Counted from the first letter of the stretch, positions 1-64,000 are shown. The stretch: 64,000 bases of DNA from Elusimicrobiales bacterium (GCA_028713125.1 JAQTOU010000008.1:62001-126000), one strand, 5' to 3'. Program-made: numbers and translations. Notes: generated from the letters alone by a model not told the origin.

Positions 1-534
1 GCGGCCGGCGTTAACGGCGCGATGGGCTGCGCCCTCGGCCAGATGGCCATCGGCATCACGCTCCGCGGCAAGAAGCTCGACGAGGCCAAGCGGCCCGCGC
101 TGCGCTCCCTGCTCGAGAGCCTTGGCGGGCATAAAGCCGCGCTGCAGGGCTGCGTCGCAGAAGACGCGGCTTCCTTCGACGGCTTCATGGAGGCCATGAA
201 GATCCCCAAGGACAACCCGGAGCGCAAGGTAAAGATGCAGGCCGCGCTGAAGCACGCCGCCGAAGTCCCTCTTAAAACGGCCCGCCTTGCTTCCGAGGCA
301 CTGGCGGGGCTCAGCGTCTGCGGCGGTTCGATCTCGAACCACGTGGCGTCGGACTACCGCAGCGCCCGCTACCAGCTGGAGACCGCCATCCGCTGCGCGG
401 CCGAGAACGTTTTTATAAACGCCGAGGGCCTTGAGGACAAGGCCTTCGCCGAAAAAATACTGGCCGAGATAAAAGGTTATCTCTCCTGCTGCGAAGCTAT
501 GCAAGTGCCGTATCAAAGGGCTATGCCCCTCTGA
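1..534 (+). CDS. Formiminotransferase-cyclodeaminase / methenyl-THF cyclohydrolase (FTCD C-terminal family), 5' part missing
   Basis: The reading frame is open from base 1, so the gene enters from the left edge; 177 residues are visible. The Gly/Ala-rich start (GAMGCALGQMAIGITLRGKK) and the all-helical remainder match the FTCD_C / FchA family, which deaminates 5-formimino-THF to 5,10-methenyl-THF or hydrolyses methenyl-THF. Formimino groups come from histidine breakdown, and hutH, hutU and hutI lie at 15969-20959, so a link to that pathway is plausible. Whether a formiminotransferase domain is fused upstream cannot be seen. It is followed after 33 bases by the acyl-CoA dehydrogenase gene, probably in one operon. 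Confidence 0.85.
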   Translation, partial: AAGVNGAMGCALGQMAIGITLRGKKLDEAKRPALRSLLESLGGHKAALQGCVAEDAASFDGFMEAMKIPKDNPERKVKMQAALKHAAEVPLKTARLASEALAGLSVCGGSISNHVASDYRSARYQLETAIRCAAENVFINAEGLEDKAFAEKILAEIKGYLSCCEAMQVPYQRAMPL

Positions 535-567
535 CGGCCGAAGCAGTGAAAATATAAGGAGCAATTA

Positions 568-2208
568 ATGGCAAGCATGGACACTATTTCACGCAACCTG
601 ATGCTGGACAGCCTTAGGGAATACGCCAAGCGGCGGATCCCCTTCGACCTGATCCGGGAGCTCGACGAGAAGAACGAATGCCCCACCGCGATCCTCAAGG
701 AGATGTACGACAAGGACTCCCTGGGCGTGCACCTTCTGATGATCCCCGAGGAGTACGGCGGGGTCTCCGGCGGCACATTCGACATCTACCGCATCTGCGA
801 ACTGCTGGCCCGCATCGACCTCGGCATCGCCACCGGCGTTTTCGCCACCTTCCTGGGCACCGACCCGCTCAACCAGGGCGGCACTACGGAGCAGAAGGAG
901 AAGTGGCTCAAGCGCATCGCCTCCGAGAACCTCCTGGTGGCTTACGGCGCCACCGAGCCCGACGCCGGTTCCGACCTGGTGAACATGCGCACCCGCGCCG
1001 AACACGTGGTGAAGAACGGCAAGATCGCCGGCTACCGCATAACCGGCAACAAGCAGTGGATCTCCAACGGCGGCATAGCCGATATGCATACCATTCTGGC
1101 CATGGCCCCGGGCGGCCCGTCCTGGTTCATCGTAGAGACCAAAATGGAAGGCTTTTCCGCCAACAAGCACGAGGACAAGCACGGCATCCGCCTCTCAAAT
1201 ACCGCCGGGCTTTCGCTGGACAACGTTTACGTTCCCGCCGAGAACCTGATCGGCCTCGAAGAGGGCAAAGGCCTCCTGCAGGCGCAGGCCGTTTTCGGTT
1301 ATACCCGCGTGATGGTGGCCGCTTTCGGCCTGGGCTGCGGCCTCGAGGCCCTGGAGCACGCTATCCGCTACAGCCAGCAGCGCATACAGGGCGGCGGGCC
1401 GCTTTCCGAAAAGCAGGGCTACACCCACAAACTCCTGGTTCCGAACTATGTGCGCCTCGAAGGCGCACGGGCTTATATCGAATATACCGCCCTCAAGCTG
1501 GACTCCGGCGAGCACGGCCTCCAGACCGAGGGCGCGATAGCCAAGTACGGCGCCTCCGAATGGGGGAACAAGGCCGCCGACGACGCCATCCAGGCGCTGG
1601 GCGGCTACGGCTTCACCAAGGATTTCCCGGTGGAGAAGATCAAGCGCGACGTAAAGATCACCTGCATCTACGAGGGGACCAGCGAAGTCCTCGAGATGAC
1701 CATCTACCGCGGCCGCTGGCAGGAGCACCTGAAATCGCGCGGCAGGTATTACCTCGACATGGCCGACCAGCTCGACCAGCTCCACGCCAATGAGCCGAAG
1801 GTCGGCGCGCACGCCTCGGCGCTGGGATTGCGGGCCCTTGCCGCGATCCTGGAAGAATGCCGGGTGCACAAACTCACCCGCCACCAGCATGTCACTTTCA
1901 CGCTGGGCAGGCTTATCTGCGCGGCCGAGACCGCCTGGAACTTTTCCATAGCCGCCGCCGCTCCGAAGTACAGCGAAACTATCCGCTTCGACCGCGAGGG
2001 CTGGCAGGCGATGGCGAGGATCTTCGCCCGCGAAGCCGCCCTTAACACCGCGGCGGAAGGCCTTGCCCTCGTGCTGGGCGCGGCCGACTCGGCCGGGAAC
2101 CTGGCCGACGCCGTTAACATGGAAGCCATCCAGATCGAGCAGAAAGGGATGATCGCCGATATGGACCTGGTTTCCCTGAAGCTGAAGCAGACGTTTAAAG
2201 CGAAATGA
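568..2208 (+). CDS. Acyl-CoA dehydrogenase
   Basis: A 546-residue FAD-dependent acyl-CoA dehydrogenase. The ACAD signature YGATEPDAGSD lies near residue 130, and the catalytic-base motif IYEGTSE places the general base at Glu369, close to its position in short-chain enzymes. The protein is about 150 residues longer than a short-chain ACAD, with an extra alpha-helical C-terminal domain as in several long ACAD subfamilies. Start: ATG with AAGGAGC upstream. It is followed by etfB and a ferredoxin-type etfA, so electrons from the acyl-CoA substrate probably pass to this Etf pair. Substrate chain length cannot be read from the sequence. Confidence 0.93.
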   Translation: MASMDTISRNLMLDSLREYAKRRIPFDLIRELDEKNECPTAILKEMYDKDSLGVHLLMIPEEYGGVSGGTFDIYRICELLARIDLGIATGVFATFLGTDPLNQGGTTEQKEKWLKRIASENLLVAYGATEPDAGSDLVNMRTRAEHVVKNGKIAGYRITGNKQWISNGGIADMHTILAMAPGGPSWFIVETKMEGFSANKHEDKHGIRLSNTAGLSLDNVYVPAENLIGLEEGKGLLQAQAVFGYTRVMVAAFGLGCGLEALEHAIRYSQQRIQGGGPLSEKQGYTHKLLVPNYVRLEGARAYIEYTALKLDSGEHGLQTEGAIAKYGASEWGNKAADDAIQALGGYGFTKDFPVEKIKRDVKITCIYEGTSEVLEMTIYRGRWQEHLKSRGRYYLDMADQLDQLHANEPKVGAHASALGLRALAAILEECRVHKLTRHQHVTFTLGRLICAAETAWNFSIAAAAPKYSETIRFDREGWQAMARIFAREAALNTAAEGLALVLGAADSAGNLADAVNMEAIQIEQKGMIADMDLVSLKLKQTFKAK

Positions 2209-2218
2209 AGAATCATGG

Positions 2219-2274
2219 ATCGAGAATCGGGAATCAAGAACTCGACGATTCTCGATTCTAGATTCTCGATTCCA
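2219..2274. repeat. Inverted and direct short repeats between ACAD and etfB
   Basis: ATCGAGAATCG (2219-2229) pairs with CGATTCTCGAT (2246-2256) as an 11-bp stem with a 16-base loop. A 14-base unit GATTCTCGATTCTA (2247-2260) is then repeated almost exactly at 2261-2274. There is no T-tract, so a classical terminator is unlikely. It may be a small dispersed repeat or an mRNA-processing hairpin. Confidence 0.6.
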
Positions 2275-2297
2275 GACAGTTTTTTAAGGAGAATAGC

Positions 2298-3089
2298 ATG
2301 AATATCGTAGTTTGCGTAAAGCAGGTTCCCGACAGTACCGAAGTAAAGATCAATCCCGAGACCGGGCATCTTATCAGGGCCGGGGTGCCGAGCATCATCA
2401 ACCCCTACGACCACTTCGCCCTGCAGTCGGCGCTGGAGCTGAAGAAAAAACATAATTTCAAAGTGACCATTGTATCAATGGGGCCCCCGCAGGCGAAAAG
2501 CGTGGTGCAGATGGGCATGGCGCTCGGCGCCGACGAAGGCGTCCTGCTTTCCGACATGGCTTTCGCCGGTTCCGATACCTGGTCCACCTCCTACGCGCTG
2601 GCCAAGGCCGTCAGGAAGATAGGCAAGATAGACCTGATCTTCTGCGGGATGCAGGCCATCGACGGCGACACCGCCCAGACCGGGCCCGGCGTGGCGCAGC
2701 AGCTCGGCATGCCCCAGGTCACATTCTGCGAGAAAGTGGACGTGGACGGGCGCCGGATAATCGCCCACAAGCAGATCGACGGCGGGTACGAAGTGGTCGA
2801 GGCCAGGCCGCCGGTGCTGCTCACCATGATAATGCATAAGGATTATGTGCCCCGCTATCCTTCTTTCCTCTCGATCAACGCCTCTCTAAAGAAGCCTTTC
2901 CACATTTGGAGCGCTTCGGATATAGGCGCGGAGGCGCAGTTCCTGGGCCTCAAGGGCTCGCCCACCCAGGTAGATCGGATCTATCCTCCGCCCCAGCGCG
3001 AGAAAGCCGCGATGTTCACCGGCTCCGGCAACGAGGGGATGGCGAAGATACTGGAGATAATGAAGGCCGAGCATTTTCTTGAAGACTAG
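2298..3089 (+). CDS. etfB: Electron transfer flavoprotein beta subunit
   Basis: 263 residues starting MNIVVCVKQVPD, the family hallmark, with the nucleotide-binding beta-subunit segment FCGMQAIDGDTAQTGPGVA near residues 116-134. EtfB pairs with EtfA to accept electrons from acyl-CoA dehydrogenases. AAGGAG lies 7 bases before the ATG. The gene lies between the ACAD and a ferredoxin-containing EtfA, an arrangement known from anaerobes where such Etf complexes link acyl-CoA, NADH and ferredoxin. Whether this pair bifurcates electrons cannot be decided from sequence reading alone. Confidence 0.95.
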   Translation: MNIVVCVKQVPDSTEVKINPETGHLIRAGVPSIINPYDHFALQSALELKKKHNFKVTIVSMGPPQAKSVVQMGMALGADEGVLLSDMAFAGSDTWSTSYALAKAVRKIGKIDLIFCGMQAIDGDTAQTGPGVAQQLGMPQVTFCEKVDVDGRRIIAHKQIDGGYEVVEARPPVLLTMIMHKDYVPRYPSFLSINASLKKPFHIWSASDIGAEAQFLGLKGSPTQVDRIYPPPQREKAAMFTGSGNEGMAKILEIMKAEHFLED

Positions 3090-3124
3090 GCCCGGTTACA
3101 CCATTTAAACAACAGGAGAATACG

Positions 3125-4321
3125 ATGATAGAAGTTTCTAAAAAGTGCATAGGTTGTACGAAGTGCGTGCCGGTCTGCCCTTTCGCGGCGATCAACATGA
3201 TAGACAAAATGGCCGTGATGAACGAGGCCTGCACCCTTTGCGGGGTCTGCGTGCAGGTCTGCCCCGTGCAGGCCATAACCATAACCCGCGAGGAAGCCTC
3301 CGCCAGGGACCTCTCCGGCTTCAAGGGCGTCTGGGTTTACGTCGAGCTCACCGAGACCGGCGACAAGACGCACGCCAAAAAGATAAAGCAGGTCACTTTC
3401 GAGCTCCTGTCCTCCGCGCGCCGGCTGGCCGACGAGCTTGGCGAGGACGTTTGCGCGGTGCTGCTGACCGACAAGAACCATAATTACGAGAAAGAGCTCG
3501 GCGCCTACGGGGCCGACAAAGTGTACATGGTGGAGCACGACGAGCTCTTTGAGTACAACACGGATATCTTCACCACCGTGATCGTCTCGCTGGTGACGCG
3601 CCACAAGCCGTCCATCATGCTCTACGGCGCCACCATCCAGGGCCGGGACCTCGCCCCGCGCGTGGCGTCCTCCCTCTATGTGGGTTTGACCGCGGACTGC
3701 ACCGCCCTCGCGATAAAGGACGGCCTTCTGCTGCAGTCCCGCCCCGCTTTCGGCGGCAATATCATGGCGGACATCCTGGCCCCGAAGTCCAGGCCGCAGA
3801 TGTCCACCGTGCGCCCCAACGTGATGAAGATGAACGAGCCTGTGCTGGGCCGCTCCGCCCTGGTGGTGCGCGAATCGGCGAAGCTCGACAAGAGCCTGCG
3901 CCGCGTGAAGGTGCTCGAGCGCAAGATCTCCCACGACGGCGGCGGGATGAAGATAGAGAACGCGAAGATCATCGTTTCCGGCGGGCGCGGCATGAAATCC
4001 AAGGAGAAGTTCAAGCAGCTTGACGAACTCTCGAAACTCCTTGGCGGCGTGGTGGGAGCCTCCCGCGCGGCCGTAGATATGGGATTCAAGGAAAAAACGC
4101 ACCAGGTGGGCCAGAGCGGCACGACCGTCTCGCCCAAGCTCTACCTCTCTTTCGGTATCTCCGGCGCGGTGCAGCATATCGTAGGCATGAAAGCCTCCGA
4201 CGTGATAGTGGCCGTGAACAAGGACGCCAGCGCCCCTATCTTCAATGTGGCGAAGTACGGCATCGTGGGAGACGTTCACGAAATACTGCCAAAGCTTATA
4301 GAAGCTCTCAAGAAGAATTAG
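3125..4321 (+). CDS. etfA: Electron transfer flavoprotein alpha subunit with N-terminal 2x[4Fe-4S] ferredoxin domain
   Basis: 398 residues. Residues 8-58 carry two four-cysteine motifs, CIGCTKCVPVCP and CTLCGVCVQVCP, so the protein starts with a bacterial-type ferredoxin module. The EtfA domains follow, and the C-terminal FAD-binding half holds VGASRAAVDMG and GQSGTTVSPKLY. Plain EtfA is about 320 residues; the extra length is the ferredoxin module. Ferredoxin-fused EtfA is known in acetogens (the CarE type) and other anaerobes, where it sits with an acyl-CoA or enoyl-CoA reductase. The 35-base gap from etfB and the shared direction indicate one operon. Confidence 0.95.
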   Translation: MIEVSKKCIGCTKCVPVCPFAAINMIDKMAVMNEACTLCGVCVQVCPVQAITITREEASARDLSGFKGVWVYVELTETGDKTHAKKIKQVTFELLSSARRLADELGEDVCAVLLTDKNHNYEKELGAYGADKVYMVEHDELFEYNTDIFTTVIVSLVTRHKPSIMLYGATIQGRDLAPRVASSLYVGLTADCTALAIKDGLLLQSRPAFGGNIMADILAPKSRPQMSTVRPNVMKMNEPVLGRSALVVRESAKLDKSLRRVKVLERKISHDGGGMKIENAKIIVSGGRGMKSKEKFKQLDELSKLLGGVVGASRAAVDMGFKEKTHQVGQSGTTVSPKLYLSFGISGAVQHIVGMKASDVIVAVNKDASAPIFNVAKYGIVGDVHEILPKLIEALKKN

Positions 4322-4399
4322 ACGGTGGACGCCAAATAGTTCCGGGTTCGGGAGCCTCCTGAGCTTGTTACGGTTTAGGGTCAGGTTTTTTTAAAAATA

Positions 4400-6424
4400 A
4401 TGACCTTGCTGAACAGACTGCTGCTGGTAGTGTTCGGGGCCGGGCTGATCCCGCTCGCCCCCGCCGGCATCTTTTTGTTCTATTTCCAGTCCAGGACCAG
4501 GCAGGATATCTCAAACCTGCAGCAGAACGTGGCGCAGATGGGCTCCCTGATGATGGAGCGCGAGGCGCAGGACCTGTCCCGGCGCTTCGAGCGGATGTGG
4601 GACACGGACTCGCACTACGTCAGCCAGGCCGGCCTGGAGAGCGCCCTTAAACGCAACCCCGAATTCCTTTTCCTCGCCTTCACCCGCGCCGACGGCCGCG
4701 AGGTGCTGAGCGGCGGCGTGCCGGAGCTTAAGAGGTATTTCGGCTATCTGGACCTGTCCGGGGACGCCCAGTTCATGAAGGCCTCCCGCGAGGGCCGCGC
4801 CGCGCTGGGCCAGTTCGAGATGATCTACGATATGCCGGTCTGCCGGCTGGTCTATCCGCTGGGCGGCGGCTATTACGCTTTTGCGGCGGTCAATTTGCGA
4901 GATCTTTTCGTGAAGCTGCGCTCCCAGCGCCTTGGCGCCACCGGCGGCCTGATGCTGTCCGACGCCGCGGGCAACGCCCTGGTCCTGTCCGGAGCTTTCG
5001 AGCGGTTCAACAGCGTCGAGATCCGGGACATCCTGAAGCGCGGGCCGGTCTTCGAAATAGACGGCAGGAACGGGCCTTATATCGGCGCGGCCTCCCCGGT
5101 GCGCGGCCTGGATCTTTTTGTCATCGCCCTTGAAAACAAGGCCGAGGCCTTTTCCTGGGTGAACCGGGTTTCCTGGCTGATGGCCTTTTTCCTCCTGGCC
5201 GTGATCACCGCTTTTTATTTTTCCGCGCTGCTCTTCACCCGCCGCCTGGCCGGCCCGGTGGCGGCCTTGATGGACGGCGCGGGGCGGGTGTCCGCGGGAG
5301 AGTTCAAAGTGCCGGTGAGCGAGGAGACGGAGTTCTCCGAGCTTTCTGCGCTGCTGCGGGCCTTCAACTCGATGATGCGCGAGATGGACCGCTACCACGG
5401 TATACAGGTGGAGAAAATTTTCGAGGAGAAGCAGAAGCTGGAGCTGCTGGTGAGCCTGATCCACGACGTTATCATCCTGGCCGATATGCGGGGAGAACTG
5501 CTCTACGCCAACGCGGCCGCTAAAGCCCTCCTGGGCCCGGAGGCCGCCGCGCCCGGTGAGAACGAGACCGTCAGGCGGAAGATCGCGAGCCTGGTGGATA
5601 AAAGAGCGCATTCAAGGAACGGCGTGGTGGAGCTTGAGCAGGGCGGGGAAAAGAAATTCTACCGCGCCAGCATCCAGACGCTTTCCGCAAAGACGCAGAA
5701 CCCCGCCGTCTTCATGGTGCTGCGCGACATCACCCTGGAGCGGAAGATCCAGCGCATGAAAGAAGATTTCTTCCATTCCGTGGCGCACGACCTGCGCGCC
5801 CCGCTGCTTACGATGCAGGGGTATATAAAGCTGCTCGAAAAAGAATTCCCGCCGGAAGCCAGGCAGGCCGGCTATGTCAGGAACGTGAAGGATTCCAGCG
5901 ACCGCCTCTTCAAGCTGCTTGAAAATATCCTGGACATCTCGCGCATGGAAGCCGGCCAGTTGAAGCCGGACCTGGCCAAGATCGACGCGGCCGGGTTCCT
6001 CTCCTCCGCGGTAGAAAGCTTCAGGGCTATTTTCGAGGAGAAAGGCGTGGCTCTTTCCGTAGAGACCGCGGGGGCCGGAAAGACGCAGTTTTCGGCGGAT
6101 TCCTCGCTGCTGCGCAGGGTGATAGAGAACCTCGTTTCCAATGCCTGGAAATTCACCCCAAAGGGGGGGAAGGTAACGGCTTCGGCCGGAGTGGAGAACG
6201 GCAGCCTTACCTTCACCGTCTCCGACACCGGCCCCGGCATCCCGCCGGACCAGCTGGAGGCGGTCTTCGAGAAATACAAGCAGCTCAAGGCGGGGGAGGG
6301 CGAAGCGGGCTTCGGCCTGGGCCTGGCCATCTCCAGGAAAATAGTGGAGCTCCACGGCGGAAAGATCCGGGCGGAGTCCGCTCCCGGCAAAGGTTCGTGT
6401 TTTATCGTCAGCCTTAACGTATAG
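4400..6424 (+). CDS. Membrane sensor histidine kinase (HAMP-PAS-HisKA-HATPase)
   Basis: 674 residues. A first membrane segment (about residues 7-30), an extracytoplasmic sensor region (about 35-250) and a second membrane segment (about 255-280) are followed by a HAMP segment, a PAS-like domain near 350-450, the HisKA box FHSVAHDLRAP with phospho-acceptor His463, and a HATPase with N, G1 and G2 boxes (ENLVSNAWKF, DTGPGIP, GFGLGLAI). No response regulator gene is adjacent, so it is an orphan kinase here. It lies directly upstream of two sigma-54 promoters; partnership with their unseen activator is possible but unsupported. The ribosome site is weak. Confidence 0.92.
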   Translation: MTLLNRLLLVVFGAGLIPLAPAGIFLFYFQSRTRQDISNLQQNVAQMGSLMMEREAQDLSRRFERMWDTDSHYVSQAGLESALKRNPEFLFLAFTRADGREVLSGGVPELKRYFGYLDLSGDAQFMKASREGRAALGQFEMIYDMPVCRLVYPLGGGYYAFAAVNLRDLFVKLRSQRLGATGGLMLSDAAGNALVLSGAFERFNSVEIRDILKRGPVFEIDGRNGPYIGAASPVRGLDLFVIALENKAEAFSWVNRVSWLMAFFLLAVITAFYFSALLFTRRLAGPVAALMDGAGRVSAGEFKVPVSEETEFSELSALLRAFNSMMREMDRYHGIQVEKIFEEKQKLELLVSLIHDVIILADMRGELLYANAAAKALLGPEAAAPGENETVRRKIASLVDKRAHSRNGVVELEQGGEKKFYRASIQTLSAKTQNPAVFMVLRDITLERKIQRMKEDFFHSVAHDLRAPLLTMQGYIKLLEKEFPPEARQAGYVRNVKDSSDRLFKLLENILDISRMEAGQLKPDLAKIDAAGFLSSAVESFRAIFEEKGVALSVETAGAGKTQFSADSSLLRRVIENLVSNAWKFTPKGGKVTASAGVENGSLTFTVSDTGPGIPPDQLEAVFEKYKQLKAGEGEAGFGLGLAISRKIVELHGGKIRAESAPGKGSCFIVSLNV

Positions 6425-6515
6425 AAGTATTCCACATTGAGGGAAGCCGGCGGCCGTCCCGCCATCCTCGCCCTTCCAAATACGCGGGTACCATAATAAT
6501 TCAAATACCATAAAA

Positions 6516-6550
6516 TATTTTCATTTGAAAATAACGTTTTCATTCGAAAA
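6516..6550 (+). promoter_or_regulatory. Paired palindromic activator sites (UAS) for peptide gene 1
   Basis: Two dyads lie in tandem: TTTTCATTTGAAAA at 6518-6531, extended to an 18-bp palindrome at 6516-6533, and TTTTCATTCGAAAA at 6537-6550. Their centres are 19 bp apart. The proximal centre lies about 94 bp upstream of the sigma-54 -12 GC, a usual place for enhancer-binding-protein sites. The same pair with the same 19-bp spacing recurs before peptide gene 2. Confidence 0.75.
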
Positions 6551-6623
6551 TATATTTTGCCCGGTAGCGGGCATTTACCGGGTATTTACGCTTAATGAAG
6601 GATATTTTGTTCGTTTTTAATCC

Positions 6624-6639
6624 TGGCATATAAATTGCT
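6624..6639 (+). promoter_or_regulatory. Sigma-54 (-24/-12) promoter of peptide gene 1
   Basis: TGGCATATAAATTGCT has GG at 6625-6626 and GC at 6637-6638 with exactly 10 bases between, matching the RpoN consensus TGGCAC-N5-TTGC closely. Predicted transcription start is near 6650, giving a leader of about 38 bases with GTAAGGAGAA before the peptide ATG. The leader is also conserved before peptide gene 2. Confidence 0.85.
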
Positions 6640-6687
6640 CTGTAGGCGACGTAAGCAGAAAACTAAAAACAGTAAGGAGAATCAAAA

Positions 6688-6870
6688 ATGGAAAATCCCT
6701 CTAAAATATCTATAGACCTGGTGACCGAGGAAAGCCTGGCTGTGAAAGAGCTGGACGGCCGCGTGTATTTCGAGGCCCTGCCGCTGGAAACGATAGTGCC
6801 CGTGCTGCACGGCCCGGAGGTGAATTTCGAGATCCGCCAGCCCTCGGCTGTGCTTGGAGTGAGAGGCTAA
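6688..6870 (+). CDS. Putative precursor peptide 1 of a RiPP-like cluster
   Basis: A 60-residue peptide with no recognised family. Its reality rests on a near-copy at 8171-8347: residues 8-40 are almost identical (SIDLVTEESLAVKELDG, then RVYFEAL), the last six residues VLGVRG are the same, and the stretch between (HGPEVNFEIRQPSA here) differs. A conserved leader with a variable C-terminal part is typical of ribosomally made, modified peptides. There is no cysteine. AAGGAGAA lies just upstream, and transcription is predicted from the sigma-54 promoter at 6624. An SDR enzyme gene follows. Confidence 0.8.
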   Translation: MENPSKISIDLVTEESLAVKELDGRVYFEALPLETIVPVLHGPEVNFEIRQPSAVLGVRG

Positions 6871-7082
6871 GACCGCAGCGCGGAGAGCGCCGCGGGAAAA
6901 AGGGTATAATCTTAGCGAAGAAATCAGAGCGGGGGGCCGGCGGTAAAACAGCCGGAAGGGCGAGTTCCTTCAAGGCCCCCCGGTCGCCCTCAGGTTAGAA
7001 CAAGGGCGTGCCTGAGCCGCCCGGGCCGCGGCTGGAGACCCCGGGCTTTTGTCCGCCTCCACTTTTTATTTTCGGAGATATA
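6871..7082 (+). other. 212-base intergenic segment: -10-like box and possible structured leader
   Basis: TATAAT at 6905-6910, within GGGAAAAAGGGTATAATCTT, has a close match at 8393-8398 in the duplicate module, so a housekeeping promoter for the SDR gene is possible, though no -35 box is clear. Downstream, GGGGGGCC (6931-6938) can pair with GGCCCCCC (6974-6981), and GCCCGGG (7019-7025) with CCCGGGC (7040-7046) followed by TTTT, which resembles a weak attenuator. The hairpin part is absent from the second copy. Confidence 0.4.
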
Positions 7083-7976
7083 ATGTCAAAGATATTCCTT
7101 ACCGGCGCTTCAGGCAATTTGGGGCGCCCGGTATTGGCGGAACTTCTCTCCCGCGGGCATGAGGTCATTGCCCTGGCTAACAAGGACAAGGACCTGAAGG
7201 GGTGCGGCGTAATACAGGCCAGGATTTCCGAGGTCTCCAAGTATGCCGGGGTTCTCGCCGGCTGCGACGGCGTTATACACCTCGCCTCTACCATGAGCGC
7301 GGACCGGAACCCGGCTATAAGCGAGGATATTACCGGGACCGGCCATATGCTGGACAATTGGAGAAAAGGGAATTTTATCTATGCCAGCACCCAGACAGTC
7401 TACGGCATACCCCGCGGCCCGCTGACCGAAGATCATCCTATTTCACCGATGTGCTGGTATGATATAGCTAAAGCCTGCTGCGAAGACCAGCTGACTATCG
7501 AGCCGCCGCGCCCGGGACGCGGGGTGGGCATAGCCCTGCGGCTCCCTCCTTTTTTCGGCCCCGGGGCCGGCGGGCGGGGGGTGCAGTTCCTTGAGAACAT
7601 CTACGCGCACTGCGTGAAGGGGCATGTCTTCGCCTTTGAGTCCGAGAGGGCTCTTGAGACAGCGGGGACTTCTTTCGTGGGGCCGGCGGACCTGGCCCGG
7701 GCGGTTTCAGACTCGCTGGAACTTAAAACCGGGGGGACTTATAATTTGAGCTGCGGCTTTTGCACCTGGCGGGACCTGATCGGAGAGCTGGGGCGCAGGG
7801 GGGGCTTCGTCCCCAGGTTCTCGCTTTTAACCGGGCTGCCGGCTGGCTGCCACTATGTGCGGATGCCGCAATCCGTATCCTTCGTGGATGCGTCCCGGTT
7901 TTCAGAGCTTGCAGGTTTCTCGGCCAGGCAGGGCCTTGGCGAACTGCTGGACGCGTTTATCCTCGCCAGAGCTTAA
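7083..7976 (+). CDS. NAD-dependent epimerase/dehydratase (extended SDR), copy 1
   Basis: 297 residues. The ATG at 7083 is chosen because GGAG precedes it and because the paralogue at 8476 begins with the same MSKIFLTG. The N-terminal Rossmann motif is TGASGNLG. The catalytic pair is Tyr126 and Lys130 in YDIAK, with an upstream STQTVYG segment supplying the Ser/Thr. Extended SDRs of this kind act as sugar-nucleotide epimerases, dehydratases or reductases; the substrate is unknown. The paralogue at 8476 is about two-thirds identical by eye. Each copy follows its own precursor-like peptide, so a role in modifying the peptide or supplying a group for it is inferred. Confidence 0.88.
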   Translation: MSKIFLTGASGNLGRPVLAELLSRGHEVIALANKDKDLKGCGVIQARISEVSKYAGVLAGCDGVIHLASTMSADRNPAISEDITGTGHMLDNWRKGNFIYASTQTVYGIPRGPLTEDHPISPMCWYDIAKACCEDQLTIEPPRPGRGVGIALRLPPFFGPGAGGRGVQFLENIYAHCVKGHVFAFESERALETAGTSFVGPADLARAVSDSLELKTGGTYNLSCGFCTWRDLIGELGRRGGFVPRFSLLTGLPAGCHYVRMPQSVSFVDASRFSELAGFSARQGLGELLDAFILARA

Positions 7977-8023
7977 ATCCTCCTTATTCCTTTCCATAAT
8001 AGTTCCTGCATCTACAAATATTC

Positions 8024-8056
8024 GTTTCAAATGAAAATAATATTTTCAAATGAAAA
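8024..8056 (+). promoter_or_regulatory. Paired palindromic activator sites (UAS) for peptide gene 2
   Basis: GTTTCAAATGAAAA (8024-8037) and TTTTCAAATGAAAA (8043-8056) are dyads with centres 19 bp apart, the same geometry and consensus (TTTTCA-N2-TGAAAA) as upstream of peptide gene 1. The proximal centre is about 74 bp from the sigma-54 -12 GC, 20 bp nearer than in copy 1, which is close to two helical turns. Confidence 0.75.
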
Positions 8057-8109
8057 TATTTATGGGCGGAAGTTCGGCGTTTTGACACATATTGTGCGAT
8101 TTTATCAAT

Positions 8110-8125
8110 TGGCATATAAAATGCT
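8110..8125 (+). promoter_or_regulatory. Sigma-54 (-24/-12) promoter of peptide gene 2
   Basis: TGGCATATAAAATGCT carries GG (8111-8112) and GC (8123-8124) at the strict 10-base spacing. The promoter core and the following transcript leader, with GGCGTAAGCAGAAAAC and GTAAGGAGAA, are conserved with those at 6624-6687, while the sequence between activator site and promoter is not. That pattern supports functional conservation. Confidence 0.85.
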
Positions 8126-8170
8126 CTGTATTTGGCGTAAGCAGAAAACGAAAAGTAAGGAGAACACAAA

Positions 8171-8347
8171 ATGGAAAATCTCGCTAAGACCTCGATAGAC
8201 CTGGTGACTGAGGAAAGCCTTGCGGTAAAAGAGCTGGACGGCCGCGTCTATTTCGAGGCCCTGTCTCTGGAAACGTTGGTTCCTGTCCTGAATCAGTGGG
8301 GCGATACGATCATCAGGCCTACCTCGGTCCTTGGCGTCAGGGGGTAA
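8171..8347 (+). CDS. Putative precursor peptide 2 of a RiPP-like cluster
   Basis: A 58-residue peptide, paralogue of the one at 6688. Residues 8-30 (SIDLVTEESLAVKELDG, then RVYFEA) and the LET.VPVL segment are shared, as is the terminal VLGVRG. The variable part reads NQWGDTIIRPTS, two residues shorter than in copy 1. There is no Cys. AAGGAGAA lies 7 bases before the ATG. Strong conservation of the N-terminal two-thirds and the last residues, with a divergent insert, fits leader, core and a recognition tail, but no modification can be read from the sequence. The gene is short and easily missed in automatic annotation. Confidence 0.8.
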   Translation: MENLAKTSIDLVTEESLAVKELDGRVYFEALSLETLVPVLNQWGDTIIRPTSVLGVRG

Positions 8348-8392
8348 GCCGCCGGCGAAAAGCCCGTAAGAGCGGGGCAGAGGGGAAAAAAG

Positions 8393-8398
8393 TATAAT
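8393..8398 (+). promoter_or_regulatory. -10-like TATAAT before SDR copy 2
   Basis: GGGGAAAAAAGTATAATCTT aligns with the same element at 6905-6910 in the first module. No convincing -35 hexamer is present. If real, it would give the SDR, radical SAM and protease genes a basal promoter separate from the sigma-54 promoter. Confidence 0.45.
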
Positions 8399-8475
8399 CT
8401 TTATCGAAGAAACAGGTCGAGGGAGAGCAGAGCGGCGGGGCGGACGCGGAGCTTCCGACTTATTCGGGGATCTCA

Positions 8476-9375
8476 ATGTCAAAGATATTCCTTACCGGGG
8501 GAGCGGGCAATGTGGGGCGGCCGGTGCTGGCCGAGCTCCTCCGGCGCGGCTACGAGGCGACGGTCCTGGTGCACAGGACTTCAGCGCTTGAGGGCTGCCG
8601 CACCATACAGGCGCGCCTGTCGGAAGCTGGAAAATACGCCGGAGAGGTGGCGTCAGCCGACGGCGTGATCCACCTGGCGTCGACCCGCAGCGTGGAGCGC
8701 GCGCCGGTGGTCAGGGAAGATATTTACGGCACCGGGCTCCTGCTCGACAGCTGGCGAAAGGGGAACTTCGTTTACATGAGCAGCCAGTCGGTTTACGGCG
8801 TCCCGCGCGGGTCCCTGACCGAGGACCACCCGCTTTCCCCTGTGTGCTGGTACGATATAGCGAAGTCCTGCTGCGAGCAGCAGATCGCCATAGAAATGCC
8901 GAAACCCGGGCGCGGGGTAGGGGTGCCGCTGCGCATGGCGCTTTTGTTCGGACCCGGCGGTCACGGCCGCGGGGACCAGTTCCTTGAGTCGGTTTACCCT
9001 CATTGCGCCCGCGGGGACGTTTTCGCGTTCAAAACCGAAGAGGCCCTTGAGACCGCCGGCTCCTCCTTCGTCGGGCCGGAGGACCTTGCCCGGGCTCTGG
9101 TGGATTCGCTGGAGCTTAAGACCGCCGGCCCTTTTAATATCAGCAGCGGTTTCTGCACCTGGCGCGTCCTGATAGAAACGATCTGCGGGAAAGCCGGGTT
9201 CAAGCCTAAATTCGCGCTCGCGAAGGACCTGCCCCCGGGCGCGAAGTACGTGCCTATGCCGCAGAGCAGGTCTTATGTCGACTCGTCTAAATTCTATAAA
9301 ACCGCGGGCTTTACCCCCAGGCAGGACCTCGACGTCCTCCTGGACGGCTTTATCCGCAGCCAGAAGAAGGAGTGA
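8476..9375 (+). CDS. NAD-dependent epimerase/dehydratase (extended SDR), copy 2
   Basis: 299 residues, with the same layout as the gene at 7083: TGGAGNVG nucleotide-binding motif, SSQSVYG segment, and Tyr126 and Lys130 in YDIAK. Conservation runs the full length, including FVG.EDLARA.VDSLELKT and the Cys-Trp region near residue 230, so neither copy looks degenerate. GGGGA precedes the ATG. The radical SAM gene starts 9 bases after its stop, so it is probably the first of three co-translated genes. The reaction is unknown; peptide tailoring or supply of a sugar-like group is inferred from context only. Confidence 0.9.
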   Translation: MSKIFLTGGAGNVGRPVLAELLRRGYEATVLVHRTSALEGCRTIQARLSEAGKYAGEVASADGVIHLASTRSVERAPVVREDIYGTGLLLDSWRKGNFVYMSSQSVYGVPRGSLTEDHPLSPVCWYDIAKSCCEQQIAIEMPKPGRGVGVPLRMALLFGPGGHGRGDQFLESVYPHCARGDVFAFKTEEALETAGSSFVGPEDLARALVDSLELKTAGPFNISSGFCTWRVLIETICGKAGFKPKFALAKDLPPGAKYVPMPQSRSYVDSSKFYKTAGFTPRQDLDVLLDGFIRSQKKE

Positions 9376-9384
9376 GCTTATACT

Positions 9385-11184
9385 ATGGAAATATCAAGAT
9401 TTATTCCCGCCGGCAAGCTGCTGACCATAACTCACGACGTGGGAGCCTGGTACAGCTGGGCCGCGCCGCAGAAAGAGCGCTTTTCAATTTCCGCCTACAG
9501 CGCGAGCTACAGGATGTGGCGCACGGTCTGCTCGCCGAAATTCAAGGAAGAGCTTCTTTCGCTCCTTCCCGCCGACCACCGGGACCGCGTACTCCGCTCC
9601 TGGGAAGCTAATGGCGTGGACCTGGGCCGCTCCGCGGAAAAAGCCTCCGCGGCCCTCGACGGCCTGTGCGACGAAGCCTCCTTCTCTTCGCCCGGAACCT
9701 ATTCTTCCCTGTCTTCCGGCCTGGCGGAGCATTTGGACGCCGTTAACCGGGTGCAGAAATCAATAGATTTCGCGGTCCGCGTGCCGCCGCACGTCTACGG
9801 GGTTGATTACTCTTCGAGCTCCAAACTTGCGGAGTACGCTCTCCGGCGCGATACGCTGCTCTACAAGCTTACGTCCTCGTCCCTGTCCGATTTCTCGATA
9901 GGCAAGGGCGGGGTGGTCCTGATGTCGCTGAAGTGCCACACCGAGCTGCTTACCGCGATGAGCGCGGCCGTGGTCATCAAAGAGCGCTTTCCCGGGACGC
10001 ACATATGCCTGGCCGAGCACCGCTACGAGTTCTTTTCGCTGGACCCTTTCATGGAGGAACTGAAAAGATCCGGCGCGCTGCTGAAGATCTTCGATTCCGT
10101 GGTGGAGCGGGGGCACGGCTCCCAGGGGCTGATAGCCGCCATGCTTGAAAGGCTTCACGACGGAAAGCCGGTCTCAGGTTTTCTCAGCAACGGCATGTAT
10201 GACGAGCAGGTTAACCCGCTGGACTGCGTAAGGGTCCCGCCCGATTATCCGCCGGCCTTCAGCCCCGAGCCCGTGCTTTATTCCCGCCTAAGCTACGCCG
10301 GCTGCTACTGGGGCAAATGCAACTTCTGCGCCCAGGGGCACCAGGGCGAGCCCGGCGTGCCGGTAACGGCTTTCGACGCTGAAGCGTCCGCCCGGTATGT
10401 CGCGGACTGCGCGGCCGCCGGCTACCGGAAGCTCAGTTTTTCGGACGAAGCCATCGGCGCGGCCAATCTCGGGAAGTTCTGCGGCGAGATCCTGAAAAGG
10501 AAACTGGATATCCACTGGTCCTGCCGCTGCAGGTGCGATATGGAGTGGAGCCCGGAGCTTTTCCGCCTTATGCGCAGCGCCGGCTGCAGGGAGATACTTT
10601 TCGGGATGGAGACCTCCTCCGAAAGAGTGCAGGAGCTTATGCATAAGTACGACGGGCCCGTAAAGCTCGCCGACATAGAGAAGCTGTTCCGCGCGGTCAA
10701 GGAAGCGGGGGTGGGGATACATATCAGTTTCATGGGCGGGTTCCCTGGCGAGCTCCCCGGGGAATTCAGGCATACCGTGGAGTTCGTCAAGAATTTCCTG
10801 AAGGACATGAAGAACGGGACCTATGTTTTTAACCAGTTCGACCTGCTCCCCGGATCGAAGATGTTCAACGCCCCTTCCGCTTTCAAGGTCGCCGCAAAGG
10901 TCCCTCCGGGTGATATGCCTGTCAGCTACGGCTACCAGGCCCTCCCCGAGATCCGGAAGGAGACGGAGGAAACGAATTCCCTTGTAGCCGGCCTCCGGAA
11001 CGACTTGAGCTCCTCGTTGGGCTGGGGGACTTCCGACAGCGGCCCCGCCGCTTCGATCCTGCGCTATTTCTATTTCTCCTCAGGGCATGGGCTGATCCTG
11101 AAATCGGCCGAAGATAATATGTTCGAGAATCCTCTTCTTAAGCCGGTGCCCGGGATGTTCAAGCAGGCCGGAAGCCCGGCCTGA
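9385..11184 (+). CDS. Radical SAM protein with degenerate B12-binding-like domain; candidate peptide maturase
   Basis: 599 residues. Residues about 170-270 read like a Rossmann B12-binding domain (VVLMSLKCH..., a parallel beta/alpha pattern) but lack the DxHxxG cobalamin motif. The [4Fe-4S] site is GCYWGKCNFC with Cys307, Cys312 and Cys315, a CX4CX2C spacing instead of the usual CX3CX2C. A radical SAM barrel follows, with FGMETSSERV (near 405-415) and a GG..ISFMGGFPGE region. No SPASM-type Cys-rich tail is evident. It lies between the SDR gene and an M50 protease, downstream of two precursor-like peptides, so peptide modification is the likely role; the reaction is unknown. Confidence 0.88.
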   Translation: MEISRFIPAGKLLTITHDVGAWYSWAAPQKERFSISAYSASYRMWRTVCSPKFKEELLSLLPADHRDRVLRSWEANGVDLGRSAEKASAALDGLCDEASFSSPGTYSSLSSGLAEHLDAVNRVQKSIDFAVRVPPHVYGVDYSSSSKLAEYALRRDTLLYKLTSSSLSDFSIGKGGVVLMSLKCHTELLTAMSAAVVIKERFPGTHICLAEHRYEFFSLDPFMEELKRSGALLKIFDSVVERGHGSQGLIAAMLERLHDGKPVSGFLSNGMYDEQVNPLDCVRVPPDYPPAFSPEPVLYSRLSYAGCYWGKCNFCAQGHQGEPGVPVTAFDAEASARYVADCAAAGYRKLSFSDEAIGAANLGKFCGEILKRKLDIHWSCRCRCDMEWSPELFRLMRSAGCREILFGMETSSERVQELMHKYDGPVKLADIEKLFRAVKEAGVGIHISFMGGFPGELPGEFRHTVEFVKNFLKDMKNGTYVFNQFDLLPGSKMFNAPSAFKVAAKVPPGDMPVSYGYQALPEIRKETEETNSLVAGLRNDLSSSLGWGTSDSGPAASILRYFYFSSGHGLILKSAEDNMFENPLLKPVPGMFKQAGSPA

Positions 11185-11190
11185 CGTAAT

Positions 11191-12297
11191 ATGCTCTTGA
11201 ACATCTTTAAGGACGAATACTGCGTGCAGAGGGGGGAGTCCCTTTACGTTATCGGGGCGACCTCCTGCCATGAACTCAGCGTTCCAACCTATAAATTGCT
11301 CTCAAAGCTCCCGGCCAAGGCCGGCGAGCCGGAGTACCTTGCCGAGCTGGGCCGCCTGGGCGCCGCCGAGCCGGAGCGCATACTCGGTAAACTTATGGGC
11401 AGCGGCTGCCTGGTCCCGGCGCTGCCCTGGTATTCACGCCAAAAACTGCTGCGGTCCATCCTTACCCCGTCCATAGGGTTGATCTCCGGGCGCGTCCAGC
11501 ACAAACTATTATCTTTCCTCAAAGCCGGGGCCTATTCCGAAGCGGCGCTTTTCCGGTTCACAGCCGCAGCGTCGGTCGCGGGTTTATTGTCAGCCCTGCC
11601 GCTGCTCTTCTTCGACTGGCGGGCCGCCGGCAGCGCTTCGCCGGGAGGCATGCTGCTGCCCGCCATCATCCTGCTCAGCATCCTTGTGCATGAGCTGGGG
11701 CATTCCTCGCTGGCGCACCTCAACGGGATAGGTTTCCGCCCGATAGGCTTCGCGGTCTACCTGGTTTACCCGGTCTTCTACACCAACGTGTCCGGCGTCG
11801 GGGAGCTGCCGCTGAAGAGAAGGCTTTCGGTCAACCTGGGCGGGCTGGCTTTTCAAAGCGTTTTCGCTTTCCTGCTTTTCCTCGCCTACGCGGCCAGCCG
11901 GGAAAAGATACTGCTCGCGGCGGTCTTTTATATCCTCTACCTGCTTCTTTTTAACCTCAACCCGCTGATAAGCACGGACGGGTACTGGTGCTGGAAGGAC
12001 GTGACTGACGCGTACCGGGATGACCGCCGCCTGAAATATTTCCGGAAAGCTTACGACGCGCTTTCGGTCCTGTTTTCCGGGTATCTTCTCTACGTCGCCT
12101 ATCTCCTGCTGACCACCGTGCTGGGCTATCTCCGCCTGTTCGGCCTGCAAAGGGCGGTCCCGGGCTGGCAGGCGCTGGCGAACGCCTATGTCTTCCTCCT
12201 GCTGCTGAAGGGCGTCTCCGGCCGCCTGAAACTGTATTTCCCGCGCAGGGACCTCTCCCCAGTGGAGCACCCCTTCATCCTGCCGCCGGGAACTTAG
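11191..12297 (+). CDS. Membrane M50-family zinc metalloprotease with N-terminal PqqD-like segment
   Basis: 368 residues. Residues 1-90 look soluble and have the helix pattern of a winged-helix or PqqD-like peptide-binding domain (inferred). The rest is polytopic with about six membrane segments. The zinc motif HELGH gives His167, Glu168 and His171; the third ligand is probably Asp263 in NLNPLISTDGYW, the classic M50 NPxxxxDG motif. M50 enzymes in peptide clusters, such as the YydH type, cleave or process modified peptides at the membrane. Its start lies 6 bases after the radical SAM stop. No ABC exporter is adjacent. Confidence 0.9.
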   Translation: MLLNIFKDEYCVQRGESLYVIGATSCHELSVPTYKLLSKLPAKAGEPEYLAELGRLGAAEPERILGKLMGSGCLVPALPWYSRQKLLRSILTPSIGLISGRVQHKLLSFLKAGAYSEAALFRFTAAASVAGLLSALPLLFFDWRAAGSASPGGMLLPAIILLSILVHELGHSSLAHLNGIGFRPIGFAVYLVYPVFYTNVSGVGELPLKRRLSVNLGGLAFQSVFAFLLFLAYAASREKILLAAVFYILYLLLFNLNPLISTDGYWCWKDVTDAYRDDRRLKYFRKAYDALSVLFSGYLLYVAYLLLTTVLGYLRLFGLQRAVPGWQALANAYVFLLLLKGVSGRLKLYFPRRDLSPVEHPFILPPGT

Positions 12298-12350
12298 GCC
12301 CGCGTTCCCGCGCGGCGCCGATCCTCCGGCCGGCTTTCGAATCCGCTTTA

Positions 12351-12368
12351 TTATTATTATAATAATAA
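12351..12368. repeat. Perfect AT palindrome TTATTATTATAATAATAA
   Basis: An 18-base perfect palindrome lies in the 139-base gap after the M50 gene; a further TTA precedes it. It stands out as a pure A/T block in GC-rich sequence. It could be an operator or a melting element for the downstream cyclase gene, or chance triplet slippage. No T-tract terminator is visible in the gap. Confidence 0.45.
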
Positions 12369-12436
12369 GAGCCCGCGCGCCTTAGGCGCCGGGGAGCACG
12401 CGCATATCGTCAGCGGCTTATAAACTTAGGGGCAAT

Positions 12437-14605
12437 ATGAACAAAACAACTCATGGCAATAGCGGCAAAATCGTGCTGCTTTTCGGTTTCATTTTTACCG
12501 GGCTGATAACTTTCACCCTGCTCTACCAGTGGGCCAATCCGTCGGGCGGCTGGCTGCGCGGGATAAACAACGCCTGGGTGAACCTGCGTCTGAACTCTCC
12601 CGCTTACCTGGCGGTGGTGTTTAAAGATGAAGCGGGCCTTTTCGATTACTCCTACGGCAAACTTATCAATAAGCCCGCCGACCCGCGCATTATCATAGCC
12701 GCTATAGACTCCCATACCCTCAATACCCTGGGCTACCCTTTCCCGAGGAAATATTACGGGAAGATGATCGAAAATCTCAACAAGCTGGGCGTTAAAAGCA
12801 TAGTGATGGATGTGTTTACCATAGACCCGGACAGGGCCGGCCCTGAAAGCGAGAGGCAGTACGTGCAGGCCGTGGAAAAGGCCGGGAACGTTACCAGCAT
12901 CATAGACTGGGACAGGAATAATAAGACCTACCAGCTTCCGATCAAGGGCCTGGACATAGCGAGCAAATATATCGCTATCCCCAACATGGACAAGACGGTG
13001 GGCCAGTCGGACAATGTCGTGAGAAAAGTCTACCTCTTCGACCCGGATACGACTTATAGCGATGTCCCGGGCCTGAAGATAAAGTGTCCCAAGACCGAAT
13101 GCGGCCCGCTGGGCCTTGCCGGCCTGGCCGCCGTCTCCTATGCCGTTTACCACGGCATGAAACTCAACGAGGTTTACAGCATTTTCGGCGGAGATTCGCT
13201 TTCCCTGAATTTCCGCTTTCCGAAAGTTCGCAAGTCCCACCCCGGCTGGGAGAACGACCCCTCTACGACCTATTCCCTGTACCAGCAGATCTCGGTCAAG
13301 GATATCCTGGACGGGAAGCTTTCGAAAGAGCAGAAAGAGTCGCTTAAGGGCTCCATGATCCTGGTCGGCGCGACCGCGATAGGCGCCTACGACCATTACC
13401 CCTCCCCTTTCCAGGCGAATATGCCGGGCGTAGAGATACACGCCAATACCCTGGATAACATGATCAACGGCGATTTCCTGAAACCGGTGAACGGCCTGCT
13501 GTTTTCATTGCTGGTGCTCGCCTCCATCTGGCTCCCGATCTGGCTGATCAGGTATTCCATCTCGGTCATCACCATGGTGGTGGGAGCGGCCTTTGTCCTG
13601 CTGCTGGGCCTGGATATTTTACTCCTTAACAGGCAGTATGATTTCGCCTTCGGCTACTACGTGGTCTGTATGGGACTGCCCTTCGTGTTCGTCACGGTCA
13701 ACAAAGCCCTGGCCGAGGGCCAGGAGAAGAAGTGGATAAAGAACACCTTCGGGCAGTACCTGTCGCCCAAGGTCGTGGACATCATCACCAAGGACCCTTC
13801 CAAGCTGTCGCTGGGCGGCGAGAAGCGCGATATGACCGCTTTCTTCCTGGACCTGGCCGGCTTCACGACCATGTCCGAGAAGATGACGCCCGAAGAGCTG
13901 ACCACCATGCTCAACGAATACCTGTCCGCCTTTACCGAGATCATCCTCAAGCATGACGGCACGGTGGACAAATACATCGGCGACTGTATCGTGGCCTTCT
14001 GGAACGCCCCGCTGGACCAGGCCGATCACAAGAAACTCGCCCTGCTGGCGGCCGTGGACTGCCAGGTGGAAATGGGCCGCCTGAACGAGGCGCTGACGCA
14101 GTACACGATAAAGCCCGCGGCCCGCGTCGGCGTGAACTCCGGCCCGATGGTCGTCGGCAACATGGGCTCAAAGACCAGGCTTTCCTACACCGTCATGGGC
14201 GACGCCGTGAACCTGTCCTCCCGCCTGGAGGGCGCGAACAAGTTCTTCCACTCGAAGATCATGACCAGCGAGGCGACTTTTGCCGAGCTCAAGGACGTCT
14301 TCGACTACCGCTACCTCGGAAGCATCCGGGTGGTGGGCAAGGCCATCCCGGTGAGGGTTTACGAACCTTTCGCCCGCAAGGGCGAGGCGGCGCCGGAAAT
14401 TAAGGCGATGCTGAAAAGCTACGAAGCCGGGATAGAAAAGTTCTACAAGGCCGATTACGCCGGCTCGCTGAAGGACTTCCAGGCCGCGCTGGCGGCCCGT
14501 CCTAACGACGGGCCCTCGCAGTTCTACATAGAGCAGGCGGAGCTTTATATCAAGGAGCCGCCCAAGGACTGGGACCAGTCTTTCAACCTTACTTCAAAGG
14601 GCTAA
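12437..14605 (+). CDS. CHASE2-domain class III adenylate/guanylate cyclase
   Basis: 722 residues. An N-terminal membrane segment, a CHASE2 sensor domain outside the membrane (about 55-350), and three clustered membrane helices (about 355-430) are followed by a class III cyclase domain (about 465-640). Metal-binding motifs FFLDLAGFTTMSEKM and KYIGDCIVAFWNAP are intact, as is YTVMGDAVNLSSRLEGANK, so the domain should be active. The Lys before IGD favours ATP as substrate. The last 80 residues are helical, possibly a TPR pair (SYEAGIEKFYKADYAGSLKD). The stop codon directly abuts the ATG of the next gene (TAAATG). Confidence 0.93.
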   Translation: MNKTTHGNSGKIVLLFGFIFTGLITFTLLYQWANPSGGWLRGINNAWVNLRLNSPAYLAVVFKDEAGLFDYSYGKLINKPADPRIIIAAIDSHTLNTLGYPFPRKYYGKMIENLNKLGVKSIVMDVFTIDPDRAGPESERQYVQAVEKAGNVTSIIDWDRNNKTYQLPIKGLDIASKYIAIPNMDKTVGQSDNVVRKVYLFDPDTTYSDVPGLKIKCPKTECGPLGLAGLAAVSYAVYHGMKLNEVYSIFGGDSLSLNFRFPKVRKSHPGWENDPSTTYSLYQQISVKDILDGKLSKEQKESLKGSMILVGATAIGAYDHYPSPFQANMPGVEIHANTLDNMINGDFLKPVNGLLFSLLVLASIWLPIWLIRYSISVITMVVGAAFVLLLGLDILLLNRQYDFAFGYYVVCMGLPFVFVTVNKALAEGQEKKWIKNTFGQYLSPKVVDIITKDPSKLSLGGEKRDMTAFFLDLAGFTTMSEKMTPEELTTMLNEYLSAFTEIILKHDGTVDKYIGDCIVAFWNAPLDQADHKKLALLAAVDCQVEMGRLNEALTQYTIKPAARVGVNSGPMVVGNMGSKTRLSYTVMGDAVNLSSRLEGANKFFHSKIMTSEATFAELKDVFDYRYLGSIRVVGKAIPVRVYEPFARKGEAAPEIKAMLKSYEAGIEKFYKADYAGSLKDFQAALAARPNDGPSQFYIEQAELYIKEPPKDWDQSFNLTSKG

Positions 14606-15319
14606 ATGATAATCTTCTGGCGCCTGCTGCTCTCGCACCTGCTCGCCGACTTCACGCTTCAGTTCGACGTCGTCAACCGGCTGAAGCGGAAGAGCGTGTG
14701 GGGGATGCTGCTTCACTGCCTGACCCACTTCGTCGTGTCGGCGGCCCTCACCTGGAATTCCCTGCCGGAGACCTGGTTCACCCTGGGGCCGCTCGCGGTC
14801 AGCGGGTGGGGGGCGCTTGGGATAATGCTGGCGGCCCATTTCGCCACCGACGAGCTGCGCGTCTACGGGATGAAGGTCCTTCACTTCAGGGATAATACGC
14901 TCAGCTTCCTGGCGGACCAGGTGGTGCATTTCTACGTGCTGTTCATGATCTCTCCAATAGTCATCAACGGCCCCGACCTGCTGCTGGGGGAGAAGTGGGC
15001 GGCTATCGCGGCCATGCTGGTGCTGGTCACGCATTTCACCACGGTGCTCGTCTACTTCTTCGAAAAGGATATGTTCGGAAAAGGTTTTCCAAGTTTCGAC
15101 GAGAAGTATTTCCTTATCTTCGAGCGCCTGGTGCTCTGGGCTTTCTTCTTCGCGGCCGGCTACTGGTGGATCCCTTTCGCCGCGGCCTGGGTCTTCCAGC
15201 TTTTCTACCTGAAGCGCAAGCGCATTATCGATCTGTCCAGGGCTAATGTCTGGCTGAGCGTGGCGATCACCGTCCTGCTCGGCCTGTGGACGCGGTTCGC
15301 GTATTACGGCTACCTGTGA
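14606..15319 (+). CDS. DUF3307 integral membrane protein
   Basis: 237 residues, about seven hydrophobic segments. The opening WRLLLSHLLADFTLQFD, followed by H-rich helices, matches the DUF3307 family, whose function is not known. It starts immediately after the cyclase stop codon, so the two are translationally coupled; a shared signalling role is possible but unproven. The family is usually 120-240 residues, so this copy is full length. Confidence 0.8.
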   Translation: MIIFWRLLLSHLLADFTLQFDVVNRLKRKSVWGMLLHCLTHFVVSAALTWNSLPETWFTLGPLAVSGWGALGIMLAAHFATDELRVYGMKVLHFRDNTLSFLADQVVHFYVLFMISPIVINGPDLLLGEKWAAIAAMLVLVTHFTTVLVYFFEKDMFGKGFPSFDEKYFLIFERLVLWAFFFAAGYWWIPFAAAWVFQLFYLKRKRIIDLSRANVWLSVAITVLLGLWTRFAYYGYL

Positions 15320-15345
15320 CGGCCGCGGGCGTACTTAAGGAAGGC

Positions 15346-15945
15346 ATGTTCGAAGCTATCGAAAAACTCGGTATAGACGAGGCCGTCTTTACCTTTATAG
15401 ATGTGGAGACGACGGGGCTTTCCCCGCGCGCCGAGCGCGTCTGCGAGGTGGCCGCCATCAATTTCCGCGGCGCCGAGCGCCTTGGCACGCTGGCGGAGCT
15501 CGTTAACCCGGGCAAGCCCATCCCGCCGGAGGTCACGCGCATACACGGCATCACCGATTCCATGGTGAAGGACAGCCCCTCTTTCAGCGGGGTGGCGCCG
15601 CGGCTCCTGGCCATGCTGGAAAACTCCGTTATCGTGGCGCATAACGCGGAGTTCGACCTGAAATTCCTGGAGGCGGAGTTCGAGCGCGTCGGGCTCAGGT
15701 TCCCGAAGCTGCACGTCGTGGACACCCTGGCCATCGCCAGGAAGAACTGGAAGTTCAAGAGCAACCGCCTCGGCAATATCGCCGCCGAGCTCAATTTCTC
15801 CAACGAGGGCTGGCACCGCGCGCTGAGCGACGTTGAGATGACCCGCAAGCTCTTCGAGCATTTTATCTCGGCTTTCAAAAGCGCCGGGATCTCTACCGTC
15901 GGCGGCCTGCTGGAGAAGTGCCGGGCGGGGAAAAAACAATTTTAA
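15346..15945 (+). CDS. DEDDh 3'-5' exonuclease (DNA polymerase III epsilon-like)
   Basis: 199 residues from the ATG at 15346, which has AAGGAAGG just upstream; an in-frame GTG at 15286 lies inside the preceding gene and is less likely. Exo I FIDVETTGL, Exo II HNAEFDLKFLE and Exo III HRALSDVEMT give the DEDDh residues. Stand-alone proteins of this type proofread or degrade single-stranded DNA. No UvrC-like or PHP domain is fused. It follows the DUF3307 gene by 26 bases. Confidence 0.93.
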   Translation: MFEAIEKLGIDEAVFTFIDVETTGLSPRAERVCEVAAINFRGAERLGTLAELVNPGKPIPPEVTRIHGITDSMVKDSPSFSGVAPRLLAMLENSVIVAHNAEFDLKFLEAEFERVGLRFPKLHVVDTLAIARKNWKFKSNRLGNIAAELNFSNEGWHRALSDVEMTRKLFEHFISAFKSAGISTVGGLLEKCRAGKKQF

Positions 15946-15968
15946 AATTCTTTCAGGAGGACCGATCA

Positions 15969-17501
15969 ATGAACGTAAAAGTAGGCGGAAACTCTCTCAC
16001 GATAGAAGATGTGGTCAACGTCGCCCGCTACGGCGCCAAAGTGGAGCTGACCCCGGCGGCGGTGGCCCGCCTCAGGAAATGCAGGGCCATGCTCGAGAAA
16101 AAGATCACGGCCCACGAGATCATGTACGGCGTGAACACCGGCATAGGCGAATTTTCCGAGATGGTCCTTACCGACGAGCAGGTGAAGCAGTTCCAGCGCT
16201 ACCTTATCTATAACCACGCGGCCGGGATCGGCAAGCCGGCCCCTATAGAGCACGTGCGCGCCGCTATGCTGCTCCGCATAGCCGTTCACAGCCGGGGGCA
16301 TTCGGGCTGCCGGCCGGAAATAACCCAGACCTACGTGGCGATGCTGAACAAAGGCGTCACGCCGGTCGTCTGCGAGAAGGGCAGCGTCGGCGCCTGCGGC
16401 GACCTGGCCCCGATGAGCCAGCTTGCCCTGTCGCTTATGGGCGAAGGCGAAAGCTTTTACGCCGGCAAGCGCATGACCACCAAGTCGGCCATGAACAAGG
16501 CCGGCATCCCCATCCCCGGGCTGGAGGCGCGCGACGGCCTGGCCGCTATAAACGGCTCCAACCTTCTTACCGGCATGGGCTGCCTTGAAATTTACGACGC
16601 CGAGCGCTGGGTCAAGCAGGCCGAAATAACCGCGGCGATGTCCCTCGAGGCGCTTATGGCCAATATGAAGCCGTACGATACCCGCCTTCACGAACTGAGG
16701 GGCTTCAAGGGCGCGATAACCTCCGCCGCGAACATCCGCTCCGTAGTGGCCGGGTCCGACCTGGTCACCGGCAAGATGAAGGTGAAAGTGCAGGACGCTT
16801 ATTCCATGCGCTCCACGCCGCAGGTCATAGGCGCTTTCAGGGACCACCTCGCTTTCGCCAGGACGCAGTTCGAAATAGAGATCAACGGCGTCGCCGACAA
16901 TCCTATTTTCCTGCCGGACAGCGACACGGTCCTGACCGGCGCGAATTTCCAGGGCACGCCGGTGAGCATGCCCCTCGATATGGTCGGCGCCGGCGTTACG
17001 ATGGTCAGCGTGCTTTCCGAAAGGCGCCTGAACCGCCTTCTGAACCCCGCCCTCAGCGTCGGGCTCCCCGCTTTCCTGACCAAGGGCGCCGGGATGTTCT
17101 CGGGCCTGATGCTCAGCCAGTATACCGCGGACATGCTTATCGTAGAGCAGCGGATCTTGAGCGCGCCCTCCTGCATCCAGTCCATCCCCGCGGCCGCCGA
17201 CCAGGAAGACTTCGTCAGCATGGGCATGAACGCGGCGCTCAAGACCAGGCAGATAATGGATAATGCCAACAGCGTCCTGGCCATCGAGATGATAGCAGCC
17301 GCGCAGGCCGTGGATTTCAGGCACTTCTGCGTCGGCAAAGGCACCCGCGCCGCCCATACCGCCATCCGCAAGGTGGTCAAGCACCTGGACGTGGACCGCC
17401 CTCTTTTCATAGACCATAACGCGATGACCGAGGCCGTAAGGAAGTGCGTGGTCCTGGACGCCGTCCATAAAGAGATAGGCGAGCTTAAAAACTCCTGGTA
17501 G
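15969..17501 (+). CDS. hutH: Histidine ammonia-lyase with an Ala-Cys-Gly MIO triad
   Basis: 510 residues from the ATG at 15969, which has TTCAGGAGG upstream. It eliminates ammonia from L-histidine to give urocanate. The MIO prosthetic group forms from an internal Ala-Ser-Gly; here the codons read Ala142-Cys143-Gly144 ([13 protein letters not shown]). His83 of the substrate pocket is present, preceded by Asn where HAL usually has Ser (YNHAAGIG). Other family motifs are intact: [15 protein letters not shown] and QEDFVSMG. hutU follows after 22 bases, which supports histidine as substrate over Phe or Tyr. Confidence 0.93.
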
Positions 17502-17523
17502 GCCCGCATCGGAGGATATGAAT

Positions 17524-19182
17524 ATGGCAACAGCGAATACTAATATACGCGCGCCGAGGGGCAATAAGATCTCGTGCAAGGGCTGGCAGCAGGAAGCGGC
17601 CCTGCGCATGCTGATGAACAACCTGGATCCCGAGGTCGCCGAGCGGCCCGAGGACCTGATAGTTTACGGCGGGCGGGGGAAGGCCGCCCGCAACTGGGAC
17701 TGCTATTACGCTATCGTGAACTCGCTGCGAAAGCTAGAGAACGACGAGACGCTTCTGGTGCAGTCGGGCAAGCCCGTCGGGGTTCTGCGCACGCACGAGC
17801 ATTCCCCGCGCGTGATCATCGCCAACTCCAACTTGGTCGGGAACTGGGCCAACTGGGAAACTTTCGACGAGCTGGAGAAGAAAGGCCTGATGATGTACGG
17901 CCAGATGACGGCCGGCTCCTGGATCTATATCGGCACGCAGGGCATCCTGCAGGGCACTTACGAAACTTTCGCGGCCTGCGCGCGGAAGCATTTCAAGAGC
18001 GACCTGACGGGGAAGCTGACCGTGACCGGCGGGCTCGGCGGGATGGGCGGCGCCCAGCCCCTGGCCGTGACCATGAACGGCGGCGTGGCGATAATCATAG
18101 AGGCTGACGAGACGCGCATACAGAAGCGCCTGGACACGGCCTACGTGGACATCATGTGCCGCGACCTCGACGAGGCGCTGGCCATGGCGGAGAAAGCCAT
18201 GAAGGCGAAGCAGGCCCTTTCCATCGGCCTGCTGGGCAACTGCGCCGAGGTCCTGCCGGAGATGGCGCGCCGCGGCGTCAAGATAGACGTGCTGACCGAC
18301 CAGACTTCGGCGCATGACCCGCTGAAAGGCTATATCCCCAGGGGCTACAGCGTAAAAGAGGCGGACGCGCTGCGCCGCAAAGACCCGGTAAAGTATCTCA
18401 AGCTTTCAATGGAGTCCATAGCCATTCACGTCGAGGCTATGCTGAAACTGCAGAAGGCCGGCGCCGTGACTTTCGACTACGGCAATAATATCCGGACGAT
18501 GGCTTTCAAGCACGGCGTCAAGAAGGCTTACGACTTTCCCGGCTTCGTCCCCGCCTATATCCGCGACCTGTTCTGCGAAGGGAAAGGGCCTTTCCGCTGG
18601 GCGGCGCTTTCGGGTGACCCCAAGGATATCGCGGTAACGGACAAACTGGTCCTCGAGCTCTTCCCGAAGGACGAGCATTTGCGCCGCTGGATGGATATGG
18701 CCACGAAAAAAGTCAGGTTCCAGGGCCTCCCTTCGCGCATCTGCTGGCTGGGTTACGGAGAGCGGCACCTGATGGGCCTGCGGATAAACGACCTTGTAAA
18801 GAAAGGCAAGATCTCGGCCCCCGTAGTGATAGGCCGCGACCATCTTGATTCCGGCTCCGTCGCCAGCCCTTTCCGCGAAACCGAATCGATGAAGGACGGC
18901 TCCGACGCTATCGCCGACTGGCCTATCCTTAACGCCCTGATAAACACCGCGTCCGGCGCGAGCTGGGTCTCTTTCCACCACGGCGGCGGGGTGGGCATGG
19001 GCTATTCGCTGCACGCCGGGCAGGTGACCGTGGCGGACGGGACCAAAGAAATGGCTTCGCGCCTCGAGCGCGTGCTCACCAATGACCCAGCGATGGGCGT
19101 GCTTCGCCACGCCGACGCGGGCTATAAGATCGCTTCGGACTTCGCCAAAAAGAAAGGCGTCAAGATCCCGATGATTAAATAA
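17524..19182 (+). CDS. hutU: Urocanate hydratase
   Basis: 552 residues if started at ATG 17524, which lies 8 bases after GGAGG; ATG 17518 is only 2 bases from it and less likely. It converts urocanate to imidazolonepropionate using tightly bound NAD+. Family features include the N-terminal [24 protein letters not shown], the glycine-rich NAD region [13 protein letters not shown] near residues 170-185, the conserved cysteine region near GYGER and the C-terminal [11 protein letters not shown]. Length is typical. It lies 22 bases after hutH; yajQ and hutI follow in the same direction. Confidence 0.96.
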
Positions 19183-19200
19183 ATAACGGAGGAAATAATT

Positions 19201-19698
19201 ATGGCTTCAGACTTTAGTTTTGACGTGGTTTCAAAAGTGGAGTACACCGTGGTGGACGAGGCTATCGCCATCGCCATGAAGGAGATCGTCAACCGCTACG
19301 ACTTCAAGGGCTCCAACTCCGAGATCAACTTCGACAAAAAGGCAAATACCATAATGCTGCAGTCCAGCGACGCTTACAAGGTCAAGGCGCTTTACGACGT
19401 GCTCCTGATGAAGATCTCCAAGCGCGGCCTGCCGGTAAAGAATTTCGAAGGCCAGAAAGTCGAGAGCGCCCTCGGCGGCACGGCCAAGCAGGCGGTAAAA
19501 GTGCAGCAGGGCATCCCCCAGGAGAAAGCCAAGGAAATAATCAGGGCGATCAAGGACAATAAACTGAAGGCCAATACCGCCATCCAGGGCGATACCCTGC
19601 GCGTCACCTCCAAGTCGAAGGACGAACTGCAGGCCGTGATGACCCTCCTGCGCGGCGGCGACTACGGGATAACCCTGCAGTTCGAGAATTTCAGATAA
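19201..19698 (+). CDS. yajQ: YajQ-family nucleotide-binding protein
   Basis: 165 residues. The start MASDFSFDVVSKV and the internal NRYDFKGS are diagnostic of the YajQ / UPF0234 family of two ferredoxin-like domains. Some members bind cyclic di-GMP and act as transcription co-factors; others bind nucleotides or RNA. It lies between hutU and hutI, which is not a usual place, probably as an operon passenger. GGAGG precedes the ATG by 8 bases. Function in this organism cannot be inferred further. Confidence 0.95.
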   Translation: MASDFSFDVVSKVEYTVVDEAIAIAMKEIVNRYDFKGSNSEINFDKKANTIMLQSSDAYKVKALYDVLLMKISKRGLPVKNFEGQKVESALGGTAKQAVKVQQGIPQEKAKEIIRAIKDNKLKANTAIQGDTLRVTSKSKDELQAVMTLLRGGDYGITLQFENFR

Positions 19699-19705
19699 GG
19701 ATCTA

Positions 19706-20959
19706 ATGTCCACACTTTTCACTAATATCAAGCAGCTCCTGACCTTTGCAGGGGATAAAGCTCCGCGCGCTGGCGAAGCAATGCGCGAAACAGGGCTGGT
19801 CAAGGACGCCGCCGTGCTGGTTGACAGCGGGATCGTGGTCGCCGCCGGGACCTGGACCGAGGTGTCCCACCACCGGATGGCGAAAAAAGCCAGGAAGATA
19901 GAGGTGAACGGCGTCTGCCTGCCGGGTTTCGTGGACAGCCATACGCACGCGGTTTTCGCCGAGCCGCGCCTGAAGGATTTCTCGATGCGGACCGCCGGGG
20001 CCACTTACCAGGAGATAAAAGCGGCCGGCGGGGGGATAGTTTCAAGCATAGGCGCAGTGCGCAAACAGCCGCAGCGGGCCATGGCCGAGCAGCTTGCGAT
20101 GCGCGCGACCGGCTTCCTCGAATGCGGGACTACCACCGCGGAAGTCAAGAGCGGCTACGGCCTGAACCTGGATTCCGAACTCAAAATATTGCGGGCCGTG
20201 CGCGAGGCGCAGAAGCTTACCCCGCTCGAGATGGTTCCCACGCTTCTGGCCGCCCACGGGGTTCCGCCGGAGTTCAACGGGGAAACGCAGAAGTACCTCG
20301 ATTACGTGACTGCCGAGATCCTGCCCAAGGTCGCGGCCGAAAACCTGGCCGTCTTCGCCGATATTTTTTGCGAGAAGGGCTATTTCACCCCCGAGCAGAC
20401 CACCGCTTACCTGAAGGAAGCTTCCCGCCTCGGCCTGAAACCGAAGGTCCACTCCGAGCAGCTTACCAACTACGGCGGGACGCGCGCCGGGATAGCTGCC
20501 GGCGCCATAAGCGCCGATCACGCCGACTATGTCCACGCCGAGGACATAGCCGCGATGCGCGCGGCGGGAACCATAGCCTCGCTCCTCCCGGCTTCCAACT
20601 ATTACCTCGGCCTGGCCAAATATCCGCCGGCGCGCGAGCTTATCGCCGCCGGGGTCCCGGTGGCGCTGGCTACGGACTTCAATCCGGGAACCTGCCCCTG
20701 CTGGAACATGCAGTTCGTGCTCTCCGCGGCCTGCACCCATTGCGGCATGACGCCGGAGGAAGCACTTTGCGCCGCTACGGTGAACGGGGCCTGGGCCCTG
20801 GGTATCGGCGACAGGGTGGGAAGCGTCGTCCCCGGCATGCAGGCCGACCTGGCTTTCTTCGAAGCCGACGACTACCGCGAGCTTTGCTATTACTTCGGCG
20901 CGAACCAGTGCGTACTGACGGTCAAAAAAGGAAGCGTTGTTTACAGCCGAAACAGCTGA
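19706..20959 (+). CDS. hutI: Imidazolonepropionase
   Basis: 417 residues. An amidohydrolase-superfamily metalloenzyme that opens imidazolonepropionate to N-formimino-L-glutamate. Zn-binding SHTHAVFAEPR lies near residues 72-82, followed by the family segment YQEIKAAGGGI; AAHGVPPEF, KVHSEQL and LATDFNPGTCPC supply the other metal and substrate residues. The start is 7 bases after yajQ stops. With hutH and hutU this completes histidine to formiminoglutamate; no HutG or HutF is in the window, so the formimino group probably goes to folate through the enzyme cut at the left edge. Confidence 0.96.
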   Translation: MSTLFTNIKQLLTFAGDKAPRAGEAMRETGLVKDAAVLVDSGIVVAAGTWTEVSHHRMAKKARKIEVNGVCLPGFVDSHTHAVFAEPRLKDFSMRTAGATYQEIKAAGGGIVSSIGAVRKQPQRAMAEQLAMRATGFLECGTTTAEVKSGYGLNLDSELKILRAVREAQKLTPLEMVPTLLAAHGVPPEFNGETQKYLDYVTAEILPKVAAENLAVFADIFCEKGYFTPEQTTAYLKEASRLGLKPKVHSEQLTNYGGTRAGIAAGAISADHADYVHAEDIAAMRAAGTIASLLPASNYYLGLAKYPPARELIAAGVPVALATDFNPGTCPCWNMQFVLSAACTHCGMTPEEALCAATVNGAWALGIGDRVGSVVPGMQADLAFFEADDYRELCYYFGANQCVLTVKKGSVVYSRNS

Positions 20960-20990
20960 CGGTCTCCCGACGAGTTCCCGCGGCATTATT

Positions 20991-21833
20991 ATGAAAATTA
21001 TCCTGTTCGATATCGACGGCACGCTTATCAAGGCCGGGGGCGCCGGGGCGCGGGCCCTGAACTACGCAGTAGAGGCTATGACCGGCCATCCCGAGGCCTG
21101 CAAGTCCGTCCAGCTGCAGGGCGCCACGGACAAAGCCAACTTTGAGAACGCTTTCAAGGCAGGCGCCGGCCGCAAGCCGACCGCTAAACAATTAGCCGCC
21201 CTTACGCAGAAATACGTCGACCGCCTCCCGCTAGAAGTTCTTGCTTCCGTTAAGGCCAAAAAGTATTTTAAGGTGAAAGGCGTGGAAAAGTTCCTGGTAA
21301 AGCTGTCGGGCCGCAAAGACGTGCTGGTCGGTCTCGGTACCGGCAATTTGAAGGATGGCGCTTTCATAAAGCTCGAGCCGTCGGGGCTGCTGAAGCATTT
21401 CGCCTTCGGCGGCTACGGCTGCGATTCGCACCACAGGAGCGAAGTCCTGCAAAAAGCCGTCGAGCGGGCCGCTAAGATCGCTAAAGCGGAAGTAAAACAA
21501 AGGGAGGTCTTCGTGATAGGGGACACCCACCGCGACGTCGAGGCCGCGAAGGAAGCGGGCTACCACAGCGGCGCGGTGCTTGACGGCTTCGGGGATCCGC
21601 GCCTGCTGATGCGCTCGAACCCGGAGCTGATGGCGAAGGATTTTTCCGACATGAAGCCCTGGCTGATCTGGCTGGGCCTGGAAAAAGACCCGAAAGGCGT
21701 GAGCCGCGGGACCTATATCTGCCCGGACTCGCCCATCGAGCACGCGCATTACGGGCGGACCGGGACCGACCTGAGAGATATAGAAGCCGGCATGAAGCGG
21801 CTGAGGGAAGCTAAAAAGAAGATCACAGGCTGA
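20991..21833 (+). CDS. HAD-superfamily hydrolase, phosphoglycolate-phosphatase-like
   Basis: 280 residues from the ATG at 20991, which directly encodes MKIILFDIDGTLIKAGGAG, the HAD motif I with nucleophile Asp; upstream in-frame starts overlap hutI. Motif II GLGTGN (near residue 116) and motif IV FVIGDTHRDVEAA (near 175) are present. The alpha-helical cap between motifs I and II makes it a C1-cap HAD like Gph. The C-terminal 60 residues after motif IV are unusual in length. The substrate is not known; neighbours suggest sugar-phosphate or catabolic housekeeping. Confidence 0.88.
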   Translation: MKIILFDIDGTLIKAGGAGARALNYAVEAMTGHPEACKSVQLQGATDKANFENAFKAGAGRKPTAKQLAALTQKYVDRLPLEVLASVKAKKYFKVKGVEKFLVKLSGRKDVLVGLGTGNLKDGAFIKLEPSGLLKHFAFGGYGCDSHHRSEVLQKAVERAAKIAKAEVKQREVFVIGDTHRDVEAAKEAGYHSGAVLDGFGDPRLLMRSNPELMAKDFSDMKPWLIWLGLEKDPKGVSRGTYICPDSPIEHAHYGRTGTDLRDIEAGMKRLREAKKKITG

Positions 21834-21839
21834 ATTAAA

Positions 21840-22838
21840 ATGGATATAAAAAACACGCTCACCTACGGCGACATAGCGGAGATCCCGGCTTTGCTCGAAA
21901 AATTCTCGGCCCGCTCCGGAGAGCTGAAGAAGCTCGCTCTCCGTTCAAAAGACAAAGCCGTCTACCTCGTCGGGCGCGGCTCCTCCGGCACGGCCACCCT
22001 CTTCGCAAAGTATATCTGGGAAGCTTATTCCGGAACTATAACCAATTTCATCCACCCGCATTCTATTTTCGAGGCCAGGAAACCGCTTAATTTCAAAGGC
22101 CAGTCCGTCTGGGCTTTCTCGCAGTCCGGCCGCAGCCAGGACATAACCGCCTGCCTTGAGAAGCTGGTAAAGTGGGGGGCGAAAGGCGTCGCCGTTACCA
22201 ATGAGGCCGACATTAAGAATAATCCCCTGGCCCGCCTGGCCGGGCGCCATATACTCCTTTCTAATTCAAAAGAAGTTCCTGTCGCCGCTACCAAGAGCTT
22301 CGAACTCCAGCTCTGGGCCGTGCTCTGGACGGCGCAGACCTGGAGCCGCTGCTTCTCGCCGAAGGATTTTAAAGATACTGTCGCCGCCGCCAGCGCGGCC
22401 ATTTCGGACAATTACGGCGGGGAAGAACTGCTGAAGAGGATAAAAAAAGCCCCTATGCTTGGCTTCGTCGGGCGCGGGCCTTATAATGCCGTCGCCGAAG
22501 ACTCCGCTCTCAAGTTCAGGGAGATGGCCAAATCCCACGCGCTGGGCTATTCCGCCGCCGAGTTCCTGCACGGCCCGGTAGGCGCCTATACGGCCAAAGA
22601 CCTTGTTTTCCTGTTCACTCCCTCCGACAAACTGCCGGAGGATATCCTTAAGGTCAAGAAAGCGCTGGACGAGCGTGGGACGCCCTATGAAGTTGTGCGC
22701 CCCGGCAAACTCAAGTTCCCTTTCAACTGTATCCCCGTAGATATCCGCATGAAAACGCTCGCCCTGCGCCTCGCCCTTTCAAAAGGCCTGAACCCCGATA
22801 ATCCAAAGGGTCTTAATAAAGTAACTCAGACCTTTTAA
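21840..22838 (+). CDS. SIS-domain sugar-phosphate isomerase/deaminase (GlmS-C/AgaS-like)
   Basis: 332 residues with two SIS domains and no glutaminase domain. Sugar-phosphate-binding motifs are VGRGSSGTA (near 40), SQSGRSQD (near 90) and the second-domain FVGRGPYNAVAEDSALKFREMA, which matches GlmS isomerase and AgaS/FrlB-type enzymes. It probably deaminates or isomerises an amino-sugar phosphate; the exact substrate is unknown. It starts 6 bases after the HAD gene. A hairpin-forming AAAGGGTCT/AGACCTTT pair spans its last codons. Confidence 0.88.
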   Translation: MDIKNTLTYGDIAEIPALLEKFSARSGELKKLALRSKDKAVYLVGRGSSGTATLFAKYIWEAYSGTITNFIHPHSIFEARKPLNFKGQSVWAFSQSGRSQDITACLEKLVKWGAKGVAVTNEADIKNNPLARLAGRHILLSNSKEVPVAATKSFELQLWAVLWTAQTWSRCFSPKDFKDTVAAASAAISDNYGGEELLKRIKKAPMLGFVGRGPYNAVAEDSALKFREMAKSHALGYSAAEFLHGPVGAYTAKDLVFLFTPSDKLPEDILKVKKALDERGTPYEVVRPGKLKFPFNCIPVDIRMKTLALRLALSKGLNPDNPKGLNKVTQTF

Positions 22839-22842
22839 AACC

Positions 22843-22892
22843 AAAGGACCTACTAAAGGCTGGTCCAAAAGATATCCTGCTTCAGGTCCTTT
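22843..22892 (+). repeat. Dyad element AAAGGACCT ... AGGTCCTTT upstream of the L,D-transpeptidase gene
   Basis: AAAGGACCT (22843-22851) and AGGTCCTTT (22884-22892) form a 9-bp inverted repeat in the 96-base gap. Related elements lie at 46045-46071 and 47233-47260, again upstream of exported-protein genes. Function is unknown; an operator, an RNA hairpin or a dispersed small repeat are all possible. Confidence 0.5.
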
Positions 22893-22934
22893 CGGCTCAT
22901 TCAGCCGTTCCTTGTTTTTGATTGAATATCCTTA

Positions 22935-23630
22935 ATGAAAACTTCAAATGCCGCTCTGATCGCGGCTCTCCTCACTTTAACTACCTCCGCTTTCGCTTTT
23001 GACCTGCCCGGCCTTAATAACGCTTCGGGCGTGGTCTCGCTGCCGCCGGCAAGCCTGCCGCGCATAGACGGTTCCGAGATCTCCGGCTCGGCGGAGGCCG
23101 CGGCTGAAGCGGACTTGGAAGCGCTGCGCGCGGAAGCCGCCGCCTACCCTGATAGATTTATAGACGAACATACTCCGGAGGAAGTCGGCCTTGTGTTCGG
23201 CCTGTCCGACGAGTCCCGCTACGTCATCGACAGCGCCAAGGCGAAGCAGGCTTTAGTGCGCGTTAAGATAGACCTGGGAGCGCAGCGGCTGAGCGTAGAG
23301 GCGCCCAAGTTCAGCAAGGTTTTCAAGATCTCCTCCGGCCTCGCGCCCAAGTTCGCCACGCCCGGCAGCGGCAGATGCTTCGCCCCGGATTTTATACAGG
23401 CGATGCATTACTCGACTCTTTACAATAACGCGCCTATGCCTAATTCGGTCTTTTTTAACGGCAACATAGCGCTGCACGGCACCGAAGCCGAATGGCTGTT
23501 GGGCAAGCCCGCCTCGCACGGCTGTATAAGGCTGTCCAAAGCGGATTCAAAGACGCTTTATGACGTGGTCAAGGCGAACGGCAAGGCCAATACAAGCGTC
23601 TGCGTAGAAGGGAAAACGCCTTTAAAGTGA
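22935..23630 (+). CDS. Secreted L,D-transpeptidase (YkuD domain)
   Basis: 231 residues with a Sec signal peptide (hydrophobic LIAALLTLTTSAFA, cleavage near residue 21). A linker of about 80 residues leads to a YkuD domain with HGTEAEWLLGKPASHGCIRLS, the HX14-17SHGCxR[LM] signature with nucleophile Cys197. Such enzymes make 3-3 peptidoglycan cross-links or anchor proteins to peptidoglycan in the periplasm. It stands alone between a dyad-containing leader and a strong terminator. Confidence 0.93.
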   Translation: MKTSNAALIAALLTLTTSAFAFDLPGLNNASGVVSLPPASLPRIDGSEISGSAEAAAEADLEALRAEAAAYPDRFIDEHTPEEVGLVFGLSDESRYVIDSAKAKQALVRVKIDLGAQRLSVEAPKFSKVFKISSGLAPKFATPGSGRCFAPDFIQAMHYSTLYNNAPMPNSVFFNGNIALHGTEAEWLLGKPASHGCIRLSKADSKTLYDVVKANGKANTSVCVEGKTPLK

Positions 23631-23645
23631 AGCTTGCTCCAATTG

Positions 23646-23680
23646 AAAAAGCCCGCGCTGCTTGCGCGGGCTTTTTTATT
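23646..23680. terminator. Rho-independent terminator, probably bidirectional
   Basis: GCCCGCGC (23651-23658), loop TGCTT, GCGCGGGC (23664-23671), with an A-run before and T6 after. It lies between two convergent genes ending at 23630 and 23695, so it can serve both strands. Confidence 0.93.
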
Positions 23681-23694
23681 TGCCTCGGGAGAGG

Positions 23695-25020
23695 CTAGAA
23701 CTTCTTCCAGAGCTTCGCCGCCAGCTCCAGCGATTTGGCGGAGACTTCTTCCTCGTCGATATCCAGCTTAAGCTTCTTGCCTTCCATCAGCACCCGGCCG
23801 GCGGCGATGGTGGTGTCCACCGCGCTCTGGCTGATGCCGAAGATAAGGTGCCCGGCGAAGTTGGAGGCGTCCATCGGCGTGGGGGGAAGATAATCTATTA
23901 TCGCGAGGTCGGCGGCGAAGCCCTCCCTCAGTTCGCCCAGGTTTTTGAAGGAGCGGTTGGCTATTTTTGCGTTGTTTACAAGCAGCGCATTTGCCGTTTC
24001 CATGAAGCCCTGCGACGGGTCCCGTTTCAAGTGCTGCAGCCAAAGCGCGGCGCGCAGCTCTTCCATCATGTTCATGGTCATCGCGTCGGTACCGAGTCCG
24101 ACCAGTATTCCTTTGGCGGCCATTGCGGTGATATCCGCGATACCGACGGCGTTATTAGCGTTGGATTGGGGATTGTGCACTACGGCCGTGCCTGTTTCCT
24201 TCAGGGCTTCCATCTCGGCTTCGTTTATATGCACGCAGTGGGCCGCTATGGACCTGCGGCCGAGGATGCCGAAGTCGCGGAGGCGCTCTACCACGCGCAG
24301 CTTATGGTGCGATTCGCATTGGAGCTGGTCCGCCTGGGACTCAGCGGTGTGTATATGGAAGCCGGCGCCGAGCTTGTGGCCGCGGTAGGCCGCCTCTTCG
24401 AGGGTCTCGTCCGAGATAGTGAAGGAGGCGTGCAGGCCGAACAAGCCCGCTATGGTATTGTCGTCCTTTTCCTGGGCCGCGGCGATGAAGGCGGCGTTCT
24501 CCTCTATGCCCTGTTTCGCTTTTTCCTTTCCGTCGCGGTCGGAGACCTCGTAGCAGAGCGAAGCGCGCAGGCCGGTCTCCCGCACGGCTTTTTCCACCGC
24601 GGCCAGGGAGCCGGTGATGGCAAAAGGGCTGGCATGGTGGTCGATGATGGTGGTTGTGCCTTTGCGGACGGCGTTTATAAGCGGTATCACCGCGCTGTAA
24701 TAGGAATCGGCATTGGTCAGCTGCTTGTCCAGCTTCCACCAGAGGTTGTTCAGTATCTCGACGAAGTTCCTGGACGGCGCCGCCTTGCCCAGGCCGCGGG
24801 CGAAGGTGCTGTAGAAATGCATATGGGCGTTTATGAAGCCTGGCATGACCAGCTTGCCTGAAGCGTCTATCACTTTTGAGTACTTGCCCTTGAAGTTTTT
24901 CTGCGGGGCGATCTTCTTGATCAACCCGTCCTCTATCAGGAGGGCGTGGCCGGCCAGGACTTTGTTCTTTTCGCCGAGCGTGGCGATGGTTCCGTTTTTA
25001 ATTAGTATCGTTTTTTTCAT
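23695..25020 (-). CDS. ssnA: SsnA-like amidohydrolase (deaminase)
   Basis: 441 residues from MKKTILIKNGTIATLGE; the ATG is at 25018-25020, two bases from the preceding stop. It is an ATZ/TRZ-type amidohydrolase with metal motifs INAHMHFYS, GLHASFT, FHIHTAES and GLGTDAMTMN. The nearest recognised family is SsnA, which in many anaerobes sits with YgfK and molybdenum hydroxylases and is thought to work on purine-like or other nitrogen heterocycles; its substrate is not established. Here too it directly follows a YgfK/DPD-like flavoprotein, with xdh genes nearby, so the assignment rests on both sequence and context. Confidence 0.85.
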   Translation of the reverse strand: MKKTILIKNGTIATLGEKNKVLAGHALLIEDGLIKKIAPQKNFKGKYSKVIDASGKLVMPGFINAHMHFYSTFARGLGKAAPSRNFVEILNNLWWKLDKQLTNADSYYSAVIPLINAVRKGTTTIIDHHASPFAITGSLAAVEKAVRETGLRASLCYEVSDRDGKEKAKQGIEENAAFIAAAQEKDDNTIAGLFGLHASFTISDETLEEAAYRGHKLGAGFHIHTAESQADQLQCESHHKLRVVERLRDFGILGRRSIAAHCVHINEAEMEALKETGTAVVHNPQSNANNAVGIADITAMAAKGILVGLGTDAMTMNMMEELRAALWLQHLKRDPSQGFMETANALLVNNAKIANRSFKNLGELREGFAADLAIIDYLPPTPMDASNFAGHLIFGISQSAVDTTIAAGRVLMEGKKLKLDIDEEEVSAKSLELAAKLWKKF

Positions 25021-25022
25021 GG

Positions 25023-27479
25023 TTAATCCGGGCAAACTTTGAGCTCGGCCGGGGTGCGTTTCCTCATCTTGAGCGCCCCGGAGAAGCATTTCTTCACGCA
25101 GAGAGAGCAGCCTATGCACTTAGAGGCGTCGAACTTCGGGACCTTGTTCCCGTCCAGCTTGACGGCCAGGTAGCCGCAGCGCTCGCAGTTCCCGCAGTGC
25201 CGGCAGAGGTCAGCGTCGACGCCGGGAATATTTTTCACCGGGGTAAGGTCGGGGAAGTTGGTTATCGGGCCCGGCAGCGCGCAGCCTATGAACTCGCCCA
25301 CCGATTTGAAACCTTTTTCCTCCAGCATGTGGCTGAGGCCCCAGTTAAGCTCGTCTATCACGCCGAAGCCGTATTTCATGACCACGGTGCAGAACTGCAC
25401 GGACTTAGCGCCCAGGGCCAGGAAATTGGCCGCGGCTTTATAATCCATCGGCCCGCCATTGCCGGAGATCGGCACGCCCAGGTTAACGGCTTTGGCGATG
25501 GTGAGATTGCTTATAGGCGCCACGCCTTCGCCGCTCATGCCGACCACCATGCCTTCGTCCCAGCGCCCTTTCCCTGACATGCGCTTGCGGAAAGAGAGAG
25601 CCGGGAAGGAGTTTGCCAAGGTTATGCCCGCTTTCTTGTGCGGATATTTAGCGTAGACCTGCTTTATCGCATTCACAACCTGCCAGATAGCGGTCACGGC
25701 GCCGGTCAGCTTGAAGAGTTTCGGAACTTCGGGATTGGAAACTTCCATCACCCAGTCTATGATCTTCGCGGCCAGTTCCGGGTCCTGGGAGACTATATCG
25801 CCCTTGGTCCCGTCTCCGCCCTGCGGGCAGGAGAGGGAATATTCTATGGCCATCGCGCCGGCTTTTTCCAGCTTAAGAGTATTGGCCTGCCATATTTTTT
25901 TGTCCGCCTCGTCGTCGCCCGTCACGGGCCCGCCGGTGGAGGCGGCGGTAAGGCGGTCGGGGTATTCTTTCACCAGCCGAGCGACTTCGGCGCAGACCCG
26001 GTTCAGAGGGTGGCCGGATACATTGTCGGAGTTCCCGTAGGTGTTCTCGGTGAAGGTCACCATATACTCCGAAGGGATATGTATGTGTAACCCGTCGAAA
26101 GCGGTCTTCATGACCACGCCGGGCCAGCCTGCTTCGTAAGCGCGCTTCACCTGGTCGTAACCGTCGGAGTGGGGGGAGGCGGAGATGATGAACGGGGAGA
26201 TCAGCTTGCGTCCGAAGAAGTCCGTCTCGAGCGGAACCGGCAGCATGTCCCGCCCGGCCAGCAGGACGGTGCTCTTCAGGTTGTTGGGAATTATAGGGGC
26301 CTTTTTACCCTGGATGAATGCGTGGACTTCCATCGCGGCGTTCTTGCCGGAGGCGGCGCCTTCAACCACGGTGGCCGCGCCGTTCCGGCAGTCGCCGGCC
26401 AGGAAAACGCCTTTCTGCTTTTTATCCTCGAAAACCGGCAGGTTCTTGATCGCCAGCACTACAAAAGCCAGGTCGGTGCGGGCCTGTTCCGTCCCTGCAA
26501 TGTCCTTCGCTTTATCGTCGAGGCGGACTATCTTTATGCCTTTACCGCCTTTAAGTATGGCGGTGATGCGGCTCTTCGCGTTGATATTGATGCCGGCCTT
26601 GAGGATGTCGCGCAGTTCATGCTCGGGCAGCTGTATGTCGCCTATATTCTTCCTGGTGAAGATCTCGGCTTTGGCCGCGCCGAGCTCCAGCGCTTTCATC
26701 GCGCAGTCGGCCGCCACCGCGCCGCCGCCTATTACGGCCACGTTCTTCCCTTTCACTTTATACTTTTTAAAATTGCGCAAATATTCCAGGCCTTCCACGC
26801 CGAGGGCCTCGTTCTCTATGCCGAGCTTGAGCTGCTTTTCCACTCCGGCCGTGACGATGACCGCGTCGTACTTTTTCAGCAGCGAAGCGGGGTCTTTTAT
26901 CGCCGAGCCTGTTTTTATGGAGATGTCCCCGAGGGTTTTTACGAATTCTATCTCCGTGCGCAGAACTTCCTTCGGGAAGCGCTTCTCGGGGATCAAATTG
27001 CAGGCGCCGCCGGCCTTTTTGTCTTTTTCAAAAATATCGATACTGTAGCCGAGCTGGGCGAGCGTTCCCGCCGCGGCGAAGCCCGCCGGGCCTGCTCCGA
27101 CCACGGCGACTTTCTTCCCGTTGAGCTTTGCTTTTTTGAACAGCGGCATCACGCCCAGTTCTTTCGCCTTCTGCACCACGGCGGCCTGCACGGCGGGTAT
27201 TTCTATCGGTTTATCGAAGAGCTTGCGGGAGCAGGCCTTCACGCAGAACCAGTCGGGGCAGACCGCGCCGCAGACGCCGCCGAAAGTGTTGTGCCCCATG
27301 ATAAGGGCGGCTGACCTTTTGAAATCGGAATTTTCCATCTGCCTCACGGCCATGATGAAGTCGGCGGGGGAACAGTCGGCCGGGCAGGCCGTCTTGCAGG
27401 GTTTCTCTTCGCAGTAAAGGCAGCGCTCCGCCTCGGTCTTGAGCTGCGCGTCGGTGAGGAAGTTTATTTTATTTTTCAT
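25023..27479 (-). CDS. Fused dihydropyrimidine-dehydrogenase-like (PreT-PreA / YgfK-type) iron-sulfur flavoprotein
   Basis: 818 residues in the domain order of DPD: N-terminal Cys-rich helical Fe-S domain (CLYCEEKPCKTACPADC, then GGVCGAVCP), FAD domain (VAVVGAGPAGFAAAG), NAD(P)H domain (VAVIGGGAVAADCA), FMN TIM barrel (from about residue 425, LISPFIISASPHSDG) and a C-terminal two-cluster ferredoxin. In the loop after SCP, where DPD has its catalytic Cys, the aligned residue is Val563 (GDIVSQDPEL), so the substrate or mechanism is probably different. The first C-terminal cluster motif is CX2CX2CX2C, tighter than usual. GGAAAGGTG precedes the ATG. Confidence 0.85.
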   Translation of the reverse strand: MKNKINFLTDAQLKTEAERCLYCEEKPCKTACPADCSPADFIMAVRQMENSDFKRSAALIMGHNTFGGVCGAVCPDWFCVKACSRKLFDKPIEIPAVQAAVVQKAKELGVMPLFKKAKLNGKKVAVVGAGPAGFAAAGTLAQLGYSIDIFEKDKKAGGACNLIPEKRFPKEVLRTEIEFVKTLGDISIKTGSAIKDPASLLKKYDAVIVTAGVEKQLKLGIENEALGVEGLEYLRNFKKYKVKGKNVAVIGGGAVAADCAMKALELGAAKAEIFTRKNIGDIQLPEHELRDILKAGININAKSRITAILKGGKGIKIVRLDDKAKDIAGTEQARTDLAFVVLAIKNLPVFEDKKQKGVFLAGDCRNGAATVVEGAASGKNAAMEVHAFIQGKKAPIIPNNLKSTVLLAGRDMLPVPLETDFFGRKLISPFIISASPHSDGYDQVKRAYEAGWPGVVMKTAFDGLHIHIPSEYMVTFTENTYGNSDNVSGHPLNRVCAEVARLVKEYPDRLTAASTGGPVTGDDEADKKIWQANTLKLEKAGAMAIEYSLSCPQGGDGTKGDIVSQDPELAAKIIDWVMEVSNPEVPKLFKLTGAVTAIWQVVNAIKQVYAKYPHKKAGITLANSFPALSFRKRMSGKGRWDEGMVVGMSGEGVAPISNLTIAKAVNLGVPISGNGGPMDYKAAANFLALGAKSVQFCTVVMKYGFGVIDELNWGLSHMLEEKGFKSVGEFIGCALPGPITNFPDLTPVKNIPGVDADLCRHCGNCERCGYLAVKLDGNKVPKFDASKCIGCSLCVKKCFSGALKMRKRTPAELKVCPD

Positions 27480-27514
27480 GGTGCACCTTTCCGAAGATAT
27501 TAGATTTTATAAAT

Positions 27515-30097
27515 TTAACGGCTCTTGTGGCGGAATTTAGCGTTGAGGCGGAAATGTTCGCTGTCGAAGAAGAAGCGCGAATAGACCAGGAAACGGAAGC
27601 GGCCGCGGAGCAGCTCTTTGTCCGGCTTCGGCGACAGCTCCTTGATCTCCGAATCGGCCGGCAGCGCGAGTATGTGGCAGCGGTGCCCGGGCAGGTTGCA
27701 GGGTTCGTCCAGGCGGAAGTCCAGGAGTTCTCCCTGTCTTTCCTTCCAGAGCCCCTCCATGTTCAGCTGCACTTCGACGGGGCCAAGCGCCAGGTGCTTC
27801 AGCGGCGCGGCGTAATTTACCGCGGCCAGGTATCTCCCGTACTCGGACTGTGTCCTTGCGAATTCGCATTTCAGGACGTTCCCGTTCGCGTCGGTGAAGT
27901 TGGACAGGGGCAGCGACGGGAGGAAAATATTGGTTTTCCTGGCGGCCCGCAGATTGTGTCCGTTGAAGAACATCCAGGTCCTGACCGCTTTGGGCCCGGC
28001 ATCTTTTTCAAAGATATAGACGGTGGAAGAGGCGGAGCCGCAGTTATTGCACGCGGAGAAAAGGTTTTCCAGCAGGGCCTGTTTCCCCCTGGAGAAATTC
28101 AGCTCCAGGCACTCCACCGGCAGGTCCTCGAAGGATGAGCGGAATTCCACGCTCCCTTCCACCAGCGCCGCCAGTTCCTCGTTGCTCTTGAAATGCAGTT
28201 CCGGGGCCAGGTTGCGCGCTATTTCAAGGTGCCTGAGCGCCTCTTTCCTGTCCCCACGCAGTGAGTAAAGCGTGTTAAGGCGGTAATAAGTATTCGCCAT
28301 CGCGTCATGCTTTCCGGCGCCTATAAATTTCCTGAGCTCCACGCAGGCGGTCTTATAGTCCTTCCTCAGGATAGCCAGTTCGGCCAGGAGGAAGATGAAA
28401 AAATCGTTCTGCTCGGGAAGGCCGGCCGCTTCTTTCATGGCTTCTTCGGCTTTGTCCAGTTTCCCCAGCTCGAGCAGGCCCTGAGCAAGCGCGAACCTGA
28501 GCATGACGTTCTCCGGGTGGCGCTTTATCGCGGCGCGGGTGATCTCCATGGATTTTTCATGCTTTCCCAGCCAGGCGTGCGAGAAGGCGTCCACGAACCA
28601 GCCGAAAAGCCCGGCGCCCGGGACGGCCCTGGCGATGCGGTCGGCGTATTCCCTGGCTTTGGCGTAGTCGTTCGTGGTCATCCTGGCGCGGGCGCAGATG
28701 GCGAGGGCGCAGGGGTCTTCGCGGCCGTCCCGCAGGTAGGTCTCCATCGTCTTGAGCCAGTTCCTGGAGCCGTCGAGGTATTCGGCAAGCAGCCCGGCCC
28801 GCAGGCGGGTGTCCTGGTCCGGCGCCGCCTTCGCCAGCCGGGCCATCCTCGGCGCGGCTTTGTTCACGGCCGACTGCATCCCCATATGGTATGACAGCAC
28901 GATCAGCAGATAGTTCGCGTCGACCGACCAGGGGTCCAGTTTCAGGGCCTTAAGCAAGTGGCCGTAGGCCTTGGGGACGGAGAAATCCGAAAAGTAGACG
29001 CGCCTGGCTTCTTCCAGGAGCTGCGCGGCTTCCTTCTTGTCGGCCGCTGAGACCTGCGGCGGCTTTTCCTCGGCCGAGGCCGGCGCCGTCACCCGCTCAT
29101 CGGGGTTCAACAGGCCCTTTATACCGTCGAGTATCTGGGTTTTCAGCCCTTTCGGCCTGGCGGCCAGGCGTATCGCGTCGGCCAGCTCGCGCGCGTCCCC
29201 GTAGCGGCGCGCGGGATCCTTTTCCAGGCATTTCATAGTGACGACGCTCAGCGCGGCGGAGAGCTCTTTGTTGCGCTTCGACGGCGGCGGGCATTTCCCC
29301 TGCGTAACCGCCTTTATGAAAGCGGCGGTATTGTCCGTTTCGAAAGGGTGGGTCAGCGTCAGTAGCTCGTATAAGACCGTGCCGAGCGCGTAGATGTCGG
29401 CGGCGGGGCCGCCCTCCGCGCTGGCGAACATCTCCGGAGCCATATATCTCAAGGTTCCAAGCCTGGGCTGCCCCGTGGTTATGTCTCCCGAGTCGGTCAT
29501 CTTGGCCAGGCCGAAGTCCGCGAGTTTGGGCGGGCCGACCCTGGAGAGGAGTATGTTGGACGGTTTTATGTCGCGGTGCAATATCCCCAGGGAATGCGCC
29601 TCGAAAAGGGCGTCGGCCACGCCGGCGATAAGCGCGGCGGCGTGGTTCTCGTAATCCCCGTCGGCCAGCGGGGAGGCGGACAGCGGCCGCAGGAAATAGG
29701 GAAGGTCCTCGTCGCCGGGGGCGGGCGGCTGCAGGTAGCCGTACCTCTTCAGTTCCTCGAGATCGGCCGAGTTCTTTATCGTCCGGGCCAGGTCCAGGAA
29801 AGAGGCCAGCGGTTTGCCGTCGACGAATTCCATTGCGAAGTAGGGCAGGCCGGAGTGCTCGCCGTAGGAATAGATCTTTATGATGCCCGGATGTCCGCAC
29901 CTGGCGATGGCGGCCGCCTCGCGGAGGAATCTTTTTTTATTGGTTTCCGTAGCCTGCTCCGGGAGTAGCATCTTGATGGCCGCGTCCCGCTTCAGCGTCT
30001 TGTCATAGGCCTTGTAAACCACACCCATGCCGCCGCGGCCGAGTTCCCCGGTGATCTTGTGCCCGCTTATTTCGGCGCCGTTTTCCATCATTTGCAA
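27515..30097 (-). CDS. Serine/threonine protein kinase with TPR region
   Basis: 860 residues. The kinase domain (about 10-310) has the glycine loop GRGGMGVVYKA, catalytic lysine in AAIKMLL, HRDIKPSNILL and DFGLAKM, all intact. A TPR-rich middle (about 350-640) follows. The last 220 residues contain CNNCG and a beta-rich pattern that I do not recognise. No membrane helix is evident, so it is cytoplasmic. Several closely spaced Met codons make the start uncertain by four residues. It is divergent from the deaminase gene at 30147, with a 49-base shared promoter region. Substrates are unknown. Confidence 0.88.
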   Translation of the reverse strand: MQMMENGAEISGHKITGELGRGGMGVVYKAYDKTLKRDAAIKMLLPEQATETNKKRFLREAAAIARCGHPGIIKIYSYGEHSGLPYFAMEFVDGKPLASFLDLARTIKNSADLEELKRYGYLQPPAPGDEDLPYFLRPLSASPLADGDYENHAAALIAGVADALFEAHSLGILHRDIKPSNILLSRVGPPKLADFGLAKMTDSGDITTGQPRLGTLRYMAPEMFASAEGGPAADIYALGTVLYELLTLTHPFETDNTAAFIKAVTQGKCPPPSKRNKELSAALSVVTMKCLEKDPARRYGDARELADAIRLAARPKGLKTQILDGIKGLLNPDERVTAPASAEEKPPQVSAADKKEAAQLLEEARRVYFSDFSVPKAYGHLLKALKLDPWSVDANYLLIVLSYHMGMQSAVNKAAPRMARLAKAAPDQDTRLRAGLLAEYLDGSRNWLKTMETYLRDGREDPCALAICARARMTTNDYAKAREYADRIARAVPGAGLFGWFVDAFSHAWLGKHEKSMEITRAAIKRHPENVMLRFALAQGLLELGKLDKAEEAMKEAAGLPEQNDFFIFLLAELAILRKDYKTACVELRKFIGAGKHDAMANTYYRLNTLYSLRGDRKEALRHLEIARNLAPELHFKSNEELAALVEGSVEFRSSFEDLPVECLELNFSRGKQALLENLFSACNNCGSASSTVYIFEKDAGPKAVRTWMFFNGHNLRAARKTNIFLPSLPLSNFTDANGNVLKCEFARTQSEYGRYLAAVNYAAPLKHLALGPVEVQLNMEGLWKERQGELLDFRLDEPCNLPGHRCHILALPADSEIKELSPKPDKELLRGRFRFLVYSRFFFDSEHFRLNAKFRHKSR

Positions 30098-30118
30098 GCC
30101 CGAACCGACAATTTGATT

Positions 30119-30136
30119 TTACTATAATATAATTCA
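30119..30136. promoter_or_regulatory. Divergent promoter region with overlapping TATAAT-like boxes
   Basis: The 49-base gap between the kinase (minus) and deaminase (plus) genes contains TTACTATAATATAATTC. On the plus strand TATAAT is followed by CAGGAG and the ATG; on the minus strand the same bases read TATATTATAG. No clear -35 boxes are seen. Confidence 0.45.
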
Positions 30137-30146
30137 GGAGACTATT

Positions 30147-31523
30147 ATGAAACAGAAGACCCTTTTGATAAAGAACGCGCTGGTGCTGGCCACCATGGAT
30201 GGGGCAGGCCGGGAGATGAACGGCGGCGAGGTCTATATCGAGGGGCCCGAAATAAAGAAAGTCGGCAGGAACCTTAAAGTAAAAGCCGACACTGTCATTG
30301 ACGCTAAAGGGTGCGTAGTCCTGCCCGGCTTCGTGAACACCCACCACCATCTTTACCAGACACTCACCCGCAACCTCCCCAAGGTGCAGGACGCCAAGCT
30401 TTTCGACTGGCTTATTTACCTCTATGATATCTGGAAGCACGTAAATCCCGAGGCGATATACGCCAGCACCCAGGTGGGCCTCGGCGAGCTGCTCCTGACC
30501 GGCTGCACCACCAGCTCCGACCATCTTTATCTTTTTCCGAAGCAGAACAGCGGCTTCTTCATAGACACCCAGATAGAGGCTGCCCGCGAGCTCGGCATGC
30601 GCTTCCACGCCACCCGCGGCTCCATGTCCCGCGGCCGCTCCAAAGGCGGGCTCCCGCCGGACAGCGTGGTGCAGGCGGAAGACTTTATCATGAAGGACTG
30701 CGAACGGCTGGTCCATAAATTCCACGACGCGGAAAAGTTCGCGATGACGCGGGTGGCGCTTGCGCCCTGCTCGCCTTTCTCCGTAACGACAGAGCTTCTT
30801 AAGCTTACCGCCGTGATGGCCAAGAAATGGGGCGTGCGGATGCATACCCATCTCGCGGAAACTATAGACGAAGAAGCTTTCTGCAAAAAACTTTTCAAAA
30901 TGCGCCCGCTGGAATATATGGAGTCCGTCGGTTGGGTCTCCGAAGGCAATGCCTGGTTCGCCCACTGTGTCTACATTAACGAGGCGGAAGCCAAAAAGAT
31001 GGGGAAGACCCGTACCGGCGTGGCCCATTGCCCCTGCTCGAATTTGCGCCTGGGTTCCGGGATAGCGCCCATAAGGATGTTCCTGAATCATAAGGTCCCG
31101 GTGGGCCTGGCCGTGGACGGCTCGGCTTCCAACGATTCCTCGGACATGCTCGGCGAGATCCGCCAGGCCATGCTTGTTCAGCGCGTAAAAGCGGGCGTAG
31201 AAGCCATGCCCGCGCGCGACGCTTTTAAGCTGGCGACGCACGGCGGGGCTTTCGTGCTTGGCCGCGCCGATATCGGCTCTATCGAGCCAGGTAAAGCCGC
31301 GGATATCGCCATCTTCGACGTGAGCGGCCTGGATTTCGCCGGGTCGAAGTCGGACCCGCTGGCTTCGCTTCTTTTCTGCGGTGCCTCGCACCGGACAAAA
31401 TACACCATAGTCAACGGCAAGGTAGTGGTCAGGAACGGCCGCCTTGTAAATGTGGATGAATTCAAGCTGGCCGAGCGCGCGAATAAAGCCGCGGCTTCTC
31501 TTTACAGGAAAGCCGGCTGTTAG
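30147..31523 (+). CDS. 8-oxoguanine deaminase-like / ATZ-TRZ family amidohydrolase
   Basis: 458 residues. Metal ligands are THHHLYQTLTRNLP (near residue 65), HTHLAE, HCVYINE and the Asp in AVDGSASND. The text HHHLYQTLTRNLPKVQDAKL is characteristic of the 8-oxoguanine deaminase / hydroxyatrazine-hydrolase branch. Such enzymes turn 8-oxoguanine into urate. Together with two molybdenum hydroxylases downstream it suggests oxidation and deamination of purines. AGGAG lies 9 bases before the ATG. Guanine or another aminopurine remains possible as substrate. Confidence 0.88.
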   Translation: MKQKTLLIKNALVLATMDGAGREMNGGEVYIEGPEIKKVGRNLKVKADTVIDAKGCVVLPGFVNTHHHLYQTLTRNLPKVQDAKLFDWLIYLYDIWKHVNPEAIYASTQVGLGELLLTGCTTSSDHLYLFPKQNSGFFIDTQIEAARELGMRFHATRGSMSRGRSKGGLPPDSVVQAEDFIMKDCERLVHKFHDAEKFAMTRVALAPCSPFSVTTELLKLTAVMAKKWGVRMHTHLAETIDEEAFCKKLFKMRPLEYMESVGWVSEGNAWFAHCVYINEAEAKKMGKTRTGVAHCPCSNLRLGSGIAPIRMFLNHKVPVGLAVDGSASNDSSDMLGEIRQAMLVQRVKAGVEAMPARDAFKLATHGGAFVLGRADIGSIEPGKAADIAIFDVSGLDFAGSKSDPLASLLFCGASHRTKYTIVNGKVVVRNGRLVNVDEFKLAERANKAAASLYRKAGC

Positions 31524-31540
31524 AGCTCTGAGGGGGGGAG

Positions 31541-32650
31541 ATGAAGAAAAACAAGATCAAGAGGATCGCCATAAATACCGGCGGCGGGGACGCGCCGGGT
31601 TTGAACGCCGTGATAAGGGCGGTGGTGGTCTCCGCCCTTAACAAGGGCTACGAATGCTTCGGGATAAGGGACGGCTATAACGGGCTCATGAAGCCCGAGG
31701 ACTATCCCGAGGGCGGCCTTATCCCGCTTACCCGCCACAGCGTACGCGGTATAACCCACCTGGGCGGCACGATACTGGGCACTACCAACAAGGGGAACCC
31801 CACCAAATACCCGACGATGGGCCCGGACGGTAAAATGTATGAAAAAGACCGCAGCGACGAACTGGTGGCGGCTTTTAAAAAGAACGGCCTGGACGCGCTG
31901 GTGGCGCTGGGCGGGGACGGCTCGCTCGGCATCGCGAATGTCCTGGCCGAAAAAGGCATACGCGCAATAGGCGTCCCCAAGACCATCGACAATGACCTGG
32001 ACAAGACCGTTATAACTTTCGGTTTCGATACCGCAGTTTCTTTCGCCACCGAATGCCTGGACCGGCTGCACTCCACCGCCGACGCTCACCGCCGGGTGAT
32101 GGTCGTCGAGGTGATGGGCCGCTATGCCGGCTGGATAGCGCTCAACGCCGGGGTTTCCGGCAATGCCGACGCTATACTTATCCCGGAGATACCCTACGAT
32201 ATAAATAAAGTAGCCGCGGCTCTTAAAGAAAGGCCAAAGCGCGGGAAGCATTACGCCATCGTCGTAGTGGCCGAGGGCGCCAAGCCCAAGGGCGGCGCGG
32301 TTTCCGTGGTCAGCAAAGAACTTGGCCGCGCGGAAAAGCTTGGCGGCGCCGGCGAGCGCGTCGCTAAAGAGCTAGAGCCGCTTGTCGGCAAGGAATGCCG
32401 CACCGTGGTTCTGGGCCATCTCCTGCGCGGCGGCAGCCCTACGACTTTCGACCGCCTTATCTCGCTGCGCTTCGGCGCGGCTGCGGTGCGCGCCCTCGAA
32501 GAGGGTTATTCCGGAGTGATGGTGGCGCTCGACCCGCCGGTAGTGCGCTATGTGCCGCTGAAAGAGGCCACCAGCCGGATGAAAGTGGTCCCGCTCGACT
32601 GCGATACGATAGTGACGGCTCGCGACCTGGGCATCACTTTTGGAGACTAA
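31541..32650 (+). CDS. 6-phosphofructokinase, group III type
   Basis: 369 residues. The phosphate-donor motif reads GGDGS (Gly at the position called 104 in E. coli PfkA) and the catalytic loop PKTIDND (Lys at position 124). ATP enzymes usually have Gly/Gly and PPi enzymes Asp/Lys; the Gly-Lys combination is known from actinobacterial ATP-dependent enzymes. It therefore most likely uses ATP. The substrate motif MGRYAGW is present. It is the first gene of a tightly coupled set with mocA, a transporter and a cyclase, which is an odd home for a glycolytic enzyme. Confidence 0.92.
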   Translation: MKKNKIKRIAINTGGGDAPGLNAVIRAVVVSALNKGYECFGIRDGYNGLMKPEDYPEGGLIPLTRHSVRGITHLGGTILGTTNKGNPTKYPTMGPDGKMYEKDRSDELVAAFKKNGLDALVALGGDGSLGIANVLAEKGIRAIGVPKTIDNDLDKTVITFGFDTAVSFATECLDRLHSTADAHRRVMVVEVMGRYAGWIALNAGVSGNADAILIPEIPYDINKVAAALKERPKRGKHYAIVVVAEGAKPKGGAVSVVSKELGRAEKLGGAGERVAKELEPLVGKECRTVVLGHLLRGGSPTTFDRLISLRFGAAAVRALEEGYSGVMVALDPPVVRYVPLKEATSRMKVVPLDCDTIVTARDLGITFGD

Positions 32651-33253
32651 ATGATCTCAGCCATCATATTAGCGGCGGGAGGATCGGACAGGATGGGGCG
32701 GCCCAAGGCCATACTCCAATGGAGGGGCAAGCCCTTCATAGAGCATGTATGTTCTTCCCTGCGGAGCGCCGGGGTGGAAGACCTTGTGGCGGTTCTTGGG
32801 AGCGCCTCGAAAGAGATACTGTCCGCCTGGACACCGACGGGAGAGAAGGTCGCGGTTAATCTCAAGCCGGAGCATGGTCAGCTTTCTTCCCTGCGGGTCG
32901 GATTAGGAGAGGTTTCGGAGTTCTCTGAAGCGTTCCTGGTTTGCCTCGCCGACCAGCCGACCATAGATCCCGACACTTATAAAAAGGTCATAGACTGCTG
33001 GCTTTTAAATAAAGACTCGATAGTCATACCCCGGACTTTCCGAGCTTCGGATTCGCGCCTTAAGCGCGGCCATCCCATCATCATCCCGGCGGCGCACCGG
33101 CAGCTCTGCTTCGAGGGGCCTTTGGACAAAGGTCTGCACTGGGTGACGCATCATCCTTCCGTAAAGATCCTCGATCTTGAAGTAAAAGACCCCGAAATAA
33201 TCCGCGACTTCGATACCCCGGAAGATTACGAGGCGCTTGTAAAGGCCGGCTGA
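32651..33253 (+). CDS. MocA-like molybdenum cofactor nucleotidyltransferase
   Basis: 200 residues. A single nucleotidyltransferase Rossmann domain begins IISAIILAAGGSDRMGRPK, with the metal-binding LADQPTIDPDTY near residue 100 and RGHPIII near 140. MocA adds CMP to molybdopterin for enzymes of the xanthine dehydrogenase family, which matches the molybdenum hydroxylases downstream. The ATG directly abuts the phosphofructokinase stop, and its own TGA overlaps the next ATG, so translation is coupled on both sides. MobA-like or sugar nucleotidyltransferase activity is less likely given the context. Confidence 0.88.
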   Translation: MISAIILAAGGSDRMGRPKAILQWRGKPFIEHVCSSLRSAGVEDLVAVLGSASKEILSAWTPTGEKVAVNLKPEHGQLSSLRVGLGEVSEFSEAFLVCLADQPTIDPDTYKKVIDCWLLNKDSIVIPRTFRASDSRLKRGHPIIIPAAHRQLCFEGPLDKGLHWVTHHPSVKILDLEVKDPEIIRDFDTPEDYEALVKAG

Positions 33254-34491
33254 TGTTCCCGGTAATAGTACTCCTGGCCGTTTTCCTCCTCATCGCCGTG
33301 CGGCAGGTGGGAAGCTTCCGCTTCGAGATCTGGCAGGCGATGTGCGCCGGCGCGGTCGCCGTGCTTCTTTCCGGAGGGATAAAGCCGGCTGCCGCCCTGG
33401 CCGCGATCGATCCGGACGTGATGCTTTTCCTGTTCGGGATGTTCGCCGCCGGGCAGGTCTTCGAACTGAGCGGCTGGCTGGCGCATGCGAAGTACGAAGT
33501 TTTCAAGCGGGCCCGCACCGAGGAGAGCCTTCTTCTCCTGCTGGTTTTCTTCATGGGCCTGGCCTCGGCTTTCCTGATGAACGATACGCTGGCGATAATC
33601 GGAACTCCGGTGGCGCTGCTTCTGGCCCGGAAACACGGGATCGCGCCCAAGGCTCTGCTTCTTGCCCTGGCTTTTTCTATTACCGTCGGCAGCGTTATGA
33701 GCCCGATAGGCAATCCCCAGAATTTGCTGGTGGCCGTAAAAGGGGAGGTGGCGGCGCCTTTCCACACTTTCTTCAAATATCTCGCGATCCCTACATTTAT
33801 AAACCTCGGAGCGGTCTTCCTGCTGGTGCGCTTTTTCTACCGGCAGGAATTCAGGAAAGTCGCCCTGACCCATTCCCAGGAACCGGTAAAAGATAAAGCG
33901 CTGGCGCTGCTCGCAAAAATTACGGCGGGGGTGCTTTGCATGATGATAGCGGCGAAGATCGTGCTGGTCTCCATAAACCCCGCGCTTGATTTCCGGCTTA
34001 CCTGGATAGCACTGGCCGCCGCCCTGCCCGGCCTGCTGTTCAGCCCGCGCCGCTTCGAGATACTGCGCAAGACCGACTGGAGCACGCTGGCTTTCTTCGC
34101 AGCGATGTTCATCCTGATGCGGAGCGTCTGGGATACCGGCTTCTTCCAGGCCCTTATCGCCAGGTCCGGGGCGGACATAGCCGGGCTCGGCCCTATAATG
34201 GCTGTCAGTGTTTTGATGAGCCAGCTTATTTCCAATGTGCCGCTGGTGGCGCTGTATCTGCCTATGCTGCGGCATGCCGGAGCGGGAACGCCGGAATTGA
34301 TGGCCCTCGCGGCGGCTTCCACTTTTGCCGGCAATTTGTTCATTTTGGGCGCTGCAAGCAATGTGATAATAATCCAGAACGCGGAGAAAAAAGGCGGGGC
34401 CACCATAACCTTCCTCGAGTTCGCCCGGGTCGGGGTTCCTCTGACTTTTATAAATGGCATAATATACTGGGTTTTCCTGAGGTACATATGA
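33253..34491 (+). CDS. SLC13/ArsB-type anion transporter
   Basis: 412 residues with about eleven membrane helices. The repeat segments FLMNDTLAIIGTPVALLLARK and GSVMSPIGNPQNLL resemble the Na+/dicarboxylate (SLC13, CitMHS) and ArsB families of the ion transporter superfamily. It probably imports an organic acid or other anion; no neighbour fixes the substrate, though a product or substrate of purine breakdown would fit. It overlaps mocA (TGATG) and the cyclase (ATGA), so all are made from one transcript. Confidence 0.88.
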   Translation: MFPVIVLLAVFLLIAVRQVGSFRFEIWQAMCAGAVAVLLSGGIKPAAALAAIDPDVMLFLFGMFAAGQVFELSGWLAHAKYEVFKRARTEESLLLLLVFFMGLASAFLMNDTLAIIGTPVALLLARKHGIAPKALLLALAFSITVGSVMSPIGNPQNLLVAVKGEVAAPFHTFFKYLAIPTFINLGAVFLLVRFFYRQEFRKVALTHSQEPVKDKALALLAKITAGVLCMMIAAKIVLVSINPALDFRLTWIALAAALPGLLFSPRRFEILRKTDWSTLAFFAAMFILMRSVWDTGFFQALIARSGADIAGLGPIMAVSVLMSQLISNVPLVALYLPMLRHAGAGTPELMALAAASTFAGNLFILGAASNVIIIQNAEKKGGATITFLEFARVGVPLTFINGIIYWVFLRYI

Positions 34492-36032
34492 AGAATATTA
34501 TATTGTTCGGCGATCCTGAAAAAGCTGCGCGCAAAGAGAAGATGACGGAGTTCTTCAACCTCCTCACCATCCCGCTTTTCCTGGCCTTTGTGAATTCGGC
34601 TTTCTTCCGGATAGCGATGGTCGCCTTTACCGGCGGCCAGGGCGGCAGCGACACCAACGCCACGCTGACGAATATAAGCCTTGGAGCGCGCCATACCGGC
34701 GTCAATATCGGGACAGGGTTCATCCTGATGATCGTCATGGTCTATATCTGGGGCCGCCCGGCCTACCTTTACGTCAGAAATCCGGATGAGAAACTAAAAG
34801 CCAAGATCCGGGTCCGGCTGGGGAATGTATACCGCGACGCTTTCCTCATGCTTGTCATCGCCCAGGGCATCGCGCTGGCCGTCCCGGGTTTTACAGGCCG
34901 TCTTTCCTGGCAGCATTACGCCGCGGCCGGCATAGCCTTTCTCGCCCAGGCCGCGCTGGTGATAGCGCAGATAGACGCCCACCTTTCCAAGCAGAAGAAA
35001 CTGATCGAGGCTCTTTACGCGCCAGAGGAACTGTTTAGCCTGCGGTCTGGCTTCTCCATTCCCCTCTACGTGAAGGTCTCTTCGCTGATCATAGGTTTTG
35101 CGGTTATCCCTTTTATCCTCATCTATATCCTCTTCCTGAACAGGGTTCCCTGGGATGTTTTCGCGGCTGACCTGGGCATGATGCTCTTCCTCTCCGGTGT
35201 GCTTCTGCTCGGCGGTCTTTCTTCCATCTACAACGGCGTTCAGGTCCCGCTGGACGGGCTGATAGCCAAGATGAAGCGCGTAGCTGGCGGGGATTTCGTA
35301 AAGACCCGCATTTATTTCTCCGACGAGGTCGCCTATCTAAAAGCCGGCTTCAACGAAATGGTGGACGGGCTTAAGGAGCGGGAGGAGCTGCAGGATACCT
35401 TCGGCAAGTACCTGTCTATAGAGATAGCCAGGGAGCTCATAAAGAACAAGAAGGTGAACCTGGGAGGGGAGGACATGGTGGCGGCCGTGATGTTCTGCGA
35501 TATCCGGAACTTCACTCCGCTCAGCGAAAAGCTTTCAGCTTCGGAGCTGGTGGATTTCCTGAACAACTACTTCCACTATATTACCCCGCCGATAACCGCA
35601 AATAAGGGCGTCATCAACAAGTTCATGGGCGACGCCGTGATGGCGATCTATACCCCGCTGCTCGGCTCCGAGGACTATGCCGCCGACGCCGTGCGCGCGG
35701 CGGTCGGGATGCGGAAGGCGCTGGCCGAGCTGAACGCTTCCGGAAAGGCCCCCGGGGTAGTGGATTTTGGGATAGGGATACACGCCGGCAAGCTGGTGGG
35801 CGGGAACGTCGGGACGGCCTTCCGCCTGGAATATACTTTCATCGGGGATACCGTAAATATCGCCTCCAGGCTGGAGTCGAAAACCAAGGAACTGAACACC
35901 GATATAATCGTCAGCGGGGCCGCGCTGGAGATGGCCCGCGGTTCCCTCGGAAACTCGGTTTCCTTCGCTCCCCTCGGTAAGGTCGCGCTTAAAGGCAAAA
36001 CCGAAACGATGGAGCTCTATAAGGTAGTTTAG
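34488..36032 (+). CDS. Polytopic class III adenylate cyclase
   Basis: 514 residues. About six membrane helices (25-260), a HAMP-like linker (about 255-305, QVPLDGLIAKMKRVAGGDF) and a class III cyclase domain (about 325-500) with VMFCDIRNFTPLSEK, KFMGDAVMAIYTP and YTFIGDTVNIASRLES, so metal and transition-state residues are intact. The membrane part differs from the CHASE2 cyclase at 12437, so the two respond to different inputs. Overlap with the transporter gene suggests it reports on transport or on the same nutrient. Confidence 0.92.
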   Translation: MKNIILFGDPEKAARKEKMTEFFNLLTIPLFLAFVNSAFFRIAMVAFTGGQGGSDTNATLTNISLGARHTGVNIGTGFILMIVMVYIWGRPAYLYVRNPDEKLKAKIRVRLGNVYRDAFLMLVIAQGIALAVPGFTGRLSWQHYAAAGIAFLAQAALVIAQIDAHLSKQKKLIEALYAPEELFSLRSGFSIPLYVKVSSLIIGFAVIPFILIYILFLNRVPWDVFAADLGMMLFLSGVLLLGGLSSIYNGVQVPLDGLIAKMKRVAGGDFVKTRIYFSDEVAYLKAGFNEMVDGLKEREELQDTFGKYLSIEIARELIKNKKVNLGGEDMVAAVMFCDIRNFTPLSEKLSASELVDFLNNYFHYITPPITANKGVINKFMGDAVMAIYTPLLGSEDYAADAVRAAVGMRKALAELNASGKAPGVVDFGIGIHAGKLVGGNVGTAFRLEYTFIGDTVNIASRLESKTKELNTDIIVSGAALEMARGSLGNSVSFAPLGKVALKGKTETMELYKVV

Positions 36033-36042
36033 TTAAAATTAG

Positions 36043-36048
36043 TAAAAT
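36043..36048 (+). promoter_or_regulatory. -10-like TAAAAT just upstream of the XdhC gene
   Basis: TAAAAT ends 9 bases before the ATG at 36058, so the predicted mRNA start is within about 3 bases of the start codon and there is no ribosome-binding site. This resembles the leaderless arrangement seen at 46009, 50841 and 61865. Confidence 0.4.
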
Positions 36049-36057
36049 AATTACGCC

Positions 36058-36885
36058 ATGAAAGAAAATAAAAATATCATCAAACTCCTTTCCGAGGCCA
36101 TCGACGGCGGGCGCGGTGCGGCCTTTGTCACCGTTATCTCCGTGGGCGGCTCCACGCCGAGGGAAGCCGGCGCCAAAATGCTGGTTTATCCTGACGGCTC
36201 CATAGAGGGTACGGTGGGCGGCGGTTCCATCGAAGCGCTGACCATAAAGCAGGCCGTGGACTGCCTGAAGAAAGGCGAAGGCGGCAAGTTCGTTTTCGAC
36301 CTAAAGCCCGGCGGGAATACCGGGATGATCTGCATGGGCAAGATGGAAGTTTATATCGACGTATATAAAGACCCCCTGAAAATTTTGATACTCGGCGGCG
36401 GCCATGTCGGCGTCAAGATAGCCGAGGCCTGCCGCCTGGCCGGTTATCCCTACTCCGTGGCCGACGACAGGAAAGAGTTCGCCAATCCGGAGCGCTTCCC
36501 CGGAGCGCGGGCGATAATCAACGAGGCGCCGCATAAAGCCGTCGCGCTGGCCGCCCCGGACAAAGATACTTATGCCGTGATCCTGACGCGCGGCCACGCC
36601 CTGGACCGGGAGTGCCTCGAGGCCGTGATGAAAACCCCGGCGGCCTATATCGGGATGATAGGCAGCAAGGACAAGGTCGGCGAGATCTTCCGCCTGCTCG
36701 GGAAGAAAAAGCTTTACCCGCTCAAGGACCCCCGGGTGCATTCCCCCGTCGGGCTGAACCTGGGAGGCAAAACCCCGGGGGAAATAGCCGTCTCCGTGCT
36801 GGCCGAGATCATGAAACTGCATTACAAGCGCGACGGGGCGCATATGAGCGTGACTGGCGCCGGCCCGAAAGGTAAAGGCAGCTGA
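36058..36885 (+). CDS. xdhC: XdhC-family molybdenum hydroxylase maturation factor
   Basis: 275 residues. The N-terminal XdhC/CoxI domain (FVTVISVGGSTPREAGAKM, then EGTVGGGSIEA) is followed by a C-terminal Rossmann domain (ILILGGGHVGVKIAEA near 110) and the conserved GMIGSKDKV and SPVGLNLGGKTPGEIAVSV. XdhC binds molybdenum cofactor and helps add the terminal sulfur before insertion into xanthine dehydrogenase-type enzymes. It lies 17 bases before the gene of one such enzyme. Full length. Confidence 0.95.
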   Translation: MKENKNIIKLLSEAIDGGRGAAFVTVISVGGSTPREAGAKMLVYPDGSIEGTVGGGSIEALTIKQAVDCLKKGEGGKFVFDLKPGGNTGMICMGKMEVYIDVYKDPLKILILGGGHVGVKIAEACRLAGYPYSVADDRKEFANPERFPGARAIINEAPHKAVALAAPDKDTYAVILTRGHALDRECLEAVMKTPAAYIGMIGSKDKVGEIFRLLGKKKLYPLKDPRVHSPVGLNLGGKTPGEIAVSVLAEIMKLHYKRDGAHMSVTGAGPKGKGS

Positions 36886-36902
36886 ATTTCAAGGAATCGT
36901 TT

Positions 36903-38303
36903 ATGCCGAGTTTCATTCTTAACCAGCGGGTGGTCTCCACCGACGAAAGCCCGGGCCTGGTCCTGCTGGAATTCATCCGCGGCACGGCCTGCCTGTCGGG
37001 CACCAAGGAAGCCTGCCGCGAAGGCGAATGCGGCGCCTGCACCGTGCTGGTGGGCGCCAGGCAGGCTGACGGCAGCGTGGCCTATAAGGCCTGCGCCTCC
37101 TGCCTGCTGCCCATCGGCGACGTGGACGGCTGCCATATCGTGACCGTCGAGGGGCTCATAGGCGAGCCCCTGACGCTAGTACAGCGGCTCATCGTGGAGA
37201 ACAGCGCCTCGCAGTGCGGCTTCTGCACGCCTGGTATAGTCCTGTCCCTCACTGGTTTCTGCCTTGGCAGTCCCTCGCTTTCTTACGAAGAGGCTATTAA
37301 CGCGCTGGACGGAAATATCTGCCGCTGTACGGGCTACGTCTCCATCCGGAACGCCGCGCGGGCGCTGTGCGAAAAGCTGGCCGGGACGACGGCCGTCCCC
37401 TCCAAACGCCTGGACTCGCTCATTTTCTCGGGCGTAGTGCCTGAATATTTCCGCGCGATACCCGGCCAACTGTCGGAACTGCGGGCGGCTCCGGCGTCCT
37501 GCGGGAAGGACGCGGTGTTCGTGGCCGGCGGCACCGACCTTTTCGTGCAGAAGCCGGAGCAGCTGATGGAAAGCGGCCTCTGCTTCCTGTCGAAGCGCCG
37601 CGACCTGGACTATGTCCGCGTAGATGACGGCAGGCTGCTGGTAGGCGGAGCGGTAACTATAGAGGACTTCCGCAATGCGGCGCCAGTGCGGGAGCATTTC
37701 CCAGGCCTCCGGGAAGACCTGCTTCTTCACTCTTCCGCCATCCTGCGCAATAAGGCGACCCTGGCCGGCAATATCGTAAACGCCTCGCCCATCGGCGACG
37801 CGGCCATCATCCTGCTGGCGCTTGACGCCAGCCTCGTCATCACGGCCGCGGACGGCGCCAAACGCGAGGTCCCTCTGGCGAAATTCTACCTTGGCTACAA
37901 GAAAACTGACCTGGCCTGCGGCGAGCTCGTAAGCGAGATCGTCATCCCGCTGCTTCAGGCCGGCGCCCGCTACCATTTCGAGAAAGTCTCCAACCGGGCC
38001 ACGCTCGACATCGCGGCGGTCAATAGCGCGCTGAGAGTGACTACCGGTCCCGACGGCGCCATCACCGGCCTTATCCTGTCCGCCGGCGGCGTGGGGCCGA
38101 CCCCGCTCCTGGTAGGCGGCCTCGAGGCTTTCTACGGGCGGAAGCCCGACGCGGTAACGGCGGACGCCATCGCCAGGGCCGCCGAGGCCGCGGCTAAGCC
38201 TATAGACGATATCCGTGGCTCCGCGGTTTATAAAAAGCTGCTTACGGGCCAGCTTGTTCGCGCTCATTTCGCCGCGCCCGCCGCGGCGGGGGGTGCTGTA
38301 TGA
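36903..38303 (+). CDS. xdhA: Xanthine dehydrogenase-type small subunit: fused [2Fe-2S]2 and FAD domains
   Basis: 466 residues. The ferredoxin-like domain has CREGECGACTVL, the helical [2Fe-2S] domain CGFCTPGIV and CRCTGY. From about residue 195 a FAD-binding_5 domain follows (AVFVAGGTDLFV; LAGNIVNASPIGDAA) and the CO-dehydrogenase flavoprotein C-terminal domain. The electron path is Mo to both [2Fe-2S] to FAD to NAD(P)+ or another acceptor. Fusion of Fe-S and FAD domains matches bacterial XdhA and differs from the three-subunit enzyme on the other strand at 40876-44596. Its TGA overlaps the next ATG. Confidence 0.94.
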   Translation: MPSFILNQRVVSTDESPGLVLLEFIRGTACLSGTKEACREGECGACTVLVGARQADGSVAYKACASCLLPIGDVDGCHIVTVEGLIGEPLTLVQRLIVENSASQCGFCTPGIVLSLTGFCLGSPSLSYEEAINALDGNICRCTGYVSIRNAARALCEKLAGTTAVPSKRLDSLIFSGVVPEYFRAIPGQLSELRAAPASCGKDAVFVAGGTDLFVQKPEQLMESGLCFLSKRRDLDYVRVDDGRLLVGGAVTIEDFRNAAPVREHFPGLREDLLLHSSAILRNKATLAGNIVNASPIGDAAIILLALDASLVITAADGAKREVPLAKFYLGYKKTDLACGELVSEIVIPLLQAGARYHFEKVSNRATLDIAAVNSALRVTTGPDGAITGLILSAGGVGPTPLLVGGLEAFYGRKPDAVTADAIARAAEAAAKPIDDIRGSAVYKKLLTGQLVRAHFAAPAAAGGAV

Positions 38304-40564
38304 AGAACGGAGATATGGACATGCACGTGCGCGGCACGTCGCGGTTCGTGGACGATATTCCCGCTCCCGAAGGCTGCCTGCACGCGGTCCTTTTTACGTC
38401 CCCTGTAGCCCGCGGTAAAATACTCTCGCTCGATATCTCCGGGGCCGCCGCCGCCCCCGGCGTAGCCGCGGTCTATACGCACCGCGACGTTCCGGGCCTC
38501 AACCAGGTCGGCCATGTGCTTAAGGACCAGCCTTTGCTGGCCGTAGACAGCGTGGAATACATAGGCCAGCCCATCGCGCTGGTGGTAGCCGATACGCCGC
38601 GCAATGCCAGGCGCGCGGCGCAGCTCATCAGCGCGGATATCGAAAAGCTCGAGCCCGTTTTCGATCCGCGGGAAGCCGCCGCGAAAGGGCTGATCCACGG
38701 CGCCAGGCGCGTCCTCGTGAACGGCGACCCCGAGGCCGCTTTCGCCAAGTGCAAGATCGTCGCGCAAGGGCGGCTTTCGAGCGGGCCGCAGGAGCATTTC
38801 TATTTCGAAACCCAGCGCGCCCTGGCGGTGCCGGGCGAGCATGACACCATCAAGGTGCATGCAAGCGCGCAGTCGCCGGGCGCTTTCCACCGCCACCTCG
38901 CCGAAGTGCTGGGGATCCCTATGCACAAGGTGGAGCTCGACATCCGCCGGCTCGGCGGCGGGTTCGGCGGTAAGGAATCTACGGCGGTCTGGATAGTGGC
39001 GCCCGCCATGGCCGCTTTCATCCTTAAGCGCCCCGTCAAACTGGTGCTGGGCCGCAACGAGGATATAGCCACCACCGGGAAGCGCCACGCCTACGAGTAC
39101 GACTATAAACTGGGCCTGGACGCCGAGGGGAAGATCCTGGCCTATGAAATAGACCTTTTCCAGCATGCCGGCGCCTGCGCCGACATTTCCCTGGCCGTGC
39201 TGGGCCGCTCTTTCCTGCACGTCTCCGGTTCTTATAATATCCCCAATATCCGTATTTCCGCGGTAAGCTGCCGCACCAATATCCCGCCGAACAACGCTTT
39301 CCGCGGCTTCGGCGTGCCCCAGGGTACTTTCGCTATAGAAGCGGCGCTGAACCACGCCGCGGAACTGATGGGGCTGGAGGCGGAGATACTCAAGGGCGGG
39401 AACCTGCTGCGCGAAGGCGATACCCTGCCGTACGGCGTGAAACTCGACTCCGTGAACGCCGTGCGCTGCTGGCAGACGCTGGACAAGAAAGTGAATATTT
39501 CCGCGCGGCGCGCGGCGGTCGTGGAATATAACAATGACCACACCGATACAAAGCGCGGTCTTTCCGTGGTCCCGGTCAGTTTCGGGATCTCTTTCGCGCA
39601 GATGGCGCTTAACCAGGCCTCTTCGCTGGTCAATATTTACGTCGACGGGAGCGTCTCTGTAAGCACCGGGGCCGTGGAGATGGGGCAGGGCGTGAACACC
39701 AAGATCCGCGTCGTGGCGGCGCGCACGCTGGGCGCCAGCGTGGACAGGGTACGGGTGGATACCACCAATACCTCGAGGATCCCCAATGCTTCGCCCACAT
39801 CGGCCAGCTCAGGGGCCGATCTCAACGGCATGGCCACCAAGTTCGCCTGTGAGAAGCTTTACGAGCGTCTGCGGGACTTCGCCGCCAAACAACTCGGCCA
39901 GGCCGACCCCGCCGCGATCGTTATCCGCGACGGGATAATATACGACGGCGGGAAGACCGCCGGGCTGACCTGGGAAAAACTTGTGGCGGCCGCGCAGTGG
40001 GCGCGCGTCGACCTGTCGGAGCACGCTTTCTACGCCACGCCGAACCTGCATTATGACCTCAAGGCGGAACGCGGCCGGCCTTTCGCTTATTACAGCTACG
40101 CTGCCTCGCTGACCGAGGTTCTGCTGGACTGCGTACGCGGCACCTATACCATCGAGGCCATCGACATTGTGCAGGACGTGGGCGAATCGCTCTCTCCAGA
40201 AGTCGACCTAGGCCAGATCCACGGCGCGGTGGTCCAGGGCATCGGCTGGGCCACGCTGGAGCAGCTCCGCTACGGCGCCGACGGCAAAGTTCTGACCGGC
40301 GTGAGCGCCTACAAGGTCCCGGATATCAAATTTGTGCCGAAGCGCTTCGACGTTACGCTGCTGAAGGATTCAAGCAACCCTTATGCCGTGTGCAACAGCA
40401 AGGCCATAGGCGAGCCGCCCTTAGTGCACGGGCTGGGAGCTTACTTCGCCATCCTGGAAGCGCTGCGCGGCGTGCGCAGGGACAAAGCCGCGCCTTCACT
40501 GCCGCTTACTCCCGAGAAAGCTTTTATGTACCTGCATGCGCCGGCCGCCGGCGGGACAAAATGA
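38300..40564 (+). CDS. xdhB: Xanthine dehydrogenase-type molybdenum-binding large subunit
   Basis: 754 residues. Molybdopterin-contact motif GGGFGGKE at residues 219-226, AFRGFGVPQGTFAIE near 330, GAVEMGQGVNTK, and the catalytic glutamate Glu705 in AIGEPPL. These are all features of the xanthine dehydrogenase branch. It pairs with the fused Fe-S/FAD subunit encoded just before it (ATGA overlap) and is followed, again with ATGA overlap, by a MoaD-like gene. Hydroxylation of a purine such as hypoxanthine or xanthine is the best guess; the substrate-selecting residues were not resolved by eye. Confidence 0.93.
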   Translation: MKNGDMDMHVRGTSRFVDDIPAPEGCLHAVLFTSPVARGKILSLDISGAAAAPGVAAVYTHRDVPGLNQVGHVLKDQPLLAVDSVEYIGQPIALVVADTPRNARRAAQLISADIEKLEPVFDPREAAAKGLIHGARRVLVNGDPEAAFAKCKIVAQGRLSSGPQEHFYFETQRALAVPGEHDTIKVHASAQSPGAFHRHLAEVLGIPMHKVELDIRRLGGGFGGKESTAVWIVAPAMAAFILKRPVKLVLGRNEDIATTGKRHAYEYDYKLGLDAEGKILAYEIDLFQHAGACADISLAVLGRSFLHVSGSYNIPNIRISAVSCRTNIPPNNAFRGFGVPQGTFAIEAALNHAAELMGLEAEILKGGNLLREGDTLPYGVKLDSVNAVRCWQTLDKKVNISARRAAVVEYNNDHTDTKRGLSVVPVSFGISFAQMALNQASSLVNIYVDGSVSVSTGAVEMGQGVNTKIRVVAARTLGASVDRVRVDTTNTSRIPNASPTSASSGADLNGMATKFACEKLYERLRDFAAKQLGQADPAAIVIRDGIIYDGGKTAGLTWEKLVAAAQWARVDLSEHAFYATPNLHYDLKAERGRPFAYYSYAASLTEVLLDCVRGTYTIEAIDIVQDVGESLSPEVDLGQIHGAVVQGIGWATLEQLRYGADGKVLTGVSAYKVPDIKFVPKRFDVTLLKDSSNPYAVCNSKAIGEPPLVHGLGAYFAILEALRGVRRDKAAPSLPLTPEKAFMYLHAPAAGGTK

Positions 40565-40806
40565 AAAAGAAAATAACGCTGCGATACTTCGCCCTGATAG
40601 GCGAGCGCCGCGGCACCCAGACGGAGGCTTACGAAACGGAGGCCGGCACCGCCCGGGAACTGCTGCATGAGCTGCAAGCCGGCAATACCATCCCGCTGAC
40701 CACCAATATCTCGAAAGCCATCATAAACAACAAAATGTCGGAGTGGGACGATCCTATAAAGGACGGCGATTTGGTCACCCTGCTCTCGCCGTTCTCCGGC
40801 GGCTGA
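40561..40806 (+). CDS. MoaD/ThiS-like sulfur-carrier protein
   Basis: 81 residues from ATG 40561, which overlaps the stop of the large subunit gene. It has a beta-grasp pattern and ends SPFSGG; the terminal Gly-Gly is the site that is adenylated and thiocarboxylated in MoaD. The segment KDGDLVTLLSPFSGG is typical. MoaD supplies sulfur for the molybdopterin dithiolene. A dedicated copy inside a molybdenum hydroxylase operon is uncommon and could serve cofactor synthesis under inducing conditions. It was easy to place because an upstream in-frame extension would lie wholly inside xdhB. Confidence 0.85.
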   Translation: MKKKITLRYFALIGERRGTQTEAYETEAGTARELLHELQAGNTIPLTTNISKAIINNKMSEWDDPIKDGDLVTLLSPFSGG

Positions 40807-40818
40807 CCCTCTCTCTTC

Positions 40819-40866
40819 AAAAAGAACCGCCGCCGCACTTGTGAGTGCGGCGGCGGTTCTCTTTTT
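40819..40866. terminator. Strong bidirectional rho-independent terminator
   Basis: A perfect 16-bp stem, AGAACCGCCGCCGCAC (40823-40838) with GTGCGGCGGCGGTTCT (40845-40860), has a 6-base loop TTGTGA, an A5 run before and a T5 run after. It separates two convergent molybdenum hydroxylase operons. Confidence 0.96.
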
Positions 40867-40875
40867 GCTGGCGCT

Positions 40876-43221
40876 CTACTTTTTCTTTTCTAAGGCCTGG
40901 ATGGCCGCAAGCACTTTCTCCGGCGTGAACGGGAACTCGTTTACGCGCGCTCCCGTAGCGTTGTAGATGGCGTTGCCGATGACCGGCGCGGGCCCGTTGA
41001 TGCAAATCTCGGAGACGCTCTTGGCGCCGAAGGGCCCGGTATCCTCGTAAGATGGCACCAAAATGGTCTGCAGCGCCGGCCGGTCCCGCATCGAGTAGAT
41101 GTGGTAGTCGGCGAAGGAAGCGTTCATCATCCGGCCGTTCTGGAAAAGGTACTGTTCGGTCAGCGCGTAGCTGATCCCGTTGAGCGTACCGCCCTCGGTC
41201 TGGCCTTCGCAGAGCGTCGGATTCACGGCGGTTCCGCAGTCTATGGTCGAGACGTACTTTAGCACGCGGATGAAGCCGGTCCAGGTGTCCACCTCTATCT
41301 CCGCGTAGTGCGCGGCGAAGGGCGGCGGCGACTTCTTCGTGATATGCGAGGCCGTGCCGATGATCTGGTACTGGTTCTTCTGGTACAGCGAATAGTTGGC
41401 GATGTCGCTGTAGCTGACTTTCTTCTTTTCGTCCTTCCGGCTGAGGACAGCGGCGTTCTCGCAGAAGACCTCCCCGACCGGCAGGCCGAGCATCTCGGCG
41501 CCGGTGGCCAGGATCTGGCGCTTGGCGTCGGCGGCGGCCTTGCGGACCGCTTCGCCGGAGAGGTAGGTGGTGGAGGAAGCGTAGGCGCCGACGTCGAAAG
41601 GCGTCAGGTCGGTGTCGGAGGAGTAGACGATCATCTTGTCCGTGGTCGTCTCCAGCTCCTCGGCGGCGATCTGCGCCAGCACTGTATCGGAACCGGTGCC
41701 CAGGTCGGTGGCGCCGACGGTGAGGTTGAAGGAGCCGTCCTCGTTGATTTTGATCGCGGCGGCGCCCATGTCGATGTCCGGGATGGAGGAACCCTGCATC
41801 AGGCAGGCCATGCCGACGCCGCGGCGGAAGCGGCCGGTCTTGCCGCGCCAGTCCGTGCGCTTGTCCCAGCCGATGGCCTCGGCGCCCTGCACGATGCATT
41901 CGCCGAGTGCGTTGGAACCGACGGTCATCGGGGTGCCCTCCCGGCCCTCGCCCAGCGCGGCGAAGATAGGGGAACCTTCGTTCTCCCTTATGTGGTTCAT
42001 CTGCCGGAAAGCCTTGGGGTCCATGCCGATAGCCTCGGCCATCTGGTCCATGACCGATTCTATGGCGAAGAAGGCCTGGGTGGCGCCGAAGCCGCGGTAC
42101 GCGCCGCCGACGGGCAGGTTGGTGTAGTAGGACTTGCCGTCGAAGTGGATATTATCGCAGTGGTAGAGCGGCAGGGTCTTGCCGCCGGAGCAGGAGACCA
42201 CGGTGAGGCCGTGGCCGCCGTAGGCGCCGGTATTGTTGATGCAGTCCAAGCCGATAGCGCTGATGGTCCCGTCCTTCTTTACACCGGCGCGGAGCCGGAC
42301 GCGGAAGGGATGGCGGGTGCGGCCGGTGCGGAAGGTCTCCTCTCGGGTGAACTGCCAGAGCACGGAGCGGCCGGTGCGCAGCGCGAACATCGCAGTGACG
42401 TCGTCGAGCAGGACTTCCTGCTTGCAGCCGAAGCCGCCGCCGATGCGGGGCTTGATGACGCGGATGCGCTGCACCGGGATGCCGAGCGTCTGGGCGACGA
42501 TGCGGCGGCAGTGGAACGGAACCTGGGTCGAAGTGGTGATGACGATGCGCCCCGACGAGGCGATCTGGGCCATCGAAACATAGGGCTCGATGGGGCAGTG
42601 CTGCGCGTAAGGGGTCTCGAAAGTCTCGTCGAAAGTGAAATCGGCGTCCTTCATTCCTTTCTCGAAGCTGCCGGCCTCGCAGCCTACCTGGGCCACGAGG
42701 TTCTTCTTTGGCTCGTAGTGGACCGGGATCGGGACATGCGCTTCGGGCTCGTCGTGGATGACCGGGGCGCCGGGGGCCATGGCCTCGTCGATAGAAAAGA
42801 CGGGCTTGAGGAGTTCGTACTCGACCTTGATGACCTCTAGGGCGGCGAGGGCCTGCTCCTCGGTCTCGGCCGCCACGGCGGCGACGCGGTCGCCTACGAA
42901 GCGCACTTTCCTGTCGAACATGAAAGTGTCGTACGGGGACGGCTCTGGGAAGCCCTGCCCGGCGGTACAGTGCACGATGCGCGGCACATTGCCGTACCAG
43001 AGGACGGCTTTAACGCCTGGCATCTTCTCGGCTTTGGAGACATCGATCTTCTTTATGCGCGCGTGAGCGTGCGGGCTCCAGAGCATCTTGATGATGAGGG
43101 CGTCGTTGGGCACGAAGTCCGCGACGTAGGAATCCTTGCCCAGCGCGAGCTGGAGGGCGTCGATCTTGGTGACGGAATGGTTGACCTGCTTGAAATTCTT
43201 TGCTTTTTCGTGCCTGTTCAT
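40876..43221 (-). CDS. Molybdenum hydroxylase large subunit (second enzyme)
   Basis: 781 residues from the ATG at 43219-43221, which overlaps the TGA of the Fe-S subunit. Motifs: GGGFGCKQE (where the other enzyme has GGKE), AYRGFGATQAFFAIE, and the catalytic glutamate Glu738 in GAKSVSEIC. The GPFGAKSV.EI.INGPAP text is typical of the XdhA/purine hydroxylase/nicotinate-type branch of anaerobes. It works with separate Fe-S and FAD subunits encoded directly upstream. A purine or other N-heterocycle is the likely substrate. Enzymes of this branch in ssnA/ygfK neighbourhoods sometimes need selenium; that cannot be judged here. Confidence 0.93.
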   Translation of the reverse strand: MNRHEKAKNFKQVNHSVTKIDALQLALGKDSYVADFVPNDALIIKMLWSPHAHARIKKIDVSKAEKMPGVKAVLWYGNVPRIVHCTAGQGFPEPSPYDTFMFDRKVRFVGDRVAAVAAETEEQALAALEVIKVEYELLKPVFSIDEAMAPGAPVIHDEPEAHVPIPVHYEPKKNLVAQVGCEAGSFEKGMKDADFTFDETFETPYAQHCPIEPYVSMAQIASSGRIVITTSTQVPFHCRRIVAQTLGIPVQRIRVIKPRIGGGFGCKQEVLLDDVTAMFALRTGRSVLWQFTREETFRTGRTRHPFRVRLRAGVKKDGTISAIGLDCINNTGAYGGHGLTVVSCSGGKTLPLYHCDNIHFDGKSYYTNLPVGGAYRGFGATQAFFAIESVMDQMAEAIGMDPKAFRQMNHIRENEGSPIFAALGEGREGTPMTVGSNALGECIVQGAEAIGWDKRTDWRGKTGRFRRGVGMACLMQGSSIPDIDMGAAAIKINEDGSFNLTVGATDLGTGSDTVLAQIAAEELETTTDKMIVYSSDTDLTPFDVGAYASSTTYLSGEAVRKAAADAKRQILATGAEMLGLPVGEVFCENAAVLSRKDEKKKVSYSDIANYSLYQKNQYQIIGTASHITKKSPPPFAAHYAEIEVDTWTGFIRVLKYVSTIDCGTAVNPTLCEGQTEGGTLNGISYALTEQYLFQNGRMMNASFADYHIYSMRDRPALQTILVPSYEDTGPFGAKSVSEICINGPAPVIGNAIYNATGARVNEFPFTPEKVLAAIQALEKKK

Positions 43222-43751
43222 TTCTTCGCCCCCTTCGAGGAGGTTTTCTTGCCGGCGACAGGCCTCTTCGCGGTCGCGGCCTCCCGGCGGTCCAGCACCC
43301 TGCGCAGCGCGACCCAGATCTTCTCGTAGCCGGTACAGCGGCAGAGGTTGCCGTCCATGTACTCTTTGACGATCTCGTCGCTGAAATCCTTTTCGCTCTC
43401 CATAAGCGCGGTGGCGCTCATGACCATGCCGGGAATGCAGTAGCCGCACTGCACGGCGCCGGCCGCGATGAGCTCCTTCTGGAATTCACCGGGCTTGTCG
43501 AAGGTCCCGGCGCTCTCGATGGTGCGGACCTTGCGGCCTTCGGCCTGCATGGAGTAGAGCAGGCAGGCATAGGTGGCCTTGCCGTCCACCAGTACGGTGC
43601 AGGCCCCGCAGGTTCCCTGGCCGCAGCCGTACTTGGTTCCGCGGTAGCCTTCTCGGCGCAGCAGGGTAAGCAGCTTCTCGTCGGGCCTGGTATCAAAAGT
43701 CTTCTTCTCTCCGTTGAGGGTAAAGGAAACGGTGTGGGACGTCCTGGTCAT
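43218..43751 (-). CDS. Molybdenum hydroxylase [2Fe-2S] small subunit
   Basis: 177 residues. Two [2Fe-2S] centres: the plant-type CGQGTCGACTVLVDG with a later Cys in ATYACLL, and the helical-domain pair CGYCIPGM and CRCTGYEKI. The C-terminal 25 residues are Lys/Ala-rich. It passes electrons from the molybdenum centre to the FAD subunit. Its ATG overlaps the upstream stop (TAATG) and its TGA the downstream ATG, so the three subunits are translationally coupled in the order FAD, Fe-S, Mo. Confidence 0.95.
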   Translation of the reverse strand: MTRTSHTVSFTLNGEKKTFDTRPDEKLLTLLRREGYRGTKYGCGQGTCGACTVLVDGKATYACLLYSMQAEGRKVRTIESAGTFDKPGEFQKELIAAGAVQCGYCIPGMVMSATALMESEKDFSDEIVKEYMDGNLCRCTGYEKIWVALRRVLDRREAATAKRPVAGKKTSSKGAKK

Positions 43752-44596
43752 TAGTCAACCCTCCCGCGGGCAAATTCAGCGGCCCTTTCCAGGGCGTCCA
43801 GCAGCGAGACTTCGGCCAGCTGCCTCATATAGTCCGCGCTCATCCCTTCGCGCACGTTCCATTTAGCGGCGGTCCCGCCTGCCGCGGCGGCCTTCTTGAA
43901 AACGTCGGTAACGGCCTCGCGGCCGACCAGCGCGGCCTCGACCTCGGGCAGCCGCTTCGGGAAAGGTATCGCGCTCCCGGCTGCCACGCGGGCAGACTTG
44001 ATCGTAGTGCCGTCGAGTTCCAGCAGGGCGGCGATGGTGACCAGGGAGAAAGCGGCCGCGTTACGGTTGGCCTTCACGGAACCGAAGCCGTGCTGCGCTT
44101 TCAGGACCGGGATCTTTACGGCGGTGAGGAGGTTTCCTCCGCTGAAAAGCCTGGCGGGCTGGGACGAGAAAAATTCGTCGGCGCCCATCTCGCTTTCCTT
44201 GCCGGAGTAGATGACCATGCGCGCGTTCATCGCGAGCAGCACCACGGGCAGGTCCGCCCAGGGGAAGACGCGGCAGATATTGCCGCCGATGGTGGAAACG
44301 TTGCGGATCTGGTGGGTTGAAATGCGCCGGCAGATCTCATGCATGGCCCAGCGGGGGCTTCTGTAGCGCTGGATGTCGGAGAGAGGGGTGGCGGCGCCGA
44401 TGGAGAAGAAGCCGCCTTTCCGGCGGATGAAGGAAAGGCCGAGGCCGGTAAGGTCAACGGCGGTGACCGGGGTCTTGCTCTGCATGAAATGGAGCGCGGT
44501 TCCGCCGGCAAGCGGCATGCCCTTGGGCCCAAGTTCGCGCAGAGCTTTTCGCGCCTCGGCCAGGCTGGCCGGGCGGATGAATTCAGATAATTTCAT
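43751..44596 (-). CDS. Molybdenum hydroxylase FAD-binding medium subunit
   Basis: 281 residues. FAD_binding_5 features PLAGGTALHFMQ (near residue 32) and STIGGNICRVFPWADLP (near 105) are present, followed by the CO-dehydrogenase flavoprotein C-terminal domain. It is the YgfM/CoxM-type subunit that hands electrons to an external acceptor. It is the first gene of the minus-strand operon; the upstream 100 bases hold no clear promoter. Confidence 0.93.
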   Translation of the reverse strand: MKLSEFIRPASLAEARKALRELGPKGMPLAGGTALHFMQSKTPVTAVDLTGLGLSFIRRKGGFFSIGAATPLSDIQRYRSPRWAMHEICRRISTHQIRNVSTIGGNICRVFPWADLPVVLLAMNARMVIYSGKESEMGADEFFSSQPARLFSGGNLLTAVKIPVLKAQHGFGSVKANRNAAAFSLVTIAALLELDGTTIKSARVAAGSAIPFPKRLPEVEAALVGREAVTDVFKKAAAAGGTAAKWNVREGMSADYMRQLAEVSLLDALERAAEFARGRVD

Positions 44597-44697
44597 AGAT
44601 GTTCCATTTAGAAAATACTGGCAAATTCCTCAAGTGAAAATATAGCAGATTCCGCGGCGGGCATAAAGCGCCTTTTTAAACCGGTATGAACGCCAAG

Positions 44698-46002
44698 TTA
44701 TTTCTTTGATTCTACGACGGCTTTCACCATTTCGTCCCAGTAGGTGGCGGCGGAAAACGCCAGGTATTCGTACTTGGCTTTGTAGTTCATGTAGAAGATA
44801 GGGAAGTAAACCGAGAGCCCGTTGGAGTCCTTGGACTTATAGCCCACCGCGTCGTTCCGGGCCACCAGCTTTTCGGAGAGTAAAACTATTATCTCCCTCG
44901 CCGCCTCTTTCACCGCCGGGGTGGGCGTATTGTCATAGTAAAGCTTCATCAGCTGGTAGAGGTCGCGCGCGTCCTCGTCGTCGTAGGAGCGCAGGCCGAA
45001 TTTTTTATCGTGGTAAAGCTTCATGTCGGCGGGGGAAGCCGCCACAAGGCGGGCGAACTTATCCATCTTCGCGGCCATCTCCGCCGCGTGGGCGGGGCGC
45101 ACGATGGACATGGTGACCGACTGCTGCTGCGGCCCGCTCCCGTAGTATTCGGAGAAGCCTTTCATTATCGACTGCGCGGCGGAGAAAGCGTCTCCGGGGG
45201 CCGCGGCCAGGGCCTTCAGGAAAACCTCGTAATTATACCCGCTCCCGGGCGTGGTTTCCTGCGAGCCTACTATGTATTCGGCGGAATCCTTAAGCTCATA
45301 GATCACTTCCATGGTCTGCATAAGGCAGGCGTCGGAGGCGTAGACATTTACGCCGCCGCCGGCTTTGATAGCCTGGGCCAGTTCGGCGGGGGATATATGG
45401 TTTCCGGAAACTTCGTCGTAGGAGATCCCCTTGGGCGCGCCGGGCGGGGGCTTCACCCCGCGCCAGCCGCTGCCGTGGCCGCCCACGACCAGGAGGTATT
45501 TCTCGGCCGGGTAATTAGCCTTGCCCCAGGAGATGAATTCCGCCAGGTGCTTCCAGTCGCCCATGTCCGCGTCCGGATAATAAGCAAGCGCCGGGGAATT
45601 TATGGTCAGCGGGTCGGAATCTTTTTTTATAAGGAAGCGGCGCACGCCGGTCCAGTCGGCCTGCGGCGGCAGAGGCTCCTGGACGCTGGCGAAAGGGTTA
45701 AAGGGGGGGTCGCATTTGATGCGGCCCATCTCGACCACCACGTTCACCCTGTCCGTGGAGCCGGCGGCTTCCATCTCGTTAACGTCCTTTATCGCCTCAA
45801 GGCCCAGATTATTGCGGGCGCTCACATAGATAAGCACCGTCCATTTTTTCGAGGAGGCGGGGCGCCCGGGGTCCGGTGCCGCCGGAACTTCAGTCGCGGG
45901 CAGGTTTTTGGCGCCGAGAGTTTCAAGCTGAAAAGCGCGCGCCTGGGGAACGATGAAAAACAGGAGAGAAAGCAAAGCGTTAGGGAAAGATATTCTTTTC
46001 AC
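44698..46002 (-). CDS. Secreted clostripain-family (C11) cysteine peptidase
   Basis: 434 residues with a GTG start at 46000-46002 and a signal peptide (LLSLLFFIVPQARA). A linker with PATEVPAAP follows, then the caspase-like C11 domain, starting WTVLIYVSARNNLG. The catalytic dyad is His176 in GGHGSGW and Cys226 in SDACLMQTMEV. C11 enzymes usually cleave after Arg or Lys and act outside the cytoplasm. TATAAT at 46009-46014 is only 6 bases before the GTG, so the transcript is probably leaderless. The gene stands alone. Confidence 0.9.
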   Translation of the reverse strand: MKRISFPNALLSLLFFIVPQARAFQLETLGAKNLPATEVPAAPDPGRPASSKKWTVLIYVSARNNLGLEAIKDVNEMEAAGSTDRVNVVVEMGRIKCDPPFNPFASVQEPLPPQADWTGVRRFLIKKDSDPLTINSPALAYYPDADMGDWKHLAEFISWGKANYPAEKYLLVVGGHGSGWRGVKPPPGAPKGISYDEVSGNHISPAELAQAIKAGGGVNVYASDACLMQTMEVIYELKDSAEYIVGSQETTPGSGYNYEVFLKALAAAPGDAFSAAQSIMKGFSEYYGSGPQQQSVTMSIVRPAHAAEMAAKMDKFARLVAASPADMKLYHDKKFGLRSYDDEDARDLYQLMKLYYDNTPTPAVKEAAREIIVLLSEKLVARNDAVGYKSKDSNGLSVYFPIFYMNYKAKYEYLAFSAATYWDEMVKAVVESKK

Positions 46003-46008
46003 GCTTAT

Positions 46009-46014
46009 ATTATA
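46009..46014 (-). promoter_or_regulatory. TATAAT -10 box placed for a leaderless transcript
   Basis: On the minus strand, TATAAT-ATAAGC-GTG: six bases separate the hexamer from the start codon of the clostripain-family gene, so transcription would start at or next to the codon. No ribosome site exists in those six bases and no -35 box is clear. Confidence 0.6.
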
Positions 46015-46044
46015 GACCCTTTACCGGAGTTGCCGCCTGAGCAT

Positions 46045-46071
46045 AAAGGGGTAAGTCCGGGCGGGACCTTT
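46045..46071 (-). repeat. Dyad element CCCAAAGGTCC upstream of the clostripain-family gene
   Basis: On the minus strand AAAGGTCC ... GGAC ... CCTTT forms a nested hairpin (plus-strand AAAGG at 46045-46049 with CCTTT at 46067-46071; GTCC with GGAC inside). CCCAAAGGTCC is the same text as at 47231-47240 on the plus strand. It lies in the 87-base gap before the protease gene. Confidence 0.45.
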
Positions 46072-46089
46072 GGGAAAACCTGCGAACGG

Positions 46090-47172
46090 CTAATTACCAA
46101 GCATCCTCATTATCCCCAGTTCCCCGCGGTATTTTACCGCCGCCAGGACCAGGAAGGCCAGTATCGCGGCGACGACGAAGGCGAAAGTATCGGAGTTCAC
46201 CATGCCCCTGGGCGGCGGGGGGAGGACAAGATTCTCCTGCCGCTCGCGCACATAGTCGGCGTAGATATCGCAGGCCGAGATCAGGTAGATGGGCCGCAGG
46301 AACATCATGATCACCCCGGTCGAGATGACGATAGGCACGCCGGCCCAGAAATAAAATTTGTAGATCTGGCTCTCCACTGGCGCCTTGAAGTCCGCCAGCT
46401 GGGGGTACTTGATGAACATGACTATGGTTCCTATATAAGTTCCTATTCCTATTATCCAGCAAAGCGCGGAATAGCCGCTGCGCAGGATCATCACGTCCAC
46501 CGTCTTTGCGCGCACCAGGCCCACCGAGCGTTTCCCCGCGTCGATAAGCCCGCGGCCGGTCACCAAGCCCGGCAAAATCCCGATAGTAGCCACTTTCCAG
46601 GCGTAATAAAGCGCCTCGCTCATCGCTTTTTCCAGCGGGGTGCGCCTGTCGTTCTTCTTCGGCAGGCGGTCGAGGATGCGGTTCACCGTCCACCAGCCGT
46701 CTATCCAATGGAAGATCCAGAGCGGCCAGGCGCGCGGCAGCACCATCTTAAGGCAGGCGGCTATGGTAGACTCCCTGCCCAGCCGGTGCTGCACGTGCAC
46801 GGCGCCCATGCAGCCGGACAGGATCCCGAGCGGGAAGGCGACCAGGCCGACGCATACGAAGGACCAGAGAAAGAGGATCAGGTCGGGCAGGGAAGCCTTC
46901 CTGGAGTGTTCCGACATCTTCCACACTTCCTCAGGGATCCACCCTATCATCTGCACCCAGAGAAAATAGCCCGCCGCTATGCAGATCCACTGCAGCAGCG
47001 AGAAAGTTATGAGTTCCTTCTCCGTCAGGATCAGCATCGCGCCGAACTTGATCCGCGCCATGAAACCGGAAAGACCGGCGCCCAGAGTGGGACGTGAGTC
47101 GCTCATTAAAGGCGAGGCGGAGATCTCGGCCCGCACCGTTTCCATCTCGGAGAAATATTGTTTCAGGCTCAT
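46090..47172 (-). CDS. Integral membrane protein of unknown function
   Basis: 360 residues if started at ATG 47172, 364 if at 47184. About seven hydrophobic segments, for example ITFSLLQWICIAAGYFLW and LILFLWSFVCVGLVAFPLG. A Trp- and His-rich loop (PLWIFHWIDGWW) lies near residue 150. I recognise no family. TATGAT (47180-47185) overlaps the 47184 ATG and would place the mRNA start next to 47172, which favours the later start. There are no co-directional partners close by; the clostripain-family gene follows after 87 bases. Confidence 0.8.
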   Translation of the reverse strand: MSLKQYFSEMETVRAEISASPLMSDSRPTLGAGLSGFMARIKFGAMLILTEKELITFSLLQWICIAAGYFLWVQMIGWIPEEVWKMSEHSRKASLPDLILFLWSFVCVGLVAFPLGILSGCMGAVHVQHRLGRESTIAACLKMVLPRAWPLWIFHWIDGWWTVNRILDRLPKKNDRRTPLEKAMSEALYYAWKVATIGILPGLVTGRGLIDAGKRSVGLVRAKTVDVMILRSGYSALCWIIGIGTYIGTIVMFIKYPQLADFKAPVESQIYKFYFWAGVPIVISTGVIMMFLRPIYLISACDIYADYVRERQENLVLPPPPRGMVNSDTFAFVVAAILAFLVLAAVKYRGELGIMRMLGN

Positions 47173-47179
47173 AGCGTAA

Positions 47180-47185
47180 ATCATA
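47180..47185 (-). promoter_or_regulatory. TATGAT -10 box, near-leaderless for the orphan membrane protein
   Basis: On the minus strand, TATGAT-TTACGCT-ATG(47172), seven bases. It overlaps the earlier in-frame ATG at 47184, which would then not be in the mRNA. This is the reason for preferring the 47172 start. Confidence 0.4.
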
Positions 47186-47232
47186 TCAAAAGGCGGATTC
47201 AGGTTTGAAGCGGCAGGTTTTACCTGTTGCCC

Positions 47233-47260
47233 AAAGGTCCTAATTTCGTCTAGGTCCTTT
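47233..47260 (+). repeat. Dyad element AAAGGTCCTA ... TAGGTCCTTT upstream of the lipoprotein gene
   Basis: AAAGGTCCTA (47233-47242) and AGGTCCTTT (47252-47260) lie 150-120 bases upstream of the lipoprotein start, matching the elements near 22843 and 46045. A further GGGCCC follows at 47275-47280. Function unknown. Confidence 0.5.
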
Positions 47261-47383
47261 TACAGGCTTTCTCTGGGCCCTAAGCCGCTATCGGTCCGGC
47301 GGTATTGTTTTGTTTACTTGATACTGAAGCTGAACACCATAGTTTTGCACCAAATCATAGCGGGGAAAATTAGGAGACAATTA

Positions 47384-48196
47384 ATGAAACAGAGAATATT
47401 CGCTAGTGTAGGTATCGCGGCGATGATGGCCGTCCTGGCCGGCTGCGACGAGATAAAATTCAACGGTTCCCTGGGCGTCACCGAGCCGATGACCTTCACC
47501 CAGTCAAGGGGCCCCGCTAACGGCCGCCTCGTAGAGGTGGACTTATCCAGGGCCGGCGGAACCGCCGTCCTGAACCCGGGCCAGTACTCTACCAAGATCA
47601 TCATGGGCCAGTCCGGCCAGGATAAACTGATGACGATGGAAGTTTCCAACGCCAATCCCGCCACTGTGATCAAAATGAAGTTCGACAAGAACATCAATAT
47701 CGGCGAGAATTTCACCCTCACCGCCGCGCAGCTCGGGCAGAACTTCGACATGACCGGAACCCTGATCACCAAAGTGACCAGGACCCCCGAAGAGTCCGCT
47801 TGGGAATATTGCACTACCCAGTACCCCCAGACGGTTTGCCGCTCCGCCAAGAGCGCCGATCCCGCTGCGGAAAAAGCGACCGCCGAGATCTCCAAACTCG
47901 ACTCCAACGTCGTAGCCGGCGAGATCCCCTCCGTGCCCAACCCTCAGTATCGCCCGTACCCCGGCCAGTTCCCCGGTCAGTATCCCGGCCAGTTCAACAA
48001 TCCTCCCGTGCATACGCCCAATTGCAGCACCGTCTGGGTCAACCGCCCCGGCAATATGCAGGTGCGCTTCTACTACGAAACCACAACCCGGGACATCAAC
48101 GCCAAGTTCGTGCAGGGCGAGAAGAACCTTGCCAACTACGCGGGCCAGGCCTCCGATACGCGCAAGGTCAATACGTACCAGGGTTCCTGCTACTGA
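47384..48196 (+). CDS. Putative outer-membrane or periplasmic lipoprotein
   Basis: 270 residues from the ATG at 47384 (TAGGAGA upstream). The signal peptide ends in the lipobox LAGC with Cys near residue 21. The following 160 residues are beta-rich. A Pro/Gln/Gly/Tyr segment repeats PGQ (FPGQYPGQ, near residues 192-205), then a domain with four Cys, probably disulfides in the periplasm. I recognise no family. It stands alone between a dyad-containing leader and a strong terminator, so it is its own transcription unit. Confidence 0.82.
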   Translation: MKQRIFASVGIAAMMAVLAGCDEIKFNGSLGVTEPMTFTQSRGPANGRLVEVDLSRAGGTAVLNPGQYSTKIIMGQSGQDKLMTMEVSNANPATVIKMKFDKNINIGENFTLTAAQLGQNFDMTGTLITKVTRTPEESAWEYCTTQYPQTVCRSAKSADPAAEKATAEISKLDSNVVAGEIPSVPNPQYRPYPGQFPGQYPGQFNNPPVHTPNCSTVWVNRPGNMQVRFYYETTTRDINAKFVQGEKNLANYAGQASDTRKVNTYQGSCY

Positions 48197-48227
48197 TAGC
48201 TTAACCGCAGCGTAAGTAAAATAAAAA

Positions 48228-48257
48228 GCCGGGCTCCGAAAGGGGCCCGGTTTTTTT
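48228..48257 (+). terminator. Rho-independent terminator of the lipoprotein gene
   Basis: CCGGGCTCC (48229-48237), GAAA tetraloop, GGGGCCCGG (48242-48250), T7. One G-T pair in a 9-bp stem. An A-run precedes it, so it may also act on the converging minus-strand gene. Confidence 0.92.
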
Positions 48258-48313
48258 GCGGGTGAAATGGGCAGGCGGAAAACCGGCGGTAAACTTATTT
48301 ATCTTCCCGGGTA

Positions 48314-50281
48314 TCAGTTCTTTCCGCGGCTTTTAGCCGCGAGGCCCTTCCTTAAAGTGGCTGCCAGTTCGGTAAATCGGGGGCTGCCCGCGCCGCCGGC
48401 TATCTTTTCCAGCTCGGCGTCGGCTTCTTCATCTTTGCCGTCGCAGGCGAGAAGAAAAGCTTTTACATACTGGCCATTGGAGAGCGAGGGGAAGAATCTT
48501 ATGGTTTTAAGCAGCTCTTCGCGCGCGCCTTCCCTGTTCCCGGAAAGCAGCAGCGCCGAAGCCAGATTTGCCCGGCAAAGGCCGCAGTAAGGATATTTAT
48601 CGAGAGTCTCCCGCAGCATAAGCTGCGCGTCATGGGGCCGCCCTTTCTTGAGAAGATCGGACGCTCTGGCGTTCAGCTCAAGGGATCTTTCGGAAGTGCC
48701 CGCCGCATAAAAGCCGATCTTCACTGGAACGCTTTTTCTTGTTTCAATATCGGCCCAGCCTGTGTAAAACGAGTGGGGGAAAGAACTCTCAAGCCATGGA
48801 GCGTAGTCCCCGGCCGCCGGCGCGGCCCGGCAGTATTCCGGGTCTCCTACTGTTTCGTTAAAGACCTGGTTCCTGAGCGGAGCGTAAATGTAAAGTTCGT
48901 TTCCCGCCGCTGAGCTTGCTGCGTCGTAAACCGGGAAATAACCCTTCAGCAGGGAGCTCATAGGGTCGCCGCACGGGTACAGGATCAATTCCCCGTCTTC
49001 AGGCCAGGCCTTCTTCGCCGCGGCCAGAAAAGCCAGCTCCCTGTCATTGCTGCGCAGCTCCGTGTTAAGGCCGACGGCGGCCCTGACGTTTAGAAAGACA
49101 TAGGCGCATATGAAAATTCCGCAAAGCGCCGCAAATACATATTTATTAAACCCAAGCGCGGCCCAGAGTTTTTCCAGCCCCGCAAGGCCCGAAGCGAACA
49201 GGAAGACAAAAGGAATTAAAAAATATAGCTGGTGTCTCATCAGGTGAAGGGGGTATTCATCCGCCGGCTTATAGATAGACGAGAAATATGCCGCCCAGAC
49301 GGCGAGCGCTGCCATGAACAAGATCGCCGCCCGGCGGCGTTCACCGGCCAGCAGGGCGCCAGCCAGGCCAAGCAGACCGAAAAAAGCGGTAAAGCCCGCG
49401 GCAAGCGCTTTCCCGTGGCCGGCTACGACCCCGAAGCCGCGCTCGCCAAGCTGGTACAGGAAGTTGGCCAGCGGGGTAAAGACGCCGCCAAGGAGGGAGC
49501 GCGGCGAGGTGTCTATCGAGTGCAATTTAAATCCCCAGACAACCAGTAAAACGGTAAAAAATACGAAGAGCCCGAGGTTTGGCGGCGACCTCCACTCTTT
49601 GCGCCCGGAGTATTCGCGGCCGGTAAGTATTCCGAGAAGAAATAAAAGATTCACTGGAACGAATTCATACCTGGCGAAAGCTGTCAGGACGAGGGAGCAG
49701 CCCAGCCAAAGGACATGCCGCGGCTTCAGCTCTTCGGCCCTGAAGGCCTCCGCGAGCGCAAGCAGGGAGAGGAACCAGATGAACACATTGGCGGGAGTTG
49801 AGGAGAAGGTGTTTGCGTTGAGCAGGGCGAGGAAATTGAAAGCGAAAAAAACGCAGGAAAAGAAGGAGACAGCGAGGCCCGCCCCGAGCCGCCTTAAGCC
49901 GGAAAAGAAAAGCAGGACGGAAGCGGCTTGCAGGAGCCTGTTCTTCCAGAGAAGGGCGTTGAGCGAATAGCCGCTTAAAAGATTGGAGGCCAGGTCCGTA
50001 AAAAGCGGGGAGACCTCCTTAAAGGAGAAGATCATCCTTAAGTCCGGAGGAAAGAAGCCGGCGCAGATTAGCGAGAGATCATGCTCATTGTCGTAGCCAC
50101 TGCGCGGGGGGAGCAGCAGCGCCGCCGCCACGGCCAGGACGCCTATCGCCAAAGGGAGGAGGAGAGCCGCGGCCGGGGAGGACTCCTCCTCGAGCCGCCG
50201 GCGTAAAAACAGCCATAGAAAGCCGAGCGAGAGCAGCCAGCTGGTAAAGATGCTTAAATAGAGCGCCAATTCGAACGGCAT
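48314..50281 (-). CDS. Polytopic membrane protein, glycosyltransferase-C-like, with C-terminal TPR region
   Basis: 655 residues. About eleven membrane helices fill residues 1-400; a large loop with GYDNEHDLSL after the second helix resembles the acidic first periplasmic loop of lipid-linked sugar transferases. The C-terminal third is soluble and has TPR-like helices (LLKKGRPHDAQLMLRETLDKYP). No GT family can be fixed by eye, so glycosyl transfer is an inference from topology. It is monocistronic, opposite to the lipoprotein gene. Confidence 0.72.
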   Translation of the reverse strand: MPFELALYLSIFTSWLLSLGFLWLFLRRRLEEESSPAAALLLPLAIGVLAVAAALLLPPRSGYDNEHDLSLICAGFFPPDLRMIFSFKEVSPLFTDLASNLLSGYSLNALLWKNRLLQAASVLLFFSGLRRLGAGLAVSFFSCVFFAFNFLALLNANTFSSTPANVFIWFLSLLALAEAFRAEELKPRHVLWLGCSLVLTAFARYEFVPVNLLFLLGILTGREYSGRKEWRSPPNLGLFVFFTVLLVVWGFKLHSIDTSPRSLLGGVFTPLANFLYQLGERGFGVVAGHGKALAAGFTAFFGLLGLAGALLAGERRRAAILFMAALAVWAAYFSSIYKPADEYPLHLMRHQLYFLIPFVFLFASGLAGLEKLWAALGFNKYVFAALCGIFICAYVFLNVRAAVGLNTELRSNDRELAFLAAAKKAWPEDGELILYPCGDPMSSLLKGYFPVYDAASSAAGNELYIYAPLRNQVFNETVGDPEYCRAAPAAGDYAPWLESSFPHSFYTGWADIETRKSVPVKIGFYAAGTSERSLELNARASDLLKKGRPHDAQLMLRETLDKYPYCGLCRANLASALLLSGNREGAREELLKTIRFFPSLSNGQYVKAFLLACDGKDEEADAELEKIAGGAGSPRFTELAATLRKGLAAKSRGKN

Positions 50282-50298
50282 TTCACAGCTCCAGAAAA

Positions 50299-50324
50299 AA
50301 GCCCGCTTTGGCAGCGGGCTTTTT
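50299..50324 (-). terminator. Rho-independent terminator of the rhodanese gene
   Basis: GCCCGCT (50301-50307), loop TTGGC, AGCGGGC (50313-50319), flanked by A6 and T5. It lies just after the minus-strand gene ending at 50343, so it acts mainly on that strand. Confidence 0.88.
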
Positions 50325-50342
50325 CGTTCCCGGCTCCGGGCT

Positions 50343-50834
50343 TTATTTTACTACGGGGAGACCGGCCGCCGTCCAGGCGTTGATCCCGCCCTCTATATCG
50401 TGGTACTCGGCGAAACCCAGGTCCTTCATCATAGCGAGCGCCAGCCCGCTGCGGTGGCCGCTGCGGCAGTAGATCAGGTATTTGACGTTCCTGTCCAGCT
50501 TGGAGAGCTTGTCCTTGAAATCCGTGGCTTTGAAGTCTATGACCAGGTCCGTCTTCTCTATATAGCCGGCGGCGTGCTCTTCCGGAGTGCGCACGTCTAT
50601 GAAGACGGGACGCTGCTGCTCCAGGTAATCGCGGACCTGGGCGGGCTTGATGTTCAGGGGGAAGTCCCGGTCTCCCGGCTTGGGCTCCGCAGCGGGCGCG
50701 GCGGGAACTTCGGCCGTAGCCAGGTCTTTCAAGGCGTGGGGCTTTCCGCAGCCGGTGAAAAGGCCGCCGAAATCAAAGGCGGAAGCGGCCGCGGCCGCGA
50801 ATACCACGAAAACTATGACGAGCAGTATTTTCAT
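50343..50834 (-). CDS. Exported rhodanese-domain protein
   Basis: 163 residues with a signal peptide (ILLVIVFVVFAAAAASA). A linker containing ATAEVPAAP leads to one rhodanese domain with the active-site loop CRSGHRS, Cys123, and the terminal GGINAWTAAGLPVV. Such proteins handle sulfane sulfur, here probably in the periplasm. TAAAAT at 50841-50846, six bases before the ATG, makes a leaderless mRNA likely. It is divergent from the gene at 50909. Confidence 0.9.
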   Translation of the reverse strand: MKILLVIVFVVFAAAAASAFDFGGLFTGCGKPHALKDLATAEVPAAPAAEPKPGDRDFPLNIKPAQVRDYLEQQRPVFIDVRTPEEHAAGYIEKTDLVIDFKATDFKDKLSKLDRNVKYLIYCRSGHRSGLALAMMKDLGFAEYHDIEGGINAWTAAGLPVVK

Positions 50835-50840
50835 ATTTAT

Positions 50841-50846
50841 ATTTTA
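50841..50846 (-). promoter_or_regulatory. TAAAAT -10 box placed for a leaderless transcript
   Basis: On the minus strand, TAAAAT-ATAAAT-ATG, with exactly six bases between hexamer and start codon and no ribosome-binding site, the same geometry as at 46009 and 61865. Confidence 0.55.
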
Positions 50847-50908
50847 CCAAAAATCCGCCCGCCTATTGCCGGGGCGGCGGCTTAATTTTTGTATTATATA
50901 AGTGCAAT

Positions 50909-52624
50909 ATGAGCGAGAAATACCGGTTCCCCGTTATCGTCGCCGCAGCGGCGCTGGCTTTCCACCTTTTCGCGGGCTTTTCTTTCATCCGCTCGGCGGC
51001 GGCCACCTACGACGAGACCGTGCATCTCTCGAGCGGCTACTCATACCTTTACACCGGGCGCTACGTGATGAATATCATGGACCATCCGCCTTTCTCCGAG
51101 ATGCTCTCCGCCCTGCCGCTGCTTGCCCTGAAGCCGCAGACTTTTACCGGCCACCCGTATTTCGCCAATTTCATGCCTTACCATTACGGCGACCTCTTCC
51201 TGTACCAGAACCTCCTTTCGCCGGAGCGGCTCCTGAATACTGCCCGCATTTTTACCTTTATCGTCTGGACCGCGCTCTTCGCCGGGTTTATCTGGCTGTT
51301 CGTTTCGCGACTGGAATCTCCTGCCGCCGCCGCGCTGAGCCTGGCCGTCTTCTGCTTCATGCCGGTCTTTATCTCCAACGACGCGCTTATCAGCACGGAC
51401 TCGGCCGCCGCGGTATTTTACTTCGGCTCTTTCGCGCTCGGCTGGCTTTTTACCTCGGTAAGGCCGGTCATGAAGGATGTCAAGCGCGGACAAAAAAACG
51501 AAGCGGTCCTGCCGGGCGCGCTGTGGCAGTGGGCTGCGCTCTCGGGGGCGGTGTCGGGGCTGGCCCTCGCCTCTAAATTCAGCATGTTCATCGTCCCGCC
51601 CCTGGTGGCCGCCTTCTGGCTGGCCGATAATTTGCTCTGGCCCCGCATGAAGTTCACCAGGCTTCTCGGCTATCTCCTTCTTTACGCCGCCGCCTGCCTG
51701 CTGGTGGTGGCCCTGGTTTACAAGTTCGACCTCGGGCTTTACTGGAAGGGCCTTTCGGCTACGCTCAGCCGCCTGGATACCGGCCGCTCCTCTTTCGTGA
51801 TGGGCCGGCATACGCTGAAAGGCGTCTGGTGGTATTTCCCCGCCGCGCTGGCGGTAAAAACCCCGCTGCTGGTCCTCCTTGGCGCCCTGGCGGGGGGCTG
51901 GCTGGCCCTGAAAAATTTCCGGAAAGACTATCTATGGGTCCTCCTGCCGCCGGCGATCTTTTTCGCGGTCGCGCTGACCGCCAAGGTTCAGATAGGCTAC
52001 AGGCATATAATGCCGGTGATGCCTTTCCTGGCCGTGCTTGCCGGCCTGGCCCTGGCGCGCCTGCTTGAGCTTAAAAAAGGCGCCTGGCTCGCGGCCGGCC
52101 TGCTCGCGCTCAACGCCGTTTCGGTCCTGCGCGTGCATCCGCACTACCTCGCTTATTTCAACGAGCCCGCGGGGGGGCCGGCGAACGGCTACAACCTTTT
52201 CGTGGATTCCAACCTGGACTGGGGCCAGGGAGTGAAAGGGGTGGCGTACTATTTAAAAAGCGTCGGGAATCCGCCGATGATCTTCTCCTATTTCGGGGTG
52301 GCCAGGCCTGAGAGCTATGGCATAAACTATGTCCCGCTGGGGGTTTATTCAAATGTGGACCTGAAAGGGACAGGAGCGCAAGTCTGCGGCATGAAAGAAG
52401 TCCTCCTGGCGGTCTCGGCTACCAATTTGCAGGGTACCTATTACCCGGATAAAGAAACCTTCTCGTGGCTGAAGGCCCGCAAGCCTGTTTTTACGGCGGG
52501 CTACTCGATTTTTGTGTATAATCTTTCTGCGGACAGGGAAGGGCTGGAAAAGCTGGCCGCCCTCTTTGACCGTGAAGGACGCAACGCCGAGGCCGACTGC
52601 CTATACGCCCGCGCGGGAAAATAG
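50909..52624 (+). CDS. PMT/ArnT-type glycosyltransferase (GT-C fold)
   Basis: 571 residues with about twelve membrane helices. The first periplasmic loop carries ATYDETVHLSSGYSYL with the catalytic Asp-Glu pair typical of PMT_2 transferases, and then MDHPPF. A QIGYRHIMPVMPF motif and a C-terminal soluble stretch with SNLDWGQG are found in many bacterial family members. It probably moves a sugar from a polyprenyl-phosphate carrier to a protein or glycan on the outer face of the inner membrane. TATTATATAAG lies just before the ATG with almost no leader. The next gene is 12 bases downstream. Confidence 0.88.
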   Translation: MSEKYRFPVIVAAAALAFHLFAGFSFIRSAAATYDETVHLSSGYSYLYTGRYVMNIMDHPPFSEMLSALPLLALKPQTFTGHPYFANFMPYHYGDLFLYQNLLSPERLLNTARIFTFIVWTALFAGFIWLFVSRLESPAAAALSLAVFCFMPVFISNDALISTDSAAAVFYFGSFALGWLFTSVRPVMKDVKRGQKNEAVLPGALWQWAALSGAVSGLALASKFSMFIVPPLVAAFWLADNLLWPRMKFTRLLGYLLLYAAACLLVVALVYKFDLGLYWKGLSATLSRLDTGRSSFVMGRHTLKGVWWYFPAALAVKTPLLVLLGALAGGWLALKNFRKDYLWVLLPPAIFFAVALTAKVQIGYRHIMPVMPFLAVLAGLALARLLELKKGAWLAAGLLALNAVSVLRVHPHYLAYFNEPAGGPANGYNLFVDSNLDWGQGVKGVAYYLKSVGNPPMIFSYFGVARPESYGINYVPLGVYSNVDLKGTGAQVCGMKEVLLAVSATNLQGTYYPDKETFSWLKARKPVFTAGYSIFVYNLSADREGLEKLAALFDREGRNAEADCLYARAGK

Positions 52625-52636
52625 CCCGGACCGAAG

Positions 52637-53440
52637 ATGAAAAAATATACTAAATGGATCTTCATGACTTTCGCCTTATCGGGGGCGGCCTTCATCGCCT
52701 TTAATTTTTTCCTGGACGCTAAGAAGAAAGATTGCCAGGGCGGGAGCGGGGCGCAGGCTATCGAGGCCTGCACTTTCCTCATCGGCAAGCATACCTCCGG
52801 TTTTAAGGGCCCGTACCTGCTCAGGCGCGCGCAGCTCCTGGAAAAAGAGGGGAAGTGGGACGAGGTCCTCGCCGACCTTAACGAGCTGCTTTCGATCAAT
52901 GTCGCGGCGCAGCTCCCGCCGGCGCAGCTTCTCGCCGTGTATGAGTCGCTTATCAAGGTGCAGAGCAGGAAAGGGAGCTCCTCCGAAACGAGGAAATACC
53001 TGGAGCTCGCGGTACAGAACGGCAGCAGGGCGCCGGAGATCTATATCTCGCTGGCCGAGACTTATATAGCGGAAAAAAAATTCCGTGAAGCCCTGAACCT
53101 ACTGGATACCGCCGGCGCCTTCGAGGGAGCGAAGAGCCATCCTTACTATAATACCCGGGCCTCGGCCTATGAGGGCCTCAATGATTTCGCCAGCGCTTAT
53201 GATTCTCTTAAGACCGGCCTTACCGTCCGCGCCCCCAGGCCGGTCCTTGCCGCTACTTCGAAGCATTTAGGCCTTGTCTGCTACGAGCTGAAGCGCTATA
53301 AGGAAGCTGAAACCTATCTGGGCTATACTATCAAGGCGGGCGTGGAATGCCCGGAGTGCGCCCTGCTGATGACCACTATCCGCGGCGCCCTGGCTGACTA
53401 TGACGTTCCCGTCGCCAGGGTAAAAAAAGCGCGGAAATAG
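52637..53440 (+). CDS. Membrane-anchored TPR-repeat protein
   Basis: 267 residues. One N-terminal membrane segment (IFMTFALSGAAFIAFNFFL) is uncleaved or a signal anchor; the rest is helical with TPR-like pairs such as PEIYISLAETYIAEKKFREALNLL. Five cysteines occur, some paired as CPEC. It follows the glycosyltransferase by 12 bases, so it may assist that enzyme; no family-specific function is recognised. Confidence 0.8.
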   Translation: MKKYTKWIFMTFALSGAAFIAFNFFLDAKKKDCQGGSGAQAIEACTFLIGKHTSGFKGPYLLRRAQLLEKEGKWDEVLADLNELLSINVAAQLPPAQLLAVYESLIKVQSRKGSSSETRKYLELAVQNGSRAPEIYISLAETYIAEKKFREALNLLDTAGAFEGAKSHPYYNTRASAYEGLNDFASAYDSLKTGLTVRAPRPVLAATSKHLGLVCYELKRYKEAETYLGYTIKAGVECPECALLMTTIRGALADYDVPVARVKKARK

Positions 53441-53497
53441 TTCTTTATTTTTTATAAACTAGCTATACTCGCAATTTCATCGGAGTCTGCTCTTCTT

Positions 53498-54790
53498 ATG
53501 ACCAAACTTCTCGCGGCGGTTCTTTTTTTAGCGGTCCCGGCTTCCGCGGTTTCAGCCGAGCCCTTCAGCCCGAAATCCTATATAAAAACCGTCCTCGACG
53601 CCTCCCCGACCATGCGCCAGGCGGAGCAGACCTTCAAACAGGCGGAGTATTCCTATAAGTCCGCGGTGCTCGACGCCGCCCTCCCCTCGTTCACTCTAAA
53701 CCTGTCAGACACCTTTTATGACAACCTGGACAGGAACCTGCGCTTCAAACGGGACGAGGTCTCCTCCAGCCTGTCGGCTTCCTGGAACCTGTACGATTCC
53801 GCCTCCAGCCCTTTGCACAAGCTGAAAGTCGCGAAGAAGGACTTCGAGTCCGCGCGCCTGGTCTTCCTGACCGTGAAGCAGAACGAGGCCGTGAAGGCGC
53901 TCGGCCGCTTCTACGCGCTGTATTCGGCGCAGCGCCGCATAGGCACCGCCAAGATGAACCTGGCTTCCCGCGAGCGCCAGTACAAGGACACCAACGAGCA
54001 GTTCCAGTCCGGGACCAGGAGCCATATCGAGGTGACGCAGAGCGAGGGCGACAAGCTGGCCAGCGAGCTCTCCCTGGCGCAGGCGGAAACCGCCGAGCGC
54101 AAAGCCCTGATGGCTTTCAACGAGCTTATCAACGCCGAGCCCGAGGCCCAGCAGGCGGTGGAGATAAGCACGAAGTCGGCGGAGATCAAACTGCCGCTGC
54201 CGAAAGAGGACGTGGCGAAAGCGCTTGAAAATAACCTGGGTATGCGCCAGCAGCGGCTCTCGCTGGAAAAAACGAGGCTTTCCAACCGCTCCGGAGTCCT
54301 GTCCAAATATCCCCGCTTCCGGGTGGACGCCGCCTGGAGGAAATCCGCCCTGGGCCTGCTCGGAACCCCGGGCGGATCGGGCCCCGGCAACCCGGCCTAC
54401 AGCCTCGGCGCGTCTTTAAACCTGCCTTTCGGCTTCCTCGGAGCGCAGAATTACCTGGAAGTGAAAAGCCTGGAAGCCGCGCTCAGCTCCGCGGAGCTCG
54501 AACTGGAAAATTCCGTGCGCGCGCTTAAAACCAGCGTGCTCTCGGCGCAGAAAGATATCGAGCTGCAGGTGAAATCCCGCCAGCTGCTGGAGTTCCAGGT
54601 GAAGGCGCAGAGCGAGACCATAGACAATCTGCTTTCGGAATATTCCATGGGCGGCGCGTCTTTCCTGCAGCTGGACAGCTCGCAGACGAAGCTGCTTGAT
54701 TCCAGCAACGGCCAGATCACGGCCGCGAACGACCTCGACCTGGCGCTGGCCAACTACAAAGTGCTGCTCGGAGAGAAGATCTGGGAATAG
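53498..54790 (+). CDS. TolC-family outer-membrane efflux protein
   Basis: 430 residues with a signal peptide (LLAAVLFLAVPASAVSA). Long coiled-coil helices with heptads and two OEP-type halves, for example LDASPTMRQAEQTFKQAEYSY, and a second half from about 235. It forms the outer-membrane channel for the pump encoded downstream (adaptor, ATPase, permease), all co-directional with gaps of 16 bases or overlaps. TATACT near 53463 and CGGAG before the ATG give a normal promoter and ribosome site. Confidence 0.9.
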   Translation: MTKLLAAVLFLAVPASAVSAEPFSPKSYIKTVLDASPTMRQAEQTFKQAEYSYKSAVLDAALPSFTLNLSDTFYDNLDRNLRFKRDEVSSSLSASWNLYDSASSPLHKLKVAKKDFESARLVFLTVKQNEAVKALGRFYALYSAQRRIGTAKMNLASRERQYKDTNEQFQSGTRSHIEVTQSEGDKLASELSLAQAETAERKALMAFNELINAEPEAQQAVEISTKSAEIKLPLPKEDVAKALENNLGMRQQRLSLEKTRLSNRSGVLSKYPRFRVDAAWRKSALGLLGTPGGSGPGNPAYSLGASLNLPFGFLGAQNYLEVKSLEAALSSAELELENSVRALKTSVLSAQKDIELQVKSRQLLEFQVKAQSETIDNLLSEYSMGGASFLQLDSSQTKLLDSSNGQITAANDLDLALANYKVLLGEKIWE

Positions 54791-54806
54791 CTCAGCCGGA
54801 GACCTT

Positions 54807-55733
54807 ATGAAAAAAATAGTTAAACCCGCTTTATGGCTTATAATACTGGCGCTAGTAAGCGCCCTCAGCTTCGCCGGCTATACGCGCTATAAAAAAATGC
54901 TCATCCGCGAAGACCTCTCGGATTTTATCAGGGAAGTCAGCAAAGGCGACCTCAAGCTGGATATGCAGGAATCCGGCGAGCTGGTCTCGCGCGACGCCGT
55001 GGACATCTTCCCTCCCAGCAAGGGCTTTATCGTGGAGATACTGAAGAAAGAAGGCCAGTACGTCGAGAAGAGCGAGAAGATAATGATGTTCAAGGGCGGC
55101 GAGCGCATCGACTCCAGCCAATACGTGCCGGTCCCGATAGTGGCGCCCCGCTCCGGGCTGCTCACCCGCTGCATCAGCAGCGGCTGGCGCGGCGGCAGCG
55201 AGGAGGAGGTCCGCGAGGGCAAGCGCGTCGACGGCTCCGGCTCCTGCGTGTCCCGCGTGGTGGATATGAACACCCTGGCGGTGAACCTCCAGATCAGCGA
55301 GATAGATATTTTCAAGCTCAAGCTGGGCATGCCGGTCTTCATCACCTTTACGTCCATCCCGGGCGAGAAGTTCTCCGGAAAGATAGACGTGGTCGCCCCC
55401 ATGGCCGAAAGCAAGTCCAATAACTGGGGCGGCACCGGCACCAAGGTTTTCCGCGTGGTGATAAACATCGACAAGCCCAGCCAGAAGATGCGCGTGGGCA
55501 TGAGCGCCGTCGTCACCGCCAATATGCAGGCGAAGAAGAACGTGCTTAAGGCGCCGATAGAGACCCTTTTCCAGGAAGGCCTGAACCACTATGTCTACCG
55601 GCAGAAGTCAGGCTACGAGTACGAGAAACTGGAAGTCTTCCCCGGCCTCAGGTCGGAGGCCGAAGTCGAGCTGGCCGGCCCGGTCAAGCCCGGAGATAAA
55701 CTTTTCACGGCGGCCCCGGAGAGCTTAAAGTGA
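54807..55733 (+). CDS. Membrane fusion (HlyD/MacA-type) periplasmic adaptor
   Basis: 308 residues from ATG 54807. One N-terminal membrane helix, then a lipoyl-like half-motif (SKGFIVEILKKEGQYVEKSEKIMMF near 72-96), a beta-barrel region (GMPVFITFTSIPGEKFSGKIDVVAP) and a membrane-proximal domain. The long alpha-hairpin of typical MacA is very short or missing, so this is a hairpin-less adaptor. It joins the MacB-like transporter to the TolC-like channel. Its stop overlaps the ATPase start. Confidence 0.88.
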   Translation: MKKIVKPALWLIILALVSALSFAGYTRYKKMLIREDLSDFIREVSKGDLKLDMQESGELVSRDAVDIFPPSKGFIVEILKKEGQYVEKSEKIMMFKGGERIDSSQYVPVPIVAPRSGLLTRCISSGWRGGSEEEVREGKRVDGSGSCVSRVVDMNTLAVNLQISEIDIFKLKLGMPVFITFTSIPGEKFSGKIDVVAPMAESKSNNWGGTGTKVFRVVINIDKPSQKMRVGMSAVVTANMQAKKNVLKAPIETLFQEGLNHYVYRQKSGYEYEKLEVFPGLRSEAEVELAGPVKPGDKLFTAAPESLK

Positions 55734-56395
55734 GCATAAAGTGTTCGGAACTTACCAAGGTTTACGAAGGCGGGCACTCCGGATGGCCGGCGCTCCGCGG
55801 CATTTCATTCCATATTAAACCGGGAGAGTTCGTGGCCGTTACCGGCCCCTCCGGCTGCGGAAAATCCACGCTGCTCAACATCATAGGCCTGCTGGACGAG
55901 CCGAGCGGGGGGAAATACTCGCTTAACGGGCGGAATGTTTTCACCCTTTCCGACCTGGAGCGCTCCGACACCCGCCGGGACGAGATAGGCTTTATTTTCC
56001 AGTCCTTCCACCTTCTGAACAGGCTTTCTTCCGTGGAGAACGTCGCCCTGCCGCTCATGTACGCCGGGGCGGGCCGCGCGGAGATGCACGAGCGCGCGCA
56101 TGCCCTCCTGCGCAGGGTGGGGCTGCACGGCAAGGAAAAGAAGATCCCGCTTGAGCTGTCCGGAGGCGAGCGGCAGCGCGTGGCCATAGCCCGGGCGCTG
56201 GCCAATTCCCCCAAGCTTATCCTCGCCGACGAGCCTACCGGCAATCTGGATTCCGCCTCTAGCAAAGAGATCATGCAGATGCTCACGGACCTCAACGCCG
56301 AAGGCATAACCGTGATCATGGTGACGCACGACAAAGAACTGGCCGCCAGGGCCGGGCGCAACCTCCGTATGCGCGACGGGAGGCTGGAACCGTGA
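55730..56395 (+). CDS. MacB/LolD-type ABC transporter ATPase
   Basis: 221 residues. Walker A GPSGCGKST (near 40-48), Q-loop FQSFHLLNRL, signature LSGGERQRVAIARAL and Walker B LILADEPTGNLD are all intact, then the H-loop VTHD. Sequence and size match the LolD/MacB/FtsE group. It powers the permease encoded next, with which it overlaps by four bases (GTGAG). The ATPase and permease are separate genes, unlike E. coli MacB. Confidence 0.95.
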   Translation: MSIKCSELTKVYEGGHSGWPALRGISFHIKPGEFVAVTGPSGCGKSTLLNIIGLLDEPSGGKYSLNGRNVFTLSDLERSDTRRDEIGFIFQSFHLLNRLSSVENVALPLMYAGAGRAEMHERAHALLRRVGLHGKEKKIPLELSGGERQRVAIARALANSPKLILADEPTGNLDSASSKEIMQMLTDLNAEGITVIMVTHDKELAARAGRNLRMRDGRLEP

Positions 56396-57684
56396 GAGCC
56401 CTGCTTAACGCCGTCAAAACGGGTTTTACCGAGATCTGGGCGCATAAGACGCGCTCGGTGCTCAGCTTCCTCGCCATCGCGGCCGGGTCGGTCGTCTTCA
56501 TCGACGCCTTCTCGGCCATCTTCGCCACCTACGCCCACCTGGAGAGGCAGAAGCAGGTTTCCGGGATGGCCAGGATGAAGATCTCCCAGAACTACAGCCA
56601 GACCTACTCCTCTCCCGACGACTACGTCCCGCCGCCCGTTTTCCGGTACGAGGACGTGCTGAGGCTGCGCGAGAAGATGCCGGAGCTTTACATGGTCTCC
56701 CCCGAGGGCCGCGACTGGCGGAACGTCCTGGTCTACGGCGAGCAGCGCATGACCACCAGCCTCATGGGCGTGACCCCGGAGTGGGTCAAGAGGGATTTTA
56801 TTTATACGCTGAAGGGCCGCTTCCTGGACTGGCACGACGTGGAGAACAAGCTCAGGGTGTGCGTGCTGGTCAAAAAGGCCGCCCCTCCTCCCGGCAACAG
56901 CTTCAATAAGAGCATGATGAAGAAATATAATTTCACCGGCGGCTTCGACATGCTGGTCGCCCATAACGATATGGTCGGCAAGACGGTCAATATCGACGGC
57001 TTCACTTTCACCGTGATCGGCGTCCTCGAGGAGCTCCCGTATTCGAAGCGCCCGGACACTATCATGGGCCGCGGCCAGGAGTATAAAGTCCTGGCGCCGG
57101 TCACGACGCTGGTCCATTATAATTTCATCGGCCAGCAGTCGCTGGACATAAACATCGACACCGGCAGCGAGCAGAATTTTGACGAGTCGATGCGGAAGAT
57201 AAATAATTTCCTCAAGATCCGCTTCGGCGACGGGGACTTTTTCATCGTCGAGAACCAGCTCGAGGTCATCCGCGAGAGGATCGCCGCGAGCATAAAGGGC
57301 GCCTTGGTCACGATCTCCCTGGGGATGCTGGCCTTTATCGCCGGCGGGATAGGCATAATGAACGTCACGCTGGCCACGGTCTTCGCGCGCACCAGGGAGA
57401 TAGGGATACGCCGGGCCATAGGCGCGAGCCGCCGGGATATAATGCTTCAGTTCATCGTGGAGGCCGTGATGCTCGGCCTGATAGGCGGCGTGCTGGGCTC
57501 CGCGCTCGGCTACCTGTGGGGGGTTCCTATAAAAGTGATCCTGGGGATGGGCGGCAGCCCTATAAAACCCTGGATGCCCCTGGTCTCAGTGCTGATCGCG
57601 GCCTTCACCGCTTTCGCTTTCGCTATCTACCCCGCCTGGGTCGCCGCGGGTCTCAAGCCGGCGGACGCGCTGCGCGCGGAGTAA
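56392..57684 (+). CDS. MacB/FtsX-family ABC permease
   Basis: 430 residues. One N-terminal membrane helix (SVLSFLAIAAGSVVFI), a large periplasmic MacB_PCD domain (about 45-285), and three C-terminal helices with GGIGIMNVTLATVFARTREIGIRRAIGAS, the FtsX-domain hallmark. Mechanotransmission pumps of this type move peptides, lipoproteins or antibiotics from the periplasm through a TolC channel. The start codon is GTG overlapping the ATPase gene. Substrate unknown; it is too far from 6688 to link to the peptide cluster with confidence. Confidence 0.93.
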   Translation: MRALLNAVKTGFTEIWAHKTRSVLSFLAIAAGSVVFIDAFSAIFATYAHLERQKQVSGMARMKISQNYSQTYSSPDDYVPPPVFRYEDVLRLREKMPELYMVSPEGRDWRNVLVYGEQRMTTSLMGVTPEWVKRDFIYTLKGRFLDWHDVENKLRVCVLVKKAAPPPGNSFNKSMMKKYNFTGGFDMLVAHNDMVGKTVNIDGFTFTVIGVLEELPYSKRPDTIMGRGQEYKVLAPVTTLVHYNFIGQQSLDINIDTGSEQNFDESMRKINNFLKIRFGDGDFFIVENQLEVIRERIAASIKGALVTISLGMLAFIAGGIGIMNVTLATVFARTREIGIRRAIGASRRDIMLQFIVEAVMLGLIGGVLGSALGYLWGVPIKVILGMGGSPIKPWMPLVSVLIAAFTAFAFAIYPAWVAAGLKPADALRAE

Positions 57685-57762
57685 GCCGCCAGTTTTTTTG
57701 TATTATAAACGCAGAGAGGGGCCTCGAGCGGGGTCCCGGCAGTTCCGGTTCGAGGGGGACAT

Positions 57763-58410
57763 ATGGCAAAAGTAGAGATCCAATCGAGGCTTATCGTCGC
57801 GCTTAAGGCTTTTACCGGCCCGCTGCCGTCCTCTTACGCGAGCGAGACCGAGTTTTTCCTGGTTTCACTCCAGGACGTAGAGGAATATCTGGCCGATCTG
57901 CAGAACGAGACTTTAAGGGTGGCCCGGGAGGGTTTTATCCGGAAGCTCGACGCCGGAAAGGTCACGCCGAAGGACATAGAGGCTTTCGAGGCGGCCCTGT
58001 CCAAGATCGTTTCGCCCTCCGATCTCAGGACGGTCAGGGCGGGCCTGGCCGGCAGCAAAGAATTGATCAAGGATAGACTTTCCAGGCTGCGCCCCGTATC
58101 TCTGGTCAATGAATGGAAAAAAAGCGCCGGCAGGGACCCCGACGCGGAAAAGCAGATAGACGCGGCTTACAGCCGGATGCAGTTCCCGGTGCTGCTCAGG
58201 ACCGTGGAGGCCGACCCGACCGACGCGGCGGCCAATGCGGCGCTGGCGAAAGCCAGGACTAAGCTTTCCGAATACTGTTCCACTTACTGCATCCCGAACA
58301 ATGCCGCGGCCACTTTCAAGCCGATCTCGCTCTCCTGCGTGGACGCGGCCCTCTCGGCCGCCCACAGCCTTTACAAAAACATAAGGAAAGCGCTCGGGCG
58401 CGGCATGTAG
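57763..58410 (+). CDS. Hypothetical helical protein
   Basis: 215 residues, soluble, mostly alpha-helical, no signal peptide. Near the C-terminus a pair of Cys (YCSTYCIP) and a third Cys lie close together. No family is recognised. GAGGGGGAC before the ATG is a good ribosome site, and GTATTATAAACG near 57700 may be its -10 region, so it is probably a real monocistronic gene. Codon use resembles its neighbours. Confidence 0.72.
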   Translation: MAKVEIQSRLIVALKAFTGPLPSSYASETEFFLVSLQDVEEYLADLQNETLRVAREGFIRKLDAGKVTPKDIEAFEAALSKIVSPSDLRTVRAGLAGSKELIKDRLSRLRPVSLVNEWKKSAGRDPDAEKQIDAAYSRMQFPVLLRTVEADPTDAAANAALAKARTKLSEYCSTYCIPNNAAATFKPISLSCVDAALSAAHSLYKNIRKALGRGM

Positions 58411-58484
58411 AGCGGCCGAAACCCGGCGCCGCAATGGCCCGGGCCGAATGTCTTTATCTCTTCGGAGAAGTGACTTGAATTATC

Positions 58485-60113
58485 TTACCGCCTGTACGAC
58501 AGCCCGCAGCTTAAGCTGTAGCTGCGGGTCGCTCCGCTCCATACTTTGGACAGTGAAGTATCCAGCTGCCACACCTTGCTCGGACGCCAGTCCAGGCGCA
58601 GGCTGGCGTCGCCCAGCTTCAGGTTCCTGCGGGAGGAAGTGCTCCTGTCGTAATGGAAGCCTGCGCCGGCATCCACGATGAATTTCCCTTCCAGCAGCGG
58701 CAGCGTGAGCCCGGCGGCGCTGCCGTAGTCGTCACCATGCAGCCCGGCGACATTATAGACCGTCAGGTAAGTGTTGCCCTCAGGCAGCCAGGGGAGGCCC
58801 TGGCGCCAGAGCGTCGCCCGCCAGAGCCCCGGCTGCATTTTCCCCTGGGTATCGGTCCATGAGATCTCCTCGTCCAGCCCGAGGCCCCAAGGGAGGGTCT
58901 GCCCGCTACCGACCCACCAGCGCCAGTAACCGTTGTCTATATTGACCAGGGAATCCCCGCCTATAAATGCGCGCTCGGCGGCCGTATCTATAGGTTCATA
59001 ATGGTTGACGCCGCCGCGCAGCGTCAGCCATTTCTTCAAGGTGGAGTTCGCCGACAGGTCCATGCGGGTCAGGCGGGCGCCCTCGTTGAACTTCGCCGCG
59101 TCGTCGTTAACGTCCACCTGCACCGTCTGGTAGACGCTCAGGAGCGGCCCGAGGTCGAAATTGTGGTCGAAGAGCGCCGCCAGCTCGTCGGACTTTCCCA
59201 GCCAGGTGGTGTGCATGAGCCCGAGCGTGGCGGCGTAGGAGCCCTTGCCCGGCGTGCCTTTCGCGGCCGAGGCGTAAACCGCGCCAAGCAGCTCATGCGA
59301 TGAAAAGCCCTGCAGCCGGCGCTCCGGCCGCGCTCCCGCCACTGCCCCGACGTTCAGCCAGCCGGCCCGGGCTTCGGCGGCCGCGCCGTCCACGGTCCCC
59401 AGCCCCGGCAATTCTTTCGGAAAGAAGCGCCCGGCCGTTAAAAAACCATTCTCTCCGAGCGGGCGCGAGAAGGCAAGGCGGCGGGCGCGGGGCTGGAAGT
59501 TCCGGAAATTACTGGAGGCGGAGGTGCGGTTGCCGTCGAGATAGCTCCCGTTGCCGGACCATTGGAAGGACCAGGGGCCGCCGCCGATGCGGTCCACCGC
59601 GCCGTCCGTGTCCGCCCGCGTTATGCGCTGGTTATAGTTCCCCGGAGTTACCGTCTGGTAGAACTCCCTGGCCTGTATGCGTCCGCGCGTCCGGGAAGAG
59701 ACTTTGCGCGCCGGCTTTTTTATCTCCGGGAGCGCCTCCGCCACAGGAGTGAGGAGCGGGACCAGGTCTTCGCCTCCCAGCCCGGCGCCCGCGCCGGTTC
59801 CGGCGGAAGGATGATCTGCGGTCGTGAAATACGCTATGTCTCCGGCCTGCGGCGCGAAATCCCTGGCGCTGTCCAGCGCGCGGAGGAAAACGTTCTCCTG
59901 CTCCACCCGCACTACTTCCACCGAAGCTATGCGTACCCCGTTGCGGTTCAGGATGCCTATGTCCCCCGGCTTCAGCTCGTGGAAGACGTCCATGTCCACG
60001 CTGACGGCCGAGCCCGGGATCCCGAGTATATGGCCCTGGATGCTCTCATTCGCCGCCCGGGCGGGAAGGTACAGGCCGGCGAGGAGAATGAACGTAAGGG
60101 AAAGCAGTTTCAT
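58485..60113 (-). CDS. Putative outer-membrane beta-barrel with N-terminal periplasmic domain
   Basis: 542 residues if started at ATG 60113 (TAATG overlap with the upstream cytochrome), or 545 from ATG 60122. A signal peptide (LLSLTFILLAGLYLPARA) is followed by a small beta domain with HELKPGDIGILNRNGVRIASVEVV (a flagellar-assembly or SAF-like fold by appearance), a Pro-rich linker, and from about residue 175 many amphipathic beta strands ending in SLSCGLSYRR. This suits a large porin-like barrel. Located last in an operon of multihaem cytochromes, it may be the outer-membrane sheath of an electron conduit, as MtrB or OmbB are; no sequence homology to those is claimed. Confidence 0.75.
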   Translation of the reverse strand: MKLLSLTFILLAGLYLPARAANESIQGHILGIPGSAVSVDMDVFHELKPGDIGILNRNGVRIASVEVVRVEQENVFLRALDSARDFAPQAGDIAYFTTADHPSAGTGAGAGLGGEDLVPLLTPVAEALPEIKKPARKVSSRTRGRIQAREFYQTVTPGNYNQRITRADTDGAVDRIGGGPWSFQWSGNGSYLDGNRTSASSNFRNFQPRARRLAFSRPLGENGFLTAGRFFPKELPGLGTVDGAAAEARAGWLNVGAVAGARPERRLQGFSSHELLGAVYASAAKGTPGKGSYAATLGLMHTTWLGKSDELAALFDHNFDLGPLLSVYQTVQVDVNDDAAKFNEGARLTRMDLSANSTLKKWLTLRGGVNHYEPIDTAAERAFIGGDSLVNIDNGYWRWWVGSGQTLPWGLGLDEEISWTDTQGKMQPGLWRATLWRQGLPWLPEGNTYLTVYNVAGLHGDDYGSAAGLTLPLLEGKFIVDAGAGFHYDRSTSSRRNLKLGDASLRLDWRPSKVWQLDTSLSKVWSGATRSYSLSCGLSYRR

Positions 60114-61858
60114 TAGTCGCATGAGGAGTAGTTCTTATGGCAGGCGGTGCAGCTCGCCGCGGGGTAGCCGGCCGGATGGCACTGTACGCACCGCGCGTTT
60201 TTGTGAGCCTTGTGGGTAACGTCATCGTAGCAGTTCCCATGGTTGTAGGATGTTGGCTGCCAGGGGGAGCCGCTATTCGTATGGCACTGGCTGCAGGCGT
60301 TCTCGATAATACCTTGCGTCAGATGGTTCACCGGAGAGGCCGCCGCGGTGAAATCGGCGTGATGGCAGGAAACGCAGTTTGTCATAGAGCCTGAGTGGAC
60401 GAAAGTAGCCCCGAGCCAGGTGGCCTGATTGTGGCATTGCGCGCAGGTCTGCGGATAGCTCTTTGCGGCGTGGTTGGGCGCCGCCTGGTAGTTGGACAGG
60501 TGGCAGGAGACGCAGTCGGTCATGGAGGGCGCGTGGACGAAGACGGCCCCGAGCCAGGTGTTCTGGCTGTGGCACTGGGTGCAGGTCTGGGAATAGCTCT
60601 TTGCGACGTGGTTCGGCGCGGCCTGGTAGTTAGTCAGGTGGCAGGAGACGCAGTCGGTCATGGACGGCGCATGCACGAAAATGGCCCCGAGCCAGGTGTT
60701 CTGGCTGTGGCACTGGGTGCAGGTCTGGGAGTAGCTCTTTGCGACGTGGTTCGGCGCGGCCTGGTAGTTAGTCAGGTGGCAGGAAGAGCAGCTCGTCATT
60801 GACGGTGAATGCACGAAAGCGGCGCCGAGCCAGCTGTTCTGGTTATGGCACTGGGCGCAGGTCTGGGCGTAGCTCTTGGCCACGTGATTGGGCGCCGTCT
60901 GATAGTTAGCCAGGTGGCAGGAAACGCAATTAGTAGCGCCGGGAGAGTGTTTGAACCCAGCTCCCGCCCAGGCGGTGGTCTTATGGCAGGTAGTGCAGTC
61001 CCGCGTATAGCTGGGGCCGGTGTGTCCCGGGGCCGAAGCGAACTCGCTTTGATGGCACAAATAGCATTCTTTGGAGGCTCCCTGGAAATCTCCCGAGGCG
61101 GCATTAAGGTGGCACTGCTCGCAGCGCAGGATCGCGTGCCTGCCGGTAAGGGGGAAGCGGGTGCGGGCGTGGTCGGCTATCTGGGTTCCCTGGCTGGTCC
61201 GCCTTTCCCAGGTGTTCTGGTTATGGCAGCGCTTGCAGTCTCGCCCGAGGGAGCTCCTGTGCGGGTCTACGTGGCAGCCGGCGCAGCCGCGCGCGGAGTA
61301 AGTCTTGGCCGGGCCGCGGTCGTTGTGGCAGCGCAGGCAGGCCGCTTCGGAATGAGCGCCTTCCAGCGCGTAGCCGGTCTTCTTTAGGTGATCGAACTTG
61401 AAATCGGAGCGAATGACGTCCCAGCGGCTGGGCAGATGGCAGAGGGAGCAGTCGCGGGGAAAAGTTTTATGCGGAACCAGCGGGCCCCACTCCTGTTCCC
61501 AGCGGAGCTGCCCCGGAAGCCCTGCCGCCGCGGAGGTCGACAGCGCTTCTGCAGGCGCGGTCGCGGAGGGGGGCGCCGATACCTCCGAGGGATCCGGGGT
61601 TGAAGTTGCGGCCGGAGCCGCGGCCGGCGTAACTGCCGGCCTGGTCACGGCTTTCCTGGCCGGATTTTTTCTCTTGGCCGGAGAGGTCCGGTTCGTCTCC
61701 ACGGGCGAAGCAGCGTAAGCGGCCGGCGCAAATCCCAGCGCTATAGCTATAAGGAATAAAAGGGGGAGGCGGGATGACCGGCTCCATAAAGCGAGCCTGG
61801 CGCCGGGCGGGAGGGTATTAGCTGAATTTACACCGGGGAAGCCTTTAGGTTCTGTCAT
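60113..61858 (-). CDS. Exported 19-haem c-type cytochrome with tandem repeats
   Basis: 581 residues from ATG 61858, with a signal-like hydrophobic segment (LLFLIAIALGFAPAAYAA) after a 30-residue N-terminus, then a Pro/Ala/Thr linker. Nineteen CXXCH motifs can be counted. Residues about 310-495 are four near-identical 46-residue units, each with two CXXCH (CVSCHLTNYQ and CTQCHSQNTW). Haem motifs come in pairs as in NapC/DmsE-like and MtrA-type cytochromes. A longer frame with a TTG start at 61948 is possible but less likely, since TATAAA lies six bases before ATG 61858. It is the third gene of the operon. Confidence 0.88.
   Translation of the reverse strand: MTEPKGFPGVNSANTLPPGARLALWSRSSRLPLLFLIAIALGFAPAAYAASPVETNRTSPAKRKNPARKAVTRPAVTPAAAPAATSTPDPSEVSAPPSATAPAEALSTSAAAGLPGQLRWEQEWGPLVPHKTFPRDCSLCHLPSRWDVIRSDFKFDHLKKTGYALEGAHSEAACLRCHNDRGPAKTYSARGCAGCHVDPHRSSLGRDCKRCHNQNTWERRTSQGTQIADHARTRFPLTGRHAILRCEQCHLNAASGDFQGASKECYLCHQSEFASAPGHTGPSYTRDCTTCHKTTAWAGAGFKHSPGATNCVSCHLANYQTAPNHVAKSYAQTCAQCHNQNSWLGAAFVHSPSMTSCSSCHLTNYQAAPNHVAKSYSQTCTQCHSQNTWLGAIFVHAPSMTDCVSCHLTNYQAAPNHVAKSYSQTCTQCHSQNTWLGAVFVHAPSMTDCVSCHLSNYQAAPNHAAKSYPQTCAQCHNQATWLGATFVHSGSMTNCVSCHHADFTAAASPVNHLTQGIIENACSQCHTNSGSPWQPTSYNHGNCYDDVTHKAHKNARCVQCHPAGYPAASCTACHKNYSSCD
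60377..60928 (-). repeat. Four tandem 138-bp units inside the 19-haem cytochrome gene
   Basis: GTGGCAGG landmarks recur at 60500, 60638, 60776 and 60914, exactly 138 bases apart. Each unit encodes 46 residues with two haem motifs; the central units are nearly identical at DNA level, pointing to recent unequal recombination. A fifth, partial and more divergent unit follows. Confidence 0.9.
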
Positions 61859-61864
61859 AGCTAA

Positions 61865-61870
61865 TTTATA
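61865..61870 (-). promoter_or_regulatory. TATAAA -10 box placed for a leaderless transcript
   Basis: On the minus strand, TATAAA-TTAGCT-ATG: six bases between hexamer and the start codon of the 19-haem cytochrome, no ribosome-binding site. Same geometry as at 46009 and 50841. Confidence 0.5.
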
Positions 61871-61962
61871 CCACAGCTGAATCAAGCCCAATTCATTAAA
61901 TCCGCAAATAATAATCAAATCCCGGAGCTCCTGCAAAGACCCCGGCAAGTTTAGAGCGGAGT

Positions 61963-63417
61963 TCAGCGCGGTACCGCGTGGCAGTCTTCGCAGGCGTATT
62001 TCAGCGGCTTGTACAGCGTCACTTTCCTTCCCTGCGGGGTAAGCGCCTGAGGGTGGCAGTCTTTGCAGGCGACTTTAGCGTGGGCCTTGTCCAGTTTGAA
62101 GCGGGACATGGTTTCGTGGTTGAAAATAATCTTTTTCCAGGAAAGTTCGTCGCGATGGCAGGTCTCGCAGACCGTCTTTCCGCCGGCCCGGAACTGTCCC
62201 GCGTGAGGGTCTTTATGGCAGAAAGCGCAATCCTTCTGGACTTTAACGAAACGCACCGCGCCTAAAACCGCGTCGCGTACGTGGCAGGACGCGCAGGGGG
62301 CTTTCTTATGGGCCCCGTTGAGCGGCCAGGTCGTATGGTCTTTGACGGCGTAGGTCGAAGGCTTGAACTCGGTCTCTTTGTGACAATCCAGGCAGCGCGG
62401 ATGGGCCGGCAGGAATTGCGCGGCATGTTCGTCCTTGTGGCAGGCCTCGCAGACTTTCTGGGCGCGTGCGCGCCCCGGCGCGCCGGGCCGGGAGTAGCGC
62501 TGGGCGTAAGGCTTGGCCGGGTCATGGCAGGCCTTGCAGGCGGTTTTTGCGTGGGGTTTTTCTATGTGGAAGCCGGTGACCAGGTGCTGAGGCTTGGTCA
62601 TGCGCTGGTTCGCGGTGTCCCAGGGCACGGCATTTTTTGTGTGGCAGGCTTCACACTCAAGGTTCCACTTTGTCCGGTGGGGCGTCTTGTGGCAGTCCGC
62701 GCACTTCTTCCCGGGGATCTTTCCGAAGATCTTTCCCTCGGCGGGGGGGCCGGCGGCGTGGCACTTCCCGCAGGCGACTTTCACGTGGGCGTCGCGCAGC
62801 GGGTAGGACTTGTCATGGTCGAAGCCGGGCGCGGGCTTCCATTTGTCCTGGGAGTGACATTTCTCGCAGGCGCTTGCGGCCTGGCCGCCGTTATGCGGGT
62901 CTTTGTGGCAGGACACGCAGTCCTGTTTCAGGCCGAGAAAAGTGGCCGCGCGCCGTGCCTTGGGGAAGTCGGGGAGAAAGAAAGGCGGCGCGTGTTTAAC
63001 GTGGCAGTCGGCGCAGGCAAGCTTGTCATGGCTGCTTTTCAGCGTATAAGTGGAGTAGGAATGATCGAAAGTCGTCGGCTCGGCGCCGCCCCATGAGACT
63101 TTGTTCACCAGCGGGAAGGCCGTGCCGTTATGGTCGGAATGGCACTTGGCGCAGTTCTGCGCCTTGTCGGCGATAACGCGGCCATGGTAGCCTTTATGCC
63201 CGGCTATCTGGGCGGCTATCTCGGGGTGGCAGGACATGCAGCCTGCCGGCAGCCCTTTTGAATCGTGGCATTTGCGGCAGTTGCCTATGAAAGAGGACCC
63301 GGCCACCGCCATGTGGGGGGCGGAAAGGTCTCCCGGCGAGGAGCGGAACAGAAGCAGCGAAGCGCCGAGGGCGGCCGCGAGAAGTATTCCTACGATGAGG
63401 GGCGCGTGCCGTTTCAT
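61963..63417 (-). CDS. Membrane-anchored 17-haem c-type cytochrome
   Basis: 484 residues. An N-terminal signal anchor (LIVGILLAAALGASLLLF) is followed by seventeen CXXCH motifs, spread evenly, with many extra His as candidate distal ligands (for example KDPHAGQF, KDEHAAQF). This places it in the periplasm, held at the inner membrane or processed. The stop of the upstream membrane protein overlaps its start by four bases. It probably takes electrons from that membrane protein and passes them to the 19-haem cytochrome. No nitrite- or tetrathionate-reductase active-site variant (such as CXXCK) is visible. Confidence 0.92.
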   Translation of the reverse strand: MKRHAPLIVGILLAAALGASLLLFRSSPGDLSAPHMAVAGSSFIGNCRKCHDSKGLPAGCMSCHPEIAAQIAGHKGYHGRVIADKAQNCAKCHSDHNGTAFPLVNKVSWGGAEPTTFDHSYSTYTLKSSHDKLACADCHVKHAPPFFLPDFPKARRAATFLGLKQDCVSCHKDPHNGGQAASACEKCHSQDKWKPAPGFDHDKSYPLRDAHVKVACGKCHAAGPPAEGKIFGKIPGKKCADCHKTPHRTKWNLECEACHTKNAVPWDTANQRMTKPQHLVTGFHIEKPHAKTACKACHDPAKPYAQRYSRPGAPGRARAQKVCEACHKDEHAAQFLPAHPRCLDCHKETEFKPSTYAVKDHTTWPLNGAHKKAPCASCHVRDAVLGAVRFVKVQKDCAFCHKDPHAGQFRAGGKTVCETCHRDELSWKKIIFNHETMSRFKLDKAHAKVACKDCHPQALTPQGRKVTLYKPLKYACEDCHAVPR

Positions 63418-64000
63418 GGCAGGGAAAGACCCAGTCCTCCCAGGTTGGTGGCCACCAGTACATGCAGGACAGCTACTATCAGCATCATGATCGAGAACCA
63501 GCGGTGGAAAACGCGCCAGGAGCGCATAAGTTCGCGCAGCTCCTGGTAGCGGGCCAGTCCGCTCTTTTCGCGGAGATAGCGGCGGGCCAGCGGGAGTATC
63601 CCTGCGGCCGAAGCCGCCATCTGCGGGGAGGCCATCACGGCCCGGCGCAGGTTCTCGAATTCAATTTTTTCCGCGCGGTCCGAGCTTATTATCCCCGTCA
63701 GGGCGGAGAGAACGTTCCTCTTGGACGCCGCTTCGCTTTCCCCGGTCCCTTCGGCCAATTCTACGCCGCTTTTGCTCAGTTCCTGGTGGAGCTCTTTTAT
63801 GGCTTTTTCCAGTTCGGCGAGCTCAAGTTCCCTGCCCTGCAGGGAGCGCGGGACGTGGGTGTAGATGTAGCGCCCCACGATCCCGCTGCCGACCACGATG
63901 AACAGCGAGACGGCGGCCAGGGCGGCCATCGGATTGCGCAGCAGAAAAGCGCTGTGGAGCAGCACGAAGAGCGCCCCGGTGATGCCGGTAAAAACGTGCA
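63414..64000 (-). CDS. Membrane cytochrome b-like protein, 5' part outside the window
   Basis: The frame is open to the right edge, so the N-terminus is missing; about 195 residues are visible. Hydrophobic segments begin HVFTGITGALFVLLHSAFLL and AALAAVSLFIVVGSGIVGRYIY, then a charged helical loop of about 100 residues and a last helix after HRWFSIMMLIVAVLHVLVA. Histidines sit in pairs in two helices, as needed for b-type haem binding. It overlaps the 17-haem cytochrome gene by four bases. Most likely a quinol-oxidising membrane entry point for the cytochromes; a ferric-reductase-like fold is an alternative. Confidence 0.75.
   Translation of the reverse strand, partial: HVFTGITGALFVLLHSAFLLRNPMAALAAVSLFIVVGSGIVGRYIYTHVPRSLQGRELELAELEKAIKELHQELSKSGVELAEGTGESEAASKRNVLSALTGIISSDRAEKIEFENLRRAVMASPQMAASAAGILPLARRYLREKSGLARYQELRELMRSWRVFHRWFSIMMLIVAVLHVLVATNLGGLGLSLP

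Follow-up and report, generated by a model that had tools for sequence, protein, structure and literature searches.

Several described systems combine small peptides with radical SAM (rSAM) enzymes or M50 proteases. Epipeptides (yydFGHIJ / EpeX) are encoded by clusters of a small precursor, an rSAM enzyme and the M50 protease YydH/LiaK, while daptide clusters are defined by an aminotransferase, an iron-dependent dehydrogenase and an N-methyltransferase beside the precursor. Among B12-type enzymes, ApyD catalyzes Tyr beta-C-methylation close to the C-terminal end of a RiPP precursor (PMC10635010), and AprD4 is a radical SAM diol dehydratase that acts on aminoglycosides and works with the NADPH reductase AprD3 (PMC5461906). 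For M50 proteases, TglG is able to release a C-terminal piece (PMC10885120).

The cluster compared here covers positions 6688-12297 of a 64,000-nt stretch of Elusimicrobiales bacterium DNA (in the following, the window) and consists of six genes, all on the + strand, in the order peptide-SDR-peptide-SDR-rSAM-M50. That is, it has what characterizes RiPP loci: short precursors with a conserved leader and a variable core, encoded together with modifying enzymes. A literature search, covering few subscription papers, returned no description of a cluster of this make-up. When searching 295 phylum genomes with the rSAM protein, we found the identical six-gene order in a genome of the same family and another genus (G301) at a different chromosomal place. 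Identity to the window proteins is 68% for the rSAM and 71% for the M50 protein, and the two G301 peptides read MENQEII..SVLGVRG and MENQKMM..SAVLGVRG. The full six-gene form is found in these two genomes only. The cluster that had been proposed from the window's sequence thus exists, given the gene and domain matches and the order kept in G301.

Precursor peptide 1 (6688..6870, +; 60 aa) is composed of the leader MENPSKISIDLVTEESLAVKELDGRVYFEALPLE, a variable core and the tail SAVLGVRG; precursor peptide 2 (8171..8347, +; 58 aa) ends with TSVLGVRG. A Shine-Dalgarno AAGGAG precedes the ATG of each. The sequence-only reading had presented them as paralogues of 58-60 residues with a conserved N-terminal 40, a variable middle, an identical VLGVRG and no core cysteine, which agrees with our comparison: overall identity is 74%, i.e., 35/40 at the N-terminal end, 2/12 for the middle stretch and 6/6 for the tail, and the number of cysteines in both cores is zero. 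On the codon level, the leaders of the window pair show a pN of 0.06 vs a pS of 0.41, the cores a pN of 0.55, and the tails differ silently in 5/6 codons with no replacement. Silent-only changes imply that VLGVRG is conserved as a protein sequence, and together with the same cluster and tail in a second genus they place the cluster beyond chance. Judged by these codon patterns, the window peptides are translated genes in which leader and tail are constrained and the middle is free. An orphan-ORF status of the peptides is ruled out by the codon evidence. Window and G301 peptides are closer kin within one genome than between genomes. No family from Pfam, NCBIfam or the precursor models matches the window peptides, i.e., none with another function claims them, and viral contigs provided no match either. 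A search with the two window peptides alone among 60 relatives gave nothing beyond weak chance-level matches inside large ORFs.

Both peptides had been called sigma-54-driven, and predicted promoters of this type are present. The -24/-12 boxes TGGCATATAAATTGCT (6624..6639, +) and TGGCATATAAAATGCT (8110..8125, +) sit about 62 nt before the ATG of peptides 1 and 2, respectively, and the window contains no others (0.13 expected). Upstream of peptide 1, we find the two palindromes TTTTCATTTGAAAA / TTTTCATTCGAAAA (6518..6550, +), proposed EBP sites 106 and 87 bp before its -24 box; upstream of peptide 2 there are the two palindromes GTTTCAAATGAAAA and TTTTCAAATGAAAA (8024..8056, +). These palindromes are strand-symmetric matches, with 0.09 expected. 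Genome-wide (3.48 Mb, 39 contigs), we count 11 boxes of the form TGGCAYN5WTGCW (six for the reversed-pattern control). Two of them belong to the window peptides, and two more precede another two small Cys peptides, encoded at C26:492k, after which come genes for a SPASM rSAM and an ABC-2 transporter. Over the peptide family, 19/29 members show a box score of at least 13/15 vs 1.8% of random stretches.

Perfect copies of the palindrome TTTTCAnnTGAAAA number 13 genome-wide; two are parS-like and near parA/parB-like genes. At eight places, a -24/-12-like box on the same strand lies 67-107 bp downstream of it. Two of these places are the window peptides, and the others belong to the C26 peptides, a lone ABC transporter (C26:203k), three secreted/membrane proteins, and an rpoN-like gene (C26:498k) that adjoins a receiver/sigma-54-activator protein. 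Orthologues of this activator (54-70% identity) are found within the SPASM/M50 peptide loci of L057, L090, L091 and L093, in two cases along with the matching rpoN, while the genome's other activator and rpoN show just 25-31% identity. Box, upstream activator site and a genomic rpoN, i.e., the sequence elements of sigma-54 control, are therefore all found. Given the activator/rpoN orthologues in peptide loci and the shared sites, there appears to be a dedicated sigma-54/activator module for the peptide family, to which the window peptides are linked via these sites along with other peptide genes. Since the lone ABC transporter has the same palindrome and sigma-54 promoter, it may act as exporter in trans. 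Beside the window cluster, we recognized neither an exporter, in line with the sequence-only reading, nor an immunity gene.

A profile search for the M50 protein yielded 26 places in 18 phylum genomes. In 20 of these loci a SPASM rSAM adjoins the M50 gene, and 15/20 also encode a leader-family peptide (..LTLEKxxDRMEFEAL..) with a Cys-rich core. In this pairing, the relatives of the window peptides and M50 are like ranthipeptide/geopeptide-type SPASM clusters, and the nearest models of their SPASM enzymes are TIGR04463, PapB and geopeptide maturases, all under cut-off. The window cluster is, in contrast to ranthipeptide or sactipeptide clusters, free of both a SPASM enzyme and core Cys, while the wider family has both. 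Profile searches in 341 phylum genomes further identified G009, where four leader peptides lie beside an M50 gene, a SPASM rSAM, a B12-rSAM and a protein of 557 aa that matches no family. A fifth leader peptide is encoded at another locus of G009; all five have Cys in the core and end with AVRG (tail SAVRG), and the SDR family is absent from this genome. The M50 tree unites window, G301 and G009 in one clade (96/96). The AVRG/VLGVRG tail was seen only in genomes with the B12-rSAM branch, i.e., VLGVRG is kept in the four window and G301 peptides and (A)VRG in the five of G009, while SPASM-only clusters have no AVRG tail.

By these kinships, the peptides are members of a broader precursor family that is absent from Pfam and NCBIfam. 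The window type is a rare derivative in which core Cys are missing, a B12-type rSAM replaces the SPASM enzyme and SDRs are gained; G009 is an intermediate state with Cys peptides, AVRG tail and both rSAM types. Every clear homologue of the peptides is found beside, or in the same genome as, rSAM/M50 genes. The earlier view that the cluster matches no known class holds for the unusual rSAM/SDR combination, but the cluster is not an isolated class, being a rare offshoot of a larger peptide/M50 family. MAG contigs end near several of the compared loci.

The rSAM protein (9385..11184, +; 599 aa) matches PF04055 with 5e-12 and has the three cysteines noted earlier (Cys307/312/315) in a CX4CX2C arrangement, which is invariant in five full-length phylum members and differs from the usual CX3CX2C spacing. 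Neither a B12 domain (Pfam search) nor a SPASM match is observed in it. Its nearest models are the B12-type PhpK, HpnJ, ApyD and AprD4, all far under cut-off (e.g., 24 bits vs 500 for AprD4), and not the YydG-type epipeptide epimerase. AprD4 is also the nearest solved structure, both by sequence (1e-10) and by fold (1e-9, low-confidence model); the top Foldseek matches of the low-confidence AlphaFold model (pLDDT 55) are AprD4, MgmA, TsrM and TokK. According to the model matches, the enzyme is a probable member of the B12-binding superfamily and differs from the yyd type. ApyD shares the B12-rSAM type, and the G009 homologue matches its model from residue 162 on (1.4e-13), but at 50 bits vs a cut-off of 750; furthermore, the window cluster has another precursor and no MNIO, P450 or O-methyltransferase. 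To AprD4/AprD3 it is similar in pairing the rSAM with an NAD(P)-type reductase, while overall identity is about 15% and there is no sign of a diol substrate in the window cluster.

SDR 1 (7083..7976, +; 297 aa; Epimerase PF01370 1e-16) and SDR 2 (8476..9375, +; 299 aa; PF01370 2e-17) are extended SDRs with TGxxGxxG and YxxxK, both intact in SDR 1, and resemble nucleotide-sugar epimerases. One such enzyme follows each peptide, as had been observed before, and this pattern is kept in G301. The SDR 2 proteins of window and G301 are orthologues and nearest to each other (dN 0.13 vs 0.28 for SDR 1 against SDR 2 of the window), which dates the SDR duplication before the split of the two genera. Outside of these genomes, the 341 phylum genomes contain just one fragment of this SDR family, which is located directly 5' of the same rSAM type in G334 (43% identity; the contig ends inside the SDR). 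Downstream of the rSAM gene in G286 come a DUF4135 (LanM-type dehydratase) protein and three small ORFs. Cys-containing ORFs are among these three, and one of the three ends with GVRG. M50 or leader-family peptides were not found in G334 and G286, both of which are fragmented assemblies. This argues for an SDR-rSAM module older than the window cluster. That is, the rSAM/SDR enzymes are not exclusively tied to leader-family peptides, and one of their further contexts (G286) is itself RiPP-like. In genome contigs, the rSAM search identified only distant B12-rSAMs from Clostridia/Gastranaerophilales, none of them accompanied by an M50 or leader peptide; plasmids provided no match.

The last gene encodes the membrane M50 metalloprotease (11191..12297, +; 368 aa), presumed to be the leader protease. 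In accordance with the sequence-only reading, it has HELGH (167-171) and, in addition, the second motif NPLxSTDGYW; H167, E168, H171 and D263 are invariant in 17 M50 homologues, as is characteristic for M50 peptidases. PF02163 matches slightly under cut-off, and among NCBIfam models the epipeptide M50 (7e-11) and daptide M50 (2e-9) match. A PqqD-like N-terminus, which had been suggested, could not be confirmed: 17 homologues show no match to Pfam PqqD, nor does an hhalign profile comparison, and the AlphaFold model (pLDDT 46) predicts a beta-beta-beta-alpha-alpha-alpha order with low confidence. The yyd-type likeness seen earlier holds for an rSAM together with an M50 in a peptide cluster and for the nearest M50 models, while it fails for the rSAM. 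The YydH/LiaK match reaches 42 bits vs a cut-off of 225, and SDRs, a B12-superfamily rSAM, a precursor unrelated by model and the missing adjacent ABC exporter distinguish the window cluster from epipeptides. The daptide model NF041824 is matched by 17/17 M50 homologues (best 5e-32) with scores below cut-off, and window and G301 clusters are without aminotransferase, dehydrogenase and methyltransferase. A pure yyd-type or daptide assignment is ruled out by model cut-offs and gene content.

On the sequence level, it is evident that the unit is kept in two genera, that leader and tail are conserved as protein next to a divergent core, that peptides and M50 are kin to the wider family and that the promoter type is shared. 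We consider it probable that the cluster encodes a RiPP-type pathway. Therein, the activator and its sigma-54 would switch on both leader-bearing precursors, whose conserved leader (..LAVKELDGRVYFEALPL..) presumably serves as the docking site for the enzymes. The B12-superfamily rSAM and the paired SDRs would modify the variable core, the invariant (S/A)VLGVRG tail or both, after which the M50 protease would cut the leader in the membrane and free the modified C-terminal part for export by a co-regulated ABC transporter encoded elsewhere. For the individual parts, it is very likely that the window peptides are the enzymes' substrates; we are fairly confident that the M50 protease removes the leader and equally so that the rSAM acts on the peptide, while action of the SDRs on it is rated lower, as rather likely. 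For the tail, we lean slightly towards a role in recognition or as the site of modification that goes with the B12-rSAM branch. Since it was seen only in genomes with that branch, it may be what the B12-rSAM, or the M50 clade of window, G301 and G009, docks to or targets. By analogy, C-methylation as by ApyD or Mmp10 is a possible reaction with somewhat less than even chances, and a dehydration/reduction couple like AprD4/AprD3 is unlikely. Differing cores within one genome speak against a cofactor product such as PQQ. The earlier proposal of rSAM and SDRs that modify the peptides and an M50 that cuts the leader is thus backed on the genomic level, where the refuting cases named with it did not turn up, but amended with respect to class, rSAM type and exclusivity.

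When weighing the RiPP reading, we counted in its favor the six-gene order in G301, the G009 intermediate, the M50 tree, the SPASM/M50 loci, boxes, codon data, SDR rarity, the LanM-type neighbor in G286 and the epipeptide/daptide proteases as nearest M50 relatives. On the other side, we counted that G334 and G286 are without M50 and leader peptides, such that the original substrate of the enzymes was perhaps another one, the epimerase-like SDRs (a small molecule is possible), G009 without SDR, just two genomes with all six genes, and that no immunity gene or adjacent exporter was recognized.

Such a small molecule or sugar nucleotide could be the substrate of B12-rSAM and SDRs, acting as a deoxygenation couple like AprD4 and its partner AprD3 (PMC5461906), with peptides and M50 being a separate adjacent module, e.g., a signal peptide and its protease. 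The rSAM's nearest solved relative, the sugar-epimerase likeness of the SDRs and the SDR+rSAM pair without M50 in G334 fit this explanation. We nevertheless rate it as quite unlikely given an SDR behind each peptide in two genera, the AVRG tail, absent from SPASM-only clusters, going with the B12-rSAM branch in G009, the LanM-type dehydratase next to the G286 rSAM, and an AprD4 match that far under cut-off. If instead the M50 protease alone processed the peptides, the tail would be released as a short signal peptide on which the enzymes act little or not at all. Its invariance in four peptides plus (A)VRG in five more would suit this, as would the ability of M50 proteases to free C-terminal pieces, e.g., TglG (PMC10885120); but a single product would then come from several precursors per genome that differ in their Cys-bearing cores, and SPASM and B12 rSAM enzymes are constant partners, which renders it very unlikely. 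Finally, unrelated small ORFs and housekeeping enzymes could be chance neighbors, as the rSAM subfamily is often near a histidine-degradation/CHASE2-cyclase locus and its position perhaps incidental. This is extremely improbable, since it is already contradicted by the gene order at another chromosomal place in another genus and by codon-level selection on the peptides.

Within the RiPP reading, we tentatively propose, at somewhat below even odds, a new class with (A)V(LGV)RG precursors, in which a CX4CX2C B12-rSAM forms a redox couple with an SDR for each precursor and an M50 protease takes off the leader, i.e., a derived branch of a phylum-wide family under its own sigma-54 and EBP via TTTTCAnnTGAAAA. 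If this holds, it would add a precursor family that is missing from current libraries, and a B12-type rSAM with one SDR per precursor may perform unseen peptide chemistry. The series from Cys-rich/SPASM via G009 to Cys-free/SDR would show RiPP classes exchanging enzymes, and the sigma-54/activator promoter signature could be used to find modified peptides and their exporter in uncultured bacteria. Downstream of the cluster, the window encodes a CHASE2-adenylate/guanylate cyclase (12437..14605, +), which is a recurrent neighbor of this rSAM subfamily (window, G286 and G334).

A candidate exporter acting in trans for the window peptides is an ABC ATPase with a 511-aa membrane protein (locus L150:2496-4987; G000:C26:203 kb of the same genome), the pair being preceded by the same palindrome and sigma-54 box as the window peptides. 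Between each peptide and its SDR, i.e., at window positions 6870-7083 and 8347-8476 as well as in the gaps of locus L043, both genomes with this gene order carry a TATAAT-bearing stretch, AAAAAGgGTATAATcTT, which is perhaps a separate SDR promoter.

The genome harbours a second peptide cluster (L121:8052-11821; G000:C26:492.0-495.8 kb). Its two peptides (MENLRNVIAKAGIVLPEV..CIGCTTGLLGG) are about 43 aa long and have separate -24/-12 boxes; the cluster also encodes a SPASM radical SAM enzyme and an ABC-2 exporter. At L121:12909-15495 we find an rpoN-like gene, one of three in this genome, adjoining that of a receiver/Sigma54_activat protein. The rpoN-like product is short (351 aa) with Sigma54_DBD as sole matched domain. 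This pair, noted also at L124, L090 and L093, occurs repeatedly beside SPASM/M50 peptide loci and looks like a dedicated regulator.

In the peptide cluster of genome G009, a 557-aa protein (L045:10860-12533) has no match in Pfam or NCBIfam. Elsewhere in G009 (contig C74, L056:9114-9329), an orphan Cys peptide with an AVRG tail and its own sigma-54 box adjoins a TolC-like/RND-like operon, distant from the presumed enzymes. In genome G286 (L044:6174-10388), the genes behind a radical SAM protein of the window's subfamily are those of a stand-alone dehydratase of the LanM type (DUF4135) and of three small proteins that contain Cys and have signal-like N-termini. One of the three ends in CCGNCGTCGVRG. 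This is possibly another new RiPP type.

Genes for histidine degradation (FTCD_C, HAL-like, urocanate hydratase-like, imidazolonepropionase-like) also lie in the window, together with one for a CHASE2 cyclase (22-534, 12437-20959); the radical SAM subfamily is found near this locus in G009, G286 and G334 as well. Judged from ORFs only, positions 30147-44596 look like xanthine dehydrogenase/purine use genes, including XdhC-like and amidohydrolase genes.
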